From NCBI GenBank assembly GCA_020851035.1, contig JADZDM010000005.1, forward strand, positions 310,001 through 374,000: a stretch of DNA of 64,000 nucleotides, given 5' to 3'. The stretch comes from Gemmatimonadaceae bacterium (GTDB taxonomy: Bacteria > Gemmatimonadota > Gemmatimonadetes > Gemmatimonadales > Gemmatimonadaceae). Every line of letters begins with the position of its first letter. Within the stretch, counting starts at the first letter, position 1. The notes under the pieces were generated by a model. The model had not been told where the DNA came from, did not search any database, and worked only from the letters and a program-made list of their open reading frames with translations. The position numbers and the translations under genes are program-made. Shown piece by piece: positions 1-64,000 of the stretch.

Positions 1-154
1 AACGCGGGGGGCCGGGGTGCAGGAGGGGCAGCGTGCGCACGAGGGGGTGTTTCGCGCACGCGAAGGATATCGTCACATGGCTGCCGGCGTGCCCTTGTCG
101 CACGGAGGGAGCGGAACGACCTTTCCTGTCCGCCGGTCAGCCGGTGGCAGCGCC

Positions 155-226
155 GGCGCGATAGCCAAGTGGTAAGGCAGCGGTCTGCAAAACCGCTAAT
201 CGCGGGTTCGATTCCCGCTCGCGCCT
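155..226 (+). tRNA. tRNA-Cys (GCA)
   Basis: A full cloverleaf can be drawn. The 7-bp acceptor stem pairs GGCGCGA with TCGCGCC, there is a D-arm, a 5-bp anticodon stem GCGGT/ACCGC closes the loop CTGCAAA (anticodon GCA, cysteine), and the T-arm contains GGTTCGATTCC. The discriminator base is T, as usual for tRNA-Cys. CCA is not encoded. Confidence 0.96.
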
Positions 227-239
227 CTGTGTCGTCATG

Positions 240-272
240 GAAGCACCCGGCAGCCTGGCTGCCGGGTGCTTC
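240..272. terminator. Hairpin after tRNA-Cys
   Basis: A perfect 15-bp inverted repeat (GAAGCACCCGGCAGC and its complement) with a 3-base loop begins 14 bases after the tRNA. The T-run after it is weak. It is probably the transcription terminator of the tRNA gene. Confidence 0.7.
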
Positions 273-385
273 GTGCCTTGTCGGGCCGGCGACATGATCG
301 CGGTCACCGGCAGGGTAGCCGAGTGGTGGGAACGGGCGTAGCGTCGTCGCGTCGCCCGCACGATCGACACCCTGCCCACCCGACC

Positions 386-3300
386 ATGTCCATCACCGCC
401 GCACGCCACTCCGCCGGTGCCGCCCTCGCGCTGGCCGTCCTGACCACACCGCTGGCCGCACTGCCGTTCCAGGTGCCGACCGCGCCGCCGCGTGCCACCA
501 TCGCGTCCGACAGCCTGCCGCAGACGCGCCGCCAGTCGGGAGGCCGGCCGGCGACCGCTGCGGCGCTCCGACCGGTGGTGGACACGGGCGCGGCGGCGGG
601 ACCGTCGCTGGCCGGCCTCACCTGGCGGAGCATCGGGCCGGCGACGATGTCCGGGCGCATCGCCGACGTGGCGATCCATCCGAAGACGCCGCGCACCTGG
701 TTCGTGGCGGCGGCCAGCGGCGGCGTGTGGAAGACGACCAACGCCGGCACCACGTTCACGCCGGTGTTCGATGCCCAGTCCACCTACTCGATCGGTGCGA
801 TCACGATCGATCCGGTGAACCCGAACGTGCTCTGGGTGGGCACCGGCGAGAACAACTACCAGCGGGCGGTGGGCTACGGCGACGGCGTGTTCAAGTCGGT
901 GGATGGTGGCACGACGTGGAGCAACGTGGGGCTGAAGGCCTCGGAGCACATCGGCCGCATCGTGATCGACCCGACGGATCCCGACGTGGTGTACGTGGCG
1001 GCACAGGGGCCGGCGTGGCGCGGCGGCGGCGAGCGTGGCCTGTACCGGACCGGCGACGGCGGCCGCACCTGGACACGCATCCTCGGCGGCGGCGAATGGG
1101 TGGGCGTGAACGACGCGCAACTGGATCCGCGCAACCCGAAGATCCTGCTCGCCACCACGCAGGTGCGACAGCGCCGGGTGTGGGGCCAGGTGAGCGGAGG
1201 GCCCGAAAGTGCGATCCATCGCTCCACGGACGGTGGTACGACCTGGACGAAGGTGACGGGGGGGCTGCCGACGGAGGAGATGGGGCGCATCGGGCTGGCG
1301 ATCAGCCCGAAGGATCCCGACGTGGTGTACGCCGTGATCGAGGGGGGCGGCGAGCGAGGTGGGGTGTACCGCTCCACCGACATCGGTGCGAGCTGGAGCC
1401 GCATGGGCGGCGCCAGCACGAGTGGCCTGTACTACGGCGAGATCACGGCCGACCCGCACACGGTGGACCGCGTCTACCTCGTGGACACCTACAATCTGGT
1501 GAGCGACGACGCGGGGCGGACGTTCCGGCGCCTGGGCGAGCAGTACAAGCACGTGGACAACCACGTGATCTGGGTGGATCCCGCCGATGCGAACCACTAC
1601 CTGGTCGGCAGCGACGGGGGACTCTACGAGTCGTTCGACCGGGCGGCCACGTGGAAGTTCTTCCCGAACCTGCCGCTGGCGCAGTTCTACAAGGTGGCGG
1701 TGGACAACAGCGAGCCGTTCTACCGCGTGTACGGAGGCACGCAGGACAACGCCACCTTCGGCGGGCCGTCGCGCAACAACACGCTGCATGGCGTGGCCAA
1801 CAGCGAGTGGCAGATGGTGGTGTTCGGTGACGGGTTCTCGGTGCAGGTGGACCCGACGGACCCGAACACGGTGTACGGCGAGTGGCAGAACGGCGGGCTG
1901 GTGCGGCACGACCGGCGCACGGGGGAGAACACCGGCATCCAGCCACAGGTGAGCCCGGGTGAGGCACCGAACCGATGGTACTGGGATTCGCCGCTGCTGC
2001 TTTCGCCGCACAACCCGAAGCGGATCTACTACGGCTCGCAGCGGTTGTGGCGATCGGACGACCGGGGGGAGTCGTGGGTGATGAAGTCGGGCGACCTCAC
2101 GCGGAACATCGACCGCTCGCAGCTCCGGCTGCTGGGGCGCCAGCAGAGCGTGGACGCGGTGGCCCGGAACAGCTCCACCAGCTTCTTCGGCTCGATCATC
2201 ACCATCAGCGAGTCACCGGTGATGGAGGGGCTGCTCTACGTGGGCACCGACGACGGCGTGGTGCAGGTGAGCGAGGATGGCGGTGCGAACTGGCGTCGCG
2301 TGACGTCGTTCCCCGGCGTGCCCGACACGACGTACGTGATCCAGGTGGTGGCCAGCCGGCACGATGCGAACCTGGTGTACGCGGTGTTCAACAACCACCG
2401 CTCCGGCGACTTCACGCCGTACCTGCTGGCATCGCCGGACCGCGGGCGGACATGGCGGAGCATCGCCGCGACCCTGCCGGCGCGCGGCGCGGTGTACACG
2501 GTGGCCGAGGACCCGGTGGTGCAGGGGCTGCTGTATGCGGGCACCGAGACGGGGGCACACGTCTCGCTGGACGGTGGTGCGCGCTGGCGGGTGCTGAAGG
2601 GTGGGCTGCCGACGATCCAGGTGCGGCACCTCGTGGTGCAGGAACGCGAGGGCGACCTGGTGGCGGCCACGTTCGGGCGCGGGTTCTACGTGCTGGACGA
2701 CCTGACGCCGTTGCGCGTGGCGGCGCGTGAGACGGCCGCGCTGTCGGCGATGGCGGAGGGTGGCGCGCGGCTGCTGCCGGTGCGGAAGACACCGATGTTC
2801 CTGCCCGCGGAACCGTACATGGGTGGCAAGGGACCGGGCTTCTTCGGGGCGCAGCACTACGTGGCGGCCAATCCGCCGCACGGCGCGGTGTTCACCTACT
2901 GGCTGCCGAAGGAGCTGCGGAGCCGGCGTGCGGTGCGCCAGGAACGGGAGAAGGCGCTGGTGAAGGCGGGGAAGGACGTGCCGTTCCCCGGCTTCGACGT
3001 GCTGCGAACGGAGGATCGCGAGGAGGCGCCGGCGGCGCTGCTCACGGTGCGCGATGCGTCGGGCGCGGTGGTGCGTCGCCTGACCGGGCCGGTGAAGGCC
3101 GGCTTCGCGCGGGTGGCCTGGGACCTGCGCCACGCCGCGCCGCAGCTGGCACCGCCCCGTGCGCCGGACAGTGATGCCGAGGATCCCGAGGGGCCGGTGG
3201 CGGCACCGGGCACGTACACGGTGAGCCTGGCGCTGCGCCAGGATGGCGTGCTGCGCGAGATCGGCAGCGAGACGTTCGAGGCGGAGCCGCCGGCGGCGCT

Positions 3301-3787
3301 GGCGGGCACCACGTCGCGCGATGCGGCGACGCGGGAGTTCCGGCAGGAGACGGCCCGGCTGCAGCGGGCGGTGCTGGGGGCGGTGGCGCTGGTGGCGGAG
3401 ACGCAGCAGCGCCTGCAGCAGTTGCGTCGCGCGATCGATGCGGCGCCGTCGGACACGCGCGCGCTGGCGACGACGGTGCGCACGCTGGAGCAGCGCCTGG
3501 CGGAGCTCCGGATCCCGCTGAGCGGTGACCAGGCGATCTCGCGCCGGAACGAACCGGTGCCGGCGAGCATCGCGGCGCGGGTGGGCCAGGTGATCCAGTA
3601 CCACTGGAGCGGCAGTGGCGCGCCGACGGCAACGCAGCGGCAGAACCTGCGATGGGCGGGCGAGGCGTTCGCGCCGGTGCGCGCGGCGCTGGAGCAGCTG
3701 GTGGAGCGCGACCTGCGCGCGCTGGAGACGTCCGCCGAGGCGGCGGGCGCGCCGTGGACGCCGGGTCGCGTGCCACGGTGGCCGTGA
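386..3787 (+). CDS. Secreted VPS10/sortilin-like BNR-repeat protein
   Basis: A protein of about 1133 residues. The chosen ATG gives an Ala/Leu-rich signal peptide (MSITAARHSAGAALALAVL) ending near ALPFQ; an earlier in-frame start would spoil it. The first 800 residues hold about nine Asp-box (BNR) motifs of the form S-x-D-x-G-x-T-W (for example SVDGGTTW, STDGGTTW, SPDRGRTW), the hallmark of a sialidase/sortilin-type beta-propeller. The C-terminal third is alpha-helical, Ala/Arg/Glu-rich and has no recognised domain. Such proteins are often annotated as glycosyl hydrolase or VPS10-domain protein; the catalytic residues of true sialidases are not obvious, so a binding or scaffold role outside the membrane is equally possible. 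It stands alone between the tRNA and the SDR operon. Confidence 0.85.
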   Translation: MSITAARHSAGAALALAVLTTPLAALPFQVPTAPPRATIASDSLPQTRRQSGGRPATAAALRPVVDTGAAAGPSLAGLTWRSIGPATMSGRIADVAIHPKTPRTWFVAAASGGVWKTTNAGTTFTPVFDAQSTYSIGAITIDPVNPNVLWVGTGENNYQRAVGYGDGVFKSVDGGTTWSNVGLKASEHIGRIVIDPTDPDVVYVAAQGPAWRGGGERGLYRTGDGGRTWTRILGGGEWVGVNDAQLDPRNPKILLATTQVRQRRVWGQVSGGPESAIHRSTDGGTTWTKVTGGLPTEEMGRIGLAISPKDPDVVYAVIEGGGERGGVYRSTDIGASWSRMGGASTSGLYYGEITADPHTVDRVYLVDTYNLVSDDAGRTFRRLGEQYKHVDNHVIWVDPADANHYLVGSDGGLYESFDRAATWKFFPNLPLAQFYKVAVDNSEPFYRVYGGTQDNATFGGPSRNNTLHGVANSEWQMVVFGDGFSVQVDPTDPNTVYGEWQNGGLVRHDRRTGENTGIQPQVSPGEAPNRWYWDSPLLLSPHNPKRIYYGSQRLWRSDDRGESWVMKSGDLTRNIDRSQLRLLGRQQSVDAVARNSSTSFFGSIITISESPVMEGLLYVGTDDGVVQVSEDGGANWRRVTSFPGVPDTTYVIQVVASRHDANLVYAVFNNHRSGDFTPYLLASPDRGRTWRSIAATLPARGAVYTVAEDPVVQGLLYAGTETGAHVSLDGGARWRVLKGGLPTIQVRHLVVQEREGDLVAATFGRGFYVLDDLTPLRVAARETAALSAMAEGGARLLPVRKTPMFLPAEPYMGGKGPGFFGAQHYVAANPPHGAVFTYWLPKELRSRRAVRQEREKALVKAGKDVPFPGFDVLRTEDREEAPAALLTVRDASGAVVRRLTGPVKAGFARVAWDLRHAAPQLAPPRAPDSDAEDPEGPVAAPGTYTVSLALRQDGVLREIGSETFEAEPPAALAGTTSRDAATREFRQETARLQRAVLGAVALVAETQQRLQQLRRAIDAAPSDTRALATTVRTLEQRLAELRIPLSGDQAISRRNEPVPASIAARVGQVIQYHWSGSGAPTATQRQNLRWAGEAFAPVRAALEQLVERDLRALETSAEAAGAPWTPGRVPRWP

Positions 3788-3983
3788 CAGACACCGGCGG
3801 CTGACCGGCCGCTGGCGATGCGGGGCTGGTGATCGCTGGCGGTCTGGACTGCATACATTGTGCGAGCCTCATCTGGTGTGGTGTCGCAGAACCGGGCGTC
3901 AGCAGTCGCCGGCCTCCTGCGGCTTTCCCATGTCACGCACGGTGGGACACCACGCTCGCCTCATCACCAGCCGGGATTCCCGC

Positions 3984-4757
3984 ATGGCATCGCCGTCCGC
4001 ATCGCCCTTCTCGCTCGCCGGCAAGACTGCGCTGGTCACGGGCGCGTCGCGGGGCATCGGGCTGGCGATCGCGCAGGCGTTCGCCCGTGCCGGCGCGAAC
4101 GTGATCCTGAATGCGCGGACGCCGGAGGTGCTGGCGGCGGCCGTGGCGTCGATCACGGCCGAGGGGCACGCAGCGGTTGGGCTCCCGATGAATGCGGGGT
4201 GGCCGGAACAGGCACCGGCACTCATCGAGGCGGCCGTGGCGCAGTTCGGCGCGCTGGACATCCTGGTGAACAACGCGGCGGCGAACCCGGTGTACGGCCC
4301 GGTGGAGCTGGCGACGCCGGCGGTGTTCACGAAGATCATGAACGTGAACGTGCACGCACCTTTCGAGCTGGCGAAGGCGGCGCGCGCGCACCTGCCGGCG
4401 CGCGGGGGGGGCTCGATCATCAACATGTCGAGCATCGGGGGACGGTCACCGGAGCCTGGCCTGGGGATCTACAGCGTGAGCAAGGCTGCGCTGCTGAGCC
4501 TCACGCAGGTGCTGGCGATGGAGTGGGGTGCCGACCACATCACGGTCAACGCGATCTGCCCGGGCCTGATCCGCACCGACTTCAGCTCGGCGCTGTGGAA
4601 GGACGCGTCGGTGCTGGAGCACATGCTGCGCTCGCAGCCGATCAAGCGGATCGGCGAGGGCGCCGACATTGCCGCGATGGCGCTGTACCTGGCCAGTGAT
4701 GCGGCGCGGTTCACGACCGGGGCGACGTTCACCGTGGACGGGGGCTACCTGGCATGA
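3984..4757 (+). CDS. SDR-family NAD(P)-dependent dehydrogenase (LvaD-like)
   Basis: A 257-residue classical short-chain dehydrogenase. It shows the nucleotide-binding TGASRGIG near residue 18, NNAA about residue 95, the catalytic Ser in INMSS and the YSVSK catalytic Tyr/Lys pair, and ends with the usual VDGGY. The ATG is placed just before the Rossmann fold. Its stop codon overlaps the next gene (ATGA), so the three genes SDR, acyl-CoA dehydrogenase and phosphotransferase form one translationally coupled operon. By context it probably oxidises a 3-hydroxyacyl-CoA, as LvaD does in the levulinate pathway; the substrate cannot be read from the sequence. A generic 3-oxoacyl reductase (FabG-like) role is the alternative. 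Confidence 0.85.
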   Translation: MASPSASPFSLAGKTALVTGASRGIGLAIAQAFARAGANVILNARTPEVLAAAVASITAEGHAAVGLPMNAGWPEQAPALIEAAVAQFGALDILVNNAAANPVYGPVELATPAVFTKIMNVNVHAPFELAKAARAHLPARGGGSIINMSSIGGRSPEPGLGIYSVSKAALLSLTQVLAMEWGADHITVNAICPGLIRTDFSSALWKDASVLEHMLRSQPIKRIGEGADIAAMALYLASDAARFTTGATFTVDGGYLA

Positions 4758-5941
4758 GCGGCGCGGCCGTGACGGCGGTGGTGTCAGGGTTGCGCGCGCT
4801 GCTGGACGGGCCGGCGCTGGCAGTGGAGGCGCTGGTGCTGCGCGACGGTTGGGTGGCGGCGCTGCCCGCGCTGCGTGAGCTGCGGCGCGAGGTGCAGCGG
4901 ATGGGCGCGTGGGCGCCGCACCTGCCGGTGGCGGATGGCGGGCTGGGGCTGTCGCTGGTCGAGTTCGCGCGGGTGAGCGAGGTGCTGGGCCGGTCGCCGA
5001 TCGGGCACTGGCTGTGCAACTGCCAGGCGCCGGACATCGGCAACATGGAGCTGCTGCACGGCCACGCCGATGCCGCGCTGCGGGCGCGCTGGCTGGTGCC
5101 GCTGCTGCGCGGTGAGATCCGGAGCTGCTTCTCGATGACGGAGCCGGAGCACGCGGGATCGAACCCGGTGTGGATGTCCACGCGCGCGGTGCGGGATGGC
5201 GACGAGTACGTGATCGACGGCCACAAGTGGTTCAGCACCGGTGCCGACGGTGCGGCGTTCACGGTGGTGATGGCGGTGACCGACGCCGACGGCCCGCCGC
5301 GCGCGCGCGCGTCGATGATCCTGGTGCCGTGCGAGACGCCGGGCTTCCGCCTCGTCGAGAACACGATGGTGATGGGTGAGCGCGGCGGTGACCACATGTC
5401 ACACGCGGAGGTGCGCTTCGACGGGGTGCGGGTGCCGGTGTCGAACCGCATCGGGCGCGAGGGGCAGGGCTTCGAGCTGGCGCAGGCGCGGCTGGGGCCG
5501 GGCCGGGTGCACCACTGCATGCGGTGGATCGGGATCTGCGAGCGCGCGTTCGACCTGATGTGCACGCAGGCGGTGTGTCGCGAGCTGTCACCCGGCGAGT
5601 CACTGGCGCGGAAGGACACGGTGCAGCACTGGGTGGCCGAGTCGCGTGCCGAGATCGATGCCGCGCGGCTGCTGGTGCTGGAGGCTGCGCAGGCGCTCGA
5701 GACGCGCGGCCCCGCGGGGGCGAGGGAGCAGATCGCGGCGATCAAGTTCTTCACGGCCGGCGTGCTGCAGCGGGTGCTGGACCGCGCGATCCAGGTGCAT
5801 GGCGCGAAGGGGCTCACGAATGCCACGCCGCTCGCCTTCTGGTGGGCACACGAGCGGGGCGCCCGCATCTACGACGGCCCGGACGAGGTGCACAAGCAGT
5901 CCCTGGGCCGTGCCATCCTGAAACGGTACGTGCCAACGTGA
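4754..5941 (+). CDS. Acyl-CoA dehydrogenase, ACAD10/11 type (LvaC-like)
   Basis: A 395-residue flavoprotein of the acyl-CoA dehydrogenase fold. The middle domain shows CFSMTEPEHAGSNP (FAD/substrate contact) and HKWFSTGADGA, and the C-terminal helical domain contains QVHGAKGLTN and ends in RIYDGPDEVHKQS. The GPDEVH signature is typical of the ACAD10/ACAD11 branch rather than of classical medium-chain enzymes. It begins inside the stop of the SDR (ATGA) and ends inside the start of the kinase (GTGA). In the known ACAD10/11 and Lva pathways this enzyme acts on a 4-phosphooxyacyl-CoA made by the partner kinase, removing phosphate and shifting oxidation to C3. That reaction is inferred here from neighbours. 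Confidence 0.85.
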   Translation: MSGAAVTAVVSGLRALLDGPALAVEALVLRDGWVAALPALRELRREVQRMGAWAPHLPVADGGLGLSLVEFARVSEVLGRSPIGHWLCNCQAPDIGNMELLHGHADAALRARWLVPLLRGEIRSCFSMTEPEHAGSNPVWMSTRAVRDGDEYVIDGHKWFSTGADGAAFTVVMAVTDADGPPRARASMILVPCETPGFRLVENTMVMGERGGDHMSHAEVRFDGVRVPVSNRIGREGQGFELAQARLGPGRVHHCMRWIGICERAFDLMCTQAVCRELSPGESLARKDTVQHWVAESRAEIDAARLLVLEAAQALETRGPAGAREQIAAIKFFTAGVLQRVLDRAIQVHGAKGLTNATPLAFWWAHERGARIYDGPDEVHKQSLGRAILKRYVPT

Positions 5942-7017
5942 TCGTCCCGAACGAAGAAGTCGACACCGACAAGTTGCGCGAGTGGCTGCGTGGAAGCGGG
6001 TTCGCCGACGTGCACGAGCGGACGGTGGTGATGGCGCAGCGGCTGCCCGGGGGGTACTCGAACCTCACGTACGACCTGAAGGTCGGCAGTGGTGCGGCGG
6101 CGCGGCACGTGGTGCTGCGGCGTCCACCGGTGGGCGTGACGGCGGATCGTGGTGCACACGACATGTGCCGCGAGTTCCGGGTGCTGCGCACGGTGCATGG
6201 CACGGGCGTGCCGGTGCCGGAGCCGATCGCGCTGTGCGAGGACGAATCGGTGCTGGGCGCGAAGTTCTTCCTGATGTCGAAGGTGGAGGGGGTGGCGGTG
6301 CGCCGCCTGTCGGATGCGCCGGCGCTGCGGGACGAGGCGGAGATGCGCCGGATGAGCGAGGCGTGCGTGGACGCGATGGCGGCCCTGCACGAGCTGCCAG
6401 TGACGGAGACGCCGCTGTACGACGCCGAGCGCGCGGCCACGTACGGTGCACGCCAGGTGGCGAACTGGCATGCGCGCTGGAGCGCGGCGTGCCCGCCGGA
6501 CCTCCGCGCCGACGATGCAGAGTTCGTGTTCGAGTGGCTGCGCGCCTACCTGCCGGAGCCGATCGCGCCGGCGCTGCTGCACAACGACTGGAAGTTCGAC
6601 AACCTGCTGGTGGATCCGGTGCAGCCGTCGCGCATCACCGGCGTGCTGGACTGGGAGATGGCGACGGTGGGCGACCCGCGCTTCGACCTCGCGACGTCAC
6701 TGGGGTACTGGGTGCAGCCCGACGACCCGGCGATGCTGCAGGCGCTGGCGCTCGGCGTGACGAATGCGCCGGGGTGCCTGACGCGCGCCGAGGTGGTGGC
6801 ACGGTACGCGGTGGCGCGCGGCGTGCCGATCGAGGACCCGGTGTACTGGTGGGCCTTCGGGCTGGCGAAGGTCGGCGTGATTGTCGTGCAGCTCTACGCG
6901 CGGTACGTGGCGGGGACGACGCGTGATCCGCGGTATGCGCTGCTGGGTGGGATGGCGACGCTGCTGATGTCCACGGCGCGGTCAGCAATCGAGCGGCAGT
7001 CGCTGTCGACGAGCTGA
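5938..7017 (+). CDS. Aminoglycoside-phosphotransferase-fold acyl-CoA kinase (LvaA / ACAD10-11 kinase-like)
   Basis: About 359 residues, with a GTG start overlapping the previous stop (GTGA). Kinase motifs: a glycine-rich GGYSN near residue 40, the Brenner motif HNDWKFDN (His215, Asp217, Asn222), then LDWEMATVGDP for metal binding, the form typical of ACAD10/11-associated kinases. It is a cytosolic APH-superfamily protein but is unlikely to confer antibiotic resistance: the operon partners are an SDR and an ACAD. The known relatives phosphorylate the 4-hydroxyl of 4-hydroxyacyl-CoA (LvaA in Pseudomonas putida, the N-terminal part of mammalian ACAD10/11). No LvaB-like small subunit and no acyl-CoA synthetase are adjacent. 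Confidence 0.82.
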   Translation: MIVPNEEVDTDKLREWLRGSGFADVHERTVVMAQRLPGGYSNLTYDLKVGSGAAARHVVLRRPPVGVTADRGAHDMCREFRVLRTVHGTGVPVPEPIALCEDESVLGAKFFLMSKVEGVAVRRLSDAPALRDEAEMRRMSEACVDAMAALHELPVTETPLYDAERAATYGARQVANWHARWSAACPPDLRADDAEFVFEWLRAYLPEPIAPALLHNDWKFDNLLVDPVQPSRITGVLDWEMATVGDPRFDLATSLGYWVQPDDPAMLQALALGVTNAPGCLTRAEVVARYAVARGVPIEDPVYWWAFGLAKVGVIVVQLYARYVAGTTRDPRYALLGGMATLLMSTARSAIERQSLSTS

Positions 7018-7049
7018 GTGCGGGTGCCGGCGCGGCTGGCCGGAACGGC

Positions 7050-7086
7050 AGCGGGGCGGCATCACGTGCTGTGATGCCGCCCCGCT
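7050..7086. terminator. Bidirectional terminator hairpin
   Basis: A perfect 16-bp inverted repeat, AGCGGGGCGGCATCAC with its complement, around the loop GTGCT. It sits between the convergent kinase and yceI-like genes, so it can serve both strands. Confidence 0.8.
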
Positions 7087-7106
7087 GGTCCATCACTGCG
7101 TGGTGA

Positions 7107-7751
7107 TCAGCGTGCCGGCGCCGGGGCGGCCGACTTGGCCTCGACGTCGATCGCGATCTGCACGTCGTCGCTCACGACCGCGACGCCCTCGGTGACACGA
7201 TCCCACATCAAGCCGAAATCCTTGCGCTTGACGGTGCCGGTCATGCTCACGCCGGCGAGCCAGCCCTGCGGCGTGCTGCGGGTGCCCGCGACCTCGGCAT
7301 CGAGGGTGACCGGCCGGGTCACGCCACGCATCGTGAGGTTGCCGTTCACCTTGTACTTCGCACCCACCTTCTGGATGCTGGTGGAGGTGAAGGTGATCTT
7401 CGGGAAGCTGTCGGCGGCAAAGAAGTCGGGGGACTTCAGGTGGCCGTCGCGACGCTCGTTGTCGGTGCTGACGCTGGCGACGTTGATCGAGAGCGAGGCC
7501 GAGCTGGCGGCGCCGGTGGCCGGATCGAGCTGGAACGAGCCCTCGAAGGAACCGAAGCGGCCGGTGACGGTGCTGAGGCCGAGGTGGCGGACCTTGAAGA
7601 CGACGTTGCTGTGCGCGGCGTCGATGGTGAAGGTCACCGGGGCGAACGCGGTGGTGCCGGCGGCACTCACCGGCGTGGCCGTGCGGACGGCGAACGGCGA
7701 CGCGACGAGCGCGGCGGCGGCGGCCGCCGTTGCGATGGTACGGAGCTGCAT
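7107..7751 (-). CDS. YceI-family periplasmic lipid-binding protein
   Basis: A 214-residue protein with an Ala-rich signal peptide (start at MQLRTIATAA) and then the YceI lipocalin-like fold: FTIDAAHSNVVFKVRHLG at the start, FGSFEGSF, ERRDGHLKSPDFF in the middle, and VTRPVTLDAEV towards the end. YceI proteins bind amphiphilic or isoprenoid molecules in the periplasm. An upstream in-frame start 13 codons earlier would add charged residues before the signal peptide and was not used. The gene converges on the kinase gene through a strong hairpin. Confidence 0.9.
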   Translation of the reverse strand: MQLRTIATAAAAAALVASPFAVRTATPVSAAGTTAFAPVTFTIDAAHSNVVFKVRHLGLSTVTGRFGSFEGSFQLDPATGAASSASLSINVASVSTDNERRDGHLKSPDFFAADSFPKITFTSTSIQKVGAKYKVNGNLTMRGVTRPVTLDAEVAGTRSTPQGWLAGVSMTGTVKRKDFGLMWDRVTEGVAVVSDDVQIAIDVEAKSAAPAPAR

Positions 7752-7820
7752 TGTCCTGGGGCTGATGTAGGAATCTCGGCAACTGCCCACGCTGGCGGGC
7801 GCTGCCTACGGCTACACCAA

Positions 7821-9479
7821 CTATAAGACGGAGTTCTCCCGTCCGGCATTCCCGGACACGTTCAGACCGGGCTGAGCCGGAAACTCGGCCGCGAGGCGGG
7901 CTGCCTTGGATGGCGCCGGAAGCACGATGCGGAACGCGCATCCGCCACCCGCTGTCGGCACCGCTGCCTGCAGGTGACACCCAAGCGTTTCACAGAGCAC
8001 GTGCGTCAGCGCGAGGCCGAGGCCATCGCCGCCTCGCGCGCGCGCCTGCTCGGCGCAGGACCCCTGCGCCGGGAACGGGGCTGGCGCGTCGGCGAGGAAT
8101 TCGACGGGGCCGTCCACATCCGCGAGGATCTCGATGGCCGCAGGCAGCGCGCCATCGTCGGCCGTGACGAGAGCGACGGTCAGTCGGCGTCGCGTGGTGA
8201 GGAGCACCTCGCCCAGCAGCTGGCTGAGTGCCTGGCGCAGGCGTGACGGGTCGGTGAGCAGCCGCGCCGTTCCCGCGGGCAGGACGGTCGTGATGGTGGC
8301 CCACGATGCGGCCGGGTGATCGGCAAAGGCGGCGACCGCGGTGCGGAGGAGCTGCGCGAGGTCGGTTGGTTCGTGCACGAGGACCAGGCCACCGGCTTCG
8401 ATGGCGGCGTAGTCACCCACGTCGGACGCGACGCCGAGCAGCCGCGCGCTGTCGTCCATCACCTGCGACAGCAGCGAGAGCTCGCGTGTCGTGAGCCGTC
8501 GGTCGCGATCGGCGAGGACCTCGGCGGTGTTGCCCGCGACCGCGTGGAGGACAGCGCGCACTTCGCTGCCGAGTCGCGCGACGAAGTCGTGCGCGAGCTG
8601 CGCCGACGCGCTCGCCGCATCGCGGGCCGCCTCGAGACGCTCCTCGGCCCGCTTCTGCGCCGTGATGTCGGTGGTGACACCGACCATCAGCAGGGGCTCG
8701 CCCGATTCGCGCCGGCTGAAGACGCTCAGGCGCGTGTGCATCCAGCGCCAGATGCCGCCGGGGGTTCGCGCGCGGAAGGCGGTGCCGACCACATCGCCCT
8801 CGCCGTAGGCACCGGTCATGCGGGCACCGCTCTCGCGGAGCGTGCGGCGATCGGCGGGGTGCACGAGTCGCAGCAGCTCGCGGCGGCTGAGGGTGCGGGC
8901 GTCGCGCTCGACGCCGCCGAGGAAGGCGTGGACGCAGCGATTCACCCAGACCAGGCGCTCGTCTGCGGGATCGTACAGGTACATGAGATCCGGCGTGCGA
9001 CGTGCGATCAGCTCGAAGAGCCGCTGGCTCTCGGCCACCTGCGGCGTAACGTGGCGCTCGATGCCGACGTTACGAATGATGATGGTGAGGACGGGATCGC
9101 CGCCGAGTTCGGTGTCGCGCGGGGCGAGCACGGTCTGCGTGGCCGGGAACTGGCGTCCGTCTGCCGCCTGGAGGGCGGTGTCCACGGTGACCTCGCCGGT
9201 GGCGATCGCGGCCCCGATCACCTCGTCCAGCAGCAGCGCGCGTGCGGCCGGCGTGTGCACCGGGAAGATCGTGCCGGCCAGCGCCACGTCATCGATGGCG
9301 AAGCCGAGCAGGTCACGGCCGGCGCGATTGAGGAAGCGAAGCGTTCCATCCAGCCCGGTGATGCAGACGATGTCGGCAATCGCGTCGAAGATCGCGTATG
9401 CGTCGAGACCGCCGCCGGCCTGCGTCGGTCTGGTGGCGGGTGCTGGCGCCGCCGCGAGGGGAAGGATCAGGTCGCTCAC
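7821..9479 (-). CDS. PAS-PAS sensor protein with degenerate histidine-kinase core
   Basis: A 552-residue cytosolic protein. GTG start preceded by CGGAG. Two PAS domains (about residues 26-140 and 150-275; the second ends in the PAC-like VGVTTDITAQKRAEE), then a coiled segment and a region laid out like HisKA plus HATPase. At the usual phospho-acceptor site the sequence is LGSEVRAV (303-310), with Ser305 where His is expected. The N-box region (DPSRLRQALSQLLGEVLLTT) has no Asn, the G1 box is DVDGPV, and only the G2-like GDGLGLAL (484-491) is well kept. It is therefore likely a pseudokinase or a signal-binding adaptor. No response regulator is next to it; the divergent neighbour is ybjQ-like. 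Confidence 0.8.
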   Translation of the reverse strand: MSDLILPLAAAPAPATRPTQAGGGLDAYAIFDAIADIVCITGLDGTLRFLNRAGRDLLGFAIDDVALAGTIFPVHTPAARALLLDEVIGAAIATGEVTVDTALQAADGRQFPATQTVLAPRDTELGGDPVLTIIIRNVGIERHVTPQVAESQRLFELIARRTPDLMYLYDPADERLVWVNRCVHAFLGGVERDARTLSRRELLRLVHPADRRTLRESGARMTGAYGEGDVVGTAFRARTPGGIWRWMHTRLSVFSRRESGEPLLMVGVTTDITAQKRAEERLEAARDAASASAQLAHDFVARLGSEVRAVLHAVAGNTAEVLADRDRRLTTRELSLLSQVMDDSARLLGVASDVGDYAAIEAGGLVLVHEPTDLAQLLRTAVAAFADHPAASWATITTVLPAGTARLLTDPSRLRQALSQLLGEVLLTTRRRLTVALVTADDGALPAAIEILADVDGPVEFLADAPAPFPAQGSCAEQARARGGDGLGLALTHVLCETLGCHLQAAVPTAGGGCAFRIVLPAPSKAARLAAEFPAQPGLNVSGNAGRENSVL

Positions 9480-9638
9480 GGCTCCGAAGTGTCGGCCTGG
9501 TGCGGAGCGTGCTTGATCGCGGCCACGCCAGCCCGGCGCACGACGGCGGACATCGGGGCATCTTGGACCGGTGCCGCAGCGGCACCGGGCTGCGCCGCAG
9601 GTGCGGCGCCCACACACTCCAGCGGGGGCGGGACACGC

Positions 9639-9998
9639 ATGGTGCACGAGATGACGACGACGGCCTTCACGATCGAGGGCTACCGGGTCACGAAGACAAT
9701 GGGAATCGTGCGGGGGATCGTGGTCCGGTCGCGCTCGGTGTTCGGCACCGGGCTCGGCAAGCTGCAGAGCCTGGTTGGTGGCAACGTGGGCGCCTTCACC
9801 AAGCTCTGCGAGGAGACACGTGGCGCGGCGTTCGACATGATGGTGAGCCATGCCGGCCACCTTGGCGCCAACGCCGTGATCGGCGTGCGCTACGACGCCA
9901 CCGAGATCATGCCCGGGGTGACGGAGGTGCTGTGCTACGGAACGGCGGTGTTCGTGGATCCGGACGGGAGCGCGGCGCGCTGGCAGTCGGCCGGCTGA
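9639..9998 (+). CDS. YbjQ-family (UPF0145) protein
   Basis: A 119-residue protein matching the YbjQ family: GYRVTKTMGIVRGIVVRSRSV at the N-terminus, a glycine-rich LGANAVIGVRYDATEI core, then VLCYGTAV. The family forms small pentameric rings of unknown function, sometimes called heavy-metal-binding. An alternative start 4 codons downstream is equally possible. It is followed at once by a convergent gene. Confidence 0.85.
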   Translation: MVHEMTTTAFTIEGYRVTKTMGIVRGIVVRSRSVFGTGLGKLQSLVGGNVGAFTKLCEETRGAAFDMMVSHAGHLGANAVIGVRYDATEIMPGVTEVLCYGTAVFVDPDGSAARWQSAG

Positions 9999-10005
9999 GC
10001 GATCG

Positions 10006-11130
10006 TCAGATCGAGAGCGGCGCGGGGGCGAGCTCCGGACTGTGCCGGCCCCGCGCGCCGACGTGCCACCAGGTCTCGACGATGTCGCCGCGGACCCCAA
10101 GCATGGCGTCGAACTGCTGGGTGACGATGCAGGCGTGATTGGGGACGATGCGCACCTGCTCGCCGACCTGCGGGCGCCAGTGCGAGTCGCTGAGGTCGAG
10201 GATGCCGTGTTCCTCACTGAGGCGGGCGACGCTGACCTCGGGATGGTCCAGCACCGCACCGTAGCCGCCGCCATCCTTGGCACGGATCGGTTCGCGGCCG
10301 AGGGCCTTCACGCCCGCATCGATGACCACCTGGCCGGGAACGGCATCGCTGATGACGGTGGCGAGGACGGTGAGTGCGCAGTCGTCCCAGGCGCAGGCAC
10401 CCATGGTGAAGGTGTCGCGGTCGTTGAAGACGTAGGTGCCGGGGCGGATCTCGGTGAGGCCGGGGATGAGATGCATGCGGAACGCGGCCGGCGTGGAGCC
10501 GCCGCTCACGACCTCGGCCGCGAGGCCGGCATGGTCGAGCGATTCGAGCACGCCACGGAGGTCGCCGCAGAGGATCTCGATCAGGCCGTCCTGCTGGTTG
10601 ACGGGCTGCCGGATGTGGCCGGGATAGAAGCAGACGCCACGATAGCGGAGGCCGGGCTGGCGGCGGACGGCCCCGGCCAGCCGGACGACGTCGCTGGGAT
10701 CGGCCACACCCATGCGCTTCATGCCGAAGTCCACCTCGACGAGCACGTCGATGGTGCGATCGGAGTGCCGGCAGGCGGCGCCGAGGGCCTCGATCGCGAA
10801 GTGCGAGTCGAGCGAGACGCGGAGTTGGACGTCGTCCGAAAAGGTCAGGACGCGACGAATCTTGGCGCCGAGCGGCGGGTGCGCGAGGAAGACGTCGTCG
10901 GTGACCTCGCTCATGACCTGGAGCTCGCGCGGCGTGGCGACGGTGAGGCCGACCGCCCCGAGCCGCATCTGCTCGGCGGCGATGCGCGCCGACTTGTGCG
11001 TCTTGACGTGTGGACGGAGCGCGAGCTGGTGCATGGCAGCATAGGCGGCCATGCGATCCAGGTTCACCGCCAGGCGATCGAGATCGACCAGCGGGACGGG
11101 CGTCTCGATATCGGTGAATCCGTAGGGCAT
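10006..11130 (-). CDS. D-serine dehydratase / D-threonine aldolase-family PLP enzyme
   Basis: A 374-residue fold-type III PLP enzyme. The start at [16 protein letters not shown] is chosen because family members begin shortly before the TPxxxVD motif. The PLP lysine is in RPHVKTHK (Lys43), followed by an alanine-racemase-like barrel and the DSD1-type C-terminal domain. The C-terminal metal site reads PNHAC (His332-x-Cys334). From family knowledge, zinc-dependent D-serine dehydratases use His-x-Cys, whereas D-threonine aldolases use His-x-Asp. That favours D-serine deamination, but the exact substrate is not proven. It is a single gene, convergent with ybjQ-like and divergent from the FKBP gene. 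Confidence 0.82.
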
Positions 11131-11218
11131 TCTGCTAACGTGGTCCCTGATACAGCAGCCGGCAAGGCGCAGTGGTGCGGTGTTTCGCGGCGCGGGTGTG
11201 TTCGCTAGCGTTGACGGC

Positions 11219-11731
11219 ATGATGAAACCCTTCCGTCACCGCGGCCGGCTGGCCGCCGCCGCCCTGCTGCTCGTTGCGTGCGCCGAAGCGCCGCCAGCCA
11301 CTCCTGCCGTCTCCGGCCAGCCGCAGGAGCTCACGTATGCCCCGGAGCTGCGCGTGAAGCTCGACTCCACCGAACTGCGGCCGAGCGGGCTGTACGTGCA
11401 CGACATCGTGGTCGGCACGGGCCCGGTGGCCGATTCCATGTCCACCGCCGAGGTGCACTACACCGGCTGGCTTGCGGACGGCACCAAGTTCGACAGCAGC
11501 CGGGATCGGAGCGAGACAATCCGGTTCACGGTGGGCATCGGCCAGGTCATCTCGGGCTGGGACGAGGGGGTGAAGGGGATGCGGGTGGGCGGGAAGCGGC
11601 AGCTGGTGATCCCGCCGAAGCTCGGGTACGGCGACATCGGCAGCGCGCCGGCGATTCCGCGGATGGCCACGCTGGTGTTCGAGATCGAGCTGATCGGGCT
11701 GCCGCCGGCGTCGCCGGCGGGTGTGCGGTGA
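11219..11731 (+). CDS. FKBP-type peptidyl-prolyl isomerase, lipoprotein
   Basis: A 170-residue protein. After a short basic stretch and hydrophobic core it has a lipobox (LLVAC), so it should be lipid-anchored and periplasmic. The FKBP domain is complete: [16 protein letters not shown], then [14 protein letters not shown], and [10 protein letters not shown], which hold the proline-binding pocket residues. Two ATG codons in a row begin the gene; the first is used. The stop overlaps the next start (GTGA), which couples it to the DinB-like gene. Confidence 0.88.
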
Positions 11732-12276
11732 CGCTGCCGGCTGACGAGCACACGTTCGCACGTCCGGCGGCGGGCACCTACGGCGAGTTCTATCACAAGT
11801 ACGTGACGCTGGTGCCGGACGGTGACCTGCGGCGGTTGCTGCCGGTGATCTTCGACGCGAACTACCGGGTGCTGCGCGAGGTGCCGGCGGCGCTGGAACG
11901 GCATCGCTATGCGCCGGGCAAGTGGTCGGTGCGGGAGGCGGTGGGCCACATGGTGGATACCGAACGGGTGTTCGCCTACCGCGCGCTGCGCATCGCGCGT
12001 GGAGACACGACGCCGCTGCCGGGGTTCGACGAGAACCAGTTCGTGGCCCATGCGCGCTACGACGACCTGCCGCTGGAGCAGACGCTGGGCGAGCTGATGG
12101 CGGTGCACGCGGCGACGATCCTGCTCTTCGAGAACATGGCCGACGAGGCGTGGGACCGGATCGGCACGGCGTCGAACCACCCGATCGGCGTGCGGGCGCT
12201 GGCCTACATCATCGCGGGGCACGAGTTGCACCACATGAACATCTTCCGCGAGCGGTACGGCATCCCTGCGGAGTGA
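11728..12276 (+). CDS. DinB-superfamily protein
   Basis: A 182-residue protein starting with a GTG that overlaps the FKBP stop. It fits the DinB four-helix bundle: [18 protein letters not shown] carries the first histidine, and [11 protein letters not shown] near the C-terminus carries the other metal-binding histidines. Family members include thiol S-transferases and damage-inducible proteins of unknown chemistry. The function here is not known. Confidence 0.8.
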
Positions 12277-12285
12277 CGCTCGCCG

Positions 12286-12918
12286 CTAGAGCGAATCGAG
12301 GAGGTCGTCGATGGCCTTCGTGTCGGCTTCGTCGAGTGGGCCACCGACGATGATCTTCTGCAGGATGTCGACGGCTTCGGCCGCGAGGTCGTCGGTGAAC
12401 TTCCGGTCGCTCTCGAAGCGGACGATATGGCCGAGGAGGACCGTCTCGAGGCGGCTGGCCTCGCTGCCGTCGTCATCGCCGAAGAAGTCGGGGTCGTGGT
12501 CCGTGTCGTCGCTTGCCCAGGACTGCTCGTAGCTCGGGACGCTGGCCTTCCAGGGCTCGTCGGCGGAGTCGGAATCCTTCAGCTTGTCAGGCGGGACGAG
12601 GGCGAAGAGGCGGCACTGGAGGCCGGGCTCCTCCTCGTAGGCGAAGAGGCCGAGGCGGACCGGGTCGGCGAAGAGGTCGAGGCGGAGCAGGTGCTCGATG
12701 GCCTCGTCCGGCATGGCACATCGTGCGACGAGGCGCGCGCCGATGAACGCGCCGAGGCAGACGCCCTCGGGGGCGCGCTCGTCCTCCATCCGCTGCACGG
12801 ACAGGGGAATTGGTGTGTTGGTGCGCACGAAGACGGCCGGGCGCTCATCGTCGCCCGAATCGTCACCGCCGAACCCACCGGCCCCGTCCGGGCCCTCGTC
12901 TCCGTGGTCGTCGAACAT
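12286..12918 (-). CDS. Acidic protein of unknown function
   Basis: A 210-residue soluble protein that I do not recognise. It is very acidic, with Asp-rich stretches at the N-terminus (DDHGDEGPDGAGGFGGDDSGDD) and middle (DDTDHDPDFFGDDDG). No signal peptide or membrane segment is visible. The centre has predicted alternating structure (VCLGAFIGARLVARCAMPDEA), and the end is helical. It converges with the DinB-like gene; the ABC permease gene on the same strand begins to be read from the right and ends 31 bases away, so co-transcription with the ABC pair is possible. Confidence 0.6.
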   Translation of the reverse strand: MFDDHGDEGPDGAGGFGGDDSGDDERPAVFVRTNTPIPLSVQRMEDERAPEGVCLGAFIGARLVARCAMPDEAIEHLLRLDLFADPVRLGLFAYEEEPGLQCRLFALVPPDKLKDSDSADEPWKASVPSYEQSWASDDTDHDPDFFGDDDGSEASRLETVLLGHIVRFESDRKFTDDLAAEAVDILQKIIVGGPLDEADTKAIDDLLDSL

Positions 12919-12949
12919 CTTGGAAGATAACCGCCCTGGTGAGTGCGTC

Positions 12950-14755
12950 TCAGGTCTGGGTGGAAGGAAGGTCGGATGGTTCGAGCCGGTCGAGCGCCAC
13001 GCCGAGGAGCCGAGCCAAGCCGAGCCATTCCGCGATCACGACGGCCAGCCAGCCGGCGAGCATCGCCGCGGCGACGGCAGGGAGCGGCAGGTTCGTGACG
13101 GCCGACGCGCGCCAGATGCCCCACGCCGCCGTCACCGGCAGGGCGAGCAGGATGCCGAGCGAGGCGAGGATGGCGATGAGGGTGATGTAGACCTGCCCGA
13201 CGACCGCCGCGCCGCCATGGGCCGCGCCGCCCTGGTTGAGCGGCACCCAGGCCGGCAGCCAGAGGGCCACGGCGTTGTACAGCGTGACGTGGAGCAGGTT
13301 CACGCCGCCGAGAACCACGCTGCCGGCGGCCATGGCGGCGACGATGCCCAGCGGGCCGAGCGGACCACCAATGACGCGGAGCACGAAGAAGATCGGCACG
13401 CCGAACAGCGCGACCATCGCGAGCGTGGTGAGGAGGGCAGCCGTGAGGATCTCGGCCGCGATGATGCGGTGTGTGGCGAGTGGCGCGGTCTTGAGGAACG
13501 GCAGGTGCGCGAGGTCGTGGCGCAGGTCCAGGCGGAACCAGGCCGGCGCGGTGAGGAGCGCCGCGCAGAAGATGCCGAGGATGAGCGTGGAGGCGGTGGA
13601 GATGGTGCGACCGTCACCGAGCTGCATGGCGCCCTCGCCGCCGAGGATCACGCTGGCGATGACGATGACGAGGGTGAGGCCGAGGAGGAACGACTGCGGC
13701 CGGAAGGTGCGGAGGGCGGCGGTGACGTTCTTCCACACGAGTGCGGTGGCTGGCGCTCCGGTGAGTGCGAGCCGCCACCCCCAGGCCGCGTGGTTCACCT
13801 TGGTGAGCGTGCTGCCGCGACGAGCGCGGGCCACGCGATCGGCGAATCGTGCGCTCGACCCCACGGCGAGCTCCTCGAACGGCCCCGGGTCGCGCAGGAT
13901 CCAGGCGAAGTGGAGCGCGAGGAGCCCGAGTGCCGCCGGCATGGCGAGGAGCCAGCCGGTGGCCGTGTGTGCGAATGCGGGTGCGGTGGCGGCGCGCACC
14001 GGCCAGACGATCACGCGGAGGACCGGGTCGTCGAGGAGGGCCTGGATGGCGAGCCGGGCGCCCCAGAGCCGTTGCGACAGGGCCGGGGCATCGAAGGTGT
14101 CCCCGACCGCGCTGCCGAGTTTCCAGGCTTCGAGGGCCCGTGGCGCAGCCAAGGCCAGGGCGATGGCGAAGGCGACGATGCAGACCAGTGCGATGGCGTG
14201 CGCGACAGGTCGCCGGCGCGGTACGTCCGGCGGGTGCGTCCGGGCGAGGGTGGCCCCCAGCCGGTGCAGCGAGATGGTGGTGAAGAGCACCCAGAGTCCG
14301 ATGGCGCGCAAGACGCCGGGGAGGTCACCGCTGCTGCGGCGCAGGAGCAGGGTCCAGAGGAGCACCTGCAGGAGCAGGACGGCCTGGATGCTGAAGAGGC
14401 GCGCCTGCACCAGCGTGCGGCGCGCCACCGGCGCCGGAAAGAGGAAGTAGACCTCGGCGGTGCTGAAGGCGAGGGCGCTGTCGCTCGGTGCGGCGATCCA
14501 CCAGGCAGCGACGGCGAATGCGAGGCCGCAGATGGAGATCAGGTGCCGGAAGTCGATGAGGTTCGGCTCGTCGACCACGGCCTGCGAGGCGGACGGCGAG
14601 AAGAAGAGCGACGCGAGGTAGGCGGCCATCGCGAGCGCGCCGATGACGTAGCGGGGCTGCTTCAGGCGGCGAAGCTGCTGCCGGATGCGGTTGCGCCAGC
14701 TCCGCGAGTAGAGGTACCAGAGCGCATTCCAGGGCGTGCCCGACGCACCAGTCAC
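12950..14755 (-). CDS. ABC-2 type exporter permease
   Basis: About 601 residues with 10 or more hydrophobic segments (for example MAAYLASLFF near the start and ILGIFCAALLTAPAWF in the middle). It begins with a GTG overlapping the stop of the ATPase gene (GTGA), so the two are co-translated. The N-terminal basic stretch SRSWRNRIRQQLRRLKQPRY precedes the first membrane segment. The pairing with an ABC-2-type ATPase suggests export of a lipid, drug or peptide, but no substrate can be inferred. Confidence 0.78.
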   Translation of the reverse strand: MTGASGTPWNALWYLYSRSWRNRIRQQLRRLKQPRYVIGALAMAAYLASLFFSPSASQAVVDEPNLIDFRHLISICGLAFAVAAWWIAAPSDSALAFSTAEVYFLFPAPVARRTLVQARLFSIQAVLLLQVLLWTLLLRRSSGDLPGVLRAIGLWVLFTTISLHRLGATLARTHPPDVPRRRPVAHAIALVCIVAFAIALALAAPRALEAWKLGSAVGDTFDAPALSQRLWGARLAIQALLDDPVLRVIVWPVRAATAPAFAHTATGWLLAMPAALGLLALHFAWILRDPGPFEELAVGSSARFADRVARARRGSTLTKVNHAAWGWRLALTGAPATALVWKNVTAALRTFRPQSFLLGLTLVIVIASVILGGEGAMQLGDGRTISTASTLILGIFCAALLTAPAWFRLDLRHDLAHLPFLKTAPLATHRIIAAEILTAALLTTLAMVALFGVPIFFVLRVIGGPLGPLGIVAAMAAGSVVLGGVNLLHVTLYNAVALWLPAWVPLNQGGAAHGGAAVVGQVYITLIAILASLGILLALPVTAAWGIWRASAVTNLPLPAVAAAMLAGWLAVVIAEWLGLARLLGVALDRLEPSDLPSTQT

Positions 14756-15537
14756 GCCGCGTGCCCGGCGGGGGGCTGGTCGTCGGTGAGTGCGATGAAG
14801 AGGTCCTCGAGGGAGCCGTTTGTGAGCTCGGGGCGGAGCGCGCGGAGTTCCTGGATCGTGCCGAGCGCGGCGACCTCTCCCTTCCGGAGCAGGAGCACGC
14901 GGGTGCACAGCTCCTCGACCAGGTTGAGCAGGTGGGAGCTGAGGATCACGGCGGTGCCGCGTTCGGCACGGCGCCGGATGGTGTCCTTCATCCGGCGGAT
15001 GCCGGCGGGATCGAGTCCGGTGAGTGGCTCGTCGAGGATCAGGACGGCAGGGTCGTGGAGGAGGGCGATGGCGACGGAGAGCTTCTGCTTCATGCCGCGC
15101 GAGAGCTCGCTGGGCAGGACGTCGCGCTTCTCGGTGAGCTCCATCTCGGTGAGGAGCTGCGGGATGCGCGGCTCGGCGTCGGCCACGCCGTAGAGGCGGG
15201 CGATGAAACGGAGGTGTTCCTCGACGGTCAGGTAGTCGAAGAGGTGGGGCTCGTCGGGGATGAAGGCCAGCCGGCGCTTGGCCTCGACCGGCTCGATGGC
15301 GAGGTCGTGGCCGGCGATGCTGAGGGTGCCCTCGGTGGGGCGGAGGATGCCGGCGAGGGCCCGGAGGGTGGTGGTCTTCCCGGCGCCGTTGGGCCCCACG
15401 AGGCCGAGAATCTCCCCGGGGGGGACGTCGAGGTCGAGGCCCCGGACGGCGGAGAGCTTGCCGTAGCGCTTGCTGAAGTTCCGGACCAGGATGGCGGAGG
15501 GCAGCGGAGGGGCGCCGGAGGCGTCGGGAGGGAGCAT
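14752..15537 (-). CDS. ABC transporter ATP-binding protein
   Basis: A 261-residue ABC ATPase with Walker A GPNGAGKTTT, Q-loop region AFIPDEPHLFDYLTVEEH, signature SELSRGMKQKL, Walker B VLILDEP with LTGLDPAG D-loop, and switch His in LSSHLL. The ABC-2/CcmA-like subclass is indicated by the YLTVEEHL and SRGMKQK forms. An alternative GTG start 5 codons upstream is possible. It is followed by its permease in the same operon. Confidence 0.92.
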   Translation of the reverse strand: MLPPDASGAPPLPSAILVRNFSKRYGKLSAVRGLDLDVPPGEILGLVGPNGAGKTTTLRALAGILRPTEGTLSIAGHDLAIEPVEAKRRLAFIPDEPHLFDYLTVEEHLRFIARLYGVADAEPRIPQLLTEMELTEKRDVLPSELSRGMKQKLSVAIALLHDPAVLILDEPLTGLDPAGIRRMKDTIRRRAERGTAVILSSHLLNLVEELCTRVLLLRKGEVAALGTIQELRALRPELTNGSLEDLFIALTDDQPPAGHAA

Positions 15538-15669
15538 CCGGCGAACGGTCACCCGGCCGGCGGGCACAGGCAAGCCCGGGGCAGGTGCGTCCGATACTCG
15601 AAAACACCCGTATCCACCGGCCCGCCCACCTGCGGCGCCGGTCCCGTCGTCCCGCCTGCCGATTCCGCC

Positions 15670-16884
15670 ATGTCTGACGCCATTGTTGCCCGCCAGCCGA
15701 TCTTCGACGACCGACAGAAGCTGGTCGGCTTCGAGTTGCTGTATCGCCACGCCGAGGACGCGACATCGGCGCGCGGCACGACGCCGACGATCATGGCGTC
15801 GACCACGGTGGTCCAGGCGGTGCTCGGCATCGGCCTGGAGCGGCTGACGGAGGGGGAGCGGGTGTGGATCAACCTCTCGCGCGACCTGATCGTCGAGCGC
15901 GCGTGGGAGCTGCTGGACCCGAAGGCCGTGGTGCTCGAGATCCTCGAGAGCGTGGTGCCGGATGCCGACGTGATCGAGGCGTGCGCGGACGCACGGAAGC
16001 GCGGGTACCGGATTGCGCTGGACGACTTCGAGTGGGACGAGAAGTGGGTGCCGCTGCTCGAGCTGGCGACGACCGTGAAGGTGGACGTGCACGGGAAGAG
16101 CGTGGACGAGCTGAAGGTCGTGGTGGCGAAGCTGAGGACGTTCGGGGTGACGCTGCTGGCCGAGCGGGTGGAGACGGATGCCGTGCGGGCGGCGTGCGCG
16201 CAGATCGGGTTCACGCTGTTCCAGGGGTACTTCTACTGCCAGCCGGAGACGGTGGTGCGGCGGGACCTGTCGGCAGCGGAATCGAGCGCGCTGCAGCTCC
16301 TGAACCTGGTGCGCAACGAGCGGACGCCGACCAACCAGGTGGAGCAGGCGATCAAGCGGGATCCGGCGCTGACGTTCAAGCTGCTCCGGATCGTGAACAG
16401 TGCGGCGATGGGCTTCACCGGCATCGAGTCGATCCCGCACGCGCTGCGGCTGCTCGGTCGCACGCAGCTGGAGCGCTGGCTGACGCTGCTGGTGATGGCG
16501 AGCTTCTCCTCGGGTGGCGCGCGCCAGCGGGAGCTGTTCAAGCTGAGCCTCACGCGGGCGCGGCTGCTGGAGCTGATGAGTGATTCCTCGGACCGTGACC
16601 AGCGGTTCCTGGTGGGGATGTTCTCGATGCTGCACGTGCTGCTGCAGGCACCGATGCGCGACGTGATCGCGACGCTGCAGCTCTCGGAGTCGGTGTCGCA
16701 GGCGCTGCTGGAGCGCACGGGCCCGCACGGTGCGCTGCTGGCGGGGCTGGAGGCGTACGAGGTGGGTGACTGGGACCGTGTGGAGCAGGTGACCGGAAAC
16801 GACGATCGTGCGCTGGTGCAGATCGCAGCGCACTACCCGGCGGCGCTGGGGTGGGCGATCGAGCAGGTGAAGACGACGGGGTGA
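15670..16884 (+). CDS. EAL-HDOD domain protein (YuxH family)
   Basis: A 404-residue cytosolic signalling protein. Residues 1-200 form an EAL-like domain beginning IVARQPIFDDRQKLVGFELLYR; the EAL signature is ELL (Glu22). Other positions resemble the catalytic set: INLSRD, VVLEILE, ALDDFE, VKVD, AERVET and LFQGYF. Residues 200-404 form an HDOD domain (ALTFKLLRIVNSAAMG, IPHALRLLG). Members of this family regulate flagella or c-di-GMP pathways, often without enzymatic activity; here activity cannot be excluded. It converges on motB. Confidence 0.85.
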   Translation: MSDAIVARQPIFDDRQKLVGFELLYRHAEDATSARGTTPTIMASTTVVQAVLGIGLERLTEGERVWINLSRDLIVERAWELLDPKAVVLEILESVVPDADVIEACADARKRGYRIALDDFEWDEKWVPLLELATTVKVDVHGKSVDELKVVVAKLRTFGVTLLAERVETDAVRAACAQIGFTLFQGYFYCQPETVVRRDLSAAESSALQLLNLVRNERTPTNQVEQAIKRDPALTFKLLRIVNSAAMGFTGIESIPHALRLLGRTQLERWLTLLVMASFSSGGARQRELFKLSLTRARLLELMSDSSDRDQRFLVGMFSMLHVLLQAPMRDVIATLQLSESVSQALLERTGPHGALLAGLEAYEVGDWDRVEQVTGNDDRALVQIAAHYPAALGWAIEQVKTTG

Positions 16885-16910
16885 GGCGTCACGCGGTGCC
16901 CGCAGGACCG

Positions 16911-16945
16911 GTGCGCGCCATGTGATGGGATCACATGGCGCGCAT
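16911..16945. terminator. Bidirectional terminator hairpin
   Basis: A perfect 14-bp inverted repeat (TGCGCGCCATGTGA and complement, plus one flanking G-T pair) with loop TGGGA, between the convergent EAL-HDOD and motB genes. The rest of this 241-base gap holds nothing recognisable. Confidence 0.78.
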
Positions 16946-17125
16946 TCTCGTGGTGCCCGGGGTGCGTTCGTGGCGGGGGATTCGGCGTACCGCCTGCGTC
17001 GCCCCGCTGCGTGCGTCACGACGAGGTCTGCGTCGTCCCGCTGCGCGCGTGGTGGTGCGGCCCGTCCGCGGTCCTGCCCCGCGTGGTCGGGCGAGCCGCG
17101 CGTCGTCGTCCCGCCCGGCCTCCCG

Positions 17126-17959
17126 TCAGGCCTTCGGTGGTGCCGGCGGGACGCTGCTGGTGGAGTCGGGGGCGTGCTCGTCGTCGAGGGCGCGGAACGG
17201 CAGGAAGATCGAGATGCGACGGTTGGTCGCGTCGTAGGGATCGTTCGGGTTGCGGAGGTCGCGATCGGCGAGGCCGCGCACCTGGACGAGGCGGTCGTTG
17301 GTGACGCCGTTGCGGCCCACGACGCGCCGCGCGGCGTTGGCCCGGTCAGCGCTGAGCTCCCAGTTGGTGTAGGTGCCACCGGCCCCGAACGGCGCCCCGT
17401 CGGTGTGGCCCTCGAGGATGATCGGGTTGGACAGCAGCGCGAGCTCCTCGGAGATGAGCGTGATCGCCTCGACGGCCCTCGGGCGCAGCTCGGCGGACCC
17501 GGGGGGGAAGAAGTCGTCGCCGCTGCCTTTCTCCACCAGCTCGATGCGCAGGCCGTCCTTGGTGATGATGATCTCGATCGAGTTCTTGAGGCTGCGCAGG
17601 GCGGGGTTGCTGTCGATGCGTGCGGCGATGCGCGACTTGAAGTCGCGGAACTGCTCTTCCTCCACCTTCCGCACGATGATCTTGAGCGAGTTCTTGGACA
17701 CCTGTGCCGGCGACGCGCCGGAGGCGACCGGGGAGGCGCCGCCGTTGTACGCGTTCTTGTTGCCGATGGGGCTCTGGAAGTAGCCCTCGACGGCCTTCTT
17801 GGTCTCGGAGTCGAGGCCCACCAGCCAGAGCACCATGAAGAACGCCATCATCGCCGTGACGAAGTCGGCGTAGGCCAGCTTCCAGGCGCCGCCGTGGTGG
17901 CCGCCGTGACCGTTTCCCTTCTTCTTGACGATGACGATCTTCTTGCCTTCCTTGGACAT
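17126..17959 (-). CDS. motB: Flagellar stator protein MotB
   Basis: A 277-residue protein. A basic N-terminus leads into a single membrane helix AWKLAYADFVTAMMAFFMVLWL, in which Asp32 is the proton-carrying residue of the stator channel. A plug/linker follows, and residues about 150-260 form the OmpA-like peptidoglycan-binding domain (ILEGHTDG, NWELSADRANAARRVV, NRRISIFL). It anchors the stator to the cell wall. The start overlaps the motA stop by one base (TGATG). Confidence 0.96.
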   Translation of the reverse strand: MSKEGKKIVIVKKKGNGHGGHHGGAWKLAYADFVTAMMAFFMVLWLVGLDSETKKAVEGYFQSPIGNKNAYNGGASPVASGASPAQVSKNSLKIIVRKVEEEQFRDFKSRIAARIDSNPALRSLKNSIEIIITKDGLRIELVEKGSGDDFFPPGSAELRPRAVEAITLISEELALLSNPIILEGHTDGAPFGAGGTYTNWELSADRANAARRVVGRNGVTNDRLVQVRGLADRDLRNPNDPYDATNRRISIFLPFRALDDEHAPDSTSSVPPAPPKA

Positions 17960-18819
17960 CAGGCCGCCTTGGCCGCCTTCGCGAGCTCCTCGAGCTCTGC
18001 GAAGGTGGGACGGTCACCGGGCTCGATGTTGCGGCGCGCGAACTCGACGGCGGTCATCGGCGCGTCGCCGCGCGCGAAGCTGAGGAGCGCGGTCTTGATG
18101 CACATCAGGTAGGCGTGCTCGCTGGCGTTGCGCATCTCGATGGACTTGGCGACGGGGCCGAAGAGGCCGTAGCAGAGCAGGATGCCGACGAAGGTGCCGA
18201 CGAGTGCGGCGGCGACCTTGGCGCCGATCTCGGCGGGGGGACCGCCGATGGCGCCCATGGTGATGATGACGCCGAGCACGGCGGCCACGATGCCGAAGGC
18301 CGGCATGGCGTCACCGACACCGGCAATGGCGCCCGGGACGAGGCTCGCCTCGTGATGGTGCTGGTCGAGGTCCATGTCGAGGATCTCGGCCAGGTTGTGG
18401 TCCTCGATGGTGCCGGTGAGCAGCACCTTCAGTGTGTCGGCGAGCAGCGACACCGCATGATGGTGGTGCATGAAGCCGGGGTACTTGCTGAAGATGTCAC
18501 TCTTCGACGGATCCTCGATGTGCGACTCGAGGCCGACGAGGCCATCCTTGCGGGCCTTGTTGAAGATCTGGAAGAGCACCTGGAGCAGCTCGCCGTACGC
18601 CTTCTTGTTGAACGGGTTCGGCTTGAGGAGCCCGATCACGCCGGAGGCGATATGCTTCAGGACCGCGGGCGGATTCGCCATGATCATGGAGCCGATACCG
18701 GCACCAAGGATGATGATGAACTCGGTAGGTTGCCACAGGACGCCAACCTTACCATGGTGCATCACGTAGCCGCCGATGACGGATCCGATGACGACCACGA
18801 GACCGATGATCAGGAACAC
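17959..18819 (-). CDS. motA: Flagellar stator protein MotA
   Basis: A 286-residue inner-membrane protein with four membrane segments. The N-terminal helix begins FLIIGLVVVIGSVIGGYVMHHG, there is a large cytoplasmic loop with SKYPGFMHHHHAVSLLADT, then PGAIAGVGDAMPAFGIVAAVLGV and the channel-lining final helices. It forms the proton-driven stator with MotB and contacts FliG. The start is a GTG at the edge of the first membrane helix; no strong ribosome-binding site is visible before it. It is divergent from the histidine-kinase-like gene. Confidence 0.94.
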   Translation of the reverse strand: MFLIIGLVVVIGSVIGGYVMHHGKVGVLWQPTEFIIILGAGIGSMIMANPPAVLKHIASGVIGLLKPNPFNKKAYGELLQVLFQIFNKARKDGLVGLESHIEDPSKSDIFSKYPGFMHHHHAVSLLADTLKVLLTGTIEDHNLAEILDMDLDQHHHEASLVPGAIAGVGDAMPAFGIVAAVLGVIITMGAIGGPPAEIGAKVAAALVGTFVGILLCYGLFGPVAKSIEMRNASEHAYLMCIKTALLSFARGDAPMTAVEFARRNIEPGDRPTFAELEELAKAAKAA

Positions 18820-18891
18820 GGCAGATAAGTCCGGGCAAAGGGTCAGCGGACGACCATCGTGGGTCGCCATCCGGGTTGGAGTATCGGCCGG

Positions 18892-19635
18892 ATGGGCCGG
18901 CTGCTGGACTGCGCCGGTGCGCCGGTTCCCGTGAGCATCGTGGCCCCGCGTGAGCCGGCCTGGCGTGATGTCGTGCTCTGGTTCGAGACGATCGACGCGA
19001 TCGTGCGCGGCCTCGGTCACGCGCTGAACAACCGGGCCCTCGCCCTGAGCGCGACGATCGAGGCGCTGGATGCGCGGCGGCCGGTGGGGGAGCAGGTGGC
19101 GGGGGGGCTGACACGCGAGGCAGAGCGGCTCACGGAGCAGCTCCGGCAGCTCCGGTCGCTGCCGTTCGCGCTGGAGCGCGAGGCGATGCCGCTGCTCCTG
19201 CGCGACGTGATCGCGAGCGCGGTGCAGCTCCATCGGTCACATGCCACGCTGGGCGAGGTGCCGGTCTATCTCGAGGGGTCGGCCGATGCGCCGCCGGTGC
19301 TGGTGCCGGAATCGGCGATGCTGCACGCCATCCTCGTGACGCTCACGGCGCTGAAGGGCTACGCGGCTCCGGACGGCCTGGTGCGGATCAGTTATGCCGG
19401 CACGGCAGAGGTGGCCGAGGTGACGTTCCTGGCCCAGCGGGATCCGGCGGACGAGGGCTCGGGGCGGCCTGCGACGGAGCTGGTGCGACCGACGGCGCTG
19501 GCGGCGGCGCTCCTGTCAGGCGCACACCTGCAGATCGACCAGCGGATCGGGGTGCTGGCCAGCGCGGTGACCTGGTCGCTGCCGAGCCTGCGCGCGATGC
19601 GGCGGCTGGCGAAGGCCGCCGCAGCCACGGGCTGA
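18892..19635 (+). CDS. Histidine-kinase-like / histidine-phosphotransferase-like protein
   Basis: About 247 residues, ATG preceded by GGAG. Residues 30-100 look like a dimerisation/phospho-acceptor helix pair: GLGHALNNRALALSATIEAL carries His43 in an HxLNN context typical of NtrB-type kinases. The C-terminal half is laid out like an ATPase domain but lacks an N-box Asn (ESAMLHAILVTLTALKG) and has no DxGxG or GLGL boxes. It may transfer phosphate rather than bind ATP, as ChpT or Spo0B do, or be a decayed kinase. It is divergent from motA, which makes a motility role plausible. A GTG 11 codons upstream is an alternative start. Confidence 0.55.
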   Translation: MGRLLDCAGAPVPVSIVAPREPAWRDVVLWFETIDAIVRGLGHALNNRALALSATIEALDARRPVGEQVAGGLTREAERLTEQLRQLRSLPFALEREAMPLLLRDVIASAVQLHRSHATLGEVPVYLEGSADAPPVLVPESAMLHAILVTLTALKGYAAPDGLVRISYAGTAEVAEVTFLAQRDPADEGSGRPATELVRPTALAAALLSGAHLQIDQRIGVLASAVTWSLPSLRAMRRLAKAAAATG

Positions 19636-19658
19636 CGGCGGCCGGGTACGGTCGGCGG

Positions 19659-19693
19659 GGACACTTCTGCCGGACGGCCCGGCAGGAGTGTCC
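19659..19693. terminator. Terminator-like hairpin
   Basis: A 15-bp inverted repeat (GGACACTTCTGCCGG against CCGGCAGGAGTGTCC, one T-G pair) with loop ACGGC, 23 bases after the kinase-like gene. It separates that gene from the glycan island promoter. Confidence 0.7.
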
Positions 19694-19757
19694 GGTCTGG
19701 GGGCGGACCGGGCTCCGGCCTGGAAGGGCCAAGTCATTGACACACAAGTGTTTACGC

Positions 19758-19777
19758 TTCGGCACGGCACGTGCTTT
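19758..19777 (+). promoter_or_regulatory. Sigma-54-type promoter of glycan operon A
   Basis: TTCGGCACGGCACGTGCTTT has the invariant GG and GC dinucleotides separated by exactly 10 bases, with GGCAC at -24 and TGCTTT at -12. It lies 38 bases upstream of the methyltransferase start. It matches 16 of 20 bases with the element before the epimerase gene. A start of transcription near 19786 is inferred. Confidence 0.7.
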
Positions 19778-19815
19778 GGGACTCGGAGACCACTTCCATC
19801 TCCCCGAGGACATGC

Positions 19816-20733
19816 ATGTCGCTGCCGCAGCTGGTGTATCCGTGGACGCAGGAGCCCTCAGCTCCCGTAGCTGTGCCGGCCGGTGCCGGCCTGGCGGTCG
19901 CCGCCGCCTCCGCGCTCCACGACCGAGGGTATGTGGGGACGGCGATCGCGATCGCCGCTGCGATGGGCGACGTGACCCGTGCGGAGGGGTGGCGTGCGAC
20001 GCAGGCTGCCGATGCCGCACTGGCCGTGGCGCTGGCCGCACGAGCGGTGCGCGACACGTCGGTGCCCTCGGTGACGGTGGACGAGAGCGGGGTGCCGCGA
20101 TTCACCGTGCGCGCGCCCGACATCGACACGGCACTGGCGGCGCTGGCCGAGGAACATGCCGGTGACGGCGTGGATGCCGAGCTGCGGCTGTTCCTGGATG
20201 AAGCGCTGCAGAGTGGCGACCGCTTCGTGGATGCGGCGCCTGGCCTGGGGTTCGCGGCGCTGAGTGCCGCCAGCTCGCGGGCGGCGGCCTCGGTGCTGGT
20301 GCTGAGCGAGCACGAGGACGAGCGGCACGCGATCGAGCTCGGCGCCCGGGAGAGTGACCTGGGCAGCCTGGTGACGGTGCGCCCGCCGACCGTGCTGGAC
20401 GCGGTGCCGACGTCGGCGCTGGTGAGCGGGGGCACGACGATCCTGCACGCCGGCGGCGCAGGGGACGTGGCGCCGCTGCTGCGTGGTGCGCGTCGCGCGC
20501 TGGAGCGGGGTGAGATCGGGGCGGTGGCCTGGCGCTGCGGTGCATCCGGCGATGCCGGGCGGGATGCCGAGCACCTGCAGGTGGCAGCGGCGGTGCTCGG
20601 CGTGTTCGGCTTCCAGCACTTTGCCTTGGCGGAGGGCGCTGGTGGGGTGGAGCTGGTGCCGGCCGAGGCGATGGCGAGCAACGCGATGGTCTTCTCCCTG
20701 AGCCCGGCGCTGCTGGAGCGTTTCGGCGGATGA
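19816..20733 (+). CDS. FkbM-like SAM-dependent methyltransferase
   Basis: A 305-residue protein, ATG preceded by GAGGA at good spacing. The N-terminal 100 residues are Ala-rich and helical. FVDAAPGLGFAALSAASS (about residues 136-153) corresponds to the SAM-binding motif I in the FkbM form (FVDVGANxGxxTL), although Gly-Ala-Asn is changed to Ala-Pro-Gly. VLVLSEHEDERHAIE follows as motif-like post I. FkbM enzymes O-methylate sugars and other small molecules; the altered motif I leaves activity uncertain. It is the first gene of glycan operon A, and its stop overlaps the next start (ATGA). Confidence 0.6.
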   Translation: MSLPQLVYPWTQEPSAPVAVPAGAGLAVAAASALHDRGYVGTAIAIAAAMGDVTRAEGWRATQAADAALAVALAARAVRDTSVPSVTVDESGVPRFTVRAPDIDTALAALAEEHAGDGVDAELRLFLDEALQSGDRFVDAAPGLGFAALSAASSRAAASVLVLSEHEDERHAIELGARESDLGSLVTVRPPTVLDAVPTSALVSGGTTILHAGGAGDVAPLLRGARRALERGEIGAVAWRCGASGDAGRDAEHLQVAAAVLGVFGFQHFALAEGAGGVELVPAEAMASNAMVFSLSPALLERFGG

Positions 20734-22820
20734 TCGCATCCGCGGTGCGGCCGGTGCCGGTGACCCCCGCCACGTCCGTGCAGGCGGCGGCCGCGGACCT
20801 GTTCGACTGCCTCGCGAGCTCGGAGAGCGACGAGTACGATCGCACCGGCCGGCTGCCAACGGCAGGTGCGGTCGCGCTCTCCGAGATCGCGGCGCTCTCG
20901 ACCATCACGACGGTCACGAGCTTCGACATCTTCGACACGCTGGTGGTGCGCAAGGCGGCGTCGCCGCGGGACGTGTTCCTGCACCTGGCGACCCCGGAGC
21001 CGTTCGCGTCGTGGGGCCTGGACGCGGTCCGGCTGCAGCAGCAGCGCATCGAGGCGGAGATGGTGGCGCGGCAGAAAGGGCTGGTGGCGCGCCGCTCGGC
21101 CGAGGTGACGCTGACGGAGATCCACGCCGAGCTGGCGGTGCTCCTGCAGCGGAACGCGTCGGAGGTGCCGGCGATGGTGCGCGCGGAGCGACTGATCGAG
21201 CGGGCGCTGTGCGTGGCGCACCCGCAGCTGAAGCGCACCTTCGACGCCGCCCGAGAAGCCGGCCGCGCGGTGTGGTGCGTGAGTGACACGTACCACGAGG
21301 CGGAGTTCCTGCGGGAGCTGCTGGTGTCGTGCGGCTACACGCTGGATGGCGTGCAGGTGGTGAGCTCGGCGGACCGGCGGATGAGCAAGGGCGACGGCCG
21401 CCTGCTGCCGGCCGTCGCAGCAGACGCGGGTGTCGCGCCGTCGGATGTGCTGCACATCGGCGACCACCCGGATGCCGACGGGAGCACGCCGTTCCGGCTC
21501 GGCTTCCGCGTGGTGGTGCATCCGTGGGCGGCCAGTCGCCACTCCGACGCGCCGGCGTCGTCTGCCGGCGACTCCGTGGCACTCGGCCTGTCGCAGGTCT
21601 GTGCGCGGTCGATCGAGCCGCCGTTCCCGTTCTGGTGGCGCTTCGGGTACTCGGTGGCCGGTCCGATGCTGAGCGCGTTCGCCCTCTGGCTGCGCGACCG
21701 GTTCGCGGCCGACGGCATCGATCGCGCGTACTTCCTGCTGCGCGACGGCGAGATTATCGAGGCGGTGTACCGGATCCTGGCCGGAGACGGTGCGGGTCCG
21801 TCCACGGCGCTGCTGGAATCGTCGCGCCGGGCCTTCGTGCTGCCGGCGGTGGAGACCGGGCGCAGCACGATCACGAGCCAGCTGCTGGCATACGAGAACC
21901 CGCGGCCGGCCGGCGACTTCCTGGCACGGATCGGACTGCGAGCGCAGGACTTCGCGGCCGCGTTCCGTGCGGTGGGGCTCTCGCCGGACACGGTGATCGA
22001 CCGCTCCGACCATTCGGGCTTCACGCGCGTGATGGCGCTGTTCTCGCGGACGGAGGTGGCGACGGCGCTGGTGAAGCGCGCGCAGGCCGAGCGGGCACTG
22101 CTCTGGAAGTACCTGCGGCAGGAGGGGGTGCTGGCGCCGGGGCGCATCGCGCTGGTGGACATCGGATGGAGCGGCACGATCCAGAAGGCGCTGGTGGGCG
22201 CGGCCTCACTCCAGCATCATCCCCTCGACGTGCATGGCTACTACCTCGGGACCCTGCGTGCGATCGAGGCTGACCTGGGTGGGAGCCGCGCGACCGGGTT
22301 CCTGTTCGACGCCGGCGCACCGGAGCGGCAGGCGCGCGCGATCCTGCACCTGCGGCAGCTGGTGGAGTTCATCTGTACGACGGAGAGCGGCAGCCTGCGC
22401 GGGTTCGCGGCAGACGGCGCGCGCGTGGTGCCGGTGCACGGCGCCGTGGACCATCCCGAGGGCCAGCGCGCGCACATCGCGCAGGTGCGGGAGGGGGTGC
22501 TGACGTTCGCGCGCGGGCTGGTGCAGGAGCGCCGCATGTTCGGTGCCCTGCCGATGACGGCCGACGCTGCGCTGCGCCACCTCGACCGCACGATCCTGCA
22601 GCCCACGGCCGAGGAGGCGCAGCAGATCGGCGACCTGCGTCATGGGGAAGGGTTGGGGACCGACGGGTTGCGCGCGTTCGCGCGGTTCCGCGACGGGCCG
22701 TTCTCGCCGTCGTCGCTGATGCGTGACCACGCGGACGCCTACTGGCCCACGGGGCTGCTCGCGCGCCGCGAGCCGGCGGCGCTGGCACTGCGCTCGCTTC
22801 TCTGGCTGCGTGGTGCGTGA
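20730..22820 (+). CDS. HAD-superfamily protein of polysaccharide clusters (COG5610-like)
   Basis: A 696-residue protein. Residues about 60-260 hold a HAD phosphatase-like domain: motif I SFDIFDTLVV, motif II VSDTYHE, motif III SKGDG and motif IV HIGDHPDAD are all present. The remaining 430 residues (FWWRFGYSVAGPMLSAFALWLRD, then YFLLRDGEIIEAVYR, and VDIGWSGTIQKAL) have no recognised fold. Large proteins of this type occur in capsule, O-antigen and surface-glycan clusters; their reaction is not known to me. It is coupled to the genes on both sides: it starts within the previous stop and its end overlaps the next gene. Confidence 0.7.
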   Translation: MIASAVRPVPVTPATSVQAAAADLFDCLASSESDEYDRTGRLPTAGAVALSEIAALSTITTVTSFDIFDTLVVRKAASPRDVFLHLATPEPFASWGLDAVRLQQQRIEAEMVARQKGLVARRSAEVTLTEIHAELAVLLQRNASEVPAMVRAERLIERALCVAHPQLKRTFDAAREAGRAVWCVSDTYHEAEFLRELLVSCGYTLDGVQVVSSADRRMSKGDGRLLPAVAADAGVAPSDVLHIGDHPDADGSTPFRLGFRVVVHPWAASRHSDAPASSAGDSVALGLSQVCARSIEPPFPFWWRFGYSVAGPMLSAFALWLRDRFAADGIDRAYFLLRDGEIIEAVYRILAGDGAGPSTALLESSRRAFVLPAVETGRSTITSQLLAYENPRPAGDFLARIGLRAQDFAAAFRAVGLSPDTVIDRSDHSGFTRVMALFSRTEVATALVKRAQAERALLWKYLRQEGVLAPGRIALVDIGWSGTIQKALVGAASLQHHPLDVHGYYLGTLRAIEADLGGSRATGFLFDAGAPERQARAILHLRQLVEFICTTESGSLRGFAADGARVVPVHGAVDHPEGQRAHIAQVREGVLTFARGLVQERRMFGALPMTADAALRHLDRTILQPTAEEAQQIGDLRHGEGLGTDGLRAFARFRDGPFSPSSLMRDHADAYWPTGLLARREPAALALRSLLWLRGA

Positions 22821-24681
22821 CGTGGCGCTGCCGGTCTTGCTGTTGTCCGCCGGTGCGGCGCCTGAGGCCGTGGCGCGCACGCTCGCCTCGCTCGGATCGC
22901 AGACCGTGCGGGTGTCGGTGCACACGGACCAGCGTGCCCTGGCCGGGCTGACGTCGGAGCATGTCGGGCTGGTGGTGGCGGGGGCGACGCTCGATGCCAC
23001 GGCCTGCGAACGCGCGGCGTGGTTCCTGTCGACGCATCCGGGTGTGCCGTGCGTGACGGGGGCAGCGGCGGGGACGCCGGCGGGAGCGCCAGCGCCCGAC
23101 CTGCTGTCGGCCGCGCTGCAGTTCGTGGTGGGGCGGCGCGAGCTCGTGCAGCAGCTGCTGGCGACGCTGCCGGCGCTGCATCCGTCGACGGCGCTGGCGT
23201 TCCTGATCGGTGCGCGGGGCACATGCGGCCGTGGTGCCGGCTGGCTCACCGAGCCCGTCCTGCGCGGTGCGGTGGATGCTGCGGTGTGCGCGACGCTGGT
23301 GTCGCAGGCGCGCGAGGCACTGCCGCAGCTGGGCCTGACCGAGGCAGCGCTGTTCGACCACGCGGCCGGCGGGTTGCCGGCGCATCCCCTGCAGCGGCTG
23401 ATGCGCACCGAGGCGCCGGCGGTGACGGTGGTGCGTGCGCCATCGCGCGGCGGTGGGGTGCGCCTGCTGGCCCTGCTCCAGGGCTTCCCGATGGGCGGCT
23501 ACACGGTGTTCAACACCGAGCTGCTGCCGCGCCTGGCCGAAGCTGGCCACGTGGTGACGACCTGCACCACCGAGTGGTGGCGCAGCGACTGGCGCCTGGA
23601 GCAGGTGCGGGCGGTGGCGCCGGACATCCACCATCCACACGCCGCAGTGCCGGCAGCCGCGGTCCCCGCATACATCGACTGGCTGATCACGACGCGCGGC
23701 ATCGAGGTGGTGCTGCTGAGCCACAGCCTGCTGGGCTTCCATGCGCTGCCGTGGCTGCGGGCGCGCCATCCCGAGGTGGCGTTCGTGGACTTCGTGCACA
23801 CCGACTGGTTCGAGCAGGCCATGTACGGCAGCTACGCGACGCTCGCGACGCTGTTCGAGGGCCAGCTGGATGCGCAACTCGCGACGAGCGACACGCTGGC
23901 GTCGCAGCTGGTGGCGGGAGGGTGCCCGCGCGACGGCGTGCGCACGGCGCACATCGGCATCGACACCGCGCTCTGGCGGCATGACGGGGACCGGCTGGCG
24001 GTGGTGCGGGAGTCGTTCGGGGCGGGGCCGGAGACGCTGGTGCTGCTGTTCGCGGGACGGATCGCGCCGGAGAAGCGCCCGCACCTGGCGGTTGAGGTGG
24101 CGGCGGCGCTGCGCGACGACGGGCGCGACGTGGTGCTGGTGTTCGCCGGTGAAGGTCCGGAGCTGCGCCGTGTGCACGAGCGGGCTGCGGCGCTGGGCCT
24201 CCTGCCGCGCTGTCACTTCCTGGGTGAGCTGGACGAGCACACGCTGCGCCACGTGTACGCTGCCGCCGACGTGTTCCTCGCGCCCTCGGAGATCGAGGGG
24301 ATCTCGCGCAGCCTGTACGAGGCGATGGCGATGGGCTGCGTGCCGGTGGTGTCGGATGTGGGCGGACAGCGCGAGCTGGTGGTGCCCGGGACGGGCAGCC
24401 TGGTGGATGCCGGCGGCAGCGGCGCGGCGCCGTACGTCGAGGGGGTGCGGCCGTGGCTCGACCGGACGGCGCGGGGGGCGGCGCGGGTGGCGGCTCGGGC
24501 CCACGTCGTGAATCGCTTCGACATCACGCGGACGGTGTCGGTGGTGACCGAGGCGCTGGCACTGGCCCGCCGCCGGCGCGCGGAGCGGCAGGCCGTGCTG
24601 CCGGTGGCGATGGGCGAGGCGCTCGCGGTGCAGGCGCTGGAGACGATCCGGCGCCACGTGCTGCGGTCGATGGGCCGCTAG
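22810..24681 (+). CDS. Family-4 glycosyltransferase with extra N-terminal domain
   Basis: About 623 residues. The start is uncertain: GTG codons at 22810, 22813 and 22822 are all usable. Residues 1-200 look like a reduced GT2-type fold (PVLLLSAGAAPEAVARTLASL) without a clear DxD motif. From about 215 on there is a GT-B glycosyltransferase: LLQGFPMGGYTVFNTELLPRL, AGRIAPEKRPHLAVEV and the EIEGISRSLYEAMAMG nucleotide-sugar motif with two Glu seven residues apart. It transfers a sugar from a nucleotide donor, probably on the cytoplasmic side. It is the last gene of operon A, followed by a hairpin. Confidence 0.82.
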   Translation: MVRDVALPVLLLSAGAAPEAVARTLASLGSQTVRVSVHTDQRALAGLTSEHVGLVVAGATLDATACERAAWFLSTHPGVPCVTGAAAGTPAGAPAPDLLSAALQFVVGRRELVQQLLATLPALHPSTALAFLIGARGTCGRGAGWLTEPVLRGAVDAAVCATLVSQAREALPQLGLTEAALFDHAAGGLPAHPLQRLMRTEAPAVTVVRAPSRGGGVRLLALLQGFPMGGYTVFNTELLPRLAEAGHVVTTCTTEWWRSDWRLEQVRAVAPDIHHPHAAVPAAAVPAYIDWLITTRGIEVVLLSHSLLGFHALPWLRARHPEVAFVDFVHTDWFEQAMYGSYATLATLFEGQLDAQLATSDTLASQLVAGGCPRDGVRTAHIGIDTALWRHDGDRLAVVRESFGAGPETLVLLFAGRIAPEKRPHLAVEVAAALRDDGRDVVLVFAGEGPELRRVHERAAALGLLPRCHFLGELDEHTLRHVYAAADVFLAPSEIEGISRSLYEAMAMGCVPVVSDVGGQRELVVPGTGSLVDAGGSGAAPYVEGVRPWLDRTARGAARVAARAHVVNRFDITRTVSVVTEALALARRRRAERQAVLPVAMGEALAVQALETIRRHVLRSMGR

Positions 24682-24688
24682 GCACCGT

Positions 24689-24716
24689 CTGCCGGACCGC
24701 AGGCCCGTCCCGGCAG
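24689..24716. terminator. Possible terminator hairpin
   Basis: A 7-bp inverted repeat (CTGCCGG/CCGGCAG) with a 14-base loop just after the glycosyltransferase stop. It is weaker than the other hairpins in the window. Confidence 0.4.
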
Positions 24717-24776
24717 GCCCTGCCGATCGACGCGGCGGCCCTGAATCGTAAACGCTTGTATGGCAAGGACTTGTGT

Positions 24777-24796
24777 TTCGGCATGGGGTGTGCTTT
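24777..24796 (+). promoter_or_regulatory. Sigma-54-type promoter of glycan operon B
   Basis: TTCGGCATGGGGTGTGCTTT has GG and GC separated by 10 bases, GGCAT at -24 and TGCTTT at -12. It lies 62 bases before the epimerase ATG in an unusually A/T-rich stretch (TCGTAAACGCTTGTATGGCA). It is nearly identical to the element at 19758. Confidence 0.7.
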
Positions 24797-24858
24797 CCGG
24801 GGGGGCTGGGGCCGTGTGCCCTGCACCTGACACTTCCCGACCACGCGCTGGACACCCA

Positions 24859-25872
24859 ATGGCCGACATTCGCGGCAAGACGATCTGTGTCATCGGAGGC
24901 GCCGGCTTCATCGGCTCCCACGTGGTGGATGAACTGCTCACGCGCGACGTGAAGCAGGTGATCATCTACGACAACTTCTGCCGTGGCACGGTGGACAACC
25001 TGACCGACGCGCTGCGGGACCCGCGGGTCAGGATCTTCGAGGCGGGGGGCGACGTGCTGCACTCCGACGTGCTGGGTGCGGCGGTGCGCGAGAGCCAGTG
25101 CGTGGTGCACCTCGCCGCACTCTGGCTGCTGCAGTGCCACGAGTACCCGCGGGTGGCGTTCGACGTGAACGTCCGCGGCACGTTCAACGTGCTGGAGGCG
25201 TGCCAGCAGCATGGCATCGAGCGGCTGGTGTACTCGTCGTCGGCGTCGGTGTACGGCGATGCGGTGGAGCTGCCGATGACGGAGTCGCACCCGTTCAACA
25301 ACCGCACGTTCTACGGCGCGACGAAGATCGCGGGCGAGGCGATGGCGCGTGCCTATGCCGACCGCTACGGGCTCTCGTACGCCGGCCTGCGCTACATGAA
25401 CGTCTACGGGGCCCGGCAGGACTACAAGGGCACGTACATCGCGGTGATCATGAAGATCCTCGACCGGCTGGACCAGGGGCTCTCGCCGGTGCTGATGGGC
25501 GACGGCTCGGCGGCCTACGACTTCATCTACGTGAGCGACTGCGGCCGCGCGAACGTGCTGGCGCTGGAGAGCGACGCGCGCGACGAGTGCTACAACGTGG
25601 GCAGTGGCGTGCAGACGTCGCTGCGCGAGCTGACGGAGCTGATCCTCGAGCTCCGCGGGTCGGACCTGCCGATCGAGTACCGGCCGGCGGACCGGGTGTT
25701 CGTGACCAACCGCGTGGGGTGCCCCGAGAAGGCGGCGCGCGACCTGGGCTTCCGCACGACGGTGCCGCTGCGCGCGGGGCTGGCGCGGCTGATCGCGTGG
25801 CGTGACACGCACATCGGGCGGGTGAACGCGCAGGCCGCGGGCCGCCCGCTGCAGCTGCTCACGACCGCCTGA
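24859..25872 (+). CDS. NAD-dependent nucleotide-sugar epimerase/dehydratase
   Basis: A 337-residue extended SDR enzyme. It has GGAGFIGSH (NAD binding, residues 12-20), YSSSASVYG, the active-site pair YGATK and the NVYGARQ region. The C-terminal domain has RPADRVFVTNRVGCPEKA. Such enzymes make UDP-glucose/galactose-type epimers or related sugars; the exact substrate cannot be read. It is the first gene of operon B and 10 bases separate it from asnB. Confidence 0.88.
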   Translation: MADIRGKTICVIGGAGFIGSHVVDELLTRDVKQVIIYDNFCRGTVDNLTDALRDPRVRIFEAGGDVLHSDVLGAAVRESQCVVHLAALWLLQCHEYPRVAFDVNVRGTFNVLEACQQHGIERLVYSSSASVYGDAVELPMTESHPFNNRTFYGATKIAGEAMARAYADRYGLSYAGLRYMNVYGARQDYKGTYIAVIMKILDRLDQGLSPVLMGDGSAAYDFIYVSDCGRANVLALESDARDECYNVGSGVQTSLRELTELILELRGSDLPIEYRPADRVFVTNRVGCPEKAARDLGFRTTVPLRAGLARLIAWRDTHIGRVNAQAAGRPLQLLTTA

Positions 25873-25882
25873 CGCGCGCGCC

Positions 25883-27814
25883 ATGTGCGGCATCGCCGGC
25901 ATCGTGAACGTGCAGGGCACCCCCGTCTCGCCGGGGGTGCTGCGTGCGATGACCGACATCGTGCGCCACCGCGGGCCGGACGGCGAGGGACAGTGGATCG
26001 GCGCCGGCGTGGGGTTCGGGCACCGCCGGCTGGCGATCGTGGACCTGTCACCCACGGGGGCGCAGCCGATGCACAGCGACGACGGGTCGCTGGTGGTCAC
26101 GTTCAACGGCGAGATCTACAACTGGCGCGAGCTGCGCACGGAGCTGGGCCGGCGCGGTGCGGTGTTCCGCACGCAGAGTGACACCGAGGTGCTGCTGGCG
26201 GCGTACCGGGCCTGGGGAGCGAAGTGCCTCGAGAAGCTCAACGGCATGTTCGCCTTCGCCATCTTCGACGCGCGCGAGCAGCGGCTGTTCCTGGCGCGCG
26301 ACCGGTTCGGCATCAAGCCGCTGTACTACCGCTGGGACGGGAGCACGCTGCTGTTCGGGTCGGAGATCAAGTCGATCCTGCAGCACCCGGCAACGACCGT
26401 GCGCGTGGACCATGCCGCGCTGGGCGAGTACTTCTCGTTCCAGAACGTGTTCAGTGACGGCACGCTGTTCCGTGACATCAAGCTGCTGCCGCGCGCGCAC
26501 TCGATCACGCTCGACATGGGGCGCCCCCAGTCGTTCGCGGTGGCCCGCTGGTGGGACTACCAGTTCGTGGAGGAGAAGGGTGTCAGCGAGGGGGAATACC
26601 TCGAGGAGCTGGATCGCCTCTTCCGCCAGGCGGTGGACCGGCAGGTGCAGGCCGACGTGGAGGTGGGCACGTACCTCAGCGGCGGCATCGACTCCGGTGC
26701 GGTGACCTGCCTCACGGCGGGGCGCCACCCGAACGTGAAGAGCTTCACGGCGGGCTTCGACGTGTCGTCGGCGTCGGGGCTGGAGCTGGCGTTCGACGAG
26801 CGGGCCAAGGCCGAGGTGCTGAGCGCGGCGTACCGCACGGAGCACTACCAGGTGGTGCTGAAGGCGGGCGACATGGAGCGGGTGCTGCCGGACCTGGTGT
26901 GGCACCTCGAGGACCTGCGCGTGGGGCAGAGCTACCCGAACTACTACATCTCGCGCCTGGCATCGCGGTTCGTGAAGGTGGTGCTGGCGGGGACCGGTGG
27001 TGACGAGATCTTTGCCGGCTATCCGTGGCGCTATTACCGCGCGGTGAAGAACGACGATGCCGCGCAGTACCTCGACAAGTACTACGCGTACTGGCAGCGC
27101 CTGGTGCCGGACCAGCACCGCGCGACGTTCTTCCAGCCGGCGGTGGCGCAGGCGCTGGTGACGCACCCGCCCGAGGCGGCGTTCCGCAACGTGCTGCGCC
27201 GGCGCTCGTTCCTGGCGATGACGCCGGACGACTACGTGAACCACTCGCTCTACTTCGAGCTCTCCACCTTCCTCAGCGGGCTGCTGGTGGTGGAGGACAA
27301 GCTGTCGATGGCGCACGGCCTGGAGACGCGGGTGCCGTTCCTGGACAACGACCTGGTGGACTTCGCGCTGCGGGTGCCGGTCAAGTACAAGCTGAAGAAC
27401 GTGGACCGCATCGTGCGGATGGACGAGAACACGCCGGGCCGGAAGGGACAGCAGTACTTCGACGAGACCGGTGACGGCAAGCTGCTGTTGCGCAAGGCGC
27501 TCTCGCGCTACGTGCCGGCCGGCTACGCGAACGGGCGCAAGCAGGGCTTCTCGGCGCCGGATGCGGGGTGGTTCCGCGGGCAGAGCATCGAGTACATCCG
27601 GCGCCTGCTCCACACGCGTGATGCGCGGATCTACGAGTTCCTCGACCCCGTCACGGTCGGCGTGCTGCTCGACGAGCACATGGCCGGCCGCGTGAACCAC
27701 CGCCTGGTGATCTGGTCGCTGCTCTGCTTCGAGTGGTGGCTGCGCCGCTTCCGCGACGGCGAGTCCACCGTCACCGCCACCGTTCCACCACTCCCCCGGG
27801 AGCATGCCGCATGA
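25883..27814 (+). CDS. asnB: Asparagine synthase (glutamine-hydrolysing), AsnB
   Basis: A 643-residue two-domain enzyme. The N-terminal class II glutaminase begins MCGIAGI with the catalytic Cys2 and has the RHRGPDG and FNGEIYN motifs. The synthase domain has the ATP-pyrophosphatase loop LSGGIDSGA near residue 265 and ETRVPFLDNDLVDFA. In surface-glycan clusters AsnB homologues are thought to amidate sugar carboxylates, which fits this location; free asparagine synthesis is the alternative. The stop overlaps the next start (ATGA). Confidence 0.88.
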   Translation: MCGIAGIVNVQGTPVSPGVLRAMTDIVRHRGPDGEGQWIGAGVGFGHRRLAIVDLSPTGAQPMHSDDGSLVVTFNGEIYNWRELRTELGRRGAVFRTQSDTEVLLAAYRAWGAKCLEKLNGMFAFAIFDAREQRLFLARDRFGIKPLYYRWDGSTLLFGSEIKSILQHPATTVRVDHAALGEYFSFQNVFSDGTLFRDIKLLPRAHSITLDMGRPQSFAVARWWDYQFVEEKGVSEGEYLEELDRLFRQAVDRQVQADVEVGTYLSGGIDSGAVTCLTAGRHPNVKSFTAGFDVSSASGLELAFDERAKAEVLSAAYRTEHYQVVLKAGDMERVLPDLVWHLEDLRVGQSYPNYYISRLASRFVKVVLAGTGGDEIFAGYPWRYYRAVKNDDAAQYLDKYYAYWQRLVPDQHRATFFQPAVAQALVTHPPEAAFRNVLRRRSFLAMTPDDYVNHSLYFELSTFLSGLLVVEDKLSMAHGLETRVPFLDNDLVDFALRVPVKYKLKNVDRIVRMDENTPGRKGQQYFDETGDGKLLLRKALSRYVPAGYANGRKQGFSAPDAGWFRGQSIEYIRRLLHTRDARIYEFLDPVTVGVLLDEHMAGRVNHRLVIWSLLCFEWWLRRFRDGESTVTATVPPLPREHAA

Positions 27815-28992
27815 GCCAGGTTCCGATCACCAAGGCGATCTTCGACGCCGACGACCTCGCGACGATCCTCGAGCCGCTGAAGAGCGGCTGGGTGGTGCAG
27901 GGGCCGTACGTGGCGGCGTTCGAGCGCGACTTCTCCGGGTGGACGCAGGCCGGCCACGCGATGGCGACCACGTCGTGCACGACCGCGTTGCAGCTGGCGA
28001 TGGCTGCGCTGCGGCTCGGACCGGGCGACGAGGTGCTGGTGCCGGCCTTCACCTGGATCGCCACCGCCAACGTGGTGGAGCACTGCGGTGCGAAGGCGGT
28101 GTTCGTGGACGTGGACCTGCACACGTTCAACATCGACCCGGACCTGCTCGAGGCGGCGATCACGCCGCGCACGGTCGGGATCATCCCGGTGCACCTGTTC
28201 GGGCAGCCGGCGCCGATGGGCCGGATCATGGCGATCGCGCGCGCGCACGGGCTGTGGGTGGTGGAGGATGCCGCCTGCGGCTTCGACACCTGGCTGGACG
28301 GGCGCCACGTGGGGACGTTCGGTGACTTCGGCTGCTTCTCGTTCCACCCGCGGAAGTCGATCACGACCGGCGAGGGGGGGATGGTCACCACTGACCGCGC
28401 CGACCACGCCGCGCTGATCCGCACGCTCCGCGACCATGGCGCGAGTCGCTCCGACCTGGAACGGCACGAGCAGCGCCACGCCTTCCTGCTGGCCGAGTAC
28501 CGGCACCTGGGCTTCAACTACCGCATGACCGACCTGCAGGGCGCGCTGGGCACGAGCCAGCTGCGCAAGGCGGCGTGGATCATGGCCGGTCGCCGGCAGG
28601 CCGCGGCATGGTACGACGCGATGCTCGCGGGTGTCGAGTGGCTGCGCACGCCGCGGCGCGATCCCCGGGTGCGCCACGGCGAGCAGTCGTACGTCTGCCT
28701 CTTCCAGCCGGAGGCGCCGACCCTGGGGAACGTGGACCGGCTCTTCGCCCGGCGGAACGACGGCATGTCGGCGCTCGAGTCGCAGGGCATCGTGACGCGG
28801 CAGGGGACGCACGCCCCGCCGCACCTGCACTACTACGCCGCGGCGTACGGCTACCAGCCGGCGGACTTTCCCGCCGCCTACCTGGCCGAGCGCTGCAGCA
28901 TCACGCTGCCGATGTATGCCGGGATGACGGAAGGGGACTGCGCACGGGTGGTGGAGGCCTTGCATGCCGTGTTCGCAGGCGTGCCGGCATGA
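27811..28992 (+). CDS. DegT/DnrJ/EryC1/StrS aminotransferase
   Basis: A 393-residue PLP sugar aminotransferase. It shows VQGPYVAAFERDF near the start, DAACGFDTW, the lysine motif FHPRKSITTGEGGM and FNYRMTDLQGALG, all typical of the family. The product would be an amino-deoxy sugar nucleotide from the keto sugar made upstream. It is coupled by four-base overlaps to asnB and to the acyltransferase, so keto sugar, amine and acyl group could be added in gene order. Confidence 0.92.
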   Translation: MSQVPITKAIFDADDLATILEPLKSGWVVQGPYVAAFERDFSGWTQAGHAMATTSCTTALQLAMAALRLGPGDEVLVPAFTWIATANVVEHCGAKAVFVDVDLHTFNIDPDLLEAAITPRTVGIIPVHLFGQPAPMGRIMAIARAHGLWVVEDAACGFDTWLDGRHVGTFGDFGCFSFHPRKSITTGEGGMVTTDRADHAALIRTLRDHGASRSDLERHEQRHAFLLAEYRHLGFNYRMTDLQGALGTSQLRKAAWIMAGRRQAAAWYDAMLAGVEWLRTPRRDPRVRHGEQSYVCLFQPEAPTLGNVDRLFARRNDGMSALESQGIVTRQGTHAPPHLHYYAAAYGYQPADFPAAYLAERCSITLPMYAGMTEGDCARVVEALHAVFAGVPA

Positions 28993-29579
28993 GCACCGAG
29001 ACGCAGGACGGCATGGCGGTGCTCGAAGCCGGACTGCGCGCGCTGCATGCGACGCGCTCGGTGGAACTGCGCCAGCGCTTCGATCGCAGCCTCCCGTTCG
29101 GCGAGATGGTGGTGGACCGCTGGGCGCGCGCGCGCGCACTCGGCTTCGGTGACGGCGCCTCGATCTACGACAGTGCGGTGGTGATCGGCACCGTGCAGGT
29201 GGGCGAGCTCACCTGGATCGGGCCGCAGGTGCTGCTGGACGGCTCCGGCGGGCTGGCGATCGGTGCCACCTGCTCGATCTCGGCCGGCGTGCAGGTCTAC
29301 ACGCACGACTCGGTGGCCTGGGCACTGTCCGGCGGCAATGCCGCCTACGAACGCGCGCCGGTCTCGATCGGGGACCACTGCTACATCGGCCCGATGAGCG
29401 TGATCACGAAGGGCGTGACGATCGGGCGGCACTGCCTGGTGGGCGCCAACAGCGTGGTGAAGCAGTCGCTCCCGGACCACAGCATCGCGGTGGGGAGCCC
29501 CGCCCGCATCGTGGGGCGTGTGGTGCTGGACGCGGCCAGCGGTGTGACGCTGCAGTACGACCGCGACGGGACCCGGTGA
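28989..29579 (+). CDS. Hexapeptide-repeat acyltransferase (sugar N-acyltransferase)
   Basis: A 196-residue left-handed beta-helix protein. Hexapeptide repeats run from about residue 60 to 175 (GTVQVGELTWIGPQVLLDGSG, GVTIGRHCLVGANSVV, AVGSPARIVG). The insert near HDSVAWALSG is where related enzymes place the catalytic His. It probably acylates the amino group made by the aminotransferase directly upstream, with which it overlaps. Confidence 0.85.
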   Translation: MSTETQDGMAVLEAGLRALHATRSVELRQRFDRSLPFGEMVVDRWARARALGFGDGASIYDSAVVIGTVQVGELTWIGPQVLLDGSGGLAIGATCSISAGVQVYTHDSVAWALSGGNAAYERAPVSIGDHCYIGPMSVITKGVTIGRHCLVGANSVVKQSLPDHSIAVGSPARIVGRVVLDAASGVTLQYDRDGTR

Positions 29580-30355
29580 TGACCGGGACACGCGCCAGCC
29601 GCGCACCGGCGGAACTGCTCATCACGCTCGACGTGGACTGGGCGCCGGACCACGTGATCGATGCCGTCGCGGGGCAGCTGGCCGCTGCCGGCGTGCGCGC
29701 GACATGGTTCATCACACATGCGAGTCCCGCTGTCGAGCGGCTGCGGGAGCGTGGCGACCTGTTCGAACTGGGAATCCACCCGAACTTCATGCCGGGATCG
29801 ACGCATGGCGCGACGGTGGACGCCGTGCTGGCGCACTGCCTGGCGCTGGTGCCGGAGGCGCGGGTGATGCGCACGCACGGACTGGTGAGCTCCTCGCGGC
29901 TGCTGGACGAGGTGCTGGCACGCTCGGAGATCCGCATCGACTCGAGCCTGCTGCTGCGCCGGCACCCGAACCTGGGTGTCGTGGAGCAGCCTTTCCCGCA
30001 CGGCGTGCTCGCGCGCGTGCCGATCTGGTGGGAGGATGACGTGGAGCAGCTCGCCGTCGATCCGCTCTGGGATGTGTCGGCGCCGGGTGGCGGCGGACTG
30101 CGGGTGCTGAACTTCCATCCCGTGCACGTGGCGCTGAACGGCGCCACGGCAGCGCCGTATGCGGCACTGAAGGCCGCGTGGCCGGTGCTTGCCGATGCAC
30201 CGGCGGAGGCCTTCACACGGCACCGCGCGACCGGCGACGGGCCGGCGACGGCCTTCACGCGCGCACTGGCCACGCTGCAGGCCGCCGCCGGCGGCCGCAC
30301 GCTGGGCATGCTCGTGCCAGACACAGCGCCCGCACCACACCCGGCCTGTGCCTGA
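29579..30355 (+). CDS. Polysaccharide deacetylase-like protein
   Basis: About 258 residues. The start ATG overlaps the previous stop (TGATG). It matches the NodB fold loosely: TLDVDWAPD near the N-terminus gives the Asp pair, ATWFITHAS follows, and FELGIHPNF carries one metal His. The second HxxxH pair of true deacetylases is not evident; the form resembles the shortened deacetylase-like proteins of O-antigen clusters. It may deacetylate a glycan precursor or be inactive. Confidence 0.7.
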   Translation: MTGTRASRAPAELLITLDVDWAPDHVIDAVAGQLAAAGVRATWFITHASPAVERLRERGDLFELGIHPNFMPGSTHGATVDAVLAHCLALVPEARVMRTHGLVSSSRLLDEVLARSEIRIDSSLLLRRHPNLGVVEQPFPHGVLARVPIWWEDDVEQLAVDPLWDVSAPGGGGLRVLNFHPVHVALNGATAAPYAALKAAWPVLADAPAEAFTRHRATGDGPATAFTRALATLQAAAGGRTLGMLVPDTAPAPHPACA

Positions 30356-30385
30356 GCACTCCACACCCCTGCACCCCCACGTTCC

Positions 30386-31366
30386 ATGACCCTCGCCACC
30401 GTTCCCACTCCAAAGTCACCCACGCTGCCACGTGCGATCGAGCGCCTTGGCCTGGCCGGACTCGTGGCACCGGAGGCGATGGCCTCGGCGGCGCAGGACC
30501 AGACCGCGGATACCTTCGGCTACAAGTGGCACCGGACCGAGACGTTCACCTCGCAGCCGGTGCAGGCGATGTCACGCACGTGGATGCTCGATCGCTACTG
30601 CGGTGGTGACGAGGCGCGGCTGGACGAGTGGCTGGCGGAGCCGGGGCGCCTGATCGTGGACGCCGGCTGCGGCGCGGGACACTCGGCGCTGGCCCTGTTC
30701 GGCGATCGCCTGCGTGCGCACGACTACCTCGGCATCGACATCTCGACCGCGGTGCGGGTGGCAGCGGCGCAGTTCGCGGCGCGCGGCATTCCCGCCGGCT
30801 TCCTGCAGCATGACCTGACCACGGTTCCGCTGCCGGCAGGGTCAGTGGACCTGCTCTTCAGCGAGGGGGTGCTGCACCACACCGACGACACGCGGGCGGC
30901 CTTCCTGCACCTGGCGCGCGCGCTGGCGCCGGGCGGGCGGTTCCTGGCCTACGTGTATGCGAAGAAGGGACCGGTTCGCGAGTTCACGGACGATCACATC
31001 CGCGCGCAGCTTGCCGCGCTGGACAACGACGCGGCCTGGCGCGCGCTGGAACCGCTGACGCGGCTCGGCATCGCCCTCGGCGAGCTGGGTGCCACCGTGC
31101 ACGTGCCCGAGGCCGTGCCGCTGCTGGGCATTCCCGCCGGCCCGATCGACGTGCAGCGGCTGTTCTACTGGCATGTCTGCAAGCTGTTCCATCGCCCCGA
31201 GCTGACGCTCGACGAGATGAACCACATCAACTTCGACTGGTTCCGGCCGGCCAACTGCCACCGCCACACCCCCGGCGAGGTGGAGGCGTGGTGCGCCGAG
31301 GCCGGGCTGTCCGTGGAGCGGCTGCACGTGGAAGAGGCGGGGATCACCGTGGTGGCCCGCCGCTGA
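30386..31366 (+). CDS. SAM-dependent methyltransferase
   Basis: A 326-residue class I methyltransferase. Motif I is VDAGCGAGHSALALFG, post I LGIDIST, and VDLLFSEGVLHHTDDT is the motif IV region. The C-terminal 120 residues (LNFDWFRPANCHRHTPGEVEAWC) are specific to a subgroup found in glycan and lipid clusters. A 30-base gap separates it from the deacetylase-like gene and its stop overlaps the next start (TGATG). Confidence 0.82.
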   Translation: MTLATVPTPKSPTLPRAIERLGLAGLVAPEAMASAAQDQTADTFGYKWHRTETFTSQPVQAMSRTWMLDRYCGGDEARLDEWLAEPGRLIVDAGCGAGHSALALFGDRLRAHDYLGIDISTAVRVAAAQFAARGIPAGFLQHDLTTVPLPAGSVDLLFSEGVLHHTDDTRAAFLHLARALAPGGRFLAYVYAKKGPVREFTDDHIRAQLAALDNDAAWRALEPLTRLGIALGELGATVHVPEAVPLLGIPAGPIDVQRLFYWHVCKLFHRPELTLDEMNHINFDWFRPANCHRHTPGEVEAWCAEAGLSVERLHVEEAGITVVARR

Positions 31367-32259
31367 TGCGGATCCGGCTGTCCGACCTCGCGTCGCTGGT
31401 GACGATCGACATCGTCCGGGACGGCGCGTTCAGCACGCTCGGCGCGGCCACGTCGGGCACGGCGGACACGCTGGTGTTCGTGGAGGAGCCGAGGTGGCTC
31501 CGTGGCCTGCAGGGCAACCCGCACGTGTCGTCGGTGCTCACGACGCCGGCGCTGGCCAGCCAGGTGCCCGACGGGGTGGCGGTGGCGGTGTGTGCATCGC
31601 CGCGGCGCGCGTTCTTCGAGCTGCACAACCTGCTGGCCCGGACCGACGGGTTCTACTGGACCGACTTCGCCACCGAGGTCGACCCCACGGCGCGCATCCA
31701 TCCGCGCGCGTACGTGGCCGAGCGCAACGTGCGCATCGGGGCCGGCTGCGTGGTGGAGCCGAACGCCACGGTGCTCGAGCGCTCCGTGCTGGGTGCGGGT
31801 GTGGTGCTGCGCAGCGGGTGCACGATCGGCTCGCAGGGCTTCGAGTTCAAGCGCGTCGACGGGCGGATCCTGGCCGTGACCCATGCCGGCGGCGTGCGGC
31901 TGGGGGATGCGGTGGAAGTGCAGGCCAACAGCGCCATCTCCCGCGCCGTCTTCGGCGGCTTCACGGAGCTCGGCAGCGAGACCAAGCTCGACAACCTCGT
32001 ACACGTCGCGCACAACGTCCGCATCGGCCGCCGCTGCCTGCTGGCGGCCAGCGCGATGATCGCCGGCAGCGCCACCCTCGGCGATGACGTGTGGGTGGGG
32101 CCAGGGGTCTCGGTGTCCAGCGGCGTCACCGTCGGCGACGGCGCGACCCTCACGATCGGCGCCGTGGTGACGCGCGACGTCGACCCGGGCCAGCGCGTGA
32201 CCGGGAACTTCGCCGTGGACCATGCACGGTTCCTGTCACACCTCCGGACGCTGCGGTGA
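31366..32259 (+). CDS. LpxD-like hexapeptide acyltransferase
   Basis: A 297-residue protein. An N-terminal uridine-binding-like domain (residues 1-100) is followed by a beta-helix of hexapeptide repeats (ERNVRIGAGCVVEPNATV to GDGATLTIGAVV). The segment LDNLVHVAHNVRIG aligns with the LpxD catalytic IAHN histidine. It lies inside the glycan island without other lipid A genes, so it is more likely a sugar acyltransferase in this pathway than the lipid A enzyme itself. Confidence 0.78.
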   Translation: MRIRLSDLASLVTIDIVRDGAFSTLGAATSGTADTLVFVEEPRWLRGLQGNPHVSSVLTTPALASQVPDGVAVAVCASPRRAFFELHNLLARTDGFYWTDFATEVDPTARIHPRAYVAERNVRIGAGCVVEPNATVLERSVLGAGVVLRSGCTIGSQGFEFKRVDGRILAVTHAGGVRLGDAVEVQANSAISRAVFGGFTELGSETKLDNLVHVAHNVRIGRRCLLAASAMIAGSATLGDDVWVGPGVSVSSGVTVGDGATLTIGAVVTRDVDPGQRVTGNFAVDHARFLSHLRTLR

Positions 32260-35123
32260 CGATGACGATCCTCCTGCTGCACGGGGCGGTGCTGGTGCTG
32301 GCCACGACACTGGCACGGTTCGCCTTCCTGACGGCCGCCACCACGGCCTCGAGCGACAACGTCGGCTCGGTGCGCGTGACCGAGGCCCAGCGCCGGAGCC
32401 GCTGGCTCAGCTTCGACGTGTCGAACTCCGTCTTTCCGGGCACGTATGGCTATCCACCGCTGGTGTTCTGGCTGGTGAGCCGGTTGCCGCGGCGTCTCTG
32501 GACGCGCGGGCGCTACTGGGCGAACTACCTCGCCGACACGGCGTCGGCGCTGCTGGTGTGGGCCGCGATCCGGGTGCTGGCGCCGGCGCTTCCGGGCGAG
32601 GTGGCGCTGCTGGCGGCACTGGGATTCGGACTCAACCCGCTGCTGCTCCCGACGGTGGACCATGCGCGCATCACGGCCCCGAACGCGCGATCGTTCGGGT
32701 TGCTGCTGAACACGCTCTGGATCCTGCTGCTGGTGGCCTGCGTGGCGCGCGGTGATGCGTGGCTGGCGGCCGTCCTCGTGCCGCTGACGTGGCTGATCAT
32801 CCTCACCTCGCAGTTCGGGATGCAGACGATGTTCGGCGTGACGACACTCGTGTCGCTGCTCAGCGGCAACTGGTGGCCCACCGCCGCGATGTTCGTCGCG
32901 ACCCTGGTGGGTTGCGCGATTCCCGGTCTTGGCGTGTGGGCCGTGCTGCACCACAAGTTCGCGCACTGGCGATGGTACCGTCGCGTGCAGCGCACGATCG
33001 TGAACGTGGTGAGCCTGCGGGCGATGCCGGTGCGCACGCGCGTGGCCGCCTTCCTGCGACTGCTGGCGCACCCCGTGCGTGACGGGCACGCGCTCGGCCA
33101 CGCGTTCCAGACCTCGCCGTGGTGGAAGATGCTGGCGGGTGTGCTGCCGCTGGTGGTGGCACTCGCGCTGGCGCTGTCGAACCGGACGGTCGATGCCGCG
33201 CTCGCGGATCCGGTGGCTCGCGCCCTCGCGCAGGTGTCGCTGGCCGCTGGCATACTGTTCGTGCTGACGCTGCTGCCGCCACTCCTGTTCCTGGGTGAGG
33301 CGGAACGGTACGTGGAGCACTGCCTCGCGGCGATCGTCGTGCTGGCGGTGCTGCTGGTGGCTGCCGTGCCATCGCTGGCGCTGACGGCCACGGTGCTCGG
33401 CTTCTCGCTGGTGCTCGCGGTGACGGTCGCACAGCTCGCGCACCGGCAGTGGCCCGCGGCGCAGGCGGCGCTGCACTATCCGCAGGTGGGGTTCGGCGAG
33501 GAGCGCGCGCTGCTGTCGGCGCTCGTGCGTCGCGGTTCCCCCGTGCGCATCGCAACGGTGCCGGTGAAGGCCGCCTTCCTGCTGCACGACCTGCTCATCG
33601 ACAGTGCCGAGCCCGGGTCGGAGCGCGTGGAGTTCCTCTTCCAGCACACGCTGCAGCAGGGGGACGACCACTTTGCCTACCTGCTCGAGGACACCACCGA
33701 TGGGTACACGTACCTGCGCGGAGAACTGGACCGCCTGGTCAGCCGGTACGGCATCAACTTCATGCTGGTGGAGACGGCGCTGCTGCGGGACGCCGGCAAC
33801 CGCGAGCCGATCCTGGAAGCGCTGCGGCTGCGCACGCCGGTGCACAGTGGCCGGTTCACCCTCTATTCGCTGCACGACGTGGCAGCGGCTCCGGCACCCG
33901 CGGTGCCAGTCGCCGCGCCGGTGCCGCTGCCGGCGGAGCACAGCATGACACCTCCCGGGACGGTTCCCGCCCATGCCGGCGTGCCGGTGCCGGCGCCACG
34001 GCCCGCGCCGCGCCCGCGGATCCTCGCGATCGCGGACGTGCCCGACTGGATCTTCGAGCGGCACGTCCGGACGCTGCAGGTGGCGTTGCAGGACGAGTTC
34101 GAGATCGTGCTGCACTACCACACCATGCCGTTCGACGAGGATGCGTTCGACCTGGTCTACGCGATGGAGTTCGGCCTCGTGCCCACGGCACAGATCCGGT
34201 CGCCGTGGAAGTACGTCACGGCGGTGCGGTCACACGTGAGCTGGGAGAACGTGCCGGCGGAGCAGCTCGCGCACTACCTGCGGGCCCACTTCCAGCGCAC
34301 GCACGTGGTGTCGCGGCGGCTGCAGCGGGCGCTGTCGCCGTGGCTGCCTGACGTGGCGTATGTCACGCACGGCATCGACGGCGAGCGATTCCGGCCGGTG
34401 GTGCGCGAGGGGCGTACCGGCACGATCCGCGTGGGGTGGGCCGGCAACCGGAACACTGCCACCAAGGGGTTCGCCGACTTCATCGCGCCGCTGGCCGCAC
34501 TGCCAGGCGTGGAGCTCGTGTTCTGCGGGTATGCCGACCGGAACCTGACGCTGGACGAGATGCCGGCGTTCTATTCATCGATCGACGCCTACGTGTGCAC
34601 CTCGCAGACCGAGGGCAACAACAACTCGCTGCTCGAGGCGGCCGCCACCGGCGCGGCGATCGTCACCACCGAGGCCGGCACGGTGCCGGAGTACCTCGTG
34701 GACGGCGAGTCGGCGCTGGTCGTGCGACGCGAACCGGTGGCGTTCGCCGATGCGGTCCTGCGCCTGCGCGACGACCCCGCGTTGCGCGCCCGACTCGGCC
34801 GTGCCGCGTCGGCGGCAGTGATCCCGGCGTGGACCTGGGCCTGTCGCGCCGAGGACTACCGCCTGTTCCTCCGCGCTGCGGTGGACGGGCGGGAGGCGGC
34901 CCGGCTGCGGATGCGCGAGGTGCCGCCGCTGACCACGCTGTCGGTGGGTGGTGCGCCGCCGTTCGACCTCGCGGCGGCGGTGGATGCCGTGCAGCTCGCG
35001 GTGGGCGAGGGGCGGGTGGAGGATGCGCTGTCGTGGCTGGCGCAGCTGGCCGTGCATGATGCCTCGAACCCCGTCTGGCCGTCGCTGATCGAGGAGCTCG
35101 GCGGCGCATCACGCGCAGCGTGA
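32256..35123 (+). CDS. Membrane protein fused to family-4 glycosyltransferase
   Basis: About 955 residues; a GTG overlapping the previous stop is used, with an ATG two codons later as alternative. Residues 1-480 hold about ten membrane segments in a layout like GT-C glycosyltransferases (GFGLNPLLLP, TWLIILTSQFGMQTM, AGILFVLTLLPPLLFLG). A Pro/Ala-rich linker around 560-585 leads to a soluble GT-B domain (585-900) with the donor-binding segment TEGNNNSLLEAAATG. One polypeptide could therefore have two transfer activities or a membrane anchor plus transferase. It is the last and largest gene of the island. Confidence 0.78.
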   Translation: MTMTILLLHGAVLVLATTLARFAFLTAATTASSDNVGSVRVTEAQRRSRWLSFDVSNSVFPGTYGYPPLVFWLVSRLPRRLWTRGRYWANYLADTASALLVWAAIRVLAPALPGEVALLAALGFGLNPLLLPTVDHARITAPNARSFGLLLNTLWILLLVACVARGDAWLAAVLVPLTWLIILTSQFGMQTMFGVTTLVSLLSGNWWPTAAMFVATLVGCAIPGLGVWAVLHHKFAHWRWYRRVQRTIVNVVSLRAMPVRTRVAAFLRLLAHPVRDGHALGHAFQTSPWWKMLAGVLPLVVALALALSNRTVDAALADPVARALAQVSLAAGILFVLTLLPPLLFLGEAERYVEHCLAAIVVLAVLLVAAVPSLALTATVLGFSLVLAVTVAQLAHRQWPAAQAALHYPQVGFGEERALLSALVRRGSPVRIATVPVKAAFLLHDLLIDSAEPGSERVEFLFQHTLQQGDDHFAYLLEDTTDGYTYLRGELDRLVSRYGINFMLVETALLRDAGNREPILEALRLRTPVHSGRFTLYSLHDVAAAPAPAVPVAAPVPLPAEHSMTPPGTVPAHAGVPVPAPRPAPRPRILAIADVPDWIFERHVRTLQVALQDEFEIVLHYHTMPFDEDAFDLVYAMEFGLVPTAQIRSPWKYVTAVRSHVSWENVPAEQLAHYLRAHFQRTHVVSRRLQRALSPWLPDVAYVTHGIDGERFRPVVREGRTGTIRVGWAGNRNTATKGFADFIAPLAALPGVELVFCGYADRNLTLDEMPAFYSSIDAYVCTSQTEGNNNSLLEAAATGAAIVTTEAGTVPEYLVDGESALVVRREPVAFADAVLRLRDDPALRARLGRAASAAVIPAWTWACRAEDYRLFLRAAVDGREAARLRMREVPPLTTLSVGGAPPFDLAAAVDAVQLAVGEGRVEDALSWLAQLAVHDASNPVWPSLIEELGGASRAA

Positions 35124-35154
35124 CTGCAGTGGTGTGCGGAGGACTGCCCGCGGG

Positions 35155-36276
35155 TCAGTGACCGGCGGACTGCACCAGGGCCGTCACGTGCGCGCCAATG
35201 GCGAGTGACGCGGTGAGGCCGGGGGACTCGATGCCGAAGCAGTGCACCACGCCGCGCACGCCATGGGACCGCGGCCCGTCGATGCGGAAGTCGGCGGCCG
35301 GTGCACCGCGGGCGCTGAGCTTGGCGCGGAAACCGGCGTAGGCGGGCCGCAGTGCGTCGTCCGGGAGCCCGGGCCAGTAGCGCTGCACCTCGCGCGTGAA
35401 GGCGGTGGCGCGGGCGGGATCGACCGTCAGCGTGCGCGGTGCGCCATCCGGGAGCCACTCGACGTCGGGGCCGAAGCGTGCCTGGCCGGCCATGTCCAGG
35501 GTGAGGTGAATGCCAAGCCCGCCATCGAACGGCACCGGGTACACCAGGTGTGCGAACGGGACGGCACCATCGAGCGCAAAGTAGTTGCCCTTGGCGACGT
35601 GCAGCGGTGGAATGTGCGTGCCGGGGAACCCGTCGAGCCGTCGTGCCACCGCCTGTGCATCCAGGCCGGCGCAGTTGATGATCCAGCGGGCGTCGATGCG
35701 GAATCCGTCGGCCTCCGTCGTCGTCACGCGCCAGGCATCGCCGATGCGCTGCGCACTGCTGAGTGCGGTGCGCAGCACGATGGCCGCACCGCCCAGCTCA
35801 GCGTCGCGGCGCAGTGCGGCCATGAGGGCGTGTGTGTCCACGATCGCGGTCTCCGGCGACCAGAGGGCGGCGTGGCAGGTGAGGGCCGGCTCCAGGGCAC
35901 GGGCCTCGCTGCCGGTGAGCCGTTGCAGCGAGGTGACGCCGCAGGCGAGTGCCCGCGCCTCGATCGCCTCGAGCGCAGGGCGGTCGGCCTCACCGGCGGC
36001 CACCACCAGCTTGCCGATCCGGCGCCACGGAATGCCGTGCGCAGCGCAGTACCCCAGCAGCAGTTCGCGCCCGCCGGTGCAGAGCGACGCCTTGAGCGAG
36101 CCGGGGGTGTAGTACAGGCCGGCATGCACGACCTCGCTGTTGCGCGAGCTGGCGCCGGAGCCGATCACGTCGGCGGGGTCGAGCACGACGACGCTGTGGC
36201 CTGCCATCGCGAGTGCACGGGCGACGGCCAGGCCCACCACGCCGGCCCCGCTCACGAGGCAGTCGATGCGGTCCAT
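35155..36276 (-). CDS. FAD-dependent oxidoreductase, L-2-hydroxyglutarate oxidase (LhgO)-like
   Basis: A 373-residue DAO-family flavoprotein. The start at MDRIDCLVSGAGVVGLAVA places the FAD-binding GxGxxG at residue 10. SSRNSEVVHAGLYY is the LhgO-type FAD/substrate motif, and CFGIESPGLTASLAIG closes the FAD site. Members oxidise L-2-hydroxyglutarate or related 2-hydroxyacids and feed electrons to the membrane. It follows csrA on the same strand and converges with the last island gene. Confidence 0.85.
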   Translation of the reverse strand: MDRIDCLVSGAGVVGLAVARALAMAGHSVVVLDPADVIGSGASSRNSEVVHAGLYYTPGSLKASLCTGGRELLLGYCAAHGIPWRRIGKLVVAAGEADRPALEAIEARALACGVTSLQRLTGSEARALEPALTCHAALWSPETAIVDTHALMAALRRDAELGGAAIVLRTALSSAQRIGDAWRVTTTEADGFRIDARWIINCAGLDAQAVARRLDGFPGTHIPPLHVAKGNYFALDGAVPFAHLVYPVPFDGGLGIHLTLDMAGQARFGPDVEWLPDGAPRTLTVDPARATAFTREVQRYWPGLPDDALRPAYAGFRAKLSARGAPAADFRIDGPRSHGVRGVVHCFGIESPGLTASLAIGAHVTALVQSAGH

Positions 36277-36318
36277 GCGGGGAATGCCGTGCAATGCGGA
36301 TGCCGTGACGCGGGCGCG

Positions 36319-36573
36319 TCAGGGCTGTGGGGCGGGCTGCCGTGGGGCGAGCGCGCTGCCGGTGGCCACCAGCGCCGTGGCGGCGGCGCCATCGACGCTG
36401 GCGCGCCGGTTCTGCGCCGCCACCTGCTCGAGGAGCTCGGCGCGCAGGATGGTCGTCTCGGGTGGCGCCTCGATGCCGATGCGCACCCCACCGCGGTCGC
36501 ACTGCACGACCACGATCCGGATTCCCCCATCGATGACGATCGCGTCACCGGCCTTCCTGCTCAGGATCAGCAT
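36319..36573 (-). CDS. csrA: Carbon storage regulator CsrA
   Basis: An 84-residue RNA-binding protein. It opens MLILSRKAGDAIVIDG, with GVRIGIEAP in the centre, and keeps the Arg of the LRAEL segment used for GGA binding. It is longer than the usual 60-65 residues, with an Ala/Pro-rich tail. CsrA often lies beside flagellar genes and represses flagellin translation, antagonised by FliW; no fliW is in the window. It is downstream of flgK, separated by a hairpin. Confidence 0.93.
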   Translation of the reverse strand: MLILSRKAGDAIVIDGGIRIVVVQCDRGGVRIGIEAPPETTILRAELLEQVAAQNRRASVDGAAATALVATGSALAPRQPAPQP

Positions 36574-36605
36574 CCTTGCGTCCCCAGTGCGAATTGTGGT
36601 CCTGC

Positions 36606-36629
36606 CGGGTGACGACTCCGCGTCACCCG
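36606..36629 (-). terminator. Hairpin between flgK and csrA
   Basis: A 9-bp perfect stem (CGGGTGACG/CGTCACCCG) with a 6-base loop in the 64-base space between flgK and csrA. It has no T-run, so it may be an attenuator or an mRNA processing or stability element rather than a terminator. Confidence 0.5.
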
Positions 36630-36637
36630 CTGCGAGA

Positions 36638-38035
36638 TCAGCGTCCGAGGTTGATGAGCGTCTGCGAGAGCTCGTCGACGACGGAGATGAGGCGTGCGGC
36701 GGCGGCGTACGACTGCTGGTACTTCATGAGGTTCACCATCTCCTCGTCGATCGAGACGCCCTTGATGCTCTCGCGGCGGCCGTCGGACTGCGTAGCGAGG
36801 GTGCGGGCCGAGGTGGCCACGCCGTTGGCCGCGCTGACGCCAGTGGCGATGGTGGAGATGACGGTGCGGTACCCCTCGCCGATCGACGCCACCTGGCCGT
36901 TGATCGGCACGCGGGTGGTGCGGAGCTGCGAGAGGGCGATGGCGACGCCGTTGTCACCGGGTTCGCCGCTGATGCCCGACGCGGCGATCTTCGTGACGTC
37001 GGCGCTGATCGCGGAGTCGAGGCGGATGGTGCGTGCGGTGGTGCGGGTGGCGTCGTAGAAGTCGCCGGCGGCCGTGGTGCCCACGAAGCCGGTGCGATGG
37101 ATCGTGTTCACCGACGACACCAGCGCGGCGGCCACGCCATCGAGGTCGGCGAGCGAGTCGGGGTAGATGTTGTTGTACGCGTCGAGCGTGCCGGCCATCT
37201 GTCCGCCGACCTGGTACATGGTCTCGGAGTTGCCGCCACCCGACGGGGCCTCGCCGAGGGCGACGCCGAGGCGGGTGGGATCGCTGAGCAGCGCCTGGAT
37301 GCGGACCGGCTTCCAGTTGGCGCCGTCGACGAGCGAGTCGCCGCCGATGTTCACGTTCACCGACCCGTCGGCCTGCGGATACGCGGTGGCACCGATGAGC
37401 GACGCGAGCTCGTCGATCTTCATGTCGCGCTGGTCGCGCATGTCCGGCGACTGGTTGCCGGCCGATTCGGCCGCCACGATGCGCCTGTTGATGTCCGCCA
37501 CCTGCTCAGCGAGGGCGTTGACCCGTGCCGACTGCTCCAGGAGGCGGGTGCGCGCCACCGTCTGTGCATCCACGACCTGGTTGCCGTAGGTGTTGAGCTG
37601 CGTGGCCACCTGCGCGGCGCGCTGCCGGACCACGCCGCGGGCGGCGTCGGAGTCGGGATTGGTGGAGAGGTCGCTCCAGGCCGACCAGAGCTGCTCGATG
37701 CTGCTGGCCAGGCCGGTCTCGGACGGCTCGCCGAGGATGTTCTCCACCGCCTGCAGCGCGTCGCGACGCTCCTCGCTGTAGGCCGCCCCCTGCGAGTCGC
37801 GGCGGTAGGCCGAGTCGATCAGCTCGTCGCGCATGCGCTCGACGCCATCCACCAGCACGCCGGTGCCGAAGGTGCCGAACGGCAGCTGCTCGGGATAGTT
37901 CGCCTTGAGCGAGACACGCTGGCGCGAGTAGCCGGGCGTCTGCGCGTTGGTGACGTTCTGCGAGGTCGTGCTGATCTGTGCCTGCGCGGCGGTGAGGCCG
38001 GTCCGGGCGATGCTCAGCAGTCCGCCGAAGTTCAT
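36638..38035 (-). CDS. flgK: Flagellar hook-associated protein 1 FlgK
   Basis: A 465-residue protein. It opens MNFGGLLSIARTGLTAAQAQ with the rod/hook N-terminal motif STTSQNVTNAQTPGYSRQ. It ends with the C-terminal helix motif VSIDEEMVNLMKYQQSYAAAARLISVVDELSQTL, which packs against the N-terminus in the hook-filament junction. It is shorter than the 547 residues of E. coli FlgK. flgL, which usually follows, is not here: csrA comes next. Confidence 0.96.
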   Translation of the reverse strand: MNFGGLLSIARTGLTAAQAQISTTSQNVTNAQTPGYSRQRVSLKANYPEQLPFGTFGTGVLVDGVERMRDELIDSAYRRDSQGAAYSEERRDALQAVENILGEPSETGLASSIEQLWSAWSDLSTNPDSDAARGVVRQRAAQVATQLNTYGNQVVDAQTVARTRLLEQSARVNALAEQVADINRRIVAAESAGNQSPDMRDQRDMKIDELASLIGATAYPQADGSVNVNIGGDSLVDGANWKPVRIQALLSDPTRLGVALGEAPSGGGNSETMYQVGGQMAGTLDAYNNIYPDSLADLDGVAAALVSSVNTIHRTGFVGTTAAGDFYDATRTTARTIRLDSAISADVTKIAASGISGEPGDNGVAIALSQLRTTRVPINGQVASIGEGYRTVISTIATGVSAANGVATSARTLATQSDGRRESIKGVSIDEEMVNLMKYQQSYAAAARLISVVDELSQTLINLGR

Positions 38036-38045
38036 GGAATGCCCC

Positions 38046-38645
38046 TCAGACCGATCGATCGAGGAAGCGCGCCTGCGTCGGCACCATCGCCGGCGTGAGG
38101 CGTGCGATGGGCGCCCGCATCACCGGCACGCCGGCGGGAATCACCGGGGCGGCCGCAGCCGCCACCGGTGCGGCGTAGGTGGCGGTGGGCTGCGGTGCGC
38201 CGAAGAGCTTCTGCACGTAGTCGTTGCCGTTGTCCATCGCGGCCCGGAGGACCTGCTTGTTCATGTCCACCTCGCGGCTGAGGGTGACGGCGGCGTCCTG
38301 CAGGGCGTTGCGGGCGTCGATGACGGCGGTGGTGGCGCGATCGCCGAGGATCTCCTCGAGGTCGTTCACGTTCATGTCCTCGGCGCCGCCGAGCAGGCGG
38401 TTCACGCTCTTGCGGCGGCGGCGGGCCTCGCCGAGGGTGGCGAGCACGCGGTAGGTGGCGAAGACGCTGTCGTCGAGGGCCTGCAGGTCGTCGTCGGCGA
38501 CGGCGCTGCGCTGCTTGCGCATCACCAGCATGAGCTCCTCGAGCAGCTTCCGTTCGGTGCCCAGCACGTCCGAGAGCACCTCGACGGCCGTCTCGCGGCG
38601 CGGGGTGGCAGTGGGGGCGTAGTTCTGTGCGTAGGTCGGCAGCAT
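38046..38645 (-). CDS. flgN: FlgN-like export chaperone
   Basis: A 199-residue protein; the ATG at MLPTYAQNYAP is used. Residues 20-150 are strongly helical and amphipathic (VEVLSDVLGTERKLLEELMLVMRKQRSAVADDDLQAL), in the FlgN layout. The C-terminus is Ala/Pro-rich. FlgN binds FlgK and FlgL before export, and the gene lies directly upstream of flgK (10 bases). The assignment rests on position and helical pattern. Confidence 0.72.
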   Translation of the reverse strand: MLPTYAQNYAPTATPRRETAVEVLSDVLGTERKLLEELMLVMRKQRSAVADDDLQALDDSVFATYRVLATLGEARRRRKSVNRLLGGAEDMNVNDLEEILGDRATTAVIDARNALQDAAVTLSREVDMNKQVLRAAMDNGNDYVQKLFGAPQPTATYAAPVAAAAAPVIPAGVPVMRAPIARLTPAMVPTQARFLDRSV

Positions 38646-38653
38646 GACGAGGC

Positions 38654-39001
38654 TCAGGGGATCCGGACGGGTGATGCAACGGACGGGGTGACGGGTGCCG
38701 CATGCGGGGCCGGTGCGGCGCCCAGCCCAGCCTTTTCGCGGAGTGCGCGGTAGATCGCGTCGCCCAGTCCGCGATGCCACCGCGTACCAGTATCGGCGGC
38801 GAGCCGCTCATCCATGAGCCCGGCGAACATCGCTTCGCCCTGGCCCTGCTCCACCAGGCCGCCGCTGCTGTCGACGCTCGCGCGCATGGTCTTGTAGAGC
38901 TCCTGCACGAACACGCCCTGCAGGTCGGTGGCGGCCTTCCGCATCGCCGCATCGCGCGGATCGACGGGGGCCGGCGTGATGCCGGAAACGGATGTCGTCA
39001 T
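38654..39001 (-). CDS. flgJ: Rod-binding protein FlgJ, single domain
   Basis: A 115-residue protein that covers only the rod-capping N-terminal domain of FlgJ: DLQGVFVQELYKTMRASV, then EAMFAGLMDERLA and GLGDAIYRAL. The glucosaminidase/muramidase domain of proteobacterial FlgJ is missing, so another enzyme must open the cell wall for the rod; see fliK. The start overlaps the flgI stop by one base. Confidence 0.92.
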   Translation of the reverse strand: MTTSVSGITPAPVDPRDAAMRKAATDLQGVFVQELYKTMRASVDSSGGLVEQGQGEAMFAGLMDERLAADTGTRWHRGLGDAIYRALREKAGLGAAPAPHAAPVTPSVASPVRIP

Positions 39002-40098
39002 CAGCGGATCACGATCTCGGCGGCCAGCGCCCCGACTTCACGGAGGGCGCTGAAGATCGCGGCGATCTCCTGCGGCGACGAGCGCACGCCATGCAGCGCG
39101 CTGGCGATGCGCTGCACCGACGTGCCCGGTTGCAGGCGCACCTCGCCGGCTTCGACCTTGGTGCTGTCGCTGCCGCCGCCGATGGTGAGCGTGAGCTGGC
39201 CGTGTGTCACGACGGCCTCGCCGACGGACACGTCGCCTCCCGCGACGACGGTGCCATCGCGCCCGTCGATCACGACCCTGGCGCCGCGGGTCACGCGCAC
39301 CGGCAGTTCGCGCAGCTTGCTGAGGGCCGCACTGCGGGCGGAGCCGGCGGTGTCCTTGAGCGTGAGGGTCACGGAGCCCGGGTCGTCCACCCGCGCGGTG
39401 CCCGCCCCGAGCGCACTGTCGATCACGGCGGCGATGCGGCTGGCGACGGCGATGTCCGGTTCGCGGAGGGCGAGCGCGGTGGTGCCGGTGCCGTAGGCGG
39501 CGCGCGGCAGTTCGGCCTCGATGATGCCACCGCCCGGCACGCGCGCGCTCGTCTCGACCCGCATGCCGTACGACCGGCTGCCACCGCTGCTGCCCTCGCT
39601 GAGCACCACGCCGCCCTGTGCGGTGGCCATCGGCGTGCCCCCGACCTCGCTGATGAGGGGTGTCATGTAGAGCACCCCTCCGCGCAGCGACGGTGCATCA
39701 CCGATGCTGGAGACCTGCACGTCGAAGTGCCCGCCCGGGCGGAGGTAGGCCGACACCTCGGCGGTCACGAGCACGGCCGCGACGTTGCGCGTGCGGAGCA
39801 CGTTGGCCGGCACCGTGATGTCGAAGCGGCGGAGGAGGTTCACGATGCTCTGCACCGTCTGGCCACCCTGCGAGCCACCGGCGCCACGATCGCCCGTGCC
39901 GTCGAGGCCGGCCACCAGGCCGTAGCCGACCATGCGCACCGGTGCTGCACCGTCGGCCAGCACGAGGTCGCGGATGCGCGACTGGCCGTGCATCACCGAG
40001 GCGGTGGTGAGGAGGGCGAGCGAGAGCAGCGCGCAGGCGGCGACCACGCGCAGGGCGCTGCGGTCGGTGCGGCGCCGGGTCCTGCGGCGGACGGTCAT
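39001..40098 (-). CDS. flgI: Flagellar P-ring protein FlgI
   Basis: A 365-residue periplasmic protein with an Arg-rich N-terminus and signal peptide (VVAACALLSLALLTTASVMHG). FlgI motifs: IRDLVLADGAAPVRMVGYGLVAGLDGTGD, QTVQSIVNLL and VLRTRNVAAVLVTAEV. It forms the bushing of the rod in the peptidoglycan layer. Its start overlaps flgH (ATGA). Confidence 0.96.
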   Translation of the reverse strand: MTVRRRTRRRTDRSALRVVAACALLSLALLTTASVMHGQSRIRDLVLADGAAPVRMVGYGLVAGLDGTGDRGAGGSQGGQTVQSIVNLLRRFDITVPANVLRTRNVAAVLVTAEVSAYLRPGGHFDVQVSSIGDAPSLRGGVLYMTPLISEVGGTPMATAQGGVVLSEGSSGGSRSYGMRVETSARVPGGGIIEAELPRAAYGTGTTALALREPDIAVASRIAAVIDSALGAGTARVDDPGSVTLTLKDTAGSARSAALSKLRELPVRVTRGARVVIDGRDGTVVAGGDVSVGEAVVTHGQLTLTIGGGSDSTKVEAGEVRLQPGTSVQRIASALHGVRSSPQEIAAIFSALREVGALAAEIVIR

Positions 40099-40754
40099 GG
40101 CCAGAAGGCGCTGAGGATCTTGCTGAGCAGGCCCTGCTTCGCCTTGCCCAGGCTGCCCTTGTTCGTGATGTCGAGCTTCGCATCGGCCACGCGTGACGAG
40201 GCGATGGTGTTGGTGCCGCCCAGGTCCTGCGGGCGGATGGCGCCGGTGAAGCTGATGAGCTGCTGTTCCTTGTCGACGCCGATGGTCTTGGTGCCCTTGA
40301 TCGTGAGCACGCCGGTGACCGGGTCGATGCTCATGACTCGGGCGGTGATCTCGCCGTCGAGCCGGAGCTGGCGGGTGCGATCGCCGCGTTGCGTGCTCTC
40401 ACCGTTGTTGCTGGTGTTGAACGCCGCGCCGGGGGCCGTGGCGGCGGTGGCGCCGGGAGTGATGAGCTGGAAGTCGGTGTCCTTCTTGCGCCGCTGGGTG
40501 GCGTTGTCGGTCATGTTGGCCGACGCCAGCGTGTACTCGTCGATGTGCACGATGACCAGGTCGCCGACGGCGAAGGCGCGGCGGTCGGAGGTCCAGTTCA
40601 GGCGACCGGGACGCGCGTTGAGTGCGGTGGCGGGTGCTGCCGGTGACACCACCACGCTGTCGCGCCGTGGCTGGGCGTGCAGGTGCTGCGTGAGGAACAT
40701 GGTCAGCCCGATCAGCGCCGTGGCGCGCATCATGTCCCGTTGCGAGATCTTCAT
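40095..40754 (-). CDS. flgH: Flagellar L-ring protein FlgH without lipobox
   Basis: A 219-residue protein with a signal peptide (MMRATALIGLTMFLTQHLHAQ). FlgH motifs: LNWTSDRRAFAVGDLVIVHIDE, SANMTDNATQ, GNGE-like stretch, GVLTIKGTKTIGVDKEQQLISFTGAIRPQD and ASSRVADAKLDITNKG. FlgH is usually a lipoprotein, but no Cys follows the signal core here; cleavage would be by signal peptidase I. It forms the outer-membrane ring, which implies a Gram-negative envelope. Confidence 0.94.
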   Translation of the reverse strand: MKISQRDMMRATALIGLTMFLTQHLHAQPRRDSVVVSPAAPATALNARPGRLNWTSDRRAFAVGDLVIVHIDEYTLASANMTDNATQRRKKDTDFQLITPGATAATAPGAAFNTSNNGESTQRGDRTRQLRLDGEITARVMSIDPVTGVLTIKGTKTIGVDKEQQLISFTGAIRPQDLGGTNTIASSRVADAKLDITNKGSLGKAKQGLLSKILSAFWP

Positions 40755-41422
40755 CAGTCCAGCCTCACGGTGTTGCGTCCGGTCGCGACACCGGCAAGGC
40801 GCCGGCCGCGATCGAGACGAATGGCGACGCGCCCGCCGAGCGACGCGTTCTGGAGCGCGGTGCCGGCAAGCGCCAGGCGCACGCCGGCGCGCACGACTTC
40901 CGCCGTCACGACGTCACCCGCGCGGACCACTGGCGGGGCGATCACGTCGCCTGGCCGGATGGGTTCCCCCTCACGCAGCATGCGACGCGCCTCGGTGCCG
41001 AGCACCGCCGCCAGGCTGGCCTGGGAGGGCCGGTCCGGCGCCCCCCATTCGAGGGTGCTGCGCAGCTCGACATCGCCGCGGTCGAGTGCCTGGCCGCGGA
41101 TGATCGTGTGCGAGGCCACCACGCCGGGCTGCTCGTGCCCGATGTGCAGGCGTGCGACGAGCGCCGGCGCGGCAAAGCGCGAGGGGCGCATGGTGACGGT
41201 GTAGGTGCCGGTACGGTCGCTGCCGCTGACCTCGGCGGTGGCGGCGCGCAGGGCGGTGCTGTCGCCGCGCACGAGGGTCCACTCCACGCAGCGGGTGGCA
41301 CAGGGCGCGATGGCCCAGCCGGCCGTGATGCGCAGCACCAGCGAGTCGATCGTGGCGCGCGGTTGTGCGCCGGCCGTCGATGCCGCGCCGGCTGCGATGA
41401 GGAAGGCCACCGCGAGACGCAT
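40754..41422 (-). CDS. flgA: Flagellar P-ring assembly chaperone FlgA
   Basis: A 222-residue protein with a signal peptide (MRLAVAFLIAAGAASTAGAQ). The C-terminal SAF-like domain shows LDRGDVELRSTLEW, RRMLREGEPIRPGDVIAPPVVRAGDVVTAEV and GRVAIRLDRGRRLAGVATG. FlgA is the periplasmic chaperone for FlgI assembly. It lies between flgG and flgH, with one-base overlaps. Confidence 0.93.
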   Translation of the reverse strand: MRLAVAFLIAAGAASTAGAQPRATIDSLVLRITAGWAIAPCATRCVEWTLVRGDSTALRAATAEVSGSDRTGTYTVTMRPSRFAAPALVARLHIGHEQPGVVASHTIIRGQALDRGDVELRSTLEWGAPDRPSQASLAAVLGTEARRMLREGEPIRPGDVIAPPVVRAGDVVTAEVVRAGVRLALAGTALQNASLGGRVAIRLDRGRRLAGVATGRNTVRLD

Positions 41423-42210
41423 CAGCGCACCAGGCCGTTCGCGATCTGCAGCATGTCGTCGCTGGTCTTGATGGCCTTCGACGTGAGCTCGTACGCGCGC
41501 ATGGTGGTGATCATGTCCACCATCTCGGTGACCACCTCGACGTTCGACATCTCGAGGGCGCCCTGCATGAGCCGGCCGGTGCCCTCGTCCTGCGGGAAGC
41601 TGGTGGTGGGCTCGCCGCTGGCGGGCGTGGCGGTGTACATGTTCTGGCCCATGGAGAGCAGGCCGGACGGATTGGTGAAGCGGGCCAGCTCGATGCGGCC
41701 GAGTTCCTCGGGGACGGAGCTGCCGGGGCGCATGGCGCTGACGATGCCGCTGGGGCCGATGCTGAGTGCCGACGACTGCGCAGGCACGCGGATGTTCGGC
41801 AACACCGGGTTGCCCTCGGCGGTGACGAGTGCACCCTGGTCGGAGAGCTGGAGCTTGCCGTCGCGCGTGTAGGCGAGCTGGCCGCCGGGCAGCTGCACCT
41901 GGAAGAAGCCATCACCCTCGATGGCGATGTCGAGCGGGTTCTGGGTGGTCTCGAGCGAACCCTGGGCGTGGTCCTTCTGCACGCTGGCGAGGCGCACGCC
42001 GCGACCGATCTGCACCGCCGGCAGCGTGTTGGCGGCGGGTCCGCCGATCACCTGCGGGCCGCTGACGGTCTGGTAGAGCAGGTCCTCGAAGTTGGCGCGG
42101 CTGCGCTTGTAGCCGGTGGTGTTCACGTTCGCGAGGTTGTTCGCGATCACTTCCTGGCGGGTCTGCTGGGCGCGCATGCCACTGGCGGCGGCGCGGAGTG
42201 CGGGATCCAT
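41422..42210 (-). CDS. flgG: Distal rod protein FlgG
   Basis: A 262-residue axial protein. N-terminal MDPALRAAASGMRAQQTRQEVIANNLANVNTTGYKRSRANFEDL; DIAIEGDGFFQV in the middle; and the C-terminal LEMSNVEVVTEMVDMITTMRAYELTSKAIKTSDDML. These are standard FlgG signatures. The gene is 19 bases after flgF. Confidence 0.97.
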   Translation of the reverse strand: MDPALRAAASGMRAQQTRQEVIANNLANVNTTGYKRSRANFEDLLYQTVSGPQVIGGPAANTLPAVQIGRGVRLASVQKDHAQGSLETTQNPLDIAIEGDGFFQVQLPGGQLAYTRDGKLQLSDQGALVTAEGNPVLPNIRVPAQSSALSIGPSGIVSAMRPGSSVPEELGRIELARFTNPSGLLSMGQNMYTATPASGEPTTSFPQDEGTGRLMQGALEMSNVEVVTEMVDMITTMRAYELTSKAIKTSDDMLQIANGLVR

Positions 42211-42229
42211 GCGTGGGCTCCGGTGCGGG

Positions 42230-42970
42230 TCAGGCCGACTTGCCGACCTGGTTGGCGGCGATGCCGCGGATGTCGTCCATCACGGAGATGGACTTCTGGA
42301 TGTCGGCGTAGGCGCGCACGGTGTCGATCATCTCGGTGAGCGACTCGATGGCGTTGACGTTGCTGGCCTCGACGGCGCCCTGCACCACCTGGCGCTCGGC
42401 TGCGGTCGCGGGGGTGCGGGTGGCACCGGGGAGGAACATCCCGGCACCGGCGTGCTGGAGGGCCTGGTTCGGCGGCACACTCTCGATGCGCAGCGCCACG
42501 GACGGGGCCCGTGACACCGGGCCTGCGGTGCGCTCGCCGGCGGGAGGCTGCACGGTGATCACACCGTCGCGGCTGAAGCCGACATCGCCCTGCGGCAGCG
42601 TGATGGGCCCGCGCTCGCCGAGCACGAGGTGGCCCTGCTGCGTGACGAGGCGACGCTGGTCGTCGAGCCGGAGCGCGCCGCCGCGGGAGAGGCGCTCGCC
42701 GTCTGGCGTCTGGACCACGAGGAAGGCGCTGCCCTCCATCGCGAGGTCGAGGGCGTTGCCGGTGGGGGTGATGTCGCCCTGCGAGCGGTCGGTGACGGCG
42801 TCCGCGGCGGCGACGGCGTCGTCCACGATGCGGCCGAAGACCCGTTCCTTCTTGAAGCCGGTGGTGTCGACGTTGGCCAGGTTGTTGGCGATGGCCTGCT
42901 GGCGCCGCTCGTAGAAGTGCAGGGCGGCGGCGGCGGAGGTCAGGCCGGTGTTCTTGAGGATGGGAGGCAT
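42230..42970 (-). CDS. flgF: Proximal rod protein FlgF
   Basis: A 246-residue axial protein: N-terminal AIANNLANVDTTGFKKERVF, DLAMEGSAFLVVQTPDG in the middle and VEASNVNAIESLTEMIDTVRAYADIQKSI at the end. It is shorter than FlgG and fits FlgF, to which flgG is next. It is the first gene of an eight-gene operon ending in flgK, with a possible sigma-54 promoter upstream. Confidence 0.93.
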   Translation of the reverse strand: MPPILKNTGLTSAAAALHFYERRQQAIANNLANVDTTGFKKERVFGRIVDDAVAAADAVTDRSQGDITPTGNALDLAMEGSAFLVVQTPDGERLSRGGALRLDDQRRLVTQQGHLVLGERGPITLPQGDVGFSRDGVITVQPPAGERTAGPVSRAPSVALRIESVPPNQALQHAGAGMFLPGATRTPATAAERQVVQGAVEASNVNAIESLTEMIDTVRAYADIQKSISVMDDIRGIAANQVGKSA

Positions 42971-43002
42971 GGCGGTTGGGCAAGTGTCCGGTGCCGATCA
43001 TG

Positions 43003-43018
43003 CGCAAGCGCAGGGCCA
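43003..43018 (-). promoter_or_regulatory. Possible sigma-54-type promoter of flgF operon
   Basis: On the minus strand the sequence TGGCCCTGCGCTTGCG has TGG and TTGC with GG and GC 10 bases apart, 33 bases before the flgF start. It is less like the other four elements because the -24 lacks CAC. An A/T-rich motif CAAGTCATTACACA lies about 40 bases further upstream. Confidence 0.45.
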
Positions 43019-43135
43019 GCCGGTCGAAAGGTTCAAGTCGTTGCTGTGTAATGACTTGTGAGGCTCGTGCCACACCCGCCCTGCCCTGGCTCCCGGCAGT
43101 CCGTGCCGCGCTCGGCAGGCACTGCCGGGGTGCTC

Positions 43136-43276
43136 GCACGATTTCGATGACAAGGAGTCAGAGTCATCGTCATCAAAGTCATCGTCATCCGCACGATTTC
43201 GGTGGCAGAGTCATCGTCATCAAAGTCATCGTCATCCGCACGATTTCGGTGGCAAGGAGTCAGAGTCATTGTCATC
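43136..43276. repeat. Three degenerate direct tandem repeats
   Basis: Three consecutive units begin GCACGATTTCG (43136, 43191 and 43238). The first (55 bases) and third share 36 of the first 39 bases, including AAGGAGTCAGAGTCAT. The second (47 bases) lacks eight of these. Within the units GTCATCGTCATC is itself repeated. The whole 389-base gap between the DUF2802-like gene and flgF holds no gene. Confidence 0.85.
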
Positions 43277-43313
43277 GAAACACTGCGGTTCTTTCGCGCG
43301 ATTTCGAGGTCAA

Positions 43314-43332
43314 GATCCCCGTCTCCTTGAAC
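43314..43332. repeat. Single copy of the 19-base intergenic repeat
   Basis: GATCCCCGTCTCCTTGAAC matches the repeat found three times at 57890-57965 with 2 mismatches in 19. Both lie between flagellar operons. Confidence 0.65.
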
Positions 43333-43359
43333 GGTGCGCGTGAACGCGACCCGACTACC

Positions 43360-43968
43360 TCACCCCAACCGCGCGGTGAACCGGGTGCCGAGCGCTCGTG
43401 ACTTCGGCGCCGTGCGGGCGGCTTCCGCGTGACCATAGGTCGACGGCTCCACCATGCTGCGCGATTCGGTGTAGACGGTGCGCGTCACATCGCGCTTCGG
43501 GACGACCGCCTTCGACGCGGCTGTGCGCGCGGCGGCAGCCCTGGGATCCGCCTTCGCCATCATCATCACCACCGCATCGCGCGACAGCCCCGTGCGACGT
43601 GCAATCTCGAGCGCATCGGCACCTGCGTTCTTCAACGCACGTGCCGAGACCTTCGACACCGGCGTGTGCACCTTCACGGTCTTCACCGAGCCTGACCTGC
43701 GACGCGGACGGTTCACGACCGCCTGCTCGGCGGGGATGGACATCATCCCCATCGGCGTCAGCCAGCGCGTGAAGCCACTGGCTTCCGGCGACATGGCCGG
43801 CTGGCGCGCCTCACGGCGGCGACCGCGCCAGATCGCGATGATCGCGAGCACGAACGCCAGCAGCAGCAGCGCCCCGGTGATGGAGATCATGAGCTGGTCC
43901 CCCGAGACGAGGAACCGGCCGATCGCGGTGGCGCGGGCGAGGGCGGCGTCGAGGTCGAGTCGTGACAT
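43360..43968 (-). CDS. DUF2802/DUF6115-like flagellar-locus membrane protein
   Basis: A 202-residue protein. The ATG that overlaps the fliA stop (TGATG) is used because AGGAGG lies 7 bases upstream. Residues 25-48 form one membrane helix (ISITGALLLLAFVLAIIAIW), followed by a basic linker. Residues about 105-140 (SARALKNAGADALEIARRTGLSRDAVVMMM) look like the small helix-turn-helix-like domain of DUF2802 and DUF6115. Such proteins sit beside fliA or chemotaxis genes in other bacteria; function unknown. The C-terminus is basic and unstructured. Confidence 0.65.
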   Translation of the reverse strand: MSRLDLDAALARATAIGRFLVSGDQLMISITGALLLLAFVLAIIAIWRGRRREARQPAMSPEASGFTRWLTPMGMMSIPAEQAVVNRPRRRSGSVKTVKVHTPVSKVSARALKNAGADALEIARRTGLSRDAVVMMMAKADPRAAAARTAASKAVVPKRDVTRTVYTESRSMVEPSTYGHAEAARTAPKSRALGTRFTARLG

Positions 43969-44918
43969 CACGCCACCTCCTCACGCAGCGGCCGGAGTTC
44001 GGTGCGCAGCTTCTGCAGCGCCTTGCTGCGGATCTGCGACACGCGGCTCTCGGTGAGCTCGAGGATGTCGGCGATCTCGTGCAGCTTCAGCTCCTCGAAG
44101 TAGTAGAGGCTGAGCACCGTGCGCTCCTGCTCCTTGAGGCGCAGGATCGCGTCGCGCAGGTGATGCACTTCCTGCTCGCGGGTGATCATGTCGTCCACCG
44201 AGTCGTTGGCCTCGTCGGCCAGCACCTCGATCGGCGTGGGCGCGAGCGTCTCGGTCTCGCTGGGGCTGCGGTCGAGCGGCACGTGGTGGGCCCCCTCGAT
44301 GTCGGAGCGCCACTTCCAGAGCGTCGGCAGGTCCACGCCGAGGTGGTCGGCGACCTCGCGGTCGCTGGGGGTGCGCCCGAGCACGCGGCCGAGGGTCTCG
44401 CGGGCCTGGCTGATCTCGCGCGTCTTGCGGCGGATGGAGCGGGGCACGTGGTCCTGGCGCCGCAGCTCGTCGAGGATCGCGCCGCGGATGCGCGGCGCCG
44501 CGAAGGTGCTGAAGGCGAGGCCACGCTCCACGTCGAACGCCTCGAGCGCGGACATCAACCCGATCGAGCCCGAGCTCACCAGCTCGTCGAAGTCGGCCTT
44601 CACGGCCAGCGTCTTCGACATCTGGCGGGCGACGTGATGCACGAGTCCGAGGTGTTCCTTCAGGAGCTGCTCGCGGGCGCCGGCATCACCTTCGGACATC
44701 AACCGCCAGAGGGACACCTGCGGATCCATCGTGGGCTCCTTGCGCTTGGTGGTGGCCGCAGCGCCGCTGCGCGTGGTGGTGGTGAGGGTGGCGCGCGGGG
44801 AGCGCACGACCGGCGTGTCGGCCGGCGGGACCAGCGGCATGACGGTGTTGGCGGCGGCCGCCACGCCGGGGCGTGCGGCGGAGATGACTGGCCGGCGGGT
44901 ACGTGCGGAGTTCGTCAT
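43968..44918 (-). CDS. fliA: Flagellar sigma factor FliA (sigma-28 family)
   Basis: A 316-residue protein. The start overlaps the flhF stop (ATGA) and gives an unusual 64-residue Ser/Thr/Ala/Pro extension before the normal beginning at MDPQVSLWRLMSEGD. Region 2 shows LVHHVARQMSKTL, FDELVSSGSIGLMSALEAFD and FSTFAAPRIRGAILDELRRQDHVPRSIRRK, the FliA/WhiG form. Region 4 ends RLKEQERTVLSLYYFEELKLHEIADILELTESRVSQIRSKAL. An ATG at the core start could give a 252-residue protein of normal size. Confidence 0.93.
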   Translation of the reverse strand: MTNSARTRRPVISAARPGVAAAANTVMPLVPPADTPVVRSPRATLTTTTRSGAAATTKRKEPTMDPQVSLWRLMSEGDAGAREQLLKEHLGLVHHVARQMSKTLAVKADFDELVSSGSIGLMSALEAFDVERGLAFSTFAAPRIRGAILDELRRQDHVPRSIRRKTREISQARETLGRVLGRTPSDREVADHLGVDLPTLWKWRSDIEGAHHVPLDRSPSETETLAPTPIEVLADEANDSVDDMITREQEVHHLRDAILRLKEQERTVLSLYYFEELKLHEIADILELTESRVSQIRSKALQKLRTELRPLREEVA

Positions 44919-45733
44919 GCGGCCACCTGTCCGGCCACGAGGCCGAGGGATGCGAGGATGCGCTGGGGAGCGGGCTTCAGGTCGGCCGGGACATCCAGGC
45001 CATCGGTGAGCCAGCGGGTGGGAAGGGCCAGCAGTGCGGCGAGATCAGCGATGCCGGCGTCACCCGGAACGTCGTCGAGCTTCGAGAGGAGCAGGTGCGT
45101 GGGTCGCAGCGCCGCGTGCGACGCCATGGTGGCCGCGGCGACATCGGCGCGGATGCCGGCGGGAAGCACGAGGTGGATCTCGTCGGGACGCAGCGCGCGC
45201 AGGATCGGCCACCAGGCCTCGTCGCGTGCGCCGGCCTTGGGGCTGCGCCCGGGCGTGTCCACGATCACCACGTCGAGCGAGCCGAGGGTCGCGAGTGCCG
45301 TCGCGGCGTCGGTGGTGTCGTACGCCACCTCCAGCGCACAGCCGGTGATCTCGGCGTAGGTGGCGATCTGCTCGAGCCCTGCCACACGGAAGGTGTCGAG
45401 CGTGAGCAGTCCCACGTTCCAGGTGCCGAAGCCGTGCACGTTGGCCGCCAGCTTGGCGACGGTGGTGGTCTTGCCGGCGCCGGTGGGACCGACGAGGGCG
45501 ATCAGGTACGGGCGACCGGTGCGCCGCTCCGACGGCAGTGGCAGGTGCGTTGGCGTGAGCTGCCGCCGGAAGGCCTCGACATCCGCTGCGGAAGCGGCGA
45601 CGACCTCCACCGACTGCTCGTTTCCATCGCGCACGGTGCGCGTCTGCAGCACCACGGCGTCGTCGCCGAAGAGGGCCTCGGCGCTGCGCGCGACGGCGCT
45701 GAGGTCGCGGGCACGAAATGTCTCAAGCCGCAT
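44915..45733 (-). CDS. flhF: Flagellar SRP-type GTPase FlhF, short form
   Basis: About 272 residues; the ATG at MRLETFRARDL is used. The N-terminal B domain is short (about 70 residues), followed by the SRP-GTPase fold: GPTGAGKTTTVAKLAA (P-loop), LDTFRVAGLEQI, VDTPGRSP and LSKLDDVPGDAG. FlhF places the flagellum at the pole and recruits export parts. Typical FlhF proteins are 370-460 residues, so this is at the small end. No flhG follows; the next gene is fliA. Confidence 0.92.
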   Translation of the reverse strand: MRLETFRARDLSAVARSAEALFGDDAVVLQTRTVRDGNEQSVEVVAASAADVEAFRRQLTPTHLPLPSERRTGRPYLIALVGPTGAGKTTTVAKLAANVHGFGTWNVGLLTLDTFRVAGLEQIATYAEITGCALEVAYDTTDAATALATLGSLDVVIVDTPGRSPKAGARDEAWWPILRALRPDEIHLVLPAGIRADVAAATMASHAALRPTHLLLSKLDDVPGDAGIADLAALLALPTRWLTDGLDVPADLKPAPQRILASLGLVAGQVAA

Positions 45734-47813
45734 AAGGCAATTCCCAGGTGGCAACCGAGGTGAGGTTCACCGACGCCGGCAGTTCGGCGAGGCTGACGAC
45801 CGGCACGTTCGGGAGCACCGGTTCGATGAGGCGCCGCACGCCGACGCGCAGCGTGGGCGGGGTGATGAGCGGCAGCGGCCGGCCTTCGACCGCGTGCATG
45901 GTCGCGATGTGGTTCAGGTCTCGCAGCAGCGTGGCGAGCGTGTCGGGGTTGAGCAGCGACATCCCCTGCTGCGTGCTGCGCGGGCTGAACAGGCCGCTCA
46001 GTGCGGCCTCGAGGCGCGGGCCGATGGTGACACCGCGCACGCTGCCCGTCATGTCGAGGAAGAGGCGGCTGATCGGGTTCGACAGCGAGCGCCGGACGAC
46101 TTCCGTGAGCTGCTCGGGATCCTTCGTCTGCTCGGCAGCGTCACCGAGTGCCTCGAGGATCGAGACGAGATCGCGGATCGGCACCCGCTCGCGCAGCAGG
46201 CGCTGGAGCACACGGTGCAGCGTGCCGAGCGTGATGCGTCCGGGGATGATCTCCTCGACGAGCGCGGGATGGCTCTTCTTCAGCGCATCGACCATCTCCT
46301 GCACGTCCTGGCGGCCGAGCAGGTCGGCGGCGTGGGACTTCAGCGTCTCCATCAGGTGGGTGGCGATCACGGTGCTCGGCTCGACCACCACCCAGCCGGC
46401 GGCCTCCGCCTCGATGCGCGCGGCGGTGGTGATCCACTTCGCGGGCATGGCGAAGCTCGGGTCGACGGTGTCCATCCCGTCGATCTCCTGCATCACGCCA
46501 CCGGTGTTGAGGGCCAGCAGGAAGCGCGGCATCACCTCGGCGCGGGCCACCTCGGCGCCGCGGATCTTCACCACGTACTCGTTGGCTGGCAGGCGGATGT
46601 CGTCGCGGATGCGGATCGCCGGCACCAGGATGCCGAGTTCCTGCGCACCTTGCTTGCGGAGCAGGGCGATGCGCTCGAGCAGGTCGCCGCCCTGCTTCTC
46701 GTCGATGAGCGGGATGACGGCGTAGCCCACCTCCAGCTCGATCGGGTCGATCTGGAGCAGGTCCTGCATCGGGTCAGTGGTGGCGGGCAGCGCAGGCTTC
46801 GGCGCATCGGCGATGGCCTGCGCCTCGGTGGCGCGGTCCTCGATGGCGGTGGCGCTCCGGGCCACGAACGCCATGGTGCCGGCGAGCGCGAGGAAGGGGA
46901 ACGCGGGCAGCCCCGGCATCAGCGCGAAGCTGCCCAAGACGCCGGCGGCGATCCACATCGCGCGTGGCTGCCGTGCGAGCTGGCCGGAGATCACGTCACC
47001 CATGCCGCGTCCGTTGGCGGAGTTGGTGACCATCAGGCCGGCGGCGACGGAGATGATCAGCGCCGGCACCTGGCTCACCAGGCCCTCACCGACGGTGAGC
47101 ATCACGTACTTGCTGGCGGCGGCACCGATCGGCAGGTTCTTCTGCACGACGCCGATGATGATGCCGCCGATGATGTTGATGCCGGTGATGAGCAGTGCCG
47201 CGACCGCGTCACCCTTCACGAACTTCGAGGCGCCATCCATCGAGCCGAAGAAGTCGGCCTGCTGCGAGACGCGCTCACGGCGCTCCCGGGCGGCGGCCTC
47301 GTCGATCAGGCCGGCGGCGAGGTCGGCGTCGATCGCCATCTGCTTGCCGGGCATGGCGTCGAGGGTGAACCGGGCGGCCACCTCGGCCACGCGCCCGGCG
47401 CCCTTCGTGATCACCACGAAGTTGATCGCGAGCAGGATCAGGAAGACGACGATGCCGACGACGTAGTTGCCGCGCAGGATGAAGGTGCCGAACGCCTGGA
47501 TGATGCTGCCGGCGTGACCTTCCCCGAGGATGAGCCGCGTGGAGCTGACGTTCAGCCCGAGGCGGAAGAGCGTGAGGATGAAGAGGACGGCGGGAAACGA
47601 CGAGAACTCGAGCGGGTCCTTGGTGCTCAGCGCGACCAGCAGCACCACCAGGGCGCTGGCGATGCTGGCGGCGAGCAGCAGGTCGAGGATGACGGCGGGG
47701 AGGGGAACGATCAGCAGCGAGACGATCGCGACCACGCCGATGGCGAGGGCGACTTCCGCGGTGCGCGCCGGACGGCTGTTTGCGCCCGGGAGTGCGGCCG
47801 CCGCAGCGCTCAC
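45723..47813 (-). CDS. flhA: Flagellar export gate protein FlhA
   Basis: A 696-residue inner-membrane protein with a GTG start. There are about eight membrane segments in the first 330 residues, including DPLEFSSFPAVLFILTLFRLGLNVSSTRLIL and the FHIPEP region ARFTLDAMPGKQMAIDADL. The C-terminal cytoplasmic domain (350-696) binds substrates and chaperones. Its stop lies 11 bases inside the start of flhF. Confidence 0.97.
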   Translation of the reverse strand: MSAAAAALPGANSRPARTAEVALAIGVVAIVSLLIVPLPAVILDLLLAASIASALVVLLVALSTKDPLEFSSFPAVLFILTLFRLGLNVSSTRLILGEGHAGSIIQAFGTFILRGNYVVGIVVFLILLAINFVVITKGAGRVAEVAARFTLDAMPGKQMAIDADLAAGLIDEAAARERRERVSQQADFFGSMDGASKFVKGDAVAALLITGINIIGGIIIGVVQKNLPIGAAASKYVMLTVGEGLVSQVPALIISVAAGLMVTNSANGRGMGDVISGQLARQPRAMWIAAGVLGSFALMPGLPAFPFLALAGTMAFVARSATAIEDRATEAQAIADAPKPALPATTDPMQDLLQIDPIELEVGYAVIPLIDEKQGGDLLERIALLRKQGAQELGILVPAIRIRDDIRLPANEYVVKIRGAEVARAEVMPRFLLALNTGGVMQEIDGMDTVDPSFAMPAKWITTAARIEAEAAGWVVVEPSTVIATHLMETLKSHAADLLGRQDVQEMVDALKKSHPALVEEIIPGRITLGTLHRVLQRLLRERVPIRDLVSILEALGDAAEQTKDPEQLTEVVRRSLSNPISRLFLDMTGSVRGVTIGPRLEAALSGLFSPRSTQQGMSLLNPDTLATLLRDLNHIATMHAVEGRPLPLITPPTLRVGVRRLIEPVLPNVPVVSLAELPASVNLTSVATWELPYAA

Positions 47814-48043
47814 GCGCCGGTCTCCGTGCGACGGCGGACCGTCGGGGCGGTGTAGGTGAGGGCCGACGCAGCCGCGGGCGCGCGATAGACGGTGCGGCGC
47901 GCCGCAGGTGTCTCGATGCGTGACGCGGCGCCGGTGCCGGGCGCGTCGTAGCGCGTGGTGCGGTGCGGCGCGGGGTCGTCGTAGCGGTGTGCGCGCCTGT
48001 CAGCCGGCTGGCGCACGGGGGGGCGGATGGTGGTGGCGGCCAT
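47810..48043 (-). CDS. Small basic ORF between fliQ and flhA
   Basis: A 77-residue predicted protein I do not recognise: Arg/Pro/Thr/Ala-rich, with the short pattern Y-x-A/D-P recurring (YDAPG, YRAPA, YTAPT). It has a plausible RBS (TGAGGC) and a four-base overlap with the flhA GTG. It could be a real accessory peptide or serve only to couple translation of flhA to fliQ. Confidence 0.45.
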   Translation of the reverse strand: MAATTIRPPVRQPADRRAHRYDDPAPHRTTRYDAPGTGAASRIETPAARRTVYRAPAAASALTYTAPTVRRRTETGA

Positions 48044-48053
48044 GGATGGTGCC

Positions 48054-48323
48054 TCAGGCCGCGAACTGCGGAAGACTGCGAAACAGCTCGGTGGTGAACT
48101 TCACCAGCAGCTGGATCATCCACGGCAGCGCGACGAGGAAGATCGCCGAGACGCCGACGAGCTTCGGCAGGAAGACGAGGGTCTGTTCCTGGATCTGCGT
48201 GACGCTCTGGAAGATCGAGACGACCAGCCCGATGCCGAGCGAGACGGCGAGCATGGGGGCCGACACCAGCAGCGACAGCAGGATGGCGTTGCGGGCGAGA
48301 TCGACGATCTGGGTGTGCGACAT
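48054..48323 (-). CDS. fliQ: Flagellar export gate protein FliQ
   Basis: An 89-residue protein with two membrane helices: AILLSLLVSAPMLAVSLGIGLVVSIFQSVTQIQEQTL and GVSAIFLVALPWMIQLLVKFT. The QSVTQIQEQTL segment is a FliQ signature. It is part of the FliPQR export gate. It is the first gene of the fliQ-flhA-flhF-fliA operon, with a sigma-54-type promoter upstream, whereas fliP and fliR are in another operon. Confidence 0.96.
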   Translation of the reverse strand: MSHTQIVDLARNAILLSLLVSAPMLAVSLGIGLVVSIFQSVTQIQEQTLVFLPKLVGVSAIFLVALPWMIQLLVKFTTELFRSLPQFAA

Positions 48324-48354
48324 GAGCCGTGGGGTCGGAGTACGGTCTCATGTA

Positions 48355-48373
48355 GAAGCAGGTGGGGTGCCAA
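48355..48373 (-). promoter_or_regulatory. Sigma-54-type promoter of fliQ operon
   Basis: On the minus strand TTGGCACCCCACCTGCTTC has TGGCAC at -24 and CTGCTT at -12 with GG and GC 10 bases apart, 32 bases before the fliQ ATG. Further upstream (48411-48427) is an imperfect palindrome CCGATAACACGTTACGG. The rest of this 325-base divergent region holds no other recognisable feature. Confidence 0.7.
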
Positions 48374-48648
48374 CCTGTGGATGGGTTGTCGAAGTCTCCT
48401 AAGGCATTCTCCGATAACACGTTACGGCTTCAATGGCCGCGACTGCTTCAGGCGGCTCGCGCGGCCATGCGGCAGCCTTTGCCGAGGGGGTGGTCGGCGC
48501 GGATTGCCGCTGAGGAGCGGCGGCGGGCGTCAGGTGTTTGTGCAGGCCCGGCGCCGGTCTGCTTGTCGTTCGACGTACGGTGGGCGATCCGTTCAGCCGG
48601 CGATCACGATGGGGCCGCCGAATCGCAAACACCCCAATCCGACACGTC

Positions 48649-49725
48649 ATGCCCGGTCTCGATGCACTCCTTGGCGGCAGTGGTCTGGCGTGCTGCCTGC
48701 TCCTGGCGGTGCTGGCGTGGCGTGATGCCGGCGAGTTCTCGCAGGGACGGGTGCTGGGTGCGCTGGCCGTGAGCGTCAGCGCACAGCTGCTGGCACTCTC
48801 GCCGGCAGCACTGCTGCTGCCCGACGGCGCGAGCCTGCTGCTCCGATTGCTCGGCGCGCCGAACGTGGGGCTGCTCTGGTGGTTCTGCCTGGGCCTGCTG
48901 CGCGACGGGTTCCGTCCGGGCCGCGTCGAGTGGGCGGGAGGAATGGCGCTCGCGCTGGTGCCGCTGGTGTACCTGCTGGTGGATGCTGGCGTGCCGGTGC
49001 CGCAGGTGGACGCGATCGCCGCGGCTGGGTCGCTGCCGCCACTGATGATGGTGGGACATGTGGTCACCGTGGCGTTGCGCGGGCGGGCGTCGGACCTGCT
49101 CGAGCCGCGGCGGCGCGCCAGGAGCTGGCTGGCGTTCGCGCTGGTGTTCGCGCTGGTCGTGTCGCTGGCGACGGAGGAGCTTTCCGATGCGCAGCTTGCC
49201 TCGGTCCTCCGCAACGCCCTGGTCGTGGTGCCGATGAGCGTGCTGTTGCTGCTCTGGCTGACCCGGTTGCAGGTGGAGCGGCTGCAGTTCCTGCCGGTGG
49301 TCGTCGGCGCGCCGGTGGCCCGTCCGGCGATGGACCCGCGCGACATCGCCCTGCACCGACGGCTGACGCACGCCCTGGATGCCGACGCATGCTACCTGGA
49401 TGCCGGCCTGACGATCGATGGCCTGGCCGACCGGCTGCGTGCGCCGGTGCAGCAGGTGCGGGCGCTGATCAACACCGGACTGGGGCACCGCAACTTCCCG
49501 GCGTTCCTGAACGAGTACCGGGTGGCACACGCGAAGCGGTTGCTGGCCGATCCCGAGCGGGGGCGCGACACGGTGCTGGCGGTGGCGATGCACTCGGGGT
49601 TCGCGTCCTTGGCGACGTTCAACCGGGTGTTCCGCGAGGTGGAGGGGAGCACGCCGACGGCGTTTCGTGCGGCGGCATTGGCGCGGCAGCTCCCCGAAAA
49701 CGCGGACATGCCCCGCGAATCATGA
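48649..49725 (+). CDS. AraC-family regulator with membrane N-terminus
   Basis: A 358-residue protein. Six or seven hydrophobic segments fill residues 1-210 (GLACCLLLAVLAW, LALVPLVYLLVDAGV, LAFALVFALVVSLA), and the C-terminal 110 residues are an AraC-type double helix-turn-helix (LTIDGLADRLRAPVQQVRALIN and VLAVAMHSGFASLATFNRVFREVEGSTPTAFR). Membrane-bound AraC regulators sense envelope or external signals. The target is unknown. It is divergent from the fliQ operon. Confidence 0.85.
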   Translation: MPGLDALLGGSGLACCLLLAVLAWRDAGEFSQGRVLGALAVSVSAQLLALSPAALLLPDGASLLLRLLGAPNVGLLWWFCLGLLRDGFRPGRVEWAGGMALALVPLVYLLVDAGVPVPQVDAIAAAGSLPPLMMVGHVVTVALRGRASDLLEPRRRARSWLAFALVFALVVSLATEELSDAQLASVLRNALVVVPMSVLLLLWLTRLQVERLQFLPVVVGAPVARPAMDPRDIALHRRLTHALDADACYLDAGLTIDGLADRLRAPVQQVRALINTGLGHRNFPAFLNEYRVAHAKRLLADPERGRDTVLAVAMHSGFASLATFNRVFREVEGSTPTAFRAAALARQLPENADMPRES

Positions 49726-49842
49726 ATCGGGGAGTGTCGGCCACGAACTGAGGAGACGCCGAGGGCGGCGGAACGCAGGATGGGGGGCGCGCGCGGTCAA
49801 CTGGGACCGTGGTGCGCGTCACCCTCTGCGGAGTGAATCGAC

Positions 49843-51090
49843 ATGTCGCACCGGTCAGTGATCGTGATGGCGTTCCTGTGCATCACCAGCGCCGCTGCGG
49901 CCCAGCCGTCGGTGGGGCGCGCCGATCGCGGGTCGGTGCTCCGGGTGGACTCACTGGGGGAGGTGGACCGCGGGGCGCTGGCGGCGTTCGCGGCGCCGCT
50001 GGACGGATCGATCCGGGTGCACGGTGCGGTGCGGATGTATCGGCTGGTGTACCGCACGGTGCTGCATGGGCGGGCGGTGGATGCGTCGGGGCTGCTGGTG
50101 GTACCCGCTGACCGGGTGCGACCCCGTGGGGTGGTGCTGTTCCTGCACGGCACCAACGTCACGCGGGCGCTGGCGCCGTCGCAGCCCGACCGCGTTGACG
50201 GCAACGAGGAAGCGGCGGTGTTCGGTGGGAACGGGTACCTGGTGGTGCTGCCGGACTACCTGGGGCTGGGTGAATCCACGGTGCCGCAGCCGTACATGAT
50301 CGCGGCGGCGCAGCGGGATGTGTCGATCGACATGCTGCGGGCGGTCCGTACCGTGGCGGGAGCGATGCACACCGGGTGGGATCCGTCGCTGCTGCTGCTG
50401 GGGTTCTCGCAGGGCGGGCACAGCGTGGCCGCGGTGCAGCGCGAGCTGGAGCGGCGGCCGCTGGCGGGGTACCGGCTGCGCGGCGCGGTGGCGGTGGCCG
50501 GGGCGTTCGCGTTGCGGCGGGTGTCGCTGCCGTATACGCTCGACAACAACGGTGTCGGCTACCTGGCAATCTCGGTGATGGCGTACTGCCGGTACTACGG
50601 GCGTCCGGTGTCGGACGCGTTCGCACCGGCGCTGGCGCAGGCACTGCCGACGCTGCTGGACGGGAACCACGGGATGGACGAGATCGCACCGGTGCTGCCG
50701 GAGGACGTGCGTGCGCTGTTCACGCCGGCGTTCCTCCGGCAGGTGGACGGGCGCGAGGCGGGCTGGTTCACGCGGGCGTTGGACGAGAACTCGCTGGACG
50801 CGTGGGTGCCGCGGGCGCCGTTGCGGTTCTACAACGGTGAGGCGGACACGGACGTGTCGCGGGCGGATGCGAAGCGGCTGCACGACTTCGCGAAGCCGCG
50901 AGGTGGGGCGGTGTCACTGCACTCGCTGGGGCGCGTGGCGCACCAGGAGAGTTCGGGGCGGATGTATGCGCCGGTGCTGGCGTGGTTCGATTCGCTCAGC
51001 GCGGCGCGGCGCGCAGGCGGTCCTCGACGAGCCGCGGGAAGTGCTGGATCCCGTCCCCCGGCACATCACCTGCGGCGGCGCCATGGATGA
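49843..51090 (+). CDS. Secreted alpha/beta-hydrolase (lipase-like)
   Basis: A 415-residue protein with a signal peptide (MSHRSVIVMAFLCITSAAAAQ). The alpha/beta-hydrolase core contains VVLFLHGTNV (oxyanion region) and GFSQGGHS (nucleophile elbow, Ser about residue 190), with a late His in LGRVAHQESSG. The form resembles secretory lipases/esterases of the LIP family. The last 30 residues are Arg/Ala-rich low-complexity sequence, so the true end may be earlier by a frame error. It is not linked to the flagellar genes. Confidence 0.75.
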   Translation: MSHRSVIVMAFLCITSAAAAQPSVGRADRGSVLRVDSLGEVDRGALAAFAAPLDGSIRVHGAVRMYRLVYRTVLHGRAVDASGLLVVPADRVRPRGVVLFLHGTNVTRALAPSQPDRVDGNEEAAVFGGNGYLVVLPDYLGLGESTVPQPYMIAAAQRDVSIDMLRAVRTVAGAMHTGWDPSLLLLGFSQGGHSVAAVQRELERRPLAGYRLRGAVAVAGAFALRRVSLPYTLDNNGVGYLAISVMAYCRYYGRPVSDAFAPALAQALPTLLDGNHGMDEIAPVLPEDVRALFTPAFLRQVDGREAGWFTRALDENSLDAWVPRAPLRFYNGEADTDVSRADAKRLHDFAKPRGGAVSLHSLGRVAHQESSGRMYAPVLAWFDSLSAARRAGGPRRAAGSAGSRPPAHHLRRRHG

Positions 51091-51326
51091 CGCAGTGGCA
51101 CGACGACAGCCGTCGTCATCAGCGGTGTTTCGCGACATTCGTCCCGCGGAACTTCCGCGCGATGCACGGCGGGATACCATTCGGCACCATGCGGCGATGT
51201 GAATTGCTGCCTCGTGCGGCCGCGCCCGGCGGCGAGCTCTGGTGACGCCGCGGCCCGGACGGGCCACGGAACCCGCCGGTGGGTCACGCGTACGCCATTC
51301 GATGCTCCCCGACCTTCGAGCCTGAC

Positions 51327-52184
51327 ATGCCCGGCGCCGCCGACGTCCTTCGCCTGCATCCTGAGTGGTATCACTCCATCGAGCTGGCGCCCGGTGTCGT
51401 CACGCCCGGGCGTGCGCCACTGGCGTTCTGGGAGGAGGAACTGCGCGCCATCGCCCTGCCGGACCTTTCGGGGCGGTCGGTGCTCGACATCGGCGCCTAC
51501 GACGGCTTCTTCTCGTTCGCAGCCGAGCGCCGGGGTGCCGCGCGCGTGGTGGCGCTGGATCACTACGCCTGGTTCACGGACATGCCGGCGTACATGCAGG
51601 AGTGGCGCGAGGCGCAGCAGGCCGGCCGGTTCCTGCCCCCGCCGCACCTGACCGGGCACTGGCGTCCGGACGAGCTGCCCGGCCGGCGGCCGTTCGAGGC
51701 GGCGCGTGCCGCGCTCGGGAGCACGGTCGAGGCGGTGGCCCGCGACTTCATGACGACAGGACCTGCGGACATCGGCACCTTCGACGTCGTGCTCTTTCTC
51801 GGTGTGCTCTATCACCTGGAGGAGCCGCTGACGGCGCTGCGTCGTGTGTTCGCGCTCACGGCCCCGGGTGGACGCTGCGTGATCGAGACGGAGGCGATGG
51901 AGATCCCGGGGTCGGGTCGCCGGGCGCTCTGCGAGTTCTTCCCGGGCGATGAGCTGAACGGGGACGCCTCGAACTGGTGGGCGCCGAACCGTGCCGCCCT
52001 CGTCGGCCTGTGCCAGGCGGCGGGGTTCGCGTCGGTGGAGGTGCTGCCGGAGCGGCAGCCCCTGAGCCTGGCGCGGCGCGCCGGCAAGCTGGCGAAGAAC
52101 CGCGTCGCCCGCGTGCCGTTCAGCGGCGTGGCGCGACGCTACCGGCTGGTGGTGCACGCCATGCGGGCCGCGCAGCCGGGGTGA
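51327..52184 (+). CDS. CmoB-like SAM-dependent methyltransferase
   Basis: A 285-residue protein. WYHSIELAPGV near residue 19 matches the WxHxI element of the CmoB/DUF1698 group, then VLDIGAYDGFFSFAAERRGA is SAM motif I, and FDVVLFLGVLYHLEEPLTAL is the motif IV region. True CmoB modifies tRNA wobble uridine with carboxy-SAM. The group also contains small-molecule methyltransferases, and nothing here tells which. It converges on flhB. Confidence 0.8.
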   Translation: MPGAADVLRLHPEWYHSIELAPGVVTPGRAPLAFWEEELRAIALPDLSGRSVLDIGAYDGFFSFAAERRGAARVVALDHYAWFTDMPAYMQEWREAQQAGRFLPPPHLTGHWRPDELPGRRPFEAARAALGSTVEAVARDFMTTGPADIGTFDVVLFLGVLYHLEEPLTALRRVFALTAPGGRCVIETEAMEIPGSGRRALCEFFPGDELNGDASNWWAPNRAALVGLCQAAGFASVEVLPERQPLSLARRAGKLAKNRVARVPFSGVARRYRLVVHAMRAAQPG

Positions 52185-52187
52185 CCC

Positions 52188-52216
52188 GACGGCGCGCGAC
52201 GCAGCGGCGCGCCGTC
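52188..52216. terminator. Bidirectional terminator hairpin
   Basis: A 10-bp inverted repeat GACGGCGCGC/GCGCGCCGTC with a 9-base loop, between the convergent CmoB-like gene and flhB. Its right arm overlaps the flhB stop codon. Confidence 0.65.
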
Positions 52217-53312
52217 AGTCGTCGATGGTGTGCGTGCCCATCCACGCCGCGCCGAACTTCGCCTTCTGCCGCATCACGAACGCCAGCACCTCGGCCACGG
52301 CCACATAGAGCTCGATGGGGATCTGCGTGCCCGGGCCCGCCTTGCTGGCCAGCAGCGCCCGCGCCACCGGGATGTTCTCCACCACCGGCACCCCCGCCTC
52401 GAACGCGAGCTGCTTGATCCGCTCGGCGATCATGCGCTGGCCGATGGCCACGATGACCGGCGCCGGGGCGACGAACGGGTCGTACTTGATCGCCACCGCG
52501 ATGTGCACCGGGTTCACGATCACCACGTCGGCGGTCCTGACGTCGGCCATCATGCGCTTCCGCACCAGGGCGCGCTGCGCGCTGCGGATGCGCTGCTTGA
52601 TCATCGGGTCGCCGTCGGCGCTGCGTGCCTCCTCCTTCAGCTCCTGCTTGCTCATCATCAGTCCCTTGTGCCAGCGCCACCACTGGAATCCGTAGTCGGC
52701 GGCGCCAAGCGCCACGAACGCGATGCCCGCGTGCCGGAGCAGGCCGATCGCGTGCTGCTGGAAGAGCTGGGCCACCCCCATCGGCCCACGCTGCGCGAGG
52801 GCGAGCACGTCGCGCCACATGTCGTCCACGGCGCTGTAGACCACACTGCCGATGATCACCAGCTTGACGAAGCTCTTGAGCAGGTCGGCCAGCCCCTGGG
52901 TGCCCAGCAGCCGCTTCGCGTTGCTGAGCGGGTTGAGCTTCTGCCACGAGGGCTCGAGTGCCTTCGGCGCGAGGGTGCCGCGCGCCTGCAGGGCGCTGGC
53001 CATGATGGCGACCAGCGCGAAGGCACCCAGCAGCAGCGCGAGCTGCGCCAGCGTGCGCCAGCCGAGGGCGATGGTGCCATACAGCAGGTCACGCGGCTCA
53101 TGGTGTTCGGCGGCAGCGTTGTAGAGTCCCGTCGTCATGACCTCCACCAGGTAGCGCCCCATCGCGGGGGCCACGTTGGTGAAGATCACGGCCGACCCGA
53201 ACAGCATCGCGGCCGTCGTCAGTTCGGTGCTGCGCGGGATGTTGCCCTTGGCGCGCTCGTCCTCGAGGCGTTTGCCACTGGGCTCCTCGGTCTTCTCGCC
53301 GTCGTCGGCCAC
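52215..53312 (-). CDS. flhB: Flagellar export switch protein FlhB
   Basis: A 365-residue protein with a GTG start. N-terminal KTEEPSGKRLEDERAKGNIPRSTE, four membrane segments, then the cytoplasmic domain. The autocleavage site, NPTH in most FlhB proteins, reads NPVH (267-270), followed by IAVAIKYD. Cleavage occurs between Asn and Pro, so it may still work. With FliK it sets the switch from hook to filament export. The gene follows fliR by one base. Confidence 0.95.
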   Translation of the reverse strand: MADDGEKTEEPSGKRLEDERAKGNIPRSTELTTAAMLFGSAVIFTNVAPAMGRYLVEVMTTGLYNAAAEHHEPRDLLYGTIALGWRTLAQLALLLGAFALVAIMASALQARGTLAPKALEPSWQKLNPLSNAKRLLGTQGLADLLKSFVKLVIIGSVVYSAVDDMWRDVLALAQRGPMGVAQLFQQHAIGLLRHAGIAFVALGAADYGFQWWRWHKGLMMSKQELKEEARSADGDPMIKQRIRSAQRALVRKRMMADVRTADVVIVNPVHIAVAIKYDPFVAPAPVIVAIGQRMIAERIKQLAFEAGVPVVENIPVARALLASKAGPGTQIPIELYVAVAEVLAFVMRQKAKFGAAWMGTHTIDD

Positions 53313-53313
53313 G

Positions 53314-54114
53314 CTACCGCACCGCGCCGAGCATCGGCCCGAGCATGCGCTGCAGCAGGCCGTCGTGGATGGTAGGCCAGCCGCCGAACCAGACGGCGGT
53401 GAGGCTCAGCGCCGCGCCGAGGGTGAACAGGCCGGCGGCGATCTGGAGCGGGAACGCCACGGTGATGATGTGCAGTTGCGGCGCGGCGCGGGTGAGGATC
53501 GCGAGTGCCACGTTGGTGAGCATCGTCGCCGCCATCACCGGCGCCGCGAACATGACGCCGAGCGACACGAGCTGGCCTCCCATCTTCGCGAGCGCCAGCA
53601 TGCCGGCGGACAGGTCGGGCACCGTGCCCAGCGGCAGCGCCTCGAGCGACCCGCCGAGGCCCTGCATCATCACGAGGTGCCCGCCGCTGGAGAGCAGCAG
53701 GAGGGTCACGAACGCCGTCATGAACTGGCCGAGCACCGGCACCTGGATGTTGGTCATCGGGTCCATCACGGCGGCGCCGGCAAGTCCCATCTGGATCGCC
53801 ATCACGTCACCGGCGGCCGAGGCGGCGGCGATCACGATCGCACTGCCGAACCCGAGTGCGAAGCCGATGATCGTCTCGCTGGCGAAGGAGAGCGGGGTGA
53901 TGGCCGGTGCGCCGTGGATGTGGGCCCGGGCCACCGGCACCAGGACCACCGCCAACACCACCATGATCGCGGTGCGCAGCCGCATCGGCACCTGCTTGCC
54001 GGCGAAGAGCGGCGCCACGAGCAGCAACCCGCCCACGCGACAGGCCAGCAGGATGAAGGTCGAGGCTCCCGCGGTGGTGAGGAGGTCGGGGAGCGCCGCC
54101 GGTGCGGCGGACAT
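53314..54114 (-). CDS. fliR: Flagellar export gate protein FliR
   Basis: A 266-residue protein with six membrane segments: RVGGLLLVAPLFAGKQVPMRLR, ETIIGFALGFGSAIVIAAASAAGDVMAIQMGLA and MDPMTNIQVPVLGQFMTAFVTLLLL are FliR hallmarks. It completes the FliP5-Q4-R1 gate. The start overlaps the fliO/P stop by one base. Confidence 0.96.
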   Translation of the reverse strand: MSAAPAALPDLLTTAGASTFILLACRVGGLLLVAPLFAGKQVPMRLRTAIMVVLAVVLVPVARAHIHGAPAITPLSFASETIIGFALGFGSAIVIAAASAAGDVMAIQMGLAGAAVMDPMTNIQVPVLGQFMTAFVTLLLLSSGGHLVMMQGLGGSLEALPLGTVPDLSAGMLALAKMGGQLVSLGVMFAAPVMAATMLTNVALAILTRAAPQLHIITVAFPLQIAAGLFTLGAALSLTAVWFGGWPTIHDGLLQRMLGPMLGAVR

Positions 54115-55586
54115 CAGCGGAAGCTCTGGACGAGCCCCGTGACCACCAGGCCCCAGCCGTCCACCAGCACGAACAGCAGCAGCTTGAACGGCATCGAGAT
54201 CATCGCGGGCGGCAGCATCACCATGCCCATGCTCATCAGCACCGAGCCCACCACGACGTCGATCACGATGAACGGCAGGAAGAGTGCGAAGCCGATCTGG
54301 AATGCGGTGCGGAGCTCACTGGTGACGAAGGCGCTCATCAGCACGGTCAGCGGCACGGCCTCGCGCGAATCGGGCTGCGGGATGTCGGCCAGGTCCACGA
54401 AGGTCTGCAGGTCCTGGTCGCGCACCTGGCGCACCATGAACGCCTTGAAGGGCACCATCGCGCGCGACATCATCTCGACCTGCTCGATCTTGCCGTCCAT
54501 CCAGGGCTCGAGGGCGGTGCTGTTCACGTCCTTGAGCGTCGGCGCCATGACGAAGCCGCTCAGGAGCAGCGCCATCGCCGCCAGCAGCTGCCCCGGCGGC
54601 GCCGACTGCGTGCCGAGCGCCTGCTTCAGGAAGTGCAGCACGACGAGGATGCGGGTGAAGCCGGTCATCATCAGCAGCAGCATGGGCAGCAGCGAGAGCA
54701 GCCCCATCATGACGACGACACCCACGGTGCCGCTCATGCGGAGACCCTCGCCCTGTGCGGTGCCGCCGATCTTCAGGTCCATCTGCGGCGCGAGCTTCGC
54801 GATCATGCTGTCGGCGCGGCCGGCCATCCGCTGCGACTCGGCGGTGCCGAGCGGTGCGGTGCCGTTCGCGCGCTGCTGGAGGGCCGCGATGTCGCGGGCC
54901 TGCGCGGCGGGGAGCAGGGGTGCGATGGAGGCTTCTCCGCCGGTGCGCGACGCGGTCTGCGCCGGTTCGGAGGGCCGTGGCACCTGGACCTGCGGCTCGC
55001 TGCGGCGCGGCAGGTCGCGCGGGCCGGGTTGTGCGGGGCCGGCGGGCAGGGTGCGGAGCGCGGGCTGCGCGCCGGGCCGTGCGGCGCCCTGCGCGGTGGC
55101 AGGGGTGGCTGGCGCGGCGGTGGCTGGCGCCGGACGCACCGGGACCGCCTGCTGGGCCGTGAGTGCGTGGGCCGTGACGCCGAGGGCGCCGACGAGGAGC
55201 AGCAGGCCGCGGGCCACGCGACCGCGCAGCGCATCGCCGAGCACCCTGGTGAAGCTGCTGGCCGGCCCGATGTCCGGCGTGTCGTGTTCGTGCGCGTCGG
55301 GCGTGATGTCGGGCAGGGTCGCGCCTGCGCCGTTGGCAGGCATCGTGAAGAGGGTGCGCACACCGCCCTCTCCCACGCTCACGCCGATGAGGAGGTCGCC
55401 GCGCTGCACCACCGCGATGCCCTGGCGCTGGCCGAGGGGAATGCGCTGGATCACGGCGAAGGCGTCGCTGCCGGCGGCCGTGACGGTGCCGGGGAGGAAC
55501 CGCTTTGCCAGCCTCGCCACCAGCACCACCAGTCCGAGCACGAAGGCGAGCGTTCCCAGCATGCCGGCGTAGCCAGCAGCGTTCAT
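54114..55586 (-). CDS. fliP: FliO-FliP fusion, flagellar export gate
   Basis: A single 490-residue frame. Residues 1-90 are FliO-like: membrane helix GMLGTLAFVLGLVVLVARLAKRFLPG and then the small domain VIQRIPLGQRQGIAVVQRGDLLIGVSVGEGGVRTL. Residues 125-143 form a hydrophobic segment (GLLLLVGALGVTAHALTA) that looks like the signal peptide of FliP. A Pro/Ala-rich linker runs from 145 to 260, and the FliP core follows (265-490) with MMTGFTRILVVLHFLKQALGTQSAP and FQIGFALFLPFIVIDVVVGSVLMSMGMVMLPP. FliO and FliP are normally separate; here no stop lies between them. Signal peptidase cleavage after residue 143 could still release mature FliP. Confidence 0.92.
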   Translation of the reverse strand: MNAAGYAGMLGTLAFVLGLVVLVARLAKRFLPGTVTAAGSDAFAVIQRIPLGQRQGIAVVQRGDLLIGVSVGEGGVRTLFTMPANGAGATLPDITPDAHEHDTPDIGPASSFTRVLGDALRGRVARGLLLLVGALGVTAHALTAQQAVPVRPAPATAAPATPATAQGAARPGAQPALRTLPAGPAQPGPRDLPRRSEPQVQVPRPSEPAQTASRTGGEASIAPLLPAAQARDIAALQQRANGTAPLGTAESQRMAGRADSMIAKLAPQMDLKIGGTAQGEGLRMSGTVGVVVMMGLLSLLPMLLLMMTGFTRILVVLHFLKQALGTQSAPPGQLLAAMALLLSGFVMAPTLKDVNSTALEPWMDGKIEQVEMMSRAMVPFKAFMVRQVRDQDLQTFVDLADIPQPDSREAVPLTVLMSAFVTSELRTAFQIGFALFLPFIVIDVVVGSVLMSMGMVMLPPAMISMPFKLLLFVLVDGWGLVVTGLVQSFR

Positions 55587-55984
55587 CCGAGCAGCTCCGT
55601 GCCACCCGACCGGTTGATGATGCGCGTCACGCGCACCCCGAAGTTCTCGCCGAGCACCACCACCTCACCCTCGGCGAAGCGACGGTCCCCGACGTAGATG
55701 TCGATCGGCTCACCGGCCAGCCGCTCGAGCTGCACGACCGATCCGCGCCCGAGCTGCAGGATCTCCTGCACCGACATCGTGGTGCGTCCCAGCTCGATCG
55801 AGACCGGCAGGGTGAGGTCCATGAGCATGTGCATCGGCACTTCCGCGCTGGAGCCGATGGTGGAGTCGAGTTCGGAGTAGTCGGCCGGGAAGTCCTCGCT
55901 GGTGGCGGTGTCACCACCGGCGTCGTCCAGCGGCAGGCCGGCGTTCTTTGCCGCGATGAGGGCGGCGATCTCGTCCTGGTTCAT
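55583..55984 (-). CDS. fliN: Flagellar switch protein FliN
   Basis: A 133-residue protein. The C-terminal 80 residues are the SpoA/FliN domain (VPMHMLMDLTLPVSIELGRTTMSVQEILQLGRGSVVQL, VLGENFGVRVTRII). The N-terminus MNQDEIAALIAAKN resembles the SQDEIDALL element that binds CheY-P in FliM and FliY, which short FliN proteins usually lack. It overlaps fliM and fliO/P by four bases each. Confidence 0.94.
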   Translation of the reverse strand: MNQDEIAALIAAKNAGLPLDDAGGDTATSEDFPADYSELDSTIGSSAEVPMHMLMDLTLPVSIELGRTTMSVQEILQLGRGSVVQLERLAGEPIDIYVGDRRFAEGEVVVLGENFGVRVTRIINRSGGTELLG

Positions 55985-57021
55985 GGCGTGTCGGGGGCGG
56001 CGGGGGTGATGGAGCCGATGATGCGGTTTTCGGGGATGCGCCCATCGGTGATGCGCGCGGCGAGCTTGCCGCCGGTGCGGCCGGCAGTGGCCACCCGCCG
56101 CGGCTGTCCCTCGACGGTGATGGTCAGCAGCGAGTTGGCACTCAGCCCCGTGTTGATCACGGTGCCGACGGCGACTTGCGACAGGTCCTTCATGGTGAGG
56201 CGGAAGTCGGGCAGGCGGGCCGCGACCTGCACGTTGGTGTTGCGCAGCGAGGCCTCGGTGAAGCGGCGTTGCGTCTTGAGCTCCTCCTTGCTGCGGGCGG
56301 TGCTCGAGACGCGGCGCGTGTCGGCCGTCGTGAAGTACTCCTCGAGCGACGCGAACGGCAGGCAGACCATGATCAGCGACGAGATGTTGGTGGCCGACAC
56401 CTCGATGTTCGCCACCAGCACCGGGTCCTCGCGGGCGCAGACCTGCAGGATCTCGGGCGAGGCCTCGAACCCGCTGACGTGCAGCTCGATCGGCATCACC
56501 TCGGCCCAGACGTCGCGCACGATGGAGGCGGTGCGGTCGGCGACGAGGCGGACGGCGTCCTGCTCGAGCGCGGTGAGCGGGCGGTTCATCACCGTCGGCG
56601 CACTGCCGCCACCGAAGAGGCGGTCGACGAGGAAGAAGGCGAAGTCGGTGCCGTAGTCGATCACGCCCTGCAGGCCGTTCCTGCCGTTGATGTCGGTGAT
56701 GTAGCTGCAGCAGGGTGTCGGCAGCGAGAGCGTGAACTCGCCGAAGCTGAACTGCTCCACGCTCTGCAGGCGCACCTCCACCTGGCCGCGCACGCGCGAC
56801 ATCAGGTAGCTCTCGAGGTTCTTCACCATGCGCTCGTACATCGCCTCGATGGTGCGCAGGCGCTCCTTCGAGATGCGGTGCGGGCGGCGGAAGTCGTAGC
56901 GCTGCACCTCGGGCTGGCTGGCAACCTGCTTGCGCCCGCTCGACGCGAGGTCGAGCGCGCTGCCGGCACCGCCACCGAGGAGGCGGTCGATCTCGCTCTG
57001 GTTCAGCGTGTCGTTCGACAT
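55981..57021 (-). CDS. fliM: Flagellar switch protein FliM
   Basis: A 346-residue protein. N-terminal LNQSEIDRLLGGG is the CheY-P-binding motif. The middle CheC-like domain shows YDFRRPHRISKERLRTIEAMYERM and NGLQGVIDYGTDFAFFLVDRLFGG, and the C-terminal SpoA domain contains VQVAARLPDFRLTMKDLSQVAVGTVI. A longer Ser/Arg-rich upstream extension was judged not to be translated. The FliM ring controls rotation direction. Confidence 0.96.
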   Translation of the reverse strand: MSNDTLNQSEIDRLLGGGAGSALDLASSGRKQVASQPEVQRYDFRRPHRISKERLRTIEAMYERMVKNLESYLMSRVRGQVEVRLQSVEQFSFGEFTLSLPTPCCSYITDINGRNGLQGVIDYGTDFAFFLVDRLFGGGSAPTVMNRPLTALEQDAVRLVADRTASIVRDVWAEVMPIELHVSGFEASPEILQVCAREDPVLVANIEVSATNISSLIMVCLPFASLEEYFTTADTRRVSSTARSKEELKTQRRFTEASLRNTNVQVAARLPDFRLTMKDLSQVAVGTVINTGLSANSLLTITVEGQPRRVATAGRTGGKLAARITDGRIPENRIIGSITPAAPDTP

Positions 57022-57031
57022 CGTCAGTGCA

Positions 57032-57676
57032 TCACTGGATGACGAACTGCGGGAAGCTGACGCGCTTGATGGCCTTGGGCTTCTTCGTGATCTTGCCGAC
57101 GAGCGCCTTGATCTCGACCTTGAGCGGCTCACGGGACGCCACCTCGGCGAGCTCCTCGACGGTCTTGGCGCCGACCAGCGCGAGGACGGCGTCCTTGATC
57201 TCGGCGTCGCGCTGCTTCAGCACCTCCACGGCGGCGGAGTCCTTCATGTCGAAGGCCACCGAGAGCATGAGGAACCGCGTGCCGCCCGAACCGGCGGGAT
57301 TGAGCACCAGGTCGCTGAGCGTGTAGAGCGGTGGTGGTGCAGCGGGACCGTGCTCGCCGCCGCCCTTGGCCTCGGCGTGGTCTCCCGATTCCTCGTCGCC
57401 CTCGTCGCCTGCCTCCTCGTCGTGCGCGCCGTCCCCGGCGTCGGCGTCCTCGTCGGCGTGGGCGCCCTTCTTTTTCGAGGCGTGTGCGATGAGTTCCGCC
57501 GGGGTCAGGGTGCCGTCGATGCCGGCGGTGAGCTTCGGGCCCACGACCTTGGCGCCCACGAATCCACCGCCGCCCAGGCCGGCAAGGACGAGGACCAGCG
57601 GCATGACGAAGGGCGGGAGCCCCTTCTTTTTCTTCTCGGTGCCTTCGGCGGCAGCTTCTTCTTCGTGGTCAGCCAT
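57032..57676 (-). CDS. fliL: Flagellar basal-body protein FliL
   Basis: A 214-residue protein: an acidic and then lysine-rich N-terminus, one membrane helix (FVMPLVLVLAGLGGGGFVGAKVV), an acidic linker (DEDADAGDGAHDEEAGDEG), then the periplasmic FliL domain YTLSDLVLNPAGSGGTRFLMLSVAFDM, VLKQRDAEIKDAVLALVG and INKxxKAIKRVSFPQFVIQ-type end. It strengthens the stator. First gene of the fliL-M-N-O/P-R-flhB operon. Confidence 0.92.
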   Translation of the reverse strand: MADHEEEAAAEGTEKKKKGLPPFVMPLVLVLAGLGGGGFVGAKVVGPKLTAGIDGTLTPAELIAHASKKKGAHADEDADAGDGAHDEEAGDEGDEESGDHAEAKGGGEHGPAAPPPLYTLSDLVLNPAGSGGTRFLMLSVAFDMKDSAAVEVLKQRDAEIKDAVLALVGAKTVEELAEVASREPLKVEIKALVGKITKKPKAIKRVSFPQFVIQ

Positions 57677-57723
57677 GATGGGTGCCAGGGGAGCGGAAAG
57701 ACGGGAGGCGTCCGGTCTCCATC

Positions 57724-57741
57724 AAAGCAGCCGTCATGCCA
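57724..57741 (-). promoter_or_regulatory. Sigma-54-type promoter of fliL operon
   Basis: On the minus strand TGGCATGACGGCTGCTTT has TGGCAT at -24 and CTGCTTT at -12 with GG and GC 10 bases apart, 48 bases before the fliL ATG. An A/T-rich patch (AACAATTGAATTACAAGC on the minus strand) lies about 40 bases further upstream. Confidence 0.75.
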
Positions 57742-57889
57742 GACGCCCGCAGGCTGGCAGGGTTCGGCTAAGTGCTTGTAATTCAATTGTTTATATGGAT
57801 CCGACGCCGGTGGCTCCGGGGCGTCGATCTGGCCGGGCGGCAAAGCGTGCCGGGCGGCGGGTGCCTGTCTTGCCGGGGCGCGTGTTCAC

Positions 57890-57965
57890 GATCTCCGTCC
57901 CCTTGAACTCGAGATCTCCGTCCCCTTGAACCTGGCGCGCGTTCAAGATCTCCGTCCCCTTGAAC
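57890..57965. repeat. Triple 19-base direct repeat
   Basis: GATCTCCGTCCCCTTGAAC occurs exactly three times, at 57890, 57913 and 57947. The last copy is preceded by GTTCAAG, so GTTCAAG and CTTGAAC can pair around it. The flanking 360-base gap between flgE and fliL contains only this and the fliL promoter. Confidence 0.9.
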
Positions 57966-58036
57966 TCCTGCGCACGGCGACCGCGCGAGCGCGGTGGACA
58001 GCACGTGGCTGCCCACCGCCTCACCCGGTCACCCAC

Positions 58037-59452
58037 TCACCGCTTCAGGTTCACCAGCTCCTCGAGCATCGAGTCGCTCGTGGTGATGACCCGGCTGTTG
58101 GCCTGGAAGCCACGCTGGGCCACGATCAGGTTCGTGAACTCCTGCGCCAGGTCCACGTTCGACATCTCGAGCGCGCCGCTGGTGACGAAGCTCTGGCTGC
58201 CCTCGAGTGCGTAGCCGAGCACCGCGCCGCCGGAGTTGCCGCTCACGGCGTACATGTTGTCACCGGTGCGGAGCAGGCCGGCCGGGTTGTTGAAGTCGGC
58301 GAGCACGATCTGGCCCAGCGTCTGGTTCACGCCGTTGGTGAAGGCGCCGCTGATGATGCCGATGCGGTCGATGCTGAAGTTCTGGAGCTGGCCGCTGGTG
58401 TAGCCGTCCTGGTCGCGGAGCACGGCGGTGCCGTTGCCGGCGAACTGCGTCAGGCCGCCGAGCGTGCCGATGACGCCGGTGCCACTGACTGCCGCGCCAA
58501 GGTTCATCGTGACCGACATGGTGGCGCCACCGGGGCCGATGATGCCGAGCGTGGGGCTCGAGACACCGGTGCCGGCACTCGCGCCGCCGATGATCTCCGA
58601 CTGCGTCAGCAGCGCGGTGGACGGGTCGAAGGTGAAGCGGCCGGTGACGGTGCCGCCGCCGCCGATCGCCGCGCCGGGTGTGGTCGGATCGAGCGTGTAG
58701 CCGGCAGGCAGCGTGGACTCGTCGATCTGCCAGTCCCACTGGTTGCTGGCGGTCTTCCACATCCACATCTTGACGTCGACCTTGTTGCCGAGCGCGTCGA
58801 ACATGCCGATGGTGCCGTTGGTGAACGTGCCCGAGTTGGCGGTGACGGCGCGTGTGTCGGGGCCGAAGCCACCCACCAGCGGGCCCGTGCCATCGGGGTC
58901 GGCGGCGTTGAAGGTACCGGCCGACGAGTTGAGGTTGCCGGCCACCGTGACCTTGGTCGTGGCACGCGCCGCGACCTTCTGGCCGAACGGCAGGATGATG
59001 TCCGTGATGGTGTCGTTCAGGATCCCGTCCTCGGCCATGCGCCCCTGCACGATGAAGCCGTTCGTCGGCGACACCATGCGCCCCTCGGCGTCGAGCTGGA
59101 AGTTGCCCGAGCGCGTGTAGTACGTCTCGGTGCCCTTGCGCACGACGAAGAACGCGTCACCCTGCATCGCGAGGTCGGTGTTCACACCCGTGGTCTCGAC
59201 GTTGCCCTGCGTGAACATCTGGTCCACCGAGCCGATCAGCGACCCGAGCCCGATCTGCACCGGGTTCACGCCGCCCTGGTCACCGGGGGGACGGCTGGCG
59301 CCCTGCAGGAGCTGCGCGAAGCCCTCCTTGAAGGCAACGCGGCCGCTCTTGAAGCCCACGGTGTTGACGTTCGCGATGTTGTTGCCGATGACGTCCATGC
59401 GGAACTGGTGGTTCCGCAGACCCGAGACGCCGGCAAAGAGGGAACGAAGCAT
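58037..59452 (-). CDS. flgE: Flagellar hook protein FlgE
   Basis: A 471-residue protein: N-terminal MLRSLFAGVSGLRNHQFRMDVIGNNIANVNTVGFKSGRVAF, DLAMQGDAFFVVRKGTETYYTRSGNF in the middle, and C-terminal SGALEMSNVDLAQEFTNLIVAQRGFQANSRVITTSDSMLEELVNLKR. The central surface domains are larger and Thr/Gly-rich, as in many hook proteins. The gene is 102 bases after flgD. Confidence 0.97.
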   Translation of the reverse strand: MLRSLFAGVSGLRNHQFRMDVIGNNIANVNTVGFKSGRVAFKEGFAQLLQGASRPPGDQGGVNPVQIGLGSLIGSVDQMFTQGNVETTGVNTDLAMQGDAFFVVRKGTETYYTRSGNFQLDAEGRMVSPTNGFIVQGRMAEDGILNDTITDIILPFGQKVAARATTKVTVAGNLNSSAGTFNAADPDGTGPLVGGFGPDTRAVTANSGTFTNGTIGMFDALGNKVDVKMWMWKTASNQWDWQIDESTLPAGYTLDPTTPGAAIGGGGTVTGRFTFDPSTALLTQSEIIGGASAGTGVSSPTLGIIGPGGATMSVTMNLGAAVSGTGVIGTLGGLTQFAGNGTAVLRDQDGYTSGQLQNFSIDRIGIISGAFTNGVNQTLGQIVLADFNNPAGLLRTGDNMYAVSGNSGGAVLGYALEGSQSFVTSGALEMSNVDLAQEFTNLIVAQRGFQANSRVITTSDSMLEELVNLKR

Positions 59453-59554
59453 GGCTGGTATTGGGAGAGAGAGGTGAACTGCGCCCTGCGATGAAGCCTG
59501 CGCGTGGCCGGCACCGGCCGGACCGTGGTGATTCCGACGTGATGGAGCGGCGTG

Positions 59555-60226
59555 TTACCTGGTGGTGACGGCCGTGACCGACGTGACCGGGATGAGCAGC
59601 GCGCCGACGTTGTACTGCAGGCCGTCGGTGGTGGTCTCGATGCCGGTCACGAGGCCGCGCACCGCCGTGGTGTAGTTCATGGGCCGGGAGGTGTCGGACG
59701 AGGTCACGGTCACGCGGTACACCCCGGGCGTGAGGTCCTTCAGCGCGGTGCCGACGACGAACTCGTTGGTGCCGCTGGTGAGCGACCCCATCGAGCGCGT
59801 GGTGACCGGCAGGCCGGTGCGCGCATCGAAGACGTTGAGCTGCGCGGGGCCGCCGGTGCCGGTGATGAGCAGCGTCTCGTTGCCACTGCCGTCGAGCTGC
59901 AGCAGGTCGCTCCCGGCGGTGACGATCCGCCCGATGTTGCCGCTGGCGGTGCCGGCCGCCACCGAGTCGAGCAGCGTGGCCTGGCTGGTGGACTGCGCCG
60001 CCAGCGCGTCGTTGATGTTCGTGAGCTGCTCGACGCTCGAGAACTGGGCGAGCTGCGCGGCCATCTGCGTGCCGTCGGCCGGGTTCTGCGGATCCTGGTG
60101 CTTGAGCTGCGCCACCAGGAGCTTGAGGAAGTCGTCCTTGCCAAGGGCGTTCCGCCTGGTGGCCACGCCGGCGATGCCGGTGGTCGCAGCGGTCGAGGTG
60201 GTGGTGGTGGCGGTGACGGTGCTCAT
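59555..60226 (-). CDS. flgD: Hook-capping protein FlgD
   Basis: A 223-residue protein: Thr-rich N-terminus, then LGKDDFLKLLVAQLKHQDPQNPADGTQMAAQLAQFSSVEQLTNINDAL, the typical FlgD N-domain. The C-terminal part is a beta-rich FLG/tudor-like module (DARTGLPVTTRSMGSLTSG). It overlaps the fliK stop by four bases and caps the growing hook. Confidence 0.96.
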   Translation of the reverse strand: MSTVTATTTTSTAATTGIAGVATRRNALGKDDFLKLLVAQLKHQDPQNPADGTQMAAQLAQFSSVEQLTNINDALAAQSTSQATLLDSVAAGTASGNIGRIVTAGSDLLQLDGSGNETLLITGTGGPAQLNVFDARTGLPVTTRSMGSLTSGTNEFVVGTALKDLTPGVYRVTVTSSDTSRPMNYTTAVRGLVTGIETTTDGLQYNVGALLIPVTSVTAVTTR

Positions 60227-62331
60227 CGACGTTCCTCCGGCTGCTCGCGACGCGAGCGGTTGCGCGGGTCGTCGGACGACGGCCGCGGACTGGGACGGGA
60301 CTGCTCGCGCGCGAGGGATTCGCGCTGGTGCTGGTCGGTGCCGGACTGGTCGCGCGTGCCGGCGTGGGCCTGGCTGTCGGCGGCAGCGCGCATCGCGGCC
60401 AGCTCGAGCGCCGGCGCGGCCGGCCGCGAGAAGTTCACGCTGTCGGTCGCACGGGCGGCGGTGGTCGCCTGCACGCGCACGCCGTCGGCGACCAGGCCGC
60501 GTCGCTCGAGTGCGTCACGCAGCTCGCCGATGCGATCGGTGAGCGCTGCGGCCTGCTGGGCACTGGCGAGCCCCAGCCGCGCATCCACCGACGTGCCGCG
60601 GGTGTCGATGCGGATCTGGTCCTCGATGCCGTTGGCGTTGTCCATGCGCAGCAACACGCTGCTCAGCGGGCGTGCCGCCTGTGACGCCTGCAGGTCCAGC
60701 AGGTGCGTGATGCGCTCGGACATGTGGACGGGCGTGGCGGGAGCGATGACGCGGGCGGCGGCCGAGGCATCGTTGCCGGTGATGGCGCTGACCGGGGCGC
60801 TCACGGCCGGCACCTGCGCCGGGCCGTCGGACTGCGCCGCGGACTTCGCGGCACCGGGTCGCGCCACCGACGCGACGCGGGCCACCTGCGCGACCGTCGC
60901 GACGCGTGCGACCTGAGCCACGTTCGACACCTGGGCCAGCCCGCCGCTGCGGGCCGTGTCGTCACCGGCGAGCCGCGACTGCCGGAGTGTGGCACGGGCC
61001 TGGCGCGCGCCATCCCCCGCCTCACCCTGCAGGTCACCCAGCAGCGTGCCGAGCGTCTCGGCCGAGACGGTGCGTTCCCCGGGCAGCTCGACATGGCCGG
61101 CGTCGCGTGCGCCGAGCGTGCGCAGCCCTTCCTGCACGGCCACGGTGGCCAGGTCGGCGTATCCCTCCGGATTCTCCCACTTGCCATCCACCATCAGGTC
61201 GGCGGCGAGGCCGGAGAGATGCCGGGAGTTCTTCGTCCAGGTCACCACTGGTCCCGGCGCGGTGCGCCCCTGCGCGAAGAGGGCCTCCTGGCGCTCCGGC
61301 GACCGCGTGGTCTCGACCACGGTGACGGTGCGGCCGAACTCCTCGCGCATGCGATCGATCACGCGCTCGAGCCGCTCGCGGAATGCCGGGCTCAGCGTGG
61401 ACAGGTCGCGCACGATCGCAGTCGCGCCCTTCGGCGCGCGCGACACCGGCGCCGCGGCAACGCTCACGGTCGGCTCCGGACGGACCACGTCCGCCGGCAG
61501 CGTCGTCATCCCGCCCAGCGCTGCCGGAACGGCCGCGGCGCCGGCGGCAGCGCCGTGCGCGAGCGCGCAGCCGATGGCCGCCGCCGGCGCATCGAAGTGA
61601 TCCTCGAGCAGCGGTGTCGGCTCCGTGAAGCCCCCGCCGGCGGTTCCCGACTTCACGAGACCGGCCAGGCGCTGCTGCAACGCCGCGATGCGCGATGCCA
61701 TCGGCTGCCCGTCACGCGCGCCGTGCGTGAGCGCGGCGGCGTCATCGTCACCCGACGGTGTGATGCCAGGATCCAGCGTCTGCTCCGCGACGGGCAGCAG
61801 CGGCAGCGGGATCGCACCCACCAGCGCCAGTGCCGCCGCCGTGGCGGAGTCGGCCTGCACCAGCGACACGGGATCGAGGGCACCATCGACAGCCGAACGC
61901 GTGTGTGGTGCGGCCACGGGATCACCCGCTGCACCGGTCGCCGCATCGGCGGCCACGGTGCCGGAGGCCGGTGTCACGTCCGGAGCCTGCGCATCGTTCG
62001 GCGTGCCCGGCAGCGCGACGGGTGCGTCGATGACCTGGGGATCGGGTTCGGCGACCGGCGCGGTGACCTCGGCCCGCGCGCCAGCACGACGCATCGCGCC
62101 GTAGATCATCGCGGCCTGCAGCTGCGCACGCAGTGCCCGCTGTCCGTCGGCGGTCCGCTCGCGCGCCGCGACCGAACCCCGCCGCGACGTGGTGGCCGCA
62201 GCGCTGTCCTCGGCGCGCGCGGTGGCGAGCGAGTCGGCGAAATGATCGCGCGTGCCATCGGCCATGCGCCGGTCGGGCTCGCGCGCGGGCTGGCGCGCTG
62301 GCGCCGGCGCCACGGGGAGCAGCGCGCTCAT
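60223..62331 (-). CDS. fliK: Hook-length protein FliK with embedded M15C peptidase domain
   Basis: A 702-residue protein. Residues 1-300 are Ala/Pro-rich and disordered, as in FliK N-termini. Residues about 305-420 form a peptidase M15C-like domain (see the separate entry). Residues about 557-621 are the FliK C-terminal Flg_hook domain (VLLRMDNANGIEDQIRIDT, then LTDRIGELRDALERRGL). The end is a charged tail. FliK is exported by the flagellar apparatus, measures the hook and triggers the FlhB switch. It lies in its normal place between motE-like/fliJ and flgD; the overlaps with both neighbours argue for a single intact gene. It is longer than the usual 400 residues because of the inserted domain and linkers. 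Confidence 0.92.
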   Translation of the reverse strand: MSALLPVAPAPARQPAREPDRRMADGTRDHFADSLATARAEDSAAATTSRRGSVAARERTADGQRALRAQLQAAMIYGAMRRAGARAEVTAPVAEPDPQVIDAPVALPGTPNDAQAPDVTPASGTVAADAATGAAGDPVAAPHTRSAVDGALDPVSLVQADSATAAALALVGAIPLPLLPVAEQTLDPGITPSGDDDAAALTHGARDGQPMASRIAALQQRLAGLVKSGTAGGGFTEPTPLLEDHFDAPAAAIGCALAHGAAAGAAAVPAALGGMTTLPADVVRPEPTVSVAAAPVSRAPKGATAIVRDLSTLSPAFRERLERVIDRMREEFGRTVTVVETTRSPERQEALFAQGRTAPGPVVTWTKNSRHLSGLAADLMVDGKWENPEGYADLATVAVQEGLRTLGARDAGHVELPGERTVSAETLGTLLGDLQGEAGDGARQARATLRQSRLAGDDTARSGGLAQVSNVAQVARVATVAQVARVASVARPGAAKSAAQSDGPAQVPAVSAPVSAITGNDASAAARVIAPATPVHMSERITHLLDLQASQAARPLSSVLLRMDNANGIEDQIRIDTRGTSVDARLGLASAQQAAALTDRIGELRDALERRGLVADGVRVQATTAARATDSVNFSRPAAPALELAAMRAAADSQAHAGTRDQSGTDQHQRESLAREQSRPSPRPSSDDPRNRSRREQPEERR
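61072..61419 (-). other. M15C L-Ala-D-Glu endopeptidase-like domain inside FliK
   Basis: FliK residues 305-420. RSPERQEALFAQGRTAPGPV closely follows the phage-endolysin pattern RSxxxQxALYAQGRTxPGxxVT (Listeria Ply500 group). SRHLSGLAADL gives the zinc ligands His371 and Asp378 (HX6D), and RDAGHVEL gives Asp410 and His413, in the positions of the catalytic Asp and third ligand (DxxH). All four key residues are kept. Such enzymes cut the peptide stem of peptidoglycan. Alignment was done by eye from memory of the family. Confidence 0.85.
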
Positions 62332-62903
62332 TCCGTGCCCCCGCGCCGGGGCGGCTGTTGTTGCGTGAGTGCGGCCGCGCGCTGCGCCGGCATGCTGGTG
62401 AGGATGGCGGCGGCCTGCCGGTCACTGAGGTGACTGAGGATCACGCTCACGTCGGCATCGGACATTTGACCAAGGACGCGGGCCGCGTCCTTCGGGCTCA
62501 TCGTGGAGAAGATCTTGGTCAGTCGCGCCTGGTGTGCGACGGTGGCGGGATCGATCGGGGCCACTGCGGCGGGTGGCGTCACGCCTGCCGCCGCCGTCGC
62601 AGCGACCGGCTTCACCGCCGGTGTCGAGTCGTGCGTGGCGGCCGGCGCATGGGCATCGCCGGCGGGTGCATCGGGACTGTCATGCGGCGCAGCGTCGTGC
62701 GCGGGCGCGGCCGCGCTGTCTCCTTCGGCGGCGGTGCTGTCGCCGGCGGCATGCGCGGAATCGGCCACGGGCTTGATGCCGCTCTTCTTCGCCTCGGTGA
62801 CGGCCGCCGCATGGGTGCGCGCGGACATGAACACGGTGAAGAACCCGCCTCCGCTCAGCCCCATCAGGAAGCCGATGACGAGTGGCACGATGAGCTTACC
62901 CAT
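62328..62903 (-). CDS. MotE-like (MgtE_N-domain) flagellar protein
   Basis: A 191-residue protein. An N-terminal membrane helix (LIVPLVIGFLMGLSGGGFFTVFM) is followed by an Ala/Asp/His-rich linker (60-130). The end (LTKIFSTMSPKDAARVLGQMSDADVSVILSHLSDRQAAAILTSM) has the repeated helix pattern of MotE/MgtE_N, which stabilises stator proteins and lies next to fliJ and fliK in many bacteria. It overlaps fliJ by eight bases. Confidence 0.85.
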   Translation of the reverse strand: MGKLIVPLVIGFLMGLSGGGFFTVFMSARTHAAAVTEAKKSGIKPVADSAHAAGDSTAAEGDSAAAPAHDAAPHDSPDAPAGDAHAPAATHDSTPAVKPVAATAAAGVTPPAAVAPIDPATVAHQARLTKIFSTMSPKDAARVLGQMSDADVSVILSHLSDRQAAAILTSMPAQRAAALTQQQPPRRGGTE

Positions 62904-63381
62904 TGGTCGAGCGCTCCGGATCGGTGGGAGTGGTGCTGCTGTTGTGGAATCGCGTGAGTGCGATCTCGTCCATCAGTGCGCGGTCGGCGCCCTGCTCCGC
63001 GGCGCGGTGCGCCTCGGACTGCTTCTCGCGCAGCGTGTGCAATGCGTGGCGGGCCTGGAATGCCGCGCGGAGTTCGTCCTGCGCGTGCCGGACGAGGCTG
63101 TCGGCCGTCACGATGCCGCTGTCGGCCGCCTCCAGCCGCTCGTCGAGTGCGCCGAGCACGTACTGCATCTGCCGGAGCGTGCCGACGCTGGTGCCGGCGG
63201 TGGCGGCGGCGGCGAGCGAGGCGGTGCCTGCCGTGCGCGCCTCGGCCATCGCGGTGCGCGCGTCGCGGGCGGCCAGCGCGTGCCTGTGCGCCGAGGTGAG
63301 GGCCAGCGCGCGGGCGCGCTCCGCCTCCTCGCGCAGCTCCAGCAGCTTCTGCAGCCGGAACCGGAAGTTGCGGGCGTTCAT
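62896..63381 (-). CDS. fliJ: Flagellar export protein FliJ
   Basis: A 161-residue coiled-coil protein. N-terminal [23 protein letters not shown] is the FliJ motif, and the remainder is a long antiparallel coiled coil rich in Ala/Glu/Arg. It binds FliI and FlhA to activate the export gate. The start overlaps the fliI stop by four bases. Confidence 0.92.
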
Positions 63382-64000
63382 GCGGCCACCCGCTGCGCAA
63401 CGAGGTGGTCGTAGCGCTGCTGCAGCTGGCGCAGCAGGGCCACCGAGTTCGCGATCGCGGTGCTCTCGGTCGGCGGCTGGCGCAGGAACGCCAGCAGCGA
63501 GTCACGCAGGGCGATCGCGGCATCCACCAGCGGGTCACTTCCCTTCTGGTAGGCGCCCACGAGGATGAGATCCTCCTTCTCGCGCCACGCCGCCTCCAGC
63601 TGCAGCAGCAGGTTCGCGGCCTGCTTGTGTGCATCGGTGATCAGCAGGTCGCGCACGCGGCTCTTCGACTCCAGCACGTCGATGGCCGGGAAGTGGCCGG
63701 CGCTGGCCAGGCGGCGCGTGAGCACGATGTGGCCGTCGAGGATCGAGCGTGCGGCGTCGGCGATCGGCTCGTTGAAGTCGTCGCCGTCCACCAGCACCGT
63801 GTACACGCCGGTGATGCCGCCCACGCGTGCGTTGCCGGCGCGCTCGAGCAGCCGCGGGAGCGCCGCGAACACCGACGGTGGATAGCCCTTGGTGGTGGGC
63901 GGCTCGCCGACGGCGAGGCCGATCTCGCGCCATGCCATCGCCACGCGGGTGATCGAGTCCACCATCAGCAGCACCTGCTTGCCCTGGTCGCGGAAGTACT
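63378..64000 (-). CDS. fliI: Flagellar export ATPase FliI, C-terminal part
   Basis: The right window edge cuts the gene, so only about 207 C-terminal residues are visible. [47 protein letters not shown] and [35 protein letters not shown] are exact FliI/F1-beta signatures, followed by the C-terminal helical domain. The Walker A motif lies beyond the edge. It unfolds export substrates with FliJ and FliH. Confidence 0.95.

Follow-up and report, generated by a model that had tools for sequence, protein, structure and literature searches.

A modular island of glycan genes in the flagellar cluster of a Gemmatimonadaceae bacterium, probably serving flagellin glycosylation

Why does the flagellar cluster of a Gemmatimonadaceae bacterium (G000, genome size 4.97 Mb) contain a block of sugar-biosynthesis and glycosyltransferase genes, and what does its product decorate? 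The window, i.e., the whole analysed stretch of 64,000 nucleotides (C5:310001-374000), was annotated using Pfam and NCBIfam. Eleven head-to-tail genes of the plus strand, ISL1 to ISL11, fill positions 19816-35123 exactly. The ORF coordinates place this island, as the initial annotation had proposed, between motB/motA (17126-18819) and csrA/flgK (36319-38035), both on the minus strand and thus opposite to the island, and the Pfam search returned the gene content described there: two GT4 glycosyltransferases, an SDR epimerase, AsnB (Asn_synthase and GATase_7 domains), a DegT aminotransferase, two hexapeptide acyltransferases, and a methyltransferase. The same annotation had overlooked the probable nature of gene 8 (WbmS-like deacetylase) and gene 2 (ribofuranosyltransferase/HAD phosphatase), as well as two flanking genes. 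A small gene (18892-19635, plus strand) lies between motA and the island; it is kept at the same place in relatives and is therefore native rather than island cargo. A DAO-family FAD oxidoreductase gene (35155-36276, minus strand), located between the island and csrA, is missing from this slot in relatives and may have arrived together with the island. Base composition gave no signal of recent transfer in G000 (GC content 0.715 for the island and 0.708 for the window). In the related genome G001, the GC content of the island is below that of its own flank. We consider it highly probable that the locus is a modular flagellin-glycosylation island, a reading that includes shared use with a surface polysaccharide; the levels of confidence expressed below for the individual readings overlap and need not sum to one.

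Comparison of relatives showed that the position of the island is variable. In 15 flagellated genomes from other genera, the genes flgK-[csrA]-[small gene]-motA are adjacent and no island is present; in G028, csrA is directly joined to the small gene on a broken contig, while G027 and G056 are exceptions in which flgK has other neighbours. The motA-csrA slot holds glycan genes in all three genomes of the same genus (G000, G001, and G002), although their contents differ. In G002, motA and the small gene are followed by ISL1 (49% identity), ISL2 (64%), and ISL3 (70%), and the C-terminal half of ISL11 (65%) with a methyltransferase precedes csrA on another contig. The slot of G001 contains, on the opposite strand, genes for a hexapeptide transferase, DegT, a glycosyltransferase, and a multi-glycosyltransferase protein. 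Empty in those 15 genomes and differently filled within the genus, the slot is therefore a variable site of insertion specific to this genus.

A second flagellar site, between fliW and fliC, is occupied by glycan genes in G181, G198, G204, and G023. G181 is a related Gemmatimonas with a 4.72-Mb genome in one contig and genes for the photosynthetic reaction centre; judging by this phototrophy, we take it to be, very probably, the cultured Gemmatimonas phototrophica. Its gene order is flgL-fliW-SDR-AsnB-DegT-MT-LbH-WbmS-membrane protein-(ISL1+ISL2 fused)-ISL3-GT4-(AsnB+GT4)-TPR-GT-fliC, and its proteins are homologous to those of the island (SDR 81%, DegT 79%, AsnB 72%, ISL11 57%, and ISL3 52% identity). 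In G023 this slot comprises genes for GT41, DegT, Gfo/Idh, LuxC, AMP-ligase, SDR, and GNAT proteins, and in many other flagellated members checked it contains TPR-glycosyltransferase genes, sometimes with an FkbM methyltransferase. Both hallmarks of a flagellin-glycosylation island were thus found, namely glycan genes inside the flagellar cluster of several relatives and contents that vary among close relatives.

The first three genes may form a conserved core. ISL1 (19816..20733) encodes a protein of 305 aa with no Pfam match, resembling FkbM methyltransferases by eye only. ISL3 (22810..24681) is a GT4 glycosyltransferase with an N-terminal extension (Glycos_transf_1, 6e-31). ISL2 (20730..22820) is a predicted PRPP-dependent ribofuranosyltransferase with a HAD phosphatase module. 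It matched 7shg (E=1.7e-13) and Bcs3 (E=5.8e-8) in phmmer searches, and Foldseek likewise retrieved 7shg (E=2e-14). The predicted structure of ISL2 was usable solely for its HAD part and the core of the PRT part, and the PDB match was cross-checked by sequence. In Bcs3, the HAD nucleophile is D386 of CrpP and the RDG motif of CriT comprises R679-D680 (PMC10299916). The counterparts in ISL2 are D66 of the motif FDIFDTL and R338-D339 of LRDGE; the motif VDIGWSGTIQ is also present. ISL2 therefore carries both signatures of this enzyme group, the nucleophilic aspartate and the PRT RDG motif, and is expected to transfer Ribf-5-P from PRPP and then dephosphorylate it. The characterized enzymes 7shg, Bcs3 (PMC10299916), and those of Klebsiella O4/O7 (PMC11231755) share this fusion of HAD phosphatase and PRPP transferase, but they build capsules or O-antigens, whereas ISL2 belongs to a flagellar island. 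In what was the most telling single test, homologues of ISL2 were found in only 5 of the 179 genomes of the family, each time in a flagellar locus and contiguous with ISL1 and ISL3; since the five cases are related by descent, they represent at least two independent placements, not five. Together with the pattern of slot occupancy, this shows that the association of the island with flagella exceeds chance.

Pseudaminic acid is the classic flagellar sugar. In G204 the trio ISL1-ISL3 is followed, in a flgL-fliW context, by genes for PseB, PseC, PseF, and PseI, each with a score exceeding its equivalog cut-off in NCBIfam. The genes of G198 are arranged in the same way and extend to TPR-glycosyltransferases and fliC. 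A nonulosonate pathway was rejected for the genome of this bacterium itself: the scores of ISL4 (59 bits against the PseB cut-off of 407) and ISL6 (285 against 423 for PseC) were too low for the pseudaminic/legionaminic pathway, and the sole NeuB-family match, sought as a NeuB/PseI synthase, reads as DAHP-synthase-like.

The island genes ISL4-ISL9 resemble a WbmS-type O-antigen cassette. ISL4 (24859..25872) is an SDR protein with the motifs YGATK and SSSASVYGD. The TDE motif marks SDR 4,6-dehydratases; SSSASVYGD was read in its place in ISL4, which is therefore probably a nucleotide-sugar epimerase/4-oxidoreductase. ISL5 (25883..27814) is an AsnB-type glutamine amidotransferase retaining Cys2 and SGGIDS, ISL6 (27811..28992) a DegT sugar aminotransferase with the PLP-lysine motif SFHPRKS, closest to perosamine synthetase, and ISL7 (28989..29579) a hexapeptide sugar N/O-acyltransferase. 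ISL8 (29579..30355) belongs to the WbmS family of polysaccharide deacetylases (PF22537, 3.7e-51; 174 bits against a cut-off of 27) and matched WbmS itself (PDB 3hft) at 2.4e-37 when the family alignment was used. ISL9 (30479..31366) is a SAM methyltransferase (Methyltransf_11, 1.3e-17), and ISL10 (31366..32259) an LpxD-like hexapeptide acyltransferase scoring below the LpxD cut-off. In ISL11 (32262..35123), a polytopic membrane half (residues 1 to ~560), which is a separate protein in G181, is fused to a GT4 half. The likeness of the membrane half to GT-C enzymes (SSDN and YPPL motifs) was judged by eye only, since the AlphaFold model has a pLDDT of 37. Should ISL11 be a GT-C enzyme of the periplasm, it could not modify flagellin, which leaves the cytoplasm directly by export; this point counts against the flagellin reading.

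Candidates for the transfer of the glycan to flagellin were found near its gene. Genes for proteins combining TPR and GT9-like domains adjoin fliC in G000, G001, G002, G028, and others; in G000 they lie at ~78.2-82.4 kb in window coordinates, beyond the window end, and the distance from the island to fliC in this genus is ~47 kb, which speaks against the flagellin reading. Their domain architecture may correspond to the N-terminal TPR and C-terminal GT-B domains of the FlmG system of Caulobacter crescentus (PMC7591256): the TPR part is clear, but the C-terminal domain is only weakly GT9-like (Glyco_transf_9, Pfam E 2e-3 to 5e-5). The pseudaminic acid pathway, another point of similarity to the FlmG system, is present in the relatives G198 and G204 and was not found in the genome of this bacterium.

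Putative promoter elements link the island to flagellar operons. Upstream of ISL1 there is a 25-bp dyad box (19730..19754, CAAGTCATTGACACACAAGTGTTTA, PWM score 23.8) and a sigma-54 -24/-12 site on the plus strand (19759..19775, TCGGCACGGCACGTGCT, score 20 of 22), the latter 57 bp ahead of ISL1. ISL4 is preceded by a similar box (24749..24773, TAAACGCTTGTATGGCAAGGACTTG, PWM score 20.3) and a sigma-54-like site on the plus strand (24778..24794, TCGGCATGGGGTGTGCT, score 19.0). For comparison, boxes of the flgF (43034..43058), fliQ (48400..48424), and fliL (57769..57793) operons scored 26.1, 24.8, and 23.3, respectively. In 184 kb, four genes reached a sigma-54 score of at least 20, namely ISL1 and those of the fliQ, fliL, and flgB operons, against an expectation of 0.11 from shuffles. 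The six best hits over the same distance of the box PWM, for which flagellar promoters were the sole training set, were flgF, fliQ, ISL1, fliL, ISL4, and flgB. Both statistics are indicative only, since these promoters had already been viewed when the box and the weights of the score were selected. The offset between the box and the sigma-54 site is 4-5 at the glycan promoters of G001, G023, and G181 and ~15 or 27 at flagellar operons, and rpoN is present in the genome. A gene for an NtrC-type activator lies beyond the window end, at 75132-76598 in window coordinates. Genome-wide, 31 box sites were found (4 for a reversed-pattern control), intergenic in every case examined and in some cases near an exosortase/EPS locus or pilin-like genes; the regulon is therefore wider than flagella, and these counts rule out the box as a flagella-only signal. 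Inspection by eye for sigma-28 control did not reveal the fliC-type motif CTCAAGTYC-N-GCCGAGACT upstream of ISL1.

The domain content suggests an order of steps and a type of sugar. ISL4 would make a 4-keto or epimerised nucleotide sugar, which ISL6 would transaminate; ISL7 and/or ISL10 could acylate the sugar amine, ISL5 could amidate a carboxylate, ISL8 would take off an acetyl group, and ISL9, perhaps with ISL1, would methylate. A nucleotide-sugar dehydrogenase, which could supply a uronic acid to AsnB, is not encoded in the island, and this counts against our preferred explanation. The FlmG-like TPR-glycosyltransferases may bind cytoplasmic flagellin and begin the glycan on Ser/Thr. Two GT4 enzymes, ISL3 and ISL11 (through its GT4 half), would extend it, and ISL2 would add ribofuranose-5-phosphate from PRPP with subsequent dephosphorylation. 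The modified flagellin would then be exported and polymerised. ISL1 and ISL4 are presumed to have promoters of the sigma-54 type, which carry the dyad box common to the flgF, fliQ, and fliL operons.

The initial annotation had proposed an amino-deoxy, acylated, and possibly amidated sugar decorating flagellin or the hook, with O-antigen or capsule as alternative targets. Such a sugar destined for flagellin agrees with the two flagellar slots, the Pse pathway beside the trio, the TPR-glycosyltransferases near flagellin, and the common promoters, while nothing pointed specifically to the hook. An acceptor other than flagellin, whether in the flagellum or elsewhere on the surface (hook, MotB, or pilin), is hardly probable: the island here adjoins motAB and flgK, not fliC, and a pilin-like gene also has the dyad box, but homologous genes lie beside fliW in G181, G198, and G204 and, together with TPR-glycosyltransferases, reach up to fliC in G181 and G198.

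It also seems very unlikely that the island was inserted near flagellar genes by chance and serves to build or cap an O-antigen, a capsule, or an exopolysaccharide. In favour of this reading, the best match of ISL8 is WbmS, a protein encoded in an O-antigen locus, and ISL11 carries a polytopic membrane half. Moreover, a polysaccharide locus of a Rhodospirillales MAG contains homologues of the SDR, AsnB, DegT, methyltransferase, and WbmS proteins along with an ABC ATPase, and cassette homologues lie beside a gene that looks Wzz-like by eye in G093 (polysaccharide loci L105 and G093). Because of this occurrence of the WbmS-type cassette in polysaccharide loci of other bacteria, we retain such a use as a possibility; its occurrence in loci of this kind outside the family also means that the sugar is portable, and that location is the main evidence. 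On the other hand, no flippase, polymerase, exporter, or ligase (Wzx, Wzy, Wzm, Wzt, WaaL) was recognised by Pfam or NCBIfam among the 11 island proteins, a homologous island occupies a second flagellar site, and ISL2 occurs solely in flagellar loci. Separate polysaccharide clusters were located on C12 and C20, which further weakens this alternative. Their glycosyltransferases would allow shared use, in which the island supplies nucleotide sugars to both flagellin and a surface polysaccharide, as pseudaminic acid does in Aeromonas caviae according to work cited in PMC7591256. The sigma-54/box regulon, spanning flagellar and surface/EPS promoters, is consistent with this arrangement; we nevertheless regard it as unlikely, since the two glycosyltransferase genes and ISL2 within the island suggest a dedicated acceptor.

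As a probable flagellin-glycosylation island, the locus resembles those of Campylobacter, Aeromonas, Pseudomonas, and Geobacillus, where a variable block of sugar and glycosyltransferase genes in the flagellar cluster differs between close relatives. Unlike them, it lacks nonulosonate genes, has two alternative slots, combines a WbmS-type cassette with a ribofuranosyltransferase, and belongs to the phylum Gemmatimonadota. The Bordetella wbm O-antigen locus (WbmS, PDB 3hft; PMC3849452) likewise has a WbmS-family deacetylase among sugar genes, but the island described here is part of a flagellar cluster and has no ABC exporter. Text searches of open-access papers turned up no account of glycosylated flagellin in Gemmatimonadota and, in a limited search, none of a ribofuranosyltransferase in a flagellar glycan. 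We tentatively suggest that flagellin of a phototrophic Gemmatimonadota lineage could carry a new type of glycan, with PRPP-derived ribofuranose and an O-antigen-type amidated amino sugar, made by the conserved core ISL1-ISL3 and exchangeable cassettes, one of them the pseudaminic acid pathway, that occupy two flagellar sites and share a sigma-54/dyad-box type of promoter. The flagellin reading is directly testable because the relative with a homologous island beside fliC (G181, very probably Gemmatimonas phototrophica) is in culture; strain AP64 of that species has a single polar flagellum (PMC9862903). If correct, it would extend flagellin O-glycosylation to Gemmatimonadota, show how O-antigen-type sugar cassettes come to be recruited to flagella, and tie glycan genes to flagellar sigma-54 control.

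The 25-bp dyad box, located in the window at 19730, 24749, 43034, 48400, and 57769, was found at 26 further sites of the same genome. Often accompanied by a sigma-54-like site at helically phased spacings of about 4–5, 15–17, and 26–28 bp, it suggests a sigma-54-linked regulon that takes in flagellar and glycan genes as well as genes for pilin-like and secreted proteins. Elsewhere on the window's contig (C5:87802-88067), the dyad-box pattern occurs three times in nearly identical form within a 270-bp stretch that lies upstream of a TetR-like gene; this looks like a local repeat.

A Gemmatimonadaceae MAG (G188, region L080:6894-15155) contained a WbmS-type cassette plus a formyltransferase, possibly an N-formyl variant; no flagellar genes were recognized on that contig. 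In several genera, flagellin was directly preceded by giant TPR-glycosyltransferase proteins of 1018–1226 aa (L087:2861-6505, L088:2000-5056, L089:2183-5863, L091:2188-5820, and L092:1991-5068), a label based on a domain check of the L087 protein only, among these five loci.

The organism carrying the window is probably phototrophic, since its genome encodes PufL/PufM-type reaction-center genes on another contig (C25:101773-103431).
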